Source: a virus. From it: a DNA stretch of 21,698 nucleotides. Positions 1 through 21,698 of the stretch are shown one piece after another. Below the pieces are notes generated by a model, which saw only the letters and a program-made list of their open reading frames with translations, did not search any database and was not told where the DNA came from. Position 1 is the first letter of the stretch, and each line of letters begins with the position of its first letter. The DNA is taken from the IMG/VR virus record IMGVR_UViG_3300031931_000040, positions 1 through 21,698 of that record. One strand, given 5' to 3'. Position numbers and translations under genes: made by a program.

Positions 1-27
1 CCAGCTTCTAAAGCTGGCTATTTTTTT
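1..27 (+). terminator. Rho-independent terminator at the left edge
   Basis: A perfect 7-bp stem, CCAGCTT at 1-7 and AAGCTGG at 11-17, with a 3-base loop, is followed by seven T residues at 21-27. No gene in the window reads into it from the left. It must serve a gene outside the window, or, if the window ends are joined, the lipoprotein gene that ends at 21655. The last bases of the window (GCCAGC) would extend this stem to 8 bp if the ends overlapped by five bases. Confidence 0.75.
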
Positions 28-205
28 GTCTATAACTTATTTTTGCCAACAAAAAACGATATAAATCCATGACTCTTAAACCGACTATTTATAAGTTACA
101 CTGAAATCTCACCTAATACTGCCACCCCTTACCCCATCTAGACGGCTCTCACTACCACAACAAATTCAACCACTTAACAAAGCATCTCAATGTAGATGAT
201 TTAAT

Positions 206-289
206 ATAAAGTGCTATAATCTCCGATACGCGGTACACCTTTTGTACCCCTTAAAATACCTTTCTGGTACACCTTGGAGATCTCAAACA
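206..289 (+). promoter_or_regulatory. Probable integrase promoter with repeated GGTAC sites
   Basis: An extended -10 element, TGCTATAAT at 212-220, has no good -35 box but carries the TGn extension that can replace one. Between it and the integrase start lie GGTACACCTT at 232-241, the same ten bases at 266-275, and an inverted copy, GTACCCC, at 244-250. The first and inverted copies form a GGTAC/GTACC dyad. Sites of this kind ahead of an integrase gene often bind the integrase arm domain or an excisionase; that role is inferred here. A GGAGA ribosome-binding site at 276-280 sits nine bases before the ATG at 290. Confidence 0.5.
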
Positions 290-1345
290 ATGGCATCGTT
301 TAGTATTGAAAAACGAACCTTAGCAAGTGGTGAGTCTCGCTATAAAGCAACGGTTACAGTCAAACACCGCGGCAAAATCGCAAAGCGTTTTTCTAAAACA
401 CATAAGAAGAAGACGCTCGCCACTGCTTGGGCAAAGAATGAAGTCCGAAAATTGGAAGAAGGAGGCGCTCAGGAACGCTCAATCCCCATTGGGCACTTGA
501 TTGATATGTTTATAGAGAATCGAGAGCTGTGGGACAATACAGGGCGTTCTAAGCAGACAATCATCAAGTTTCTACGCGACTGTGACATTGCTAAAATCCA
601 TACTGATGAACTAACATCCAAAGACTTAATTGACCACTGTAGAAACCGCTGCGCCACCGGAACTAAACCTTCAACCGTTTACAGTGATGTTTACTACCTG
701 CGCTCTATCTTCAAAAAAGCCAAACCTGTCTTCAATGTAGCTGCCAACCTTGCCACCATAATTGAAACCACGCCAATTCTCACTGAAATGAAGCTAATTG
801 GTAAATCTGAGAAACGAACTAGACGTCCAACAGCCGGCGAACTAGAACTGCTAAAACAAGCACTAGAAGAACGCGAACAGCGTAGAGAGAACAAAATCCC
901 CTACTCTGATTTACTCGACTTTAGCATTCTTAGCTGTATGAGAGTTGGTGAGGTATGCCGAATTCGATGGGAAGACCTAAACGAAGAGCAAAAGACTGTT
1001 ATCGTCCGTGACAGAAAAGACCCTCGTAAGAAAACCGGTAACCACATGGTTGTGCCACTGTTAGGCGGCGCCTTTGACATTGTCATGCGTCAAGAACGTA
1101 AAAGCGCATGTATCTTCCCCTATAATGAGCGCTCAGTTGGTCGAGGATTTGGAGAGGTTTGCCAAAAGATCGGAATTGATAATCTCAGGTATCATGACCT
1201 ACGCCGTGAAGGTGCAAGTCGCTTGTTTGAGAAAGGGTTCAGCATTGAAGAAGTCGCTCAGGTAACGGGACACCGCAATCTCAACACTCTATGGCAAGTT
1301 TACACTCAGTTGTTTCCGCATAAGTTGCATGAACGAAAGATATGA
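290..1345 (+). CDS. int: Tyrosine recombinase (phage integrase)
   Basis: This 351-residue protein catalyses site-specific integration and excision of the element. The catalytic set is complete: R218 in CMRVGEV, K243 in DRKDP, H302 and R305 in HDLRRE, H328 in TGHRN, and nucleophile Y338 in QVYTQ. Residues 1-60 look like a basic arm-binding domain, and about 65-165 a SAM-like core-binding domain. The frame is open from a TTG at 242, but the ATG at 290 is preferred because it has a GGAGA ribosome-binding site nine bases upstream and yields an N-terminus of normal length. The gene lies at the left edge pointing inward, as in HP1- and K139-type phages, and ends at its own terminator. The family call is secure; the attachment site cannot be read from this window alone. 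Confidence 0.95.
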   Translation: MASFSIEKRTLASGESRYKATVTVKHRGKIAKRFSKTHKKKTLATAWAKNEVRKLEEGGAQERSIPIGHLIDMFIENRELWDNTGRSKQTIIKFLRDCDIAKIHTDELTSKDLIDHCRNRCATGTKPSTVYSDVYYLRSIFKKAKPVFNVAANLATIIETTPILTEMKLIGKSEKRTRRPTAGELELLKQALEEREQRRENKIPYSDLLDFSILSCMRVGEVCRIRWEDLNEEQKTVIVRDRKDPRKKTGNHMVVPLLGGAFDIVMRQERKSACIFPYNERSVGRGFGEVCQKIGIDNLRYHDLRREGASRLFEKGFSIEEVAQVTGHRNLNTLWQVYTQLFPHKLHERKI

Positions 1346-1348
1346 AAA

Positions 1349-1371
1349 AAGCCGCTAAGAAGCGGCTTTTT
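1349..1371 (+). terminator. Terminator after integrase
   Basis: AAGCCGCT at 1349-1356 pairs perfectly with AGCGGCTT at 1361-1368 across an AAGA loop, and a T-run continues to 1371. It begins four bases after the integrase stop codon. The flanking A-run on the left would also let it act on minus-strand transcripts. Confidence 0.9.
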
Positions 1372-1499
1372 ATCATGTGTCGGTCGGAGCGGCGCCCGCA
1401 GTCTCAATAAGAATATGAATTCTCTTTAAGTCACTGAACAAATTGCTTCAAGTTAATGATTTATCTTCCCGCAATCTGAACCACGCTCGGCACGTCTAG
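1372..1499. other. Non-coding junction with a GC-rich motif
   Basis: This short gap contains a GC-rich segment at about 1378-1400 (GTCGGTCGGAGCGGCGCCC) in otherwise AT-rich DNA. No gene, tRNA or promoter could be recognised. The segment shares GTCGGTCG, read on the opposite strand, and GGAGCGG with the DNA beside the hairpin inside the replication gene at 9646-9670. It ends against the truncated frame that opens after the TAG at 1497-1499, so the region may include a deletion scar. Confidence 0.4.
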
Positions 1500-1757
1500 G
1501 GTAACTGGCTAAAAAAAATCAAAAAGACAGTTCAAGAAGCACTTGCTACTAAGCTAGGCCAAAGCGGAAGTGTCTACACAACAGAAGAAGATGGCAAACT
1601 TAAGATCATGATGCGTGTCAGCCCAGATTCACTACTCGTTATCCGGTATGTTCCGAACACGCAGGGAAGTTTCTTTACAGTGGTCTCGCTCTACTATAAG
1701 AATGAGCGAGTCGACGGTGATTATGTTGGTCGGTATCTATCTACATTCAAATGTTAA
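1500..1757 (+). pseudogene. 5'-truncated gene remnant, function unknown
   Basis: The frame is open for 85 codons after a TAG at 1497-1499. It has protein-like composition throughout: a lysine-rich helix (KKIKKTVQEALATKLG), then a likely beta-rich part with YTTEEDGKLKI, SLLVIRYVP, FFTVVSLYYK and a C-terminal YLSTFKC. No ATG, GTG or TTG occurs in the first 30 or so codons, and the first ATG (about 1608) would remove a third of the sense sequence. I read it as the 3' part of a gene whose start was lost. It is followed directly by a terminator hairpin, as an intact gene end would be. A 49-residue protein from the internal ATG remains possible. I do not recognise the family. Confidence 0.5.
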
Positions 1758-1780
1758 AAAGGAGCCAGTAGGCTCCTTTT
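1756..1780. terminator. Bidirectional terminator between remnant and minus-strand operon
   Basis: GGAGCC at 1761-1766 pairs with GGCTCC at 1771-1776 across an AGTA loop. Five A residues precede it and four T residues follow. It can stop plus-strand transcripts from the remnant and minus-strand transcripts from the three-gene cassette that ends at 1806. Confidence 0.85.
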
Positions 1781-1805
1781 AGCTAGAAGTAGTGATATGT
1801 ACCAA

Positions 1806-2480
1806 TTAACGAGATAGAAGATTCGCAATGAAATGTTCAGAAACAAACTTGAAGAGCTGACCTTCATCCGTGCTTTCTCCAAGCTTCATGGTTCCCCGGT
1901 CACTTAACTCTACAGTACCTAGCCCTTTAAACTGAATTTTCAACTTCTTGATTTCAAAAGAATGGCCCTCAAAATAATCATACGTTTTTTTTAGCACACA
2001 CTTGTTACTAGATACTGACATCTTCACTGAGCTTTCAGACATAACATCTTTCGACATAACATTTAGTGCAATTACACTAACAGCACCATCCATTAGTTCA
2101 GGGACCCTTTTTGCAAAAGACTTTAAGTCGATTTGAAGAGGGGAAAGTGAACAGCGATAATTCATAGACGAAGAAAGATCATGCTTGAGTTGGTGTAAGC
2201 TTCTAGAAGGATTAACTACCTTTACAAGCCCTTCTCTAACCTCCAGCTCATTCACTAAAAACTCTTGGACGACAGTGCTCTCAGTCTCCCCAAATGGATT
2301 AGTAATTGTTCGCTCTGAAACTACTTCCGTCACGTGCTTAACTAAAATATGGTCGTGCGCAACACGACCTAGCATAAAACCTGATTTTTTGTTTTGAGCA
2401 TATCTCATATCAAGAAAGGCATTCGCGATGTCACGAATACTCATGTCTACCTTGAACTCAAATAGAGAGATACGACTCAT
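1806..2480 (-). CDS. Cassette protein C, unknown function (224 aa)
   Basis: This is the last gene of a three-gene minus-strand operon, starting four bases after the stop of the gene before it. I do not recognise the family. The protein has no signal peptide and no membrane segment. It looks like a mixed alpha/beta cytoplasmic protein: an N-terminal helix with RDIANAFLDMRYAQ, several predicted strands (HILVKHVTEVV, STVVQEFLVNELEV, SFEIKKLKIQFK), and a C-terminal strand-helix ending FKFVSEHFIANLLSR. That ending resembles the C-terminal layout of the neighbouring 372-residue protein. No catalytic motif is visible. A GTAAGGA-like ribosome-binding site lies in the end of the preceding gene. Tight spacing implies co-translation and a shared job with its two partners. 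Confidence 0.85.
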   Translation of the reverse strand: MSRISLFEFKVDMSIRDIANAFLDMRYAQNKKSGFMLGRVAHDHILVKHVTEVVSERTITNPFGETESTVVQEFLVNELEVREGLVKVVNPSRSLHQLKHDLSSSMNYRCSLSPLQIDLKSFAKRVPELMDGAVSVIALNVMSKDVMSESSVKMSVSSNKCVLKKTYDYFEGHSFEIKKLKIQFKGLGTVELSDRGTMKLGESTDEGQLFKFVSEHFIANLLSR

Positions 2481-2484
2481 AGCA

Positions 2485-3603
2485 TTATTCCTTACCTTTA
2501 TCAGAAGTTAACTCTAAGTATGCTTCTGTAGCTGCTTTAAAGAGCAATTTAGACAGCTCTTCTACTTCGTGCTTATCTAACTTGCCTGTAGTCACATTAA
2601 GAGTGCCCTTAGAGCTATTGTAACGATGTACGGCCTTAACTTTATAGCTAAATCCCTTAGACTTTTCTTTATCGTCGAACTTAGCCTCAATTGTGAAACT
2701 GTCGGACATATCTGAACTAAAAATATCTTTACTATCATCTTCAGGGTCAACTTTTATAGTGACCGCTTTTCTGACTTTCCATGACATCTTATAGATATTG
2801 TAGTGATCCCCAGCAAGGCTTTGATAAAAAGATGATGTCAGCAATTTTTTACCTGACAGTGCAGCATTTCTCAATTCGCTTGTCACGTCACTATCTTCAT
2901 CATCTCCGTTCGAGTCACGAACGCTTACATTCACAACATCGTACATTTTGTAATCAAACACATCCAATAACTTAGTAAAAAACTCTGTTCGTAACTCATG
3001 AGGATGATGCTCAAAATCGATTTCTATCGGTTCGACAGATGCAGGCAGCTGCTTGTTCATCTCTTCGATAACCATATCTTTCAACTTTTTTCCCATCTCG
3101 GTAGCAGGGTGCATAATGCTAGTATCTTCAGGCGCTGAAAAATCAATTTCGATTACATCTTTTTTCGGCGTCCTCTGTCGCATTGGAGCCTTAGAGTAAT
3201 CTGTGTCTACATAGTTAGCTTCTACAATGACTTTCTTCCCCGAAACCTTATAGCTAAGGCCCACTTCTTCACTTTCCAATTTAGATGTCAATGACGTCAG
3301 TGCGGTGGAAATTTTTGGGGCTGTAAATTTTGCAGGTAATTCTGTAGTAGCCTGATTATCTCGGCGATCGGGGTTCTCTAATAGTGACGAAAGATATAGG
3401 TAGTCGAAGTAGTCAAAACGCATGGTTTGTACCATATCCATAAGCATTGGCTTGGTGCTGTCTTGGGCAACATAGATCCCTTTCTTAGATAAGAATGAAA
3501 TCAAGTGCTCAGGCTTTACCCTCTGAGCAATCAGACCGTCACGGATACTCTTATCATTCATAAAGTAAAGGCGATTGCCGACTTTTTTATTTTCGCTGCT
3601 CAT
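2485..3603 (-). CDS. Cassette protein B, unknown function (372 aa)
   Basis: This is the middle gene of the three-gene cassette, starting two bases after the stop of gene A and ending four bases before gene C. The protein is rich in Asp, Glu and Lys, lacks signal or membrane segments, and matches no family I can name. Residues 15-80 are probably helical (IRDGLIAQRVKPEHLISFLS, then a Met- and Tyr-rich stretch). Residues 95-170 look beta-rich, followed by an acidic linker near residue 240 (DSNGDDEDSD). The C-terminal 60 residues form strands and a long amphipathic helix (EELSKLLFKAATEAYLEL). Position between integrase and repressor, where P2-like prophages often carry cargo, suggests an accessory role, possibly phage exclusion. 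That is inference from context only. Confidence 0.85.
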   Translation of the reverse strand: MSSENKKVGNRLYFMNDKSIRDGLIAQRVKPEHLISFLSKKGIYVAQDSTKPMLMDMVQTMRFDYFDYLYLSSLLENPDRRDNQATTELPAKFTAPKISTALTSLTSKLESEEVGLSYKVSGKKVIVEANYVDTDYSKAPMRQRTPKKDVIEIDFSAPEDTSIMHPATEMGKKLKDMVIEEMNKQLPASVEPIEIDFEHHPHELRTEFFTKLLDVFDYKMYDVVNVSVRDSNGDDEDSDVTSELRNAALSGKKLLTSSFYQSLAGDHYNIYKMSWKVRKAVTIKVDPEDDSKDIFSSDMSDSFTIEAKFDDKEKSKGFSYKVKAVHRYNSSKGTLNVTTGKLDKHEVEELSKLLFKAATEAYLELTSDKGKE

Positions 3604-3605
3604 GT

Positions 3606-4604
3606 TTACATTAACCCTACTTCGACGTCAGAGAATTGAGGTACAAATTTGTCAATCGTATTTGCTTTTAGCTTTTCCTTAAGCTCCTTAATTTGTTCCT
3701 CGCTGTAGCCAAGATCTCCAAAGTACTTGGCAATTGCTGCTTGTAAGTTTAAAGCCCCATTTTTATTACGCTTAACTAACTTAATCTTGACTGAGCCTTT
3801 GTCATTTAGAATCTGATAGTAAGATAACGCATCTAACAGATAGACAAATTCTTCTACTGTGTCGCCTTGTTCCATGTAGTAAATCACATAGCCACCCGCA
3901 TCAGTATTTTCAGCTTTATCATGCTTAACGATAATCCAAGAAGAGAACAGAACCTCTAGAGTTGCTGGTTCAGAGTAGTCTTGACTGAAGTGGTTTTTGT
4001 TTAGGGTTTCACTCGGGTGGAAGAAGCAATACTTGTCACTCTGAGGCAACAGACCATCTGCAGTCATTAGCTTTAAATCTTTAGCAATACTATTCAACTC
4101 TGTGATTTTTTCCGGGCTCATCACATATACCTGAGAATAGCCTTCAAGATGATTCACTTTAGTGCGTTCTCTGTCTGATTGATTAACATCATCTAAAATA
4201 TCATCAAAGTTCCCAGTGTATTTACCACAATGGTTGTAGACAAACAGCATTCCATGTACTTGATGGGAATCTACTGGTTGATACAAGGCCTGCCAGTTTG
4301 GATTATATTGGGCACAGTTAGTTGCATACGTTAGTGAGTGCATCGCTTTACGAATTTGCACTTTGTTAATAGAGGTCTTCTGATAGCTCTTCAGGTCTGT
4401 GTTAACGTATTTGACTTGGTTATCATACGGATCACGGTAGTGGAACACACAATCAGAAGGATGTGAGTCTTTACCATCGTGTTCTTCCGGTGTGACACAA
4501 TCCCAGCTATGATCTTGCGCTTCTTTTCTTCCCCACTTAAAAGCGCTAAAAAGATTCTTCGATACTAACTCTGCCATTTTTGCAATGTTGGCTGTTTCAC
4601 TCAT
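3606..4604 (-). CDS. Cassette protein A, possible PD-(D/E)xK nuclease (332 aa)
   Basis: This is the first gene of the minus-strand cassette. Residues 1-80 fit the order of a PD-(D/E)xK nuclease fold: E12 in a leading helix, D51 in HPSDCVF at the start of a strand, then D70-L-K72 in NTDLKSY on the next strand. A helix after this (KVQIRKAMHSLTYATNCAQ) matches the usual fold. The rest is unassigned; it contains a hydrophobic GMLFVYNHCGKY segment and a C-terminal Lys/Glu-rich helix. If the reading is right, the protein cuts or binds DNA, and proteins B and C would be its targeting or control partners. The ATG has GGAG about eleven bases upstream. The terminator at 4653-4674 separates the gene from the repressor gene, so the cassette probably has its own promoter, though none is obvious. 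The gene call is firm and the nuclease call tentative. Confidence 0.85.
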   Translation of the reverse strand: MSETANIAKMAELVSKNLFSAFKWGRKEAQDHSWDCVTPEEHDGKDSHPSDCVFHYRDPYDNQVKYVNTDLKSYQKTSINKVQIRKAMHSLTYATNCAQYNPNWQALYQPVDSHQVHGMLFVYNHCGKYTGNFDDILDDVNQSDRERTKVNHLEGYSQVYVMSPEKITELNSIAKDLKLMTADGLLPQSDKYCFFHPSETLNKNHFSQDYSEPATLEVLFSSWIIVKHDKAENTDAGGYVIYYMEQGDTVEEFVYLLDALSYYQILNDKGSVKIKLVKRNKNGALNLQAAIAKYFGDLGYSEEQIKELKEKLKANTIDKFVPQFSDVEVGLM

Positions 4605-4650
4605 TGGGTTATCAATCTCCGCACCATTTTGATGATGTTACTATCAATAA

Positions 4651-4674
4651 AAAAGGCACCCCGTAGGATGCCTT
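4651..4674 (-). terminator. Terminator after the repressor gene
   Basis: AAGGCA at 4653-4658 pairs with TGCCTT at 4669-4674. Read on the minus strand, the stem is followed by a T-run (complement of the A-run at 4649-4654). It lies just beyond the repressor stop codon and before the three-gene cassette. It would limit read-through from the repressor into the cassette, though the six-pair stem may leak. Confidence 0.75.
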
Positions 4675-4680
4675 GAATTC

Positions 4681-5571
4681 TTAAATCACCGCCTTCATAA
4701 CGGTGGTGACTACTTTTCCTATCACCGCGAACTCATTGAGTTTCTCCTCGTTCACGATGAATGAATCATATTCTTCTTTATTGTCTGAAATTACCTCATA
4801 GCCTTCTGCCATGATGTCGTACTTCAGGCGTTTGATGTAAACATGCTTACCGATACGAACAACATACACACCGTGCTTAACTGGGTGATCAAGCTCACGA
4901 ATATCCACTAGAACTTCATCACCGTCACTCAACGTGTCTTCCATTGAGTCTCCGTGGCAGATAATGATGCGCGCTGTTTCTTCTGTTAAGCCAAAGCGCT
5001 TTAGCCACATACAAGGCAGGAATTCTGTTCTTAGTTGATACTCAGCGTCATTTTGAGCACCAAAACCACAAGAGGCATAAACGTTATAGACAGGTACAGC
5101 ACACATATCCCCCATCTCAGAAGCAAGCTTTACTGATTTCACGTTAGATAGTTCTGTAACGTTATCTTTGTCATATTTCCGGCGAAGAAGCTTCATTTGC
5201 TCAATAAAGTCACTTATAGGCGTACCGCCTGGATTACTTTCTACAAACTTTCTCAGTTCAAGTTCCAAAGCTTCTTCTGTAAGCGTCGTGTGCTCCAGTA
5301 TATCAGCAACTAATGGCACAGATGTTTTTTCCGATGGTGGGGGCAGATCCATCAGCTGTTGGGCTTCGTCTTTATCTGTGACGTACTTCTCAATCAGCTG
5401 TTTTTTCACATCTGGGTGAAAGTTGGAAATATGGTACTCCAAAGCTCGAGAGCTCTCCTTCGAACCTCGACTTAACCAATTGTTTCTTCTGGCTTTTTGA
5501 GCAACGCCAGATGATGAATTAGCCATTCCAGCTAACCCTACCAATTCTGTACTAAGAAACCACTCTTTCAT
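4681..5571 (-). CDS. Phage repressor: Mu-type DNA-binding domain plus S24 (LexA-like) peptidase
   Basis: This 296-residue protein is the lysogeny repressor. Residues 1-60 resemble the Mu repressor/MuA-type winged-helix domain (EWFLSTELVGLAGM, then GVAQKARRNNWLSRG). The C-terminal half from about residue 160 is an S24 autopeptidase: S209 in HGDSM and K247 in YIKRL form the Ser-Lys dyad, and C168-G169 in YASCGFG fits the self-cleavage site. Such repressors cleave themselves when RecA is activated by DNA damage. The frame extends to a GTG at 5598, but the ATG at 5569-5571 starts the conserved domain directly. The gene diverges from the PrtN-family gene, an arrangement like the PrtR/PrtN pair that controls pyocins. 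The long linker at about 60-155 is unassigned. Confidence 0.9.
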   Translation of the reverse strand: MKEWFLSTELVGLAGMANSSSGVAQKARRNNWLSRGSKESSRALEYHISNFHPDVKKQLIEKYVTDKDEAQQLMDLPPPSEKTSVPLVADILEHTTLTEEALELELRKFVESNPGGTPISDFIEQMKLLRRKYDKDNVTELSNVKSVKLASEMGDMCAVPVYNVYASCGFGAQNDAEYQLRTEFLPCMWLKRFGLTEETARIIICHGDSMEDTLSDGDEVLVDIRELDHPVKHGVYVVRIGKHVYIKRLKYDIMAEGYEVISDNKEEYDSFIVNEEKLNEFAVIGKVVTTVMKAVI

Positions 5572-5669
5572 AAAAACACCAAAAGCACAGCAAAACACCT
5601 AGACGAACACCGGTGAAATTAACTAAGACTATACCACGTCAGTGGTTTAGTGGAAATGAGGCTAACTAC
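5572..5669. promoter_or_regulatory. Divergent repressor/PrtN control region
   Basis: This 98-bp gap separates the repressor and the PrtN-family gene. It holds three AACACC copies at 5575-5580, 5594-5599 and 5606-5611, an 8-bp palindrome CACCGGTG at 5608-5615, and a dyad ACCAC-gtca-GTGGT at 5633-5646. These are candidate operator half-sites for the repressor. Clear -35/-10 pairs could not be assigned with confidence. TGAGG at 5656-5660 is the ribosome-binding site for the PrtN-family gene. Confidence 0.5.
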
Positions 5670-5957
5670 ATGAATACTCAATATGCGTTACATGCCGTTT
5701 TTGGCGCGCCAGTAGTCAAACTGTCTGAGATCTCAGAAGAATATTTTGGAATGAAGTACGCGACTGCCAAAGGAAAAGTCAGCGCAAATGAATTTCCAGT
5801 TCCTACCTTTCGCCTCCATGAAGAAACAGAAACAAACAAAGGCACTAAAGCACCTATTTTTGTTTCTGTTGATGACCTTGCCGAATATATCGACCGAAAA
5901 AAAGCAGAAGCAAAGAAGGAATGGGAATCCATTTACGGAAAGTTTGGACACCACTAA
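5670..5957 (+). CDS. PrtN-family transcriptional activator
   Basis: This small protein of 95 residues matches the pyocin activator PrtN family: an N-terminal YALHAVFGAPVVKLSEI segment, EEYFGM, a central FPVPTFRL, then KAPIFVSVDDLAEYIDRKKA near the C-terminus. In Pseudomonas, PrtN switches on pyocin genes through repeated P-boxes when PrtR is cleaved. Here the gene diverges from an S24 repressor, the same logic. It also occupies the position of Cox/Apl in P2-like phages, so a role in excision or early control is possible. The frame extends upstream to 5613, but the ATG at 5670 has TGAGG nine bases before it and begins the conserved part. Its target may be the three ATTGC repeats at 12387-12413. 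Confidence 0.85.
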   Translation: MNTQYALHAVFGAPVVKLSEISEEYFGMKYATAKGKVSANEFPVPTFRLHEETETNKGTKAPIFVSVDDLAEYIDRKKAEAKKEWESIYGKFGHH

Positions 5958-5963
5958 TAAAAA

Positions 5964-5990
5964 CGGCATTGAAGCAAAGCCTCAATGCCG
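5964..5990 (-). terminator. Hairpin after PrtN gene
   Basis: CGGCATTGA at 5964-5972 pairs perfectly with TCAATGCCG at 5982-5990, a 9-bp stem. On the plus strand there is no T-run after it. On the minus strand it is followed by TTTTTATT, so it would best stop minus-strand transcription heading toward the prtN-like gene. It may still act as a partial attenuator on the plus strand. Confidence 0.6.
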
Positions 5991-5993
5991 AGT

Positions 5994-6104
5994 ATGAAAA
6001 CCAGTGCTTCGTTCCGATGTGCCTTCTTAGACTTTGGCGAGACTCAGAACACAAAAGAACGATTCAATGAACAATGGGTGAACTTACGTTCCTTTTTAGG
6101 ATAG
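5994..6104 (+). CDS. Possible 36-residue small protein
   Basis: A short frame of 37 codons starts at the ATG at 5994 and ends with TAG at 6102-6104. The product begins MKTSASFRCAFLDFGE and ends NLRSFLG. It has a mixed, protein-like composition and fills most of the gap between the PrtN-family gene and the CII-like gene. The ribosome-binding site is weak, and the start lies directly after a hairpin. No function can be assigned; a leader peptide or small phage protein are both possible. Confidence is low because frames of this length arise by chance. Confidence 0.35.
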   Translation: MKTSASFRCAFLDFGETQNTKERFNEQWVNLRSFLG

Positions 6105-6172
6105 CTTTTCACACCCCTGCTGTCATCCCGCATTTGGTTTTCGCTTCACTTGCTACAAGGTGAGTATCGGAT

Positions 6173-6721
6173 ATGGAAGCGAATCAAGCAATGTGCGAGT
6201 GTTTAAGCTCTGCACAATACAACTTTGATGAAGCCTGTGTTGCCTTTTCAGGCAAACACAATATGAGTGATCTTGCGGATGCTCTCGGCTTCAAGCGCAA
6301 CGTAATGCGCAATATGCTGAATCCTGAACAAGCAAGACTGCTTACTCCACCAATGCTGATTGCTATCAGTAAAGCAACGGATGACTACTCCATTGTTTAC
6401 GCACTTCTTCGTGAGCTAGATATCGTAGCAGCTCAACTACCCCGTGATGCAAGCGAAGCAACCCAAGAAACGTTTTTAAGACGCGTATTAGAGAACTCGG
6501 AATGTGCCGGTGATTTCTCTCGTATGGCGCTTGAGCATGCAGGTGATCTGTACCTACCTCGCTCTATCAGAAACAAAATCATCAACCGAGCACAAAAAGG
6601 CATTAGCAACTTAGTGCTTTTAATCAATGACCTAGAAAACCGCTCTGGCAGCGCTCAACCTTTCTTCTCAATGGGAGTGGACTTTATTGCCAATGGAGCA
6701 CCTATACCGGGTCTTTCTTAA
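6173..6721 (+). CDS. CII-like regulatory protein (P2/186/HP1 CP76 family)
   Basis: This 182-residue protein resembles the phage regulatory protein CII of 186-type phages. It carries FDEACVAFSGKHNMSDLADALG, then an RNVMRNMLNPEQARLLTPPML segment like the family's helix-turn-helix core, and an ISKATDDYSIVYALL stretch. In 186, CII activates repressor synthesis and so helps set up lysogeny. AAGGTGAG at 6157-6164 is a strong ribosome-binding site eight bases from the ATG. It is the first sizeable gene of the early plus-strand operon and is followed 20 bases later by small unknown genes. The C-terminal 60 residues are less conserved in appearance and unassigned. Confidence 0.85.
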   Translation: MEANQAMCECLSSAQYNFDEACVAFSGKHNMSDLADALGFKRNVMRNMLNPEQARLLTPPMLIAISKATDDYSIVYALLRELDIVAAQLPRDASEATQETFLRRVLENSECAGDFSRMALEHAGDLYLPRSIRNKIINRAQKGISNLVLLINDLENRSGSAQPFFSMGVDFIANGAPIPGLS

Positions 6722-6741
6722 CTTTCTACAGGGGTGTAGCT

Positions 6742-6954
6742 ATGGAAACACAATCAATCAATATCCAAATTTCCACTATTGATGAGGCACTTCATTGGCA
6801 AAACGTGGCGATTCTTAACATCAATAAATTCCGCTCTAACCCCGTAGAGGGACAAGAGAACTTTCAAAGCAATCTAATACGCATGTGGAATGATGTTCAT
6901 GCACAAGCAGGATTAGCGCTTATTGCAATGCAACAAGAAGTAAAGGTGGCGTGA
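6742..6954 (+). CDS. Small early protein, unknown (70 aa)
   Basis: This gene has a clear GGGGTG ribosome-binding site at 6731-6736 and overlaps the start of the next gene through TGATG. The protein is mainly helical in appearance (SINIQISTIDEALHWQNVAI, then a helix ending ALIAMQQEVKVA). No signal peptide or motif is visible, and I do not recognise the family. Genes in this slot between CII and the replication gene in P2-like phages are commonly small early proteins of unknown role. Confidence 0.75.
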   Translation: METQSINIQISTIDEALHWQNVAILNINKFRSNPVEGQENFQSNLIRMWNDVHAQAGLALIAMQQEVKVA

Positions 6955-7181
6955 TGGAATACTTCGCCCTTCGATTATTTGGTGATGGCGCTATGAAGCG
7001 CCACGCCAAAACCTTTGAGCCTGAAGTGACTAAGTTAGGTGACTTTGATTCATTAGAAGATGCCGTAAAGCAAGCTTGCGCTCAGTTAGATTGTAATCAC
7101 CTACTCCGCGGCATTCTTAGCCAGGGTGAAGGTGCTGGCGGCTACATGATTGTCGATGCACAGGAGTTAACCGAAGTATGA
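6954..7181 (+). CDS. Small early protein, unknown (75 aa)
   Basis: Translation most likely begins at the ATG at 6954, which overlaps the TGA of the previous gene, and the gene ends overlapping the next ATG in the same way. The protein begins MEYFALRLFGDGAMKRH and has an alpha/beta look: a strand, the helix DSLEDAVKQACAQL, then GGYMIVDAQELTEV. An in-frame GTG at 6951 is an alternative start. No family is recognised. Translational coupling on both sides ties it to the replication operon. Confidence 0.75.
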   Translation: MEYFALRLFGDGAMKRHAKTFEPEVTKLGDFDSLEDAVKQACAQLDCNHLLRGILSQGEGAGGYMIVDAQELTEV

Positions 7182-7456
7182 ACCTCACAGAAAAGCAGCA
7201 GTACCAGCGCCAGTACTACCAGAAAAATCGAGAGACCATTTGTGCGAAAAAGCGCAAACAATACAAGCGCAAAACTCAGCTTAGTAGCGGGCCTAAACAA
7301 AAACGAAAGACTAGAGCAACCTCTCCGAATATTGCAGCTCCAGCACCAGCTACTTGCCCAGTAAAACTGGTGAATAAGATGCCAGAGAAAACTCGCCACA
7401 GAATCGAAGATATTGAGCTCGCGAGAGAGTTGGGTATTTCTGTAGATGAGCTTTAA
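7178..7456 (+). CDS. Small basic protein, unknown (92 aa)
   Basis: The gene is coupled to the one before through an ATGA overlap. The N-terminal half is very basic (EKQQYQRQYYQKNRETICAK, followed by many Lys and Arg), the middle is Pro/Ala-rich, and the C-terminus is an acidic helix (RHRIEDIELARELGISVDEL). The basic part could bind nucleic acid, and the tail resembles a short protein-interaction segment. No zinc-binding cysteine pattern is present. Function unknown. Confidence 0.75.
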   Translation: MNLTEKQQYQRQYYQKNRETICAKKRKQYKRKTQLSSGPKQKRKTRATSPNIAAPAPATCPVKLVNKMPEKTRHRIEDIELARELGISVDEL

Positions 7457-7500
7457 AGGCTTCGGATGTGATCGTCCTAAACGAAATCAATTTGTAGAAA

Positions 7501-7528
7501 GCCGCATTTGCTAGACCAATAATGCGGC
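7501..7528. other. Inverted repeat before the next early gene
   Basis: GCCGCATT at 7501-7508 pairs perfectly with AATGCGGC at 7521-7528 across a 12-base loop. There is no T-run, so it is unlikely to be a normal terminator. It lies just ahead of the GAGAGGTG ribosome-binding site of the next gene and could affect its translation or RNA stability. Confidence 0.5.
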
Positions 7529-7542
7529 AAAGAGAGGTGAAT

Positions 7543-7941
7543 ATGTCTGTTGAAGATGTTGAATACTGCCCTGCTATTTCTATTTATGACAAAGGGGTGA
7601 GAGCAACCAGCCCTACTCATATGCCTTGTCCTGATATGGAGGGACTATCTGATTTTGACCCAGTAAAAACAGAGCGCTCATTGAGTCGTATGGAAGTGTT
7701 GAGGAAAGAGTTAGGGCTGAATAAGCGCCAGAGACAGAGCAATAAAAATACACCTCTTAACTACATTTGCACTGAAGATAAATGCTTAGACCCTTGGGAA
7801 ATCAAGAGTAAGCCGAAAAACAAAACTAAGCCAAAAACTGACACCGATACAAAGTGGCGAACAAGGCTAGCTGTTAAAGCCAATAACCTTCCAGATAGAG
7901 CAGTACAACGCCAAGGGCAAAATGAAACAACACACCACTAA
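7543..7941 (+). CDS. Early protein upstream of the replication gene, unknown (132 aa)
   Basis: The start at 7543 is chosen because GAGAGGTG lies just before it; the frame also opens at an ATG at 7522 inside the inverted repeat. The protein has an N-terminal acidic part (MSVEDVEYCPAISIYDKGV), a central basic helix (SRMEVLRKELGLNKRQRQS) and a Lys/Thr-rich tail (KPKNKTKPKTDTDTK) that is probably disordered. Four cysteines are scattered but do not form a recognisable zinc motif. The last 20 bases overlap the start of the replication initiator gene, indicating translational coupling. Function unknown. Confidence 0.7.
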   Translation: MSVEDVEYCPAISIYDKGVRATSPTHMPCPDMEGLSDFDPVKTERSLSRMEVLRKELGLNKRQRQSNKNTPLNYICTEDKCLDPWEIKSKPKNKTKPKTDTDTKWRTRLAVKANNLPDRAVQRQGQNETTHH

Positions 7942-9874
7942 TCTCAATAATCCACTTAATCGGCTCCCTAGCAATATTCACAGGGAGCTGATGGCGTACC
8001 TGGAAAACAAAAAAGGTTCGTCTCAACTTGAGTTCATTAATGGTGAGTGGGTGCATGATGGTAAGAAAACACCAAGAGAGCAAGTGTTTGAATTTGCTTC
8101 TACCACAGCCAACAAGCTCAAACTACCTTTTGATATTCGTAATTATATAGATAAGGCTGCTGCTAGCCGTTTGCGTAAATATGGTTTCAAAAAAGCAATA
8201 GACTTTATTGAGAAACGAAGTGGTGCTGCAGCCGCGGCATTCTCAGTAATGCCTGAGCCTTGGTGGAAAGTAGATAATGAAATTAAGCGAGCTAAGTTAG
8301 CCGTTGAGATGGCAGGCCGTTGCGCTAATCGTATTCGTATTGCTTTTGAAAAAGGCTTTACGCTTTTGCAAGCTCTTTCTTTTGTGAATGAGTTTGTAGG
8401 CGCGTCACTGTGGCTACCTCAGTTCGCTCACGTCGAAGACGATGAAAAGGCATTCTCAGCGCTTGTTCGCTTAATGGATGACAACTTTTGGCGCAGAGCA
8501 ATTGGCAAGATCAGTGTAGCTGTATTTGAGAATGCTCGCCGCGCTGCTGGCATGGTATCACCACATAGTTCACCTTATGCTTCTAACTCTGCCTGTGAAT
8601 GGCTCACTATTCGCCAAGACCGACAGCGCGAATGGATTGAGCTTATGGCTATTGAGTCAGAGAACGGCGATACAATAGACCTGCAAACTGTGATTGATTC
8701 ATCACAAAGCAACCCTGCTAACCGCCGCCATGAGTTGATGACTCGTATTGCTGGATGCCAAGAATATGCAGAAAGTAATAATCACATCGCGGTATTCATT
8801 ACGATGACCTCCCCTAGTCGCTTCCACCGCTTAAAGCAGCACGGAAAATACTGGATTGAAAACCCTAACTTTGACGGCAGCACTCCTAAGGATGCTCATG
8901 CTTGGTTAAGCAAAGGCTGGGAGCTATTCCGCGCTTGGGCGGATTATCGCAATCTAACCTATTACGGGATGAGAGTTGTTGAACCTCACCAAGATGGAAC
9001 ACCGCACTGGCATGGTGTGTTCTTCATGCCTTTAGAACAGGTCAAAACGTTTGTTGCTGGCCTACAAGAATACCAATTCCGCGAAAAGCAAGATCTCTAC
9101 TTTGACGACGGCACACCAAAAACCAAAGCGATGAGAGCACGTTTTCAAGCGAAGATGCTTGATGAAAAAGACGGTGGCGCAGTGGCTTACTTAGCGAAAT
9201 ACATCTCGAAAAACGTAGATGGTCATGCCCTCGAAGGTTTGACCGATACAGACAATAGACGAGCAAAGTTACAGGATACGGTGAAGAACGTAACAGCCTG
9301 GTCGCGCACGTTCTGTTTTCGCCAGTTCCAGTTTCAACGCACACCGCCTGTAACTGTTTGGCGAGAGCTTCGCCGTATTGATGAAGAGCAAGAGTTTTGC
9401 TTGTTCGAGAAAGCTCGCAGAGCTGCTGATAACGGCTTCTTTTCAGTTTATATGGATTACATGGGCGGTCACCGCCTAAGTGCATCTATGCGTCCAATAA
9501 AGCTACTCAAGAAAGAACGTGAAAACAAATACGGTGAAATTGTCACTGCAACCGATGGACTTGAGGGCTCAGGGCTTGTGGTGTTTACCCGTGAGACTGA
9601 GTGGAAGTTAGTTAAAAAAGCCTCCGACTTGTCGGAGGCTTCTGAAGGGAGCGGGAGCGACCGACCTTGGTCCAGTGGCAATAACTATAGAATTCCACCC
9701 AAAAGCAAAAAAATCATCGATAACTTCTTCTTGGAACAAGAGTTAAACCGCTCCGATCCAGAATGGGAGGAGTTCATTAACCGGGAAAACTCTCCCGTTG
9801 ACTACATTAAAGCAATCAAAACAGACTGTTTACCTTACCGAGAGAGAGGTAGGTATAAGAGTTCCTGTGAATAG
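7922..9874 (+). CDS. Replication initiator, P2 gpA-like HUH endonuclease
   Basis: This 650-residue protein nicks DNA to start rolling-circle replication. The HUH metal-binding motif is clear at H362-W363-H364 in GTPHWHGVFF. Two tyrosines spaced four apart, Y423 and Y427 in AYLAKYISKN, match the twin active-site tyrosines of P2 gpA. The N-terminal 300 residues are helical and correspond to the GPA family domain. It is somewhat shorter than P2 gpA. An origin-like 10-bp hairpin lies within the coding sequence at 9619-9640, in a Ser-rich linker, matching the position of the P2 origin inside gene A. The gene overlaps the preceding one by 20 bases and precedes the Ogr-like gene. The call is secure. 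Confidence 0.93.
   Translation: MKQHTTNLNNPLNRLPSNIHRELMAYLENKKGSSQLEFINGEWVHDGKKTPREQVFEFASTTANKLKLPFDIRNYIDKAAASRLRKYGFKKAIDFIEKRSGAAAAAFSVMPEPWWKVDNEIKRAKLAVEMAGRCANRIRIAFEKGFTLLQALSFVNEFVGASLWLPQFAHVEDDEKAFSALVRLMDDNFWRRAIGKISVAVFENARRAAGMVSPHSSPYASNSACEWLTIRQDRQREWIELMAIESENGDTIDLQTVIDSSQSNPANRRHELMTRIAGCQEYAESNNHIAVFITMTSPSRFHRLKQHGKYWIENPNFDGSTPKDAHAWLSKGWELFRAWADYRNLTYYGMRVVEPHQDGTPHWHGVFFMPLEQVKTFVAGLQEYQFREKQDLYFDDGTPKTKAMRARFQAKMLDEKDGGAVAYLAKYISKNVDGHALEGLTDTDNRRAKLQDTVKNVTAWSRTFCFRQFQFQRTPPVTVWRELRRIDEEQEFCLFEKARRAADNGFFSVYMDYMGGHRLSASMRPIKLLKKERENKYGEIVTATDGLEGSGLVVFTRETEWKLVKKASDLSEASEGSGSDRPWSSGNNYRIPPKSKKIIDNFFLEQELNRSDPEWEEFINRENSPVDYIKAIKTDCLPYRERGRYKSSCE
9614..9670. other. 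Candidate rolling-circle replication origin inside the replication gene
   Basis: AGCCTCCGAC at 9619-9628 is followed after two bases by its perfect complement GTCGGAGGCT at 9631-9640. An A-run precedes it and a GC-rich tract (GGGAGCGGGAGCGACCGACC at 9648-9667) follows. The segment encodes a Ser/Glu/Gly-rich linker that looks unconstrained as protein. P2 carries its origin inside gene A, so the hairpin and tract are a plausible nick site for this HUH protein. The exact nick position cannot be read from sequence alone. Confidence 0.55.
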
Positions 9875-9943
9875 AGCTAGTTCTGTCGTTCACTACTTAG
9901 GGGTAGATATTGAACGAAAATATTAGGATTAAGGAGAAACAAC

Positions 9944-10201
9944 ATGCTGATCACCTGCCCTAAGTGCGAAAGTAAAGCCAGAATTGCAACCTCACGAGCG
10001 ATTACCAGAGAGACTCGTGAGGCTTACTGCCAGTGTCTAAACCTAAACTGCGGAGTTGCTTTCACCACTCTAACCTCTGTACACAAAATCATTGAGCAAA
10101 CAGGCAAGAAGCCGGACCCTGAACTACAGCCGGAGCTTTGTAAGGGTGACTTAAATCAAATGGATATTTTCAATCAGCTTGAGCAACAACCTACTAGATA
10201 A
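9944..10201 (+). CDS. Ogr/Delta-type zinc-finger late activator
   Basis: This 85-residue protein carries the Ogr/Delta zinc-finger pattern: C-P-K-C near the N-terminus and a second pair in YCQCLNLNCGVAFTT. P2 Ogr and P4 Delta bind late promoters and recruit RNA polymerase to head, tail and lysis operons. AAGGAGAAAC just before the ATG is a strong ribosome-binding site. The gene follows the replication initiator by 70 bases. I found no TGT-N12-ACA Ogr site upstream of the baseplate operon, so its target may have been lost with the head genes, or it may act on a helper phage's promoters. The family call is good; the target is unknown. Confidence 0.85.
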   Translation: MLITCPKCESKARIATSRAITRETREAYCQCLNLNCGVAFTTLTSVHKIIEQTGKKPDPELQPELCKGDLNQMDIFNQLEQQPTR

Positions 10202-10456
10202 ATTGGAAATTAACAGCACTGAACAATGTCGACGTTCCGAAGTTCAAGAAATTGAAAATCAATGAAGCATCCCCCTAACCTGAAATTAGCAACTTACTTG
10301 AGTAAGACTATCCAATGAATGAACTAGCTTGAACAGAATCAAAGTTTGAAAGTTGGCCGTATCACGCTCTTTCATATGTATTTCTGTGTTAGTTTGAGGT
10401 AAGAGACAAGCTCTATTTAAACAGAGGGGCTTGATGAGTTTAGCAATGAGGCAAAG

Positions 10457-11515
10457 ATGGGCGTAGAAGTCATTGAACAAAATGGTATGTTTAACACCAT
10501 ACTGAATGGGAATTTAATTCATTCTGAAAAAATCTATCATGCAAATCAGGATAAGAATCAAATAGAACAAGTTAACGAAGAAGTTCTTTTATTGCTTCTA
10601 ACCTGCAAAGTAGCAGACTTACCTACCCCATTCGCTGTAGATGGTGATTACTTTCCGAAAAATGGAAGTGAAATTGATTATTTGACCATCAAAAATAGAG
10701 GTGAGGGTTGTATCCTATCAGTCATTATGACTAAAAAGCTCATCAACTGGAAACAACTATTCACAATAGGAGAATATTCCGATCACATACAAACAATATC
10801 TTCGAATATAAGCACTGATATCGATGAAGGATATGCTTATATTAGCTGTACATTAAAGCTCGCTCCTACTGATAACTTAAATGAAAAAGCAACTTTCGCA
10901 TCCAACCTACTCCTAGAAGCAAACAACGACACTTTAAACAAACTGAACAAAGCAATGTTGGACGAGTATATACTTGAGACTTTCCAATTCCCCCGAGAAT
11001 ACCAATCAATATGTAGCCAATATCTAATCTGGTTTGGTGAGTTCCTCGAGAACATTGGGATTGATGCTCTAGTTTCAGTGAACAATGATGGCGAACAAAC
11101 TCAAGTAAAAATTTCATCAAAACACAGTGAACAAGTTCTCGAAAAGATTGAAGAGCTTTTCTCGCAATACATCGCTCTCCCTTATGCAGAATTTTTACCC
11201 GCAGCTCACCCTTTAGACCCACAACAACAGTTCATGGTGACGCAGTTGCAAACGCAGATAAATCATTTCAAAGGTCAACTTGAAGTGAAAAGTTCAGTAA
11301 TTCAACTAAAAGAAGCAACTATTCAAGGGCTGCAACGAGAAATTCAGTCACAACAAAACATTATTGATGTCCAAAAAAATCAATTGCTACTTATTGAAAG
11401 TAAACAAGGTGATGAAGAGGTAGAGCTATTTGGTGGCGTTATCAAGCTTGGCGAACTTGTGTGGGGACCGATCAAATTTAGCCCCAAGAAGCTACTCGAA
11501 AAAACTAACGAATAA
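10457..11515 (+). CDS. AT-rich cargo gene: C-terminal coiled-coil protein, unknown (352 aa)
   Basis: I do not recognise a family. The protein has no signal peptide or clear membrane segment. Residues 1-240 look globular and alpha/beta, including an EFLENIGIDALVSV segment followed by a helix with LEKIEELFSQYIALP. Residues about 255-315 are Gln-rich with heptad-like spacing (QLQTQINHFKGQLEVK, IQGLQREIQSQQNIID) and likely form a coiled coil. The C-terminus has FGGVIKLGELVWGPIKF. The ATG has AGGCAAAG before it. Base composition is clearly more AT-rich than the early and baseplate genes on either side, suggesting separate acquisition. It lies in the slot where head genes would begin, with a second cargo gene behind it. 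A phage-exclusion role is possible but unsupported by any motif. Confidence 0.8.
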   Translation: MGVEVIEQNGMFNTILNGNLIHSEKIYHANQDKNQIEQVNEEVLLLLLTCKVADLPTPFAVDGDYFPKNGSEIDYLTIKNRGEGCILSVIMTKKLINWKQLFTIGEYSDHIQTISSNISTDIDEGYAYISCTLKLAPTDNLNEKATFASNLLLEANNDTLNKLNKAMLDEYILETFQFPREYQSICSQYLIWFGEFLENIGIDALVSVNNDGEQTQVKISSKHSEQVLEKIEELFSQYIALPYAEFLPAAHPLDPQQQFMVTQLQTQINHFKGQLEVKSSVIQLKEATIQGLQREIQSQQNIIDVQKNQLLLIESKQGDEEVELFGGVIKLGELVWGPIKFSPKKLLEKTNE

Positions 11516-11593
11516 ACCTCTCTCAAGTGTAAAAATTAATAATCTGTATTGATAGTTAGTGTATACATAATGCATTACTTACAAAGTTATATA

Positions 11594-12256
11594 ATGATAG
11601 ATATGTTTAAGAAAAAATCTCGTTGCAAAGAAAACTCTTTAGAAATGGAAATGCTACTCAGAAGAGCGCATGAGTTATTAGCGAACAATAATATTGAAGG
11701 TCTAAAAGATCTACTTCGTACAATATGGCGGAGGCTACAATCACGATTGATGCTAGAGCCCTACTTACTTGCAGATCATGATGCCTGTGGTGACATAGCA
11801 TTTAATTTTTGTAGTTTTAGTGAACTACAAGGTTGTTATCAAGGACAAGCCAACAGCTATATTTCATTAATTGAACCAGTCCTCACTTTCCCATGGCATC
11901 CAAATAGAATAATTAACAACCTCGGTGTTATAGGCGAGAATAGAATAAACGGAAGATTCACTTCATCCTCCAATCACTCTGCAAATTATTACTGGCCACT
12001 TATGTTAATAAAGGTCACTGGTGGTAACCATTCAATTGCGCAGGGCATACTAATGGGAGAAGGTGAAATCGCCTTAGAAGACTGGTATAACCTTACTCCA
12101 CTTTTAAAGAAATACAGGTGCAACGGACCGCTCTGGATTAATAATGATACAAACAAAATTGTAATGCACTGTGATTGTCCAGAACTTGGTATGGCATGGG
12201 AAGTTAGTCGCTTATTAGCTTCCGTTTGCCCTCCCCCTTTACAAGCAAGTAAGTAA
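11594..12256 (+). CDS. AT-rich cargo gene, DUF6710-like (about 220 aa)
   Basis: The frame is open from a TTG at 11549, with ATGs at 11570, 11594 and 11603; none has a good ribosome-binding site, so the start is uncertain. The central part FPWHPNRIINNLGVIG, and especially IKVTGGNHSIAQGILMGEGE, recalls proteins grouped as DUF6710, which I recognise from memory with limited certainty. The conserved GGNHS with an acidic stretch after it could form an active site, but no reaction is known to me. Several cysteines occur near the C-terminus (MHCDCPELG). The gene lies 78 bases after the coiled-coil gene, shares its AT-rich composition and ends before a hairpin, so the pair probably moves and is expressed together. 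Confidence 0.75.
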   Translation: MIDMFKKKSRCKENSLEMEMLLRRAHELLANNNIEGLKDLLRTIWRRLQSRLMLEPYLLADHDACGDIAFNFCSFSELQGCYQGQANSYISLIEPVLTFPWHPNRIINNLGVIGENRINGRFTSSSNHSANYYWPLMLIKVTGGNHSIAQGILMGEGEIALEDWYNLTPLLKKYRCNGPLWINNDTNKIVMHCDCPELGMAWEVSRLLASVCPPPLQASK

Positions 12257-12330
12257 AGTTAACCAAAGATCTCTTTTCTTGAAAAACGCAAAAAAACGAT
12301 CTTGAACGATCTCTAAATCTGCAATTTAAA

Positions 12331-12362
12331 ACAGCCCTTGATGTTGTTCCCATAAGGGCTGT
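12331..12362. terminator. Hairpin after the AT-rich cargo pair
   Basis: ACAGCCCTT at 12331-12339 pairs perfectly with AAGGGCTGT at 12354-12362. There is no T-run downstream on the plus strand, so it is a weak terminator candidate, but it is the only hairpin between the cargo genes and the baseplate operon. A short direct repeat, CGATC at two places just upstream near 12297-12311, is also seen. Confidence 0.5.
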
Positions 12363-12524
12363 GCTCAAATAAACCTACCGAAATGAATTGCGCCTCTGAT
12401 TGCGCAAAATTGCAGTGTTGAATTTTGGTGTGGAGGGAGGGGTGAGCCGACGCAAGCCCCAAGCGCCTACCCCACTACCGAATTTTCCTCATTCTGCAAA
12501 ATTCTGATTTTTTCCTTGGATTTG
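12363..12524 (+). promoter_or_regulatory. Unusual control region ahead of the baseplate operon
   Basis: Three ATTGC copies start at 12387, 12399 and 12409, about one helical turn apart; the third reads ATTGCAGTGT, matching the pyocin P-box form ATTGnnGTnn that I recall for PrtN. Two AT-rich dyads follow: CAAAATT at 12405-12411 with AATTTTG at 12421-12427, and GAATTTT at 12480-12486 with AAAATTC at 12498-12504. They flank a GC-rich segment of about 52 bases (12428-12479). No clear -10 box, terminase site or gene remnant could be identified. The region may be a late promoter, a packaging or recombination site, or a deletion scar. Confidence 0.5.
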
Positions 12525-13400
12525 ATGGGTTTTCTGATGTGGAAACGACAATACGAGCACGGACGATGGAACGGGCATAAGCTCAACATCCTATCGACGG
12601 CCATTGATGGCGGTCAGCGTCTGCACGTTGTTGAAATCCCTTATGAAGACCTGCCACACATCAAGGTGATGGGCAGCAAGGCCCGTACCTTCAACTTTGA
12701 AATTGTCTTTGTTGGCACGAGTTCCCTTGCAGATGCCAATGCCTTTATCGCGAACTGTGAAGCCTCTCCAGAAGGCGAACTCGAACACCCTTGGCTTGGT
12801 GAGTTAAAGCTCGTCTACCAATCTTATTCCCAAAACATCAGCACCAAACGCGGCTTGGTCACGCTTAGCCTTTCGTTCGTGCGTGCCGGCATATCTCCAA
12901 CTATCTCTGCGCCAAGCATTGTGAGAACCAGAGAGCAGGCCAGCGCCGTCGAAAAAATCTCTACTAAGGTGTTCGTCAAAGATGTGGAAGAAATGAGCGT
13001 AGCTGAAATTGCTCAAACTCAAGATGACTTCACCAAGATGCATGATGCCCTGGTAGACATCACTAATCGCCTTGATTTGGATGCTGAGAAGAAGCAGGAC
13101 ATCAACAACGCACTAAACACAGCCTACTCAGCGATTAGCAGTATCAGCAATGACCCTAAAGACTTTGCCAGCCTAATGAGCATCGCTGTGGATGCCGTTG
13201 CAGAAGGTGTGCAGCTAGAGCCTGACTCAATCAGCGAAGCCGCAAATCATGCACGTTCGGCTCAGGCGTTCATGTTGGGGTTGATGGGAGAAGAACCGCC
13301 CAGCACTCACTACAACACTCAATTGGTGACCGCCGCGGTCAAGATGAGCGAAAGCCTCACTGAGCTTGAAGCGGTTGACACTTACGATGTAACCGCATAG
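12525..13400 (+). CDS. Tail/DNA circularisation protein, Mu gpN-like
   Basis: This protein of about 291 residues resembles the N-terminal domain of Mu gpN (DNA circularisation N family), a baseplate hub protein. The N-terminal 110 residues show the family pattern: WNGHKLNILSTAIDGGQRLH, VVEIPYEDLPHIKVMGSKAR and FNFEIVFVG. It is shorter than Mu gpN (about 490 residues). The remainder is helical. The frame also opens at a TTG at 12516 and has another ATG at 12537; 12525 is a compromise, with no strong ribosome-binding site. In Mu-like phages the tape-measure gene lies immediately before gpN; here there is only non-coding DNA. It heads the baseplate operon. Confidence 0.85.
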   Translation: MGFLMWKRQYEHGRWNGHKLNILSTAIDGGQRLHVVEIPYEDLPHIKVMGSKARTFNFEIVFVGTSSLADANAFIANCEASPEGELEHPWLGELKLVYQSYSQNISTKRGLVTLSLSFVRAGISPTISAPSIVRTREQASAVEKISTKVFVKDVEEMSVAEIAQTQDDFTKMHDALVDITNRLDLDAEKKQDINNALNTAYSAISSISNDPKDFASLMSIAVDAVAEGVQLEPDSISEAANHARSAQAFMLGLMGEEPPSTHYNTQLVTAAVKMSESLTELEAVDTYDVTA

Positions 13401-13408
13401 GGGGAGAA

Positions 13409-13732
13409 ATGAATAGCAATGTCATTTTAAACGATCTCAACGCCCTGCTATCTGCGCTTGATACCAACATAGGAGAAGTAACAGCCAACTCTACCGTAGA
13501 AGCTCTGGAGCTGTATGAAAGTCTGACTTCTCTCAAAGGCAACGTACAAACTCAGCGCGATAAAGTCATTGCAGGTATTACGCCGCACCGAACCGTGGTG
13601 AAACCAAAATACACACCGGCACTAGCCCTCGCTCATGATGAGCAAAGTAGCGAAGCGATGGTGACGGCTTTGAACGCATTGCAACATCCACTCTTTATGC
13701 GTGGTGATATTGCCGTGAGGAATGTGAAATGA
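13409..13732 (+). CDS. Baseplate-operon protein, unknown (107 aa)
   Basis: GGGGAGAA just before the ATG is a good ribosome-binding site, and the gene overlaps the next by an ATGA. The protein is mostly helical with conserved-looking VEALELYESLTSLKGNVQTQ and a short C-terminal tail ending FMRGDIAVRNVK. I do not know its family. Its place between gpN and the gp44-like hub suggests a small baseplate or assembly protein. Confidence 0.8.
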   Translation: MNSNVILNDLNALLSALDTNIGEVTANSTVEALELYESLTSLKGNVQTQRDKVIAGITPHRTVVKPKYTPALALAHDEQSSEAMVTALNALQHPLFMRGDIAVRNVK

Positions 13733-14661
13733 AGAAAGTCACATTACTTATCAGCGGTAACCTTGTACCGTTTTACTCGGCATCATTGAACTATTCTGTA
13801 GAGCAGCTTGCGCACACCTTCAGTGCAGACATTCCGCCGATGAGCATTACCTCACCTTTGCCTGTTGAATTTCGTTTAGATGATAAGCCAATTCTGATCG
13901 GGCAAATTGATGATACTGATTCAAGCACCGAAAGCAGCGCTCACAAACTAACAATCACTGGCCGCTCCAGAAGTGCCAACATGATTGATTCACGTATCAC
14001 TATGGATGCGCTCTATAACCAGAACGTAGCCAAGCTGCTGGCAAACATCGCGAAACCGTTCGGGCTGTCGGTACAAAGCTGGATAGGCGCCATGCCCCTG
14101 GTTGATGAGTTTCAAATTACGGCTGAATCACCCGTTGATAACATTGCTCAAATCATCCGTGAGCAGGGTTACATGCTGATTGAGCGCAATGGTGTTCTAA
14201 CTATTGAGCACACAGCTCACGCAGCCATACAAGGTATTGGCCTACAGGTGGGTAAAAACATCGAAAGCCTTGGTATTAAGCGTACCTTTAACAAGCAGTT
14301 CTACCACACAGAGGTTCAAGGTGCGTGGGATGATTCATACGCGGTCATCACCAACCCTAACGTGAATAAGCAAAGAGTCATGGTGATCATCTGTGACCAA
14401 TTACAAAACGCAAAGGCCTGTTTTTCTCGCGCCAGGTATGAACGTGACCTCGCCATAGCCGAAAGCCTCACCGCAACTAGCACGATTGCTGACGTGTTCC
14501 AAGAGCTTGCTATTGATGGATTAAACCGAGTGATACGAGTGATGGATGAGCAACAAGGTTTTAACGAAATGCTCGTAATTAAAGCTTTAAGCCTACGGGT
14601 ATCCGAAAGCTCAGCAAGTACATCGATTGAACTATTCAGACCATTTAAGGAGCAGAAGTAA
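13729..14661 (+). CDS. Baseplate hub protein, Mu gp44 (gpP)-like
   Basis: This 310-residue protein matches the Mu gp44/gpP hub family, structural relatives of T4 gp27 and P2 gpD. It begins with a strand-rich MKKVTLLISGNLVPFYSASL, followed by a barrel-like part with PVEFRLDDKPILIGQIDD and ITGRSRSANMIDSRI. The middle has AKLLANIAKPFGLSV and the C-terminal part a QEL-rich helix and strands. It would form the central hub that holds the spike. Both ends overlap neighbours (ATGA at the start, TAATG at the end), typical of this operon. Length is near that of the family. Confidence 0.88.
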   Translation: MKKVTLLISGNLVPFYSASLNYSVEQLAHTFSADIPPMSITSPLPVEFRLDDKPILIGQIDDTDSSTESSAHKLTITGRSRSANMIDSRITMDALYNQNVAKLLANIAKPFGLSVQSWIGAMPLVDEFQITAESPVDNIAQIIREQGYMLIERNGVLTIEHTAHAAIQGIGLQVGKNIESLGIKRTFNKQFYHTEVQGAWDDSYAVITNPNVNKQRVMVIICDQLQNAKACFSRARYERDLAIAESLTATSTIADVFQELAIDGLNRVIRVMDEQQGFNEMLVIKALSLRVSESSASTSIELFRPFKEQK

Positions 14662-15266
14662 TGCATCGCTCCATCGCGCAAAAGCAACAGCAACAACGGT
14701 TAATGGCGCGTATTAAGAATATTACCGGAACAGGAACCGTGACAGGCGCAACCACCGGAATGCTGCAAATCAAAACTGCCACAGGTCGTACGAACGACAA
14801 GATAAAGCGCGTCCACAACTACGGGTTTATGAGCCGCCCTTTAGTGGGCGCCAAAACCTACAACCTGTTTATTGGCGGGGTGACGGCTCGTGGTGTGACC
14901 GTGAATGTGGAAGACGAACGCCACCAAATTGAACTAGAGCCTGGTGAAGTGGCAGTGCTGGACGATAAAGGCAACCTCGTCCACTTCACCAATAACGGCA
15001 TCAAAATTAACTCAATGGCGAAGATTGAGGTCACATCAACGCAAGAAACCTCGGTGAAAGCACCATCAGTTTCAATAACAGCACCAAAGTCATCATTTTC
15101 AGGTGATGTAAGCATAGGCGGAAGTTTATCTGTGACGAAAAATATCAGCGCAGCCGGCGCTGTTGGTGGTAAATCAGGGACGTTTGGTGGGGTAAGTGTC
15201 GAGAAGCATACACACAACTACCAAGATGATGGTGCAGGCAAAGTAACACAAGGGCCCAATCAATGA
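14661..15266 (+). CDS. Baseplate spike protein, Mu gp45-like
   Basis: This 201-residue protein is the tail spike that pierces the outer membrane. The N-terminal OB-fold part contains GTGTVTGATTGMLQIKT and NYGFMSRPLVGA. A repetitive beta-helical part follows (IEVTSTQETSVKAPSVSITA, then GDVSIGGSLSVTKNI). Near the end, H183 and H185 in KHTHNYQDD form the HxH motif that binds an iron ion at the tip in P2 gpV and related spikes. The gene overlaps the hub gene before it and gp46 after it. It is close to Mu gp45 in length. The call is secure. Confidence 0.9.
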   Translation: MHRSIAQKQQQQRLMARIKNITGTGTVTGATTGMLQIKTATGRTNDKIKRVHNYGFMSRPLVGAKTYNLFIGGVTARGVTVNVEDERHQIELEPGEVAVLDDKGNLVHFTNNGIKINSMAKIEVTSTQETSVKAPSVSITAPKSSFSGDVSIGGSLSVTKNISAAGAVGGKSGTFGGVSVEKHTHNYQDDGAGKVTQGPNQ

Positions 15267-15649
15267 ACCGCTTTAACCTTAACGCCCTAACTTCCCCCAT
15301 TAGTTCAAAAGAGGGGATGACCCACGCCGTACAACAAAGTGTTCATAACTATGCTGAGTCTACTCAGAACGATAGAGCAAGAATGGACAGCGACGAGCGC
15401 GGCGGTACTTGGAGCAACGAACTACTGAACATTGTCGGCTCACGTGATTGGACACTTAAGCGCGATAAAGTCACAGCTCAAACCATCAGCTTAGCCAGGC
15501 GTTTTTATCAAGATGCCCTGCAATGGCTGATTGATGAAGGCTACGCCAAACGCATTGATGTCACCACATGGGAAGAAGCACCTAATGTCATGGGACGAAA
15601 CGTTATGATCACCTTAACCGATGGAACCAAGTTTGAGGTTGAGCTATGA
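15263..15649 (+). CDS. Baseplate protein, Mu gp46-like
   Basis: This 128-residue protein fits the phage GP46 family, related to gp25/gpW wedge proteins. Hallmarks are GTWSNELLNIVGSRDWTLKR near the middle and LARRFYQDALQWLIDEGYA, followed by a C-terminal strand (NVMITLTDGTKFEVEL). It overlaps the spike gene by four bases and the gp47 gene by four. It would form part of the inner baseplate wedge. Confidence 0.88.
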   Translation: MNRFNLNALTSPISSKEGMTHAVQQSVHNYAESTQNDRARMDSDERGGTWSNELLNIVGSRDWTLKRDKVTAQTISLARRFYQDALQWLIDEGYAKRIDVTTWEEAPNVMGRNVMITLTDGTKFEVEL

Positions 15650-16692
15650 GCACTCAACGCAGCCTGAAATACCTAATTGACCGAGCCAAAGCAACGCTCA
15701 TAGCGAAAACAGGTCAAAACAACCCTGCTATTGATGCCATCGCCAGTGCCATTGCAGGTGTTAGCTATGGGCAGTATGGCTATCAAGACCTGTTGTTTCG
15801 AGAGCTACACCCAGAAAGCTGTTCGGAGGCTTGGTTATACCTACATGCAACAAGGCATAAAGAGCCTCGCTTACAACCTCAGTTCGCTACGGGGCCAGTG
15901 AGCTTTTTCCAGACAGGGGCGGTCGTGACCATCCCCAAAGGTCGAGTACTGGTTGATGATGCCGGCAACGAATACAAAACCGTTCGTGAGCAAAATAGCG
16001 ACGAAGCGGTAGCGGTCATCGCGCTTAAAGCAGGTACGGATAGCAATCTACCCAACGGGGCAAAGCTTAAGCTGACAGAAGCACTCAACGGCGTAGCCCC
16101 AAACAACATTGTTAGCCTCGGCATTAGTGGCGGTAGTGGCATTGAAGAGCTTGAACACTGGCGAGGCCGCGTAGTTAATGCCTTCAATAAAAACCAAATG
16201 ATCGGTAAACGTGAAGACTATGAGTCATGGGCGATTTCTGCTCATGCTGATGTCGATTTTGCTTGGGCACTCGATAACACCCCAAAGCGCGGCATGGTTG
16301 AGGTTTATATAGGTGCAAGAAATAACAACCCTGCCGTCAGTGATGAAGTGATGAACCTGGTCCAGCAAGCATTTGAGACAAACCGACTTGCAGGTTGTCA
16401 CCCATTTGCTCATCAACCTCAGAAAATGCCGATTGATATTGAGATCCAGGGCATTGAAGACGAAAGCGTACGTGAAGATGTTATCACCGCACTGGAAGAC
16501 TTAATCAAAGGCAAGATGGGAGTGATCGATGAAGAGACGCAAAAACCGGAACCAATTACCCCAACGGACATCACTCTGGTGGTAGCAGAGATTACCAGTG
16601 GTTTTATTCTCAAAGCGCCACTTGATGAAGTGACCATTGAGAACAATCAAATTCACACAATAGGAGGCGTAACATGGACACCTCCGACTTAA
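15646..16692 (+). CDS. Baseplate wedge protein, Mu gp47-like (J family)
   Basis: This 348-residue protein matches the baseplate J/gp47 family. It has the typical N-terminal helix with ISAIASAIAGVSYGQYGYQD-like layout, the beta-rich centre FFQTGAVVTIPKGRVLVDDA and the LKAGTDSNLPNGAKL loop. Then comes GRVVNAFNKNQMIGKREDYE and WALDNTPKRGMVEVYI. The C-terminus ends on strands. In Mu and P2 it joins the hub to the fibre-bearing wedges. Four bases overlap the gene before and 19 bases overlap the next. Length is normal for the family. Confidence 0.92.
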   Translation: MSTQRSLKYLIDRAKATLIAKTGQNNPAIDAIASAIAGVSYGQYGYQDLLFRELHPESCSEAWLYLHATRHKEPRLQPQFATGPVSFFQTGAVVTIPKGRVLVDDAGNEYKTVREQNSDEAVAVIALKAGTDSNLPNGAKLKLTEALNGVAPNNIVSLGISGGSGIEELEHWRGRVVNAFNKNQMIGKREDYESWAISAHADVDFAWALDNTPKRGMVEVYIGARNNNPAVSDEVMNLVQQAFETNRLAGCHPFAHQPQKMPIDIEIQGIEDESVREDVITALEDLIKGKMGVIDEETQKPEPITPTDITLVVAEITSGFILKAPLDEVTIENNQIHTIGGVTWTPPT

Positions 16693-17225
16693 TCATTGAT
16701 TACAGCGAGAGCGACTTTGCTGACTCTATCCGTGCACTACTACCCAAAGGCGATTACTGGCAAGAGGTCGAAAACAAAGAGCTGACCAATCTGATTGAGG
16801 GCATGGCACAAGACTTCAAAACCACGCATGACGAAGTAGAGCTATCCCTACTTGCAGAGCTTAAAGATGATCTCTTTGGCTGGAAAATCAATGACTATCA
16901 AGACCTGCTGTTTGAAGTGACAGGAAAAGAAAGCGGCACGGTTTACGACGACGTAGCAACACCGAATCTCATTTATGTCTCGCTTAAGTCATCGTCACGC
17001 TCAAGCGCCGGGGATGCATGGAAAGCCTTTGAAGATAAGCGACTACCGCATACTGAGATTCAATGGCTCTACAACAACGAGACCACGCTTTACGTGCAAG
17101 CCGCTAACTACCAAGTCACGCGAAATATTCATCAATACGAAATATGCCCAACCATCGAGCACTTTACAGGGCTTGCAAATGCGCGGCATATCCGGACAAC
17201 ACATACACACGAGGTAACTCAATAA
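16674..17225 (+). CDS. Baseplate/tail protein, Mu gp48-like (DUF2313)
   Basis: This 183-residue protein fits the gp48/YmfQ-like family. It shows SIRALLPKGDYWQ near the N-terminus, a NLIEGMAQDFKTTHDEVELSL helix, the segment IYVSLKSSSRSSAGDAWKAF, and a C-terminal RNIHQYEICPTIEHFTGLAN with following basic tail. In P2 the corresponding gene I joins the fibre to the baseplate. The gene overlaps gp47 by 19 bases and ends at the first base of the fibre gene's ATG. Confidence 0.88.
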   Translation: MDTSDLIIDYSESDFADSIRALLPKGDYWQEVENKELTNLIEGMAQDFKTTHDEVELSLLAELKDDLFGWKINDYQDLLFEVTGKESGTVYDDVATPNLIYVSLKSSSRSSAGDAWKAFEDKRLPHTEIQWLYNNETTLYVQAANYQVTRNIHQYEICPTIEHFTGLANARHIRTTHTHEVTQ

Positions 17226-18040
17226 TGGCGCTAGTAATTACAGATGCAGGTCGAGCTGCATCCGTTCGTGCCGGTGATCTGGGTGTCGAGTTTAAAATAT
17301 CTCACATCAGTATCGGCACAGAAGGTTATACCCCAACCAAAGACCAAACCGAGCTACGCGCGGAAATCATCCGCAAGCCTGTGATTCGTGGCCGCATCAT
17401 TAAAACAGGCCATCTTCACTTTGAAGCCGACTTCGTTGGAAAGGAAGAGTTTGAAGGCAAAGAGATCGGTTACCACTTAGACGATGAAGCCCAAACTCTA
17501 TTTGGTGTGGACAGTGACGATGGCAAAGTGATGACTCTAAAGCGTGCTAACTCCATCGTAACTGAGGTGTTTGACCTAAACCTTTCAGCATCACGCATCG
17601 ACAATATTACTGTCGAAGTGGCAACGACTCCTTACGCAACTGAAGAGACACCTGGTATTGCTGAAGTAGCGACAGATGCAGAAGTGGCCGCAGGCGTTGA
17701 TGATGAGCGAATAGTAACAGCGAAGAAATTAAGCACGGCGTTGAGTAGAAATAGCGAGCCAAACGTCATAAAAACCCAACACGATGAACTAGCGCTCAAC
17801 AAGCTCAACATTTTTAAAGTGCTCAAGCCTATAAAACTGCCTACACCTGGTAGCGATTGCGTATGTCGCGTTCGCGTGGAGATACCTGTTTCTCCAGGGG
17901 GAGAAAAACTATCGTTTGATGCACCAGACGGTAAACAAATTACGATTCAATCAACAGGAGAGAAAGACACAACGGTGAACGTGGTGACATCTCATGTAGA
18001 GTATTTATTCATGTTTATTGACGGGGAGTGGTACGTATGA
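17225..18040 (+). CDS. Tail fibre protein
   Basis: The start at 17225 is set by overlap with the gp48 stop and by the conserved fibre beginning MALVITDAGRAASVRAG; the frame continues upstream inside gp48. Residues 1-140 match the tail-collar fibre N-terminal domain that anchors to the baseplate. Residues about 140-175 (YATEETPGIAEVATDAEVAA) resemble a Phage_fiber_2 repeat. The C-terminal 90 residues are beta-rich and probably trimerise. With 271 residues it is short for a fibre, so receptor binding may lie partly in the next gene. It overlaps that gene by four bases (ATGA). Confidence 0.9.
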   Translation: MALVITDAGRAASVRAGDLGVEFKISHISIGTEGYTPTKDQTELRAEIIRKPVIRGRIIKTGHLHFEADFVGKEEFEGKEIGYHLDDEAQTLFGVDSDDGKVMTLKRANSIVTEVFDLNLSASRIDNITVEVATTPYATEETPGIAEVATDAEVAAGVDDERIVTAKKLSTALSRNSEPNVIKTQHDELALNKLNIFKVLKPIKLPTPGSDCVCRVRVEIPVSPGGEKLSFDAPDGKQITIQSTGEKDTTVNVVTSHVEYLFMFIDGEWYV

Positions 18041-18486
18041 GCACAGACTTAAAAAATCCTGCGGCTTCAGGAATGAATTATAAAGTTGTTAATCAACCGT
18101 CAATCACCATGCCAGACAGTACAGAAGGCGGGAATTCTGGATGGGTATACGGTGCAATGTTCTTTTCTACCGCTAACGGTGCGGTTTTGAATATTAGTGC
18201 GCCAAGCGACCTACACTGTATCATTAACATGGCCTATTCGACCGGAAGCCCAAACACTGTCCATATTAGAAGACTCACAATAGATGGAGTTGACATTCTT
18301 TTGCCGCCAGATAGTGGCGGTGATACTGCATTTGTGTATCTGAATAAAAACAATGCTAGTTCGGAGTCATCAAATTCCTATCCATCCATTTTTGCACTGA
18401 TTGGAGTGCCCTTTAAAACCTTAACAATTGAGTTAGGCGGTAGCGGTGCTGCTCATATAGGTTGGTGTGACGTAGAGGTCCAGTAA
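18037..18486 (+). CDS. Probable receptor-binding or fibre-associated protein (149 aa)
   Basis: The ATG at 18037 overlaps the fibre stop codon; an in-frame GTG at 18028 is less likely. The product is Gly/Ser/Asn-rich and beta-rich, with GWVYGAMFFSTANGAVLNIS, TVHIRRLTIDGVDILLP and a C-terminal GWCDVEVQ. This looks like a compact beta-sandwich, as found in fibre tips. No family is recognised. Its position between fibre and chaperone suggests a distal fibre subunit or receptor-binding domain. Confidence 0.75.
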   Translation: MSTDLKNPAASGMNYKVVNQPSITMPDSTEGGNSGWVYGAMFFSTANGAVLNISAPSDLHCIINMAYSTGSPNTVHIRRLTIDGVDILLPPDSGGDTAFVYLNKNNASSESSNSYPSIFALIGVPFKTLTIELGGSGAAHIGWCDVEVQ

Positions 18487-18839
18487 TGCATAAACAAGTT
18501 AAATTCATCATCGATGGCAAAGAAGTGAATGTTCGCCCTCAGAACGGAGAACGCTACACTCAACAACTGTTTCTTAACGGTAAGCTCGTATGTGCTCTAA
18601 CTCAAACGGCTACAACACCAGAGCAGCGAGAGCAAACAAAAATTGATCAAGAAAAAGTATGGCGCAATCAAGAGCTCGATTACGTTGATGCGAAAAACTA
18701 CGGCGAAAGCTTCCCATATTTCGCAGAGGTTGAAGCTTACAAACAAGTACTGCGTGACTACCCATCGACACCAGACTTTCCGCATGGCGAACGTCCACAA
18801 CGTCCAGTTACAGATAGCGGAACTCCAATCATCATTTAA
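18486..18839 (+). CDS. Tail fibre assembly chaperone-like protein
   Basis: This protein of 117 residues has an N-terminal strand part (VKFIIDGKEVNVRPQNGERY), then a helix with VWRNQELDYVDAKNYGESF and the motif YKQVLRDYPSTPDFPHGERP. That motif resembles phage tail assembly chaperones, whose common core is an R-x-x-LL or ELDY helix followed by LRD-hP. It overlaps the previous gene by one base and ends 12 bases before a strong terminator. Such proteins help fibre trimers form and sometimes remain attached. Confidence 0.75.
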   Translation: MHKQVKFIIDGKEVNVRPQNGERYTQQLFLNGKLVCALTQTATTPEQREQTKIDQEKVWRNQELDYVDAKNYGESFPYFAEVEAYKQVLRDYPSTPDFPHGERPQRPVTDSGTPIII

Positions 18840-18850
18840 TACCAACATCA

Positions 18851-18875
18851 AAGCCCCACTCTGGGGCTTTTTTTT
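18851..18875 (+). terminator. Strong terminator of the baseplate-fibre operon
   Basis: AAGCCCCA at 18851-18858 pairs perfectly with TGGGGCTT at 18862-18869 across a 3-base loop, and eight T residues follow to 18875. It closes the operon that starts at 12525 and separates it from the lysis genes. Confidence 0.95.
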
Positions 18876-18983
18876 ACTCACACTTCTATATCCCACCACT
18901 AGAAATCCAACCACTACCCTTTAAAACTCAGCAATTTAGACTGGCTCATGGGGGCACTATTCACAAGCTACGAGAGAAATTAA

Positions 18984-19226
18984 ATGAACGAAACTGGAGC
19001 AAAACCGCTTGTCGTATCGCTGTTAGATGCCACCGGGATAAAGAAAGCCATCACCTCTATCTTATCCACCATGGTGAGTTTTGGTGTGAATGATATCGCG
19101 CAGTTAATAGCCGCGGCAGTAGGTATCATCACTGGCATTATGGCGATTAAACATTACGCCGTATCCATCAAGCTCAACAAAGCGAAGCTAGCTAAATTAA
19201 ACGCTCAAGAGGATGGCGCCGCATGA
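18984..19226 (+). CDS. Holin
   Basis: This 80-residue protein has a central hydrophobic stretch (IAQLIAAAVGIITGIMAIKH) that forms one membrane segment, with a moderately hydrophobic helix before it (ISTMVSFG-like) and a charged C-terminus (LNKAKLAKLNAQEDG). Small size, position before an endolysin and four-base overlap with it support a holin. With a SAR endolysin it would act as a pinholin or control the timing of depolarisation. A gap of about 110 bases separates it from the preceding terminator; a promoter should lie there, though none is clear. Confidence 0.8.
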   Translation: MNETGAKPLVVSLLDATGIKKAITSILSTMVSFGVNDIAQLIAAAVGIITGIMAIKHYAVSIKLNKAKLAKLNAQEDGAA

Positions 19227-19759
19227 CGATTAAAACAAGAGCGATTCAGGGTACGGTTTGCGCTGTCGCTTCCATACTTGCCATTGTCTTTAATATTGAC
19301 TCAGAACTGAGCGTGAGCGAAAACGGCTTGCGTCATATCGCTAATGAAGAAGGATGCCGGCTTAAAGCCTACCAATGCAGCGCCAATGTTTGGACTGTCG
19401 GGCTCGGGCATACCAAAGGTGTAACAGAACACACCAAGATTACTGAACGTCAAGCAGCAGAGAAGTTTGTTGAAAGCGTTGCTGCGGCTGAGAAGGTGGT
19501 TAAAAAGTACATCACTAAAACGCCAAAACAAGGCGAATACGACATGATGGTGAGCTTTGTTTATAACCTTGGGGCAGGCAATTTCAAAAGCTCGACTCTC
19601 CTTAAAAAGTTCAACCAGGGCGACAACATTGGAGCATGTAAACAATACCCTAGATGGATTTACGTAAATGGTAAGAACTGTCTCATTGTCGAAAGCAACT
19701 GTGGTGGCATTCCCAAACGCAGAAACAAAGAACAACACGTCTGTTTGAATGGGTGGTGA
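19223..19759 (+). CDS. SAR endolysin (GH24 lysozyme, P1 Lyz-like)
   Basis: This 178-residue muramidase cuts peptidoglycan. The triad is E43, C52, T58, fitting the E-8aa-(D/C)-5aa-T pattern of this family. Residues 8-25 (IQGTVCAVASILAIVFNI) form a weakly hydrophobic signal-arrest-release segment rather than a cleavable signal. C13 in that segment, C45 and C52 correspond closely to Cys13, Cys44 and Cys51 of P1 Lyz. There the catalytic Cys is held in a disulfide until release of the membrane segment swaps the bond. The same control is likely here. The gene overlaps holin and is followed directly by Rz. Confidence 0.92.
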   Translation: MTIKTRAIQGTVCAVASILAIVFNIDSELSVSENGLRHIANEEGCRLKAYQCSANVWTVGLGHTKGVTEHTKITERQAAEKFVESVAAAEKVVKKYITKTPKQGEYDMMVSFVYNLGAGNFKSSTLLKKFNQGDNIGACKQYPRWIYVNGKNCLIVESNCGGIPKRRNKEQHVCLNGW

Positions 19760-19761
19760 TC

Positions 19762-20268
19762 ATGTTAGCAAGCCACCTCACGTTAGTTAAAAACCTTGGC
19801 GTCGTTGCTGCTTTTACTGCTATCGCTTATCTCTCTTATGACTATGGCGTAACGACGACTTTAGCCAAAGCCCAACAAGAGCAGAATGCCCTGTTTGATA
19901 AGTATGAACAAAAGCAAGATGAAGCCTTTACCCTAGCTGTTATCCTTGCCAAGCAACAACCTGACATCCGAATTCAATATCGAACTATAGAGAAAAAGGT
20001 GATTGAGTATGCCCAAGAAAATACTAATAAGCAGTGCATTGCTAATGATGCTGACTGGCTGCACATCCGCGCCGAGTCCGTGCGAGCGCATAATAGAGCA
20101 ATCGGTATTCAGCAACCCGCCACCGTCACTGATGGTACCACCGCAACCACTCCATACCAGCGAGATGCAGAAGTCCTAGCCGAAGATGTAGCAAACATTC
20201 AGACATGTGCAGAAAATGCTCAACGCCTAAGAACATTACAGCGGTGGATTGCTGCGCAGCTGAAATGA
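19762..20268 (+). CDS. Rz-like inner-membrane spanin
   Basis: This protein of about 168 residues has an N-terminal membrane anchor (LVKNLGVVAAFTAIAYLSYD) followed by a long periplasmic helical part (AKAQQEQNALFDKYEQKQDE), typical of Rz i-spanins. A second frame nested in it encodes an Rz1 lipoprotein at 20009-20179. The ATG at 19762 is preferred to the upstream GTG at 19753. It lies three bases after the endolysin stop. With Rz1 it fuses inner and outer membranes as the last step of lysis. Confidence 0.88.
   Translation: MLASHLTLVKNLGVVAAFTAIAYLSYDYGVTTTLAKAQQEQNALFDKYEQKQDEAFTLAVILAKQQPDIRIQYRTIEKKVIEYAQENTNKQCIANDADWLHIRAESVRAHNRAIGIQQPATVTDGTTATTPYQRDAEVLAEDVANIQTCAENAQRLRTLQRWIAAQLK
20009..20179 (+). 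CDS. Rz1-like outer-membrane spanin, nested in Rz
   Basis: A 56-residue protein is encoded in a shifted frame inside Rz. It begins MPKKILISSALLMMLTGC, a lipoprotein signal with lipobox L-T-G-C and cleavage before C18. The mature part is proline-rich (SNPPPSLMVPPQPLH), as is typical of Rz1 proteins. The residue after the lipid Cys is Thr, consistent with outer-membrane targeting. The placement entirely within the Rz 3' half and in another frame is the classical Rz/Rz1 layout. No strong ribosome-binding site is visible, but coupled initiation is usual. Confidence 0.85.
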   Translation: MPKKILISSALLMMLTGCTSAPSPCERIIEQSVFSNPPPSLMVPPQPLHTSEMQKS

Positions 20269-20686
20269 AAATACATTGAGTTACGAGCAGTATGGCATCT
20301 TTGATACTTGAACCAAATCTTCTTAGATTAATCACTTAAATTAGAAAATGCGGACAATTTTGGGTATCAGAAAGTCGCGTAGGTAAGCGTCCAGTATTGT
20401 TGATATAGCTCGCAATTTATTTATTGAGCTTACCCCCTGAGTCAAGAGGAGGCCAAAATTCTTGGTTATTATTGGCAGTAAACGGCGTCTCATTTCTTTC
20501 TATATAAATTGTGAATTGGAGTCAGATTCAGCTCCTTTTTTTAAGCATTAAGTATTTTAAAGCCTATAAATTGAGCTACTCATCAACATTATGAATCAAT
20601 GCACTGTTAATCATATTGCGCTACGGGCCTTTAATATGAGTTAATGACCAATTAGTATACAATGTGCATAAAGGAATGGTTGTAAT
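20269..20686. other. AT-rich intergenic region between lysis genes and lipoprotein gene
   Basis: No gene longer than about 30 codons could be supported in these 418 bases. A weak terminator lies at 20518-20542 (GGAGT at 20518-20522 with GCTCC at 20531-20535, then seven T residues). A strong-looking ribosome-binding site, AGAGGAGG at 20445-20452, precedes a TTG at 20462 that opens a 29-codon frame through the terminator; I do not call it a gene. TATACAAT at 20656-20663 may be part of the promoter for the lipoprotein gene. Confidence 0.6.
20518..20542 (+). terminator. Weak terminator candidate after the lysis region
   Basis: GGAGT at 20518-20522 and GCTCC at 20531-20535 form a short stem with one wobble pair, followed by seven T residues at 20536-20542. 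The short stem makes it a weak candidate, but the T-run and its place after the lysis genes support it. Confidence 0.5.
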
Positions 20687-21655
20687 ATGAGACAATATGG
20701 ACCGCTAGTTACAGTGTTAGTAGCTACCCTTTCATTATCTGGTTGCCAATCTACTATTGATGATGTAGCAAATAACATTACAAATACACTTCAAGACATT
20801 GGAAACCTAGGTGAAGAACGAGCTAAGCCAGCAGACTATGCAGTGTGGCATGAATCAGGAGATCAGTATTTTTACCAAGTTAGGATTTCAGCAAAGGTAC
20901 CCCTCAAAGAATTTAGGGAACGAGTCCATTATGCCCTATCTCATGAGTCCGGGGCTGCATCCGAAGTTGAGTTTTATTCAACCATCGCTGATTTTGACAA
21001 AAATAGCCTTAACTTCTTTGACCGAAGTAATGCTTTTAACACGTTTATCAGCTCAAAAGAGTTAGGTGAAGGCAAAGTTATTTCTTATGAAGCGCCTTGG
21101 CTTGATATGAGATTTACCACTAAAGGTGACTATCACGTATTCACTATCGCTCCAAGAGAGACCAAGAATCGAGAGGGCAATAAGGGGCACTTTGAGCGAG
21201 GGTTATATTTTAACAACGGCACTAAGGTCGAAAACTTTCAATTTGATTTTGATAAATTTAGAAAACAAGTTAACTCAAAACTAAAAGAGCTGGAAGGAAT
21301 AGCCATCTCAATTCCCGCGACAACACGTTATAATGGCAGCACCACATTATCTAACGATGATGTCACCGCTTTTGCAAATATACAGCGCCTCCACAATTCT
21401 ACATATTTGAGCTCAAATAAGAAAAATGATTCAGAGAAGTCTGGTTTCTTTAGAACAAATGAAGGTGACGTTTTATTCCACTTCTCCCTGTACCCGTACA
21501 AAGGAGTGTCTAAGGTTCAGTATGATTTCTCACTGCCTTCCATTCAAACGTACTACAGCTTCCGAAATGGAAAGTCCACACCTTATAAGGACGATCTAGA
21601 TAAAAACTACAATAAGGTCATCTTGAAGAGTGCGCTATCGTCATTTAATGACTAA
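20687..21655 (+). CDS. Lipoprotein of unknown function, probable moron
   Basis: This 322-residue protein has a lipoprotein signal, MRQYGPLVTVLVATLSLSGC, with lipobox L-S-G-C and Cys at residue 20 followed by Gln, so it is likely to sit in the outer membrane. The mature part is soluble and beta-rich, with no catalytic motif I recognise. AAGGAA at 20671-20676 lies ten bases before the ATG. The gene is AT-rich, separated from the lysis genes by over 400 bases, and probably has its own promoter. That layout fits a lysogeny-expressed cargo gene. Possible roles include surface change or exclusion of other phages, inferred only from its predicted location. Confidence 0.85.
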   Translation: MRQYGPLVTVLVATLSLSGCQSTIDDVANNITNTLQDIGNLGEERAKPADYAVWHESGDQYFYQVRISAKVPLKEFRERVHYALSHESGAASEVEFYSTIADFDKNSLNFFDRSNAFNTFISSKELGEGKVISYEAPWLDMRFTTKGDYHVFTIAPRETKNREGNKGHFERGLYFNNGTKVENFQFDFDKFRKQVNSKLKELEGIAISIPATTRYNGSTTLSNDDVTAFANIQRLHNSTYLSSNKKNDSEKSGFFRTNEGDVLFHFSLYPYKGVSKVQYDFSLPSIQTYYSFRNGKSTPYKDDLDKNYNKVILKSALSSFND

Positions 21656-21698
21656 GCTCTTTCCATTAATATTTTAGCCAAAAGAACGAAATGCCAGC
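21656..21698. other. Right edge of the window
   Basis: No gene is seen in these 43 bases. They end GCCAGC, and the last five bases equal the first five of the window. If the ends overlap, the left-edge hairpin becomes a GCCAGCTT/AAGCTGGC terminator with a T-run, correctly placed for the lipoprotein gene. Confidence 0.4.

What the first reader, a model, noticed from the sequence alone, without database searches (positions are those of the whole stretch)
1806..4604. Three-gene minus-strand cassette of unknown families between integrase and repressor
Three genes of 332, 372 and 224 codons are packed with gaps of two and four bases, bracketed by terminators at 4653-4674 and 1761-1776, and none matches a phage structural or control family I know. 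The slot between integrase and repressor is a common cargo position in P2-like prophages (established knowledge). A complete, tightly coupled set with a possible nuclease first suggests a multi-gene anti-phage system; that role is inferred.
Basis: partly seen in the sequence, partly recalled or inferred. Interest (0 to 1): 0.75.

Follow-up and report, generated by a model that had tools for sequence, protein, structure and literature searches.

The report
Known 3HP anti-phage cassette in prophage
Three genes carried by a Vibrio P2-like prophage are a copy of 3HP, a known but unexplained bacterial anti-virus system, and structure predictions suggest that it works as a DNA-cutting enzyme paired with a DNA-gripping protein.

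Summary
Three minus-strand genes (332, 372 and 224 codons; gaps of 2 and 4 bases) lie between a P2-type integrase and an S24/cI repressor. The system is not new. The genes match, in order, PADLOC Hp1, Hp2 and Hp3 (E 9e-60, 1e-22, 1e-4), the Rst_3HP system. Rousset et al. 2022 describe a three-gene system with no clear predicted domain that protects E. coli against P1. They also report the slot between cI and integrase in K139-like Vibrionaceae phages as a defence hotspot. Two Vibrio cyclitrophicus phages carry the trio in the same slot, annotated Rst_3HP. In viral contigs with a recognisable Hp1 gene, 77 of 79 have the ordered trio; the other two stop at a contig end.

What I add is a mechanistic lead. 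Hp1 is predicted (pLDDT 88) as a PD-(D/E)xK nuclease with invariant E3, D51 and D70-x-K72; its best PDB match is the Hachiman nuclease HamA. Hp2 is predicted (pLDDT 85) with an RdgC-like fold. I therefore propose an RdgC-like DNA clamp (Hp2, perhaps with Hp3) that directs or licenses a nuclease. The RdgC link is structural only; sequence profiles do not support it. Activity of this copy is untested.

The parts
3606..4604 (-). hp1 (332 aa): predicted PD-(D/E)xK nuclease; invariant E3, D51, D70-L-K72, plus invariant C36, H42, H48, C97
   Evidence: PADLOC Hp1 8.9e-60; PHROG 7059 3e-88; AlphaFold2 pLDDT 88.2; Foldseek best PDB hit HamA 8vx9, E 1e-3, prob 0.98; invariants in 48 sequences
2485..3603 (-). 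hp2 (372 aa): predicted N-terminal helical bundle (about 17-74) followed by an RdgC/CENP-N-like alpha/beta region
   Evidence: PADLOC Hp2 9.6e-23; PHROG 6531 6e-50; AlphaFold2 pLDDT 85.1; Foldseek RdgC 2owy 5.5e-6, 2owl 2.5e-5, CENP-N 6.4e-5; phage RdgC 7e-7 in BFVD
1806..2480 (-). hp3 (224 aa): third 3HP subunit, fastest evolving; fold not determined here
   Evidence: PADLOC Hp3 1e-4; PHROG 5850 2e-20; 58% identical to Rst_3HP__Hp3 of PQ189388; mean pairwise identity 22%
4653..4674 (-). terminator-like hairpin at the end of the repressor gene, just upstream of hp1
1761..1776 (.). inverted repeat GGAGCC-AGTA-GGCTCC with A and T runs, downstream of hp3; likely terminator, not scored by the scan
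   Evidence: sequence; absent from the list
242..1345 (+). tyrosine integrase, left border of the cargo slot
   Evidence: Pfam Phage_integrase 3.9e-20
4681..5598 (-). S24-type (cI/LexA-like) repressor, right border of the cargo slot
   Evidence: Pfam Peptidase_S24 5e-13; PHROG 4 transcriptional repressor

Best explanation
The trio is a 3HP (Rst_3HP) anti-phage cassette carried as cargo in the integrase-repressor defence hotspot of a K139-like P2-related Vibrio prophage. Most likely mechanism: Hp2, possibly as a complex with Hp3, forms an RdgC/RexA-like clamp on DNA and recognises a DNA state made during phage infection, such as ends or recombination or replication intermediates. It then places or licenses Hp1, a metal-dependent PD-(D/E)xK nuclease, which cuts DNA and stops the infection. 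Shown here by computation: family identity, slot, conserved three-gene unit, nuclease fold with invariant catalytic residues, and RdgC-like fold of Hp2. Inferred: complex formation, the trigger, the substrate, whether host DNA is also cut, and activity of this copy.
For: 3HP profiles match all three proteins. The same genes sit in the same slot in Vibrio phages PQ189388 and PQ189295, annotated Rst_3HP. The published slot and published activity against P1 are in PMC9122126. The ordered trio is present in 77 of 79 viral loci and the two exceptions are contig ends; it also occurs on plasmids, in filamentous Pf-like phages and in genomes. Hp1: high-confidence model with a helix-strand-strand-helix-strand core, Foldseek hits dominated by nucleases when judged by probability (HamA 0.98, FokI 0.82, Can2 0.69, MGME1 0.66), and E3, D51, D70, K72 invariant. 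Hp2: both PDB RdgC structures rank first, phage RdgC proteins rank first in the viral library. Depositors of Pf-like phage 54-4 call Hp1 'nuclease related' and Hp3 'RdgC-like'. The RdgC fold already serves phage exclusion in lambda RexA (PMC11077077).
Against: The Hp1-HamA Foldseek match is borderline (E 1e-3) and profile comparison to HamA finds nothing. The Hp2-RdgC TM-scores are low (0.35-0.40, rmsd 8.7-9.7), and profile comparison to RdgC is no better than permuted decoys, so this may be fold similarity without descent. Hp3 was not folded. No promoter was recognised upstream of hp1. No experiment was done.
Confidence: 0.66

Rival explanations
1. 3HP acts as a RexAB- or RdgC-like regulator or exclusion factor: Hp2 and Hp3 coat DNA and block phage recombination or replication, and Hp1 is a structural or inactive partner.
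For: RdgC-like fold of Hp2; RexA binds DNA non-specifically, and rexA genes of several phages sit next to a cI-like repressor (PMC11077077).
Against: Hp1 is the most conserved of the three proteins (37% mean pairwise identity against 28% and 22%) and keeps E3, D51, D70 and K72 in all 48 sequences, which argues for catalysis.
Confidence: 0.12
2. 3HP is an abortive-infection system like Hachiman (a special case of the nuclease reading): the nuclease is held back by Hp2 and Hp3 and released on infection to destroy all DNA in the cell.
For: HamA is the best PDB match of Hp1; a nuclease kept with tightly coupled partners in one operon.
Against: No helicase or ATPase partner: no family hit in Pfam for the trio. 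Hp1 has no significant HamA profile match.
Confidence: 0.3
3. The trio is phage housekeeping (recombination or replication genes of the P2-like phage itself), not defence.
For: An RdgC-like fold and a nuclease could serve phage recombination.
Against: The same trio lies in unrelated elements: P2 cos-side hotspot, Pf-like filamentous phages, plasmids, a Xenorhabdus contig. The same slot in Vibrio phage L9-1 holds a methyltransferase plus NsnABC homologues instead. Published activity against P1.
Confidence: 0.04

Closest known systems
3HP / Rst_3HP (PADLOC Hp1-Hp2-Hp3; Rousset et al. 2022, PMC9122126)
   Same: Three profile matches, same order, prophage cargo; Vibrio phages PQ189388 and PQ189295 carry it in the same slot.
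   Different: Distant from the E. coli-type copies (Hp1 about 36%, Hp3 near the detection limit); lies in the cI-integrase slot of a K139-like phage rather than in the P2 cos-side hotspot.
Hachiman HamA nuclease (PDB 8vx9)
   Same: Best structural match of Hp1; PD-(D/E)xK nuclease in a defence operon.
   Different: No HamB helicase; no HamA profile match; partners are an RdgC-like protein and Hp3.
RdgC (PDB 2owy, 2owl)
   Same: Best structural match of Hp2 in PDB and among viral proteins.
   Different: No Pfam or profile-profile match; Hp2 has its own N-terminal helical bundle; ring formation untested.
Lambda RexAB exclusion system
   Same: RexA has the RdgC-like fold and excludes phages from a prophage (PMC11077077).
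   Different: Three genes with a predicted nuclease, against RexA plus RexB; no direct comparison of Hp2 with RexA was made.
Kinetochore CENP-N (yeast Chl4), partner of CENP-L (Iml3)
   Same: Next best structural match of Hp2 after RdgC; Hp2 also has an N-terminal helical bundle.
   Different: Eukaryotic centromere protein; no sequence relation found; the parallel of Hp2-Hp3 with CENP-N-CENP-L is only a suggestion.

Membership tests
3HP (Rst_3HP) | Matches to Hp1, Hp2 and Hp3 profiles | tested here: met
   E 8.9e-60, 9.6e-23, 1.0e-4, near full length for Hp1 and Hp2; Hp3 is weak but 58% identical to an annotated Rst_3HP Hp3
3HP (Rst_3HP) | Three adjacent genes in the order hp1-hp2-hp3, same strand | tested here: met
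   window ORFs; 77 of 79 viral loci, exceptions at contig ends
3HP (Rst_3HP) | Protects against phage (P1 for the E. coli copy) | not testable with these tools
   published for another copy (PMC9122126)
K139-like Vibrionaceae defence hotspot (cI-integrase) | Cargo between integrase and cI repressor of a P2-related Vibrio phage, varying between phages | tested here: met
   same slot holds 3HP in PQ189388 and methyltransferase plus NsnABC homologues in L9-1
PD-(D/E)xK nuclease (Hp1) | Conserved acidic residue and D/E-x-K on adjacent strands of an alpha-beta core | tested here: met
   D51, D70-L-K72, E3 invariant in 48 sequences; strands 47-57 and 64-74 in the model
PD-(D/E)xK nuclease (Hp1) | Metal-dependent DNA cleavage | not testable with these tools
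   needs biochemistry
RdgC family (Hp2) | RdgC fold | tested here: met
   Foldseek rank 1 and 2 in PDB, rank 1-3 in BFVD; TM only 0.35-0.40
RdgC family (Hp2) | Sequence profile match to RdgC | tested here: not met
   no Pfam hit; hhalign against 31 RdgC sequences no better than decoys
RdgC family (Hp2) | Ring-shaped dimer around DNA | not testable with these tools
   no complex prediction available
Hachiman | HamB helicase partner | tested here: not met
   no helicase or other family in the trio
RexAB | RexA match plus RexB partner | not tested
   no RexA profile comparison and no membrane prediction were run

The most novel reading that the evidence does not exclude
3HP is a nuclease system built on a heteromeric RdgC/RexA-type clamp: Hp2 and Hp3 are two diverged RdgC-fold subunits, a prokaryotic counterpart of the CENP-N-CENP-L (Chl4-Iml3) pair, that embrace phage DNA and deliver the PD-(D/E)xK nuclease Hp1. 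This would be a new mechanistic class of defence and link an antiviral system to the fold ancestry of kinetochore proteins.
Probability: 0.25. Interest if true: 0.72.

Novelty: new member of a known kind. Interest (0 to 1): 0.42.

Why it matters
As a gene set it is a further, divergent copy of a catalogued system in a published hotspot. What matters is the lead on how 3HP works: in the literature searched here it is still described as three genes without clear domains. A predicted nuclease active site and an RdgC-like partner make its mechanism directly testable with a few point mutants.

Tried and rejected
Phage housekeeping: rejected because the trio occurs in unrelated elements and the slot varies. 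RdgC membership of Hp3 and Hp2 by sequence: hhalign against RdgC sets gave nothing above decoys; some RdgC ORFs were wrongly picked, corrected. Homology of Hp3 to the C-terminal half of Hp2: repeated similar registers but not significant. HamA membership of Hp1 by sequence: none (one search had used HamB by mistake). Pfam, NCBIfam and PDB sequence searches gave no meaningful hit; MavQ and OspA hits are treated as chance. A search for more loci with the Hp2 alignment could not be run because it is too variable.

Full report
Observation. The three ORFs exist at the stated coordinates with the stated sizes and gaps. A tyrosine integrase and an S24-type repressor flank them, and other genes of the window are P2-like: gpA replication protein, CII-like regulator, baseplate J. 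The hairpin at 4653-4674 is a minus-strand terminator that ends the repressor transcript; the one at 1761-1776 is visible in the sequence but was not scored.

Identity. PADLOC profiles Hp1, Hp2 and Hp3 match the three proteins in order. The closest phage records are two Vibrio cyclitrophicus phages, 70% identical over the trio at DNA level, with the genes between integrase and a LexA-like repressor and notes reading Rst_3HP__Hp1, Hp2 and Hp3. Rousset et al. [quoted passage not shown] That the first of these is 3HP rests on the name (Rst = Rousset, 3HP = three hypothetical proteins; own knowledge) and on the P2 location; the main text of the paper does not use the term 3HP. DefenseFinder lists Rst_3HP among systems found mostly on prophages (PMC9090908).

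The slot. Vibrio phage L9-1 carries, between its integrase and CI gene, a cytosine methyltransferase and three genes matching NsnA, NsnB and NsnC of PADLOC instead. So the slot exchanges defence cargo.

Co-occurrence. A profile-guided scan of viral contigs returned 80 loci; 79 contain a recognisable Hp1 ORF and 77 of these the complete ordered trio, often overlapping by a few bases; the other two are cut by the contig end. In 52 of 79 a P2-type portal gene lies within 3 kb, the cos-side P2 hotspot. Some loci are near duplicates of each other or of contigs fetched earlier; 47 Hp1 sequences remain after removing close copies. The trio also occurs on plasmids of Enterobacter, Aliarcobacter, Azospirillum and Vibrio, and in filamentous Pf-like phages of Pseudomonas. 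In sampled genomes it is rare: 4 of 395 in the order of a Vibrio host.

Hp1. The AlphaFold2 model is confident (pLDDT 88.2, pTM 0.89). Its first 125 residues have a helix (2-21), strands 47-57 and 64-74, a helix (81-98) and a strand (114-124). Foldseek ranks the Hachiman nuclease HamA first (E 1e-3, probability 0.98), with FokI, Can2, MGME1, BamHI, EndoMS and MspJI among the hits; other hits by E-value are unrelated proteins, mostly with low probability. E3, D51, D70 and K72 are invariant in 48 diverse sequences and sit on the helix and the two strands expected for a PD-(D/E)xK site. C36, H42, H48 and C97 are also invariant and might bind a metal; this is inference.

Hp2. The model is confident outside the termini (pLDDT 85.1, pTM 0.75): a helical bundle (17-74) then mixed alpha/beta. 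Both RdgC structures in the PDB rank first and second (5.5e-6, 2.5e-5), CENP-N follows (6.4e-5), and three phage RdgC proteins lead the viral library. TM-scores are low, so domain-level resemblance is what can be claimed. Profile comparison to 31 diverse RdgC sequences is not better than permuted decoys (14 of 60 reach it). The RexA structure paper describes the shared fold of RdgC, RexA and the Iml3-Chl4 kinetochore pair (PMC11077077); Chl4 corresponds to CENP-N (own knowledge).

Hp3. It varies most (mean identity 22%, against 28% for Hp2 and 37% for Hp1), as might be expected of a recognition part. Depositors of Pf-like phage 54-4 name it RdgC-like. Hp3 aligns to residues 169-279 of Hp2 in a similar register in several comparisons, but this is not significant (7 of 60 decoys reach it).

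Mechanism. The simplest reading is a clamp plus nuclease. RdgC and RexA bind DNA without sequence preference; Hp2, perhaps with Hp3, would hold DNA in a state typical of infection and bring Hp1 to it. Steps shown by computation are family, slot, co-occurrence and folds; trigger, substrate and outcome for the cell are inferred. Whether it acts selectively on phage DNA or abortively cannot be told.

Novelty. New member of a known kind. The mechanistic inference was not found in the literature that could be searched, which excludes most subscription journals and nearly all preprints.

Noticed in passing
window 1500-1757 (+): Open frame of 85 codons after the integrase without a start codon at its head (GNWLKKIKKTVQEALATKLG...STFKC); looks like the 3' end of a gene left by an earlier cargo exchange. 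No match in phage records or held loci.
   Followed up: partly
L001 20002-21004 (Vibrio phage PQ189295): hp1 is split by one extra base relative to the otherwise identical hp1 of PQ189388, so this 3HP copy may be inactive, or there is a sequencing error.
   Followed up: yes
window 10457-12256 (+): Two genes between the replication and tail genes: a 352-aa protein with no family and a 235-aa DUF6710 protein (E 3e-34); a possible second cargo slot, no PADLOC hit.
   Followed up: partly
L133 1368-6686 (Vibrio phage L9-1): The integrase-CI slot holds a type II cytosine methyltransferase and homologues of NsnA, NsnB and NsnC.
   Followed up: partly
L021 and L023 (Pseudomonas phages 54-4 and 99-2): Complete 3HP trios at one end of 13-kb filamentous Pf-like phages, next to a repressor; unusual cargo for such small phages.
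   Followed up: no
window 12516-21655: Tail, lysis and a putative lipoprotein gene are present but no head genes (portal, terminase, capsid) were seen in the window; the record is probably a fragment, since the related phage PQ189295 has them after the tail module.
   Followed up: no
L082 9050-12082: An insertion of about 1.3 kb separates hp2 (slightly shortened) from hp3 in an otherwise intact 3HP locus.
   Followed up: no
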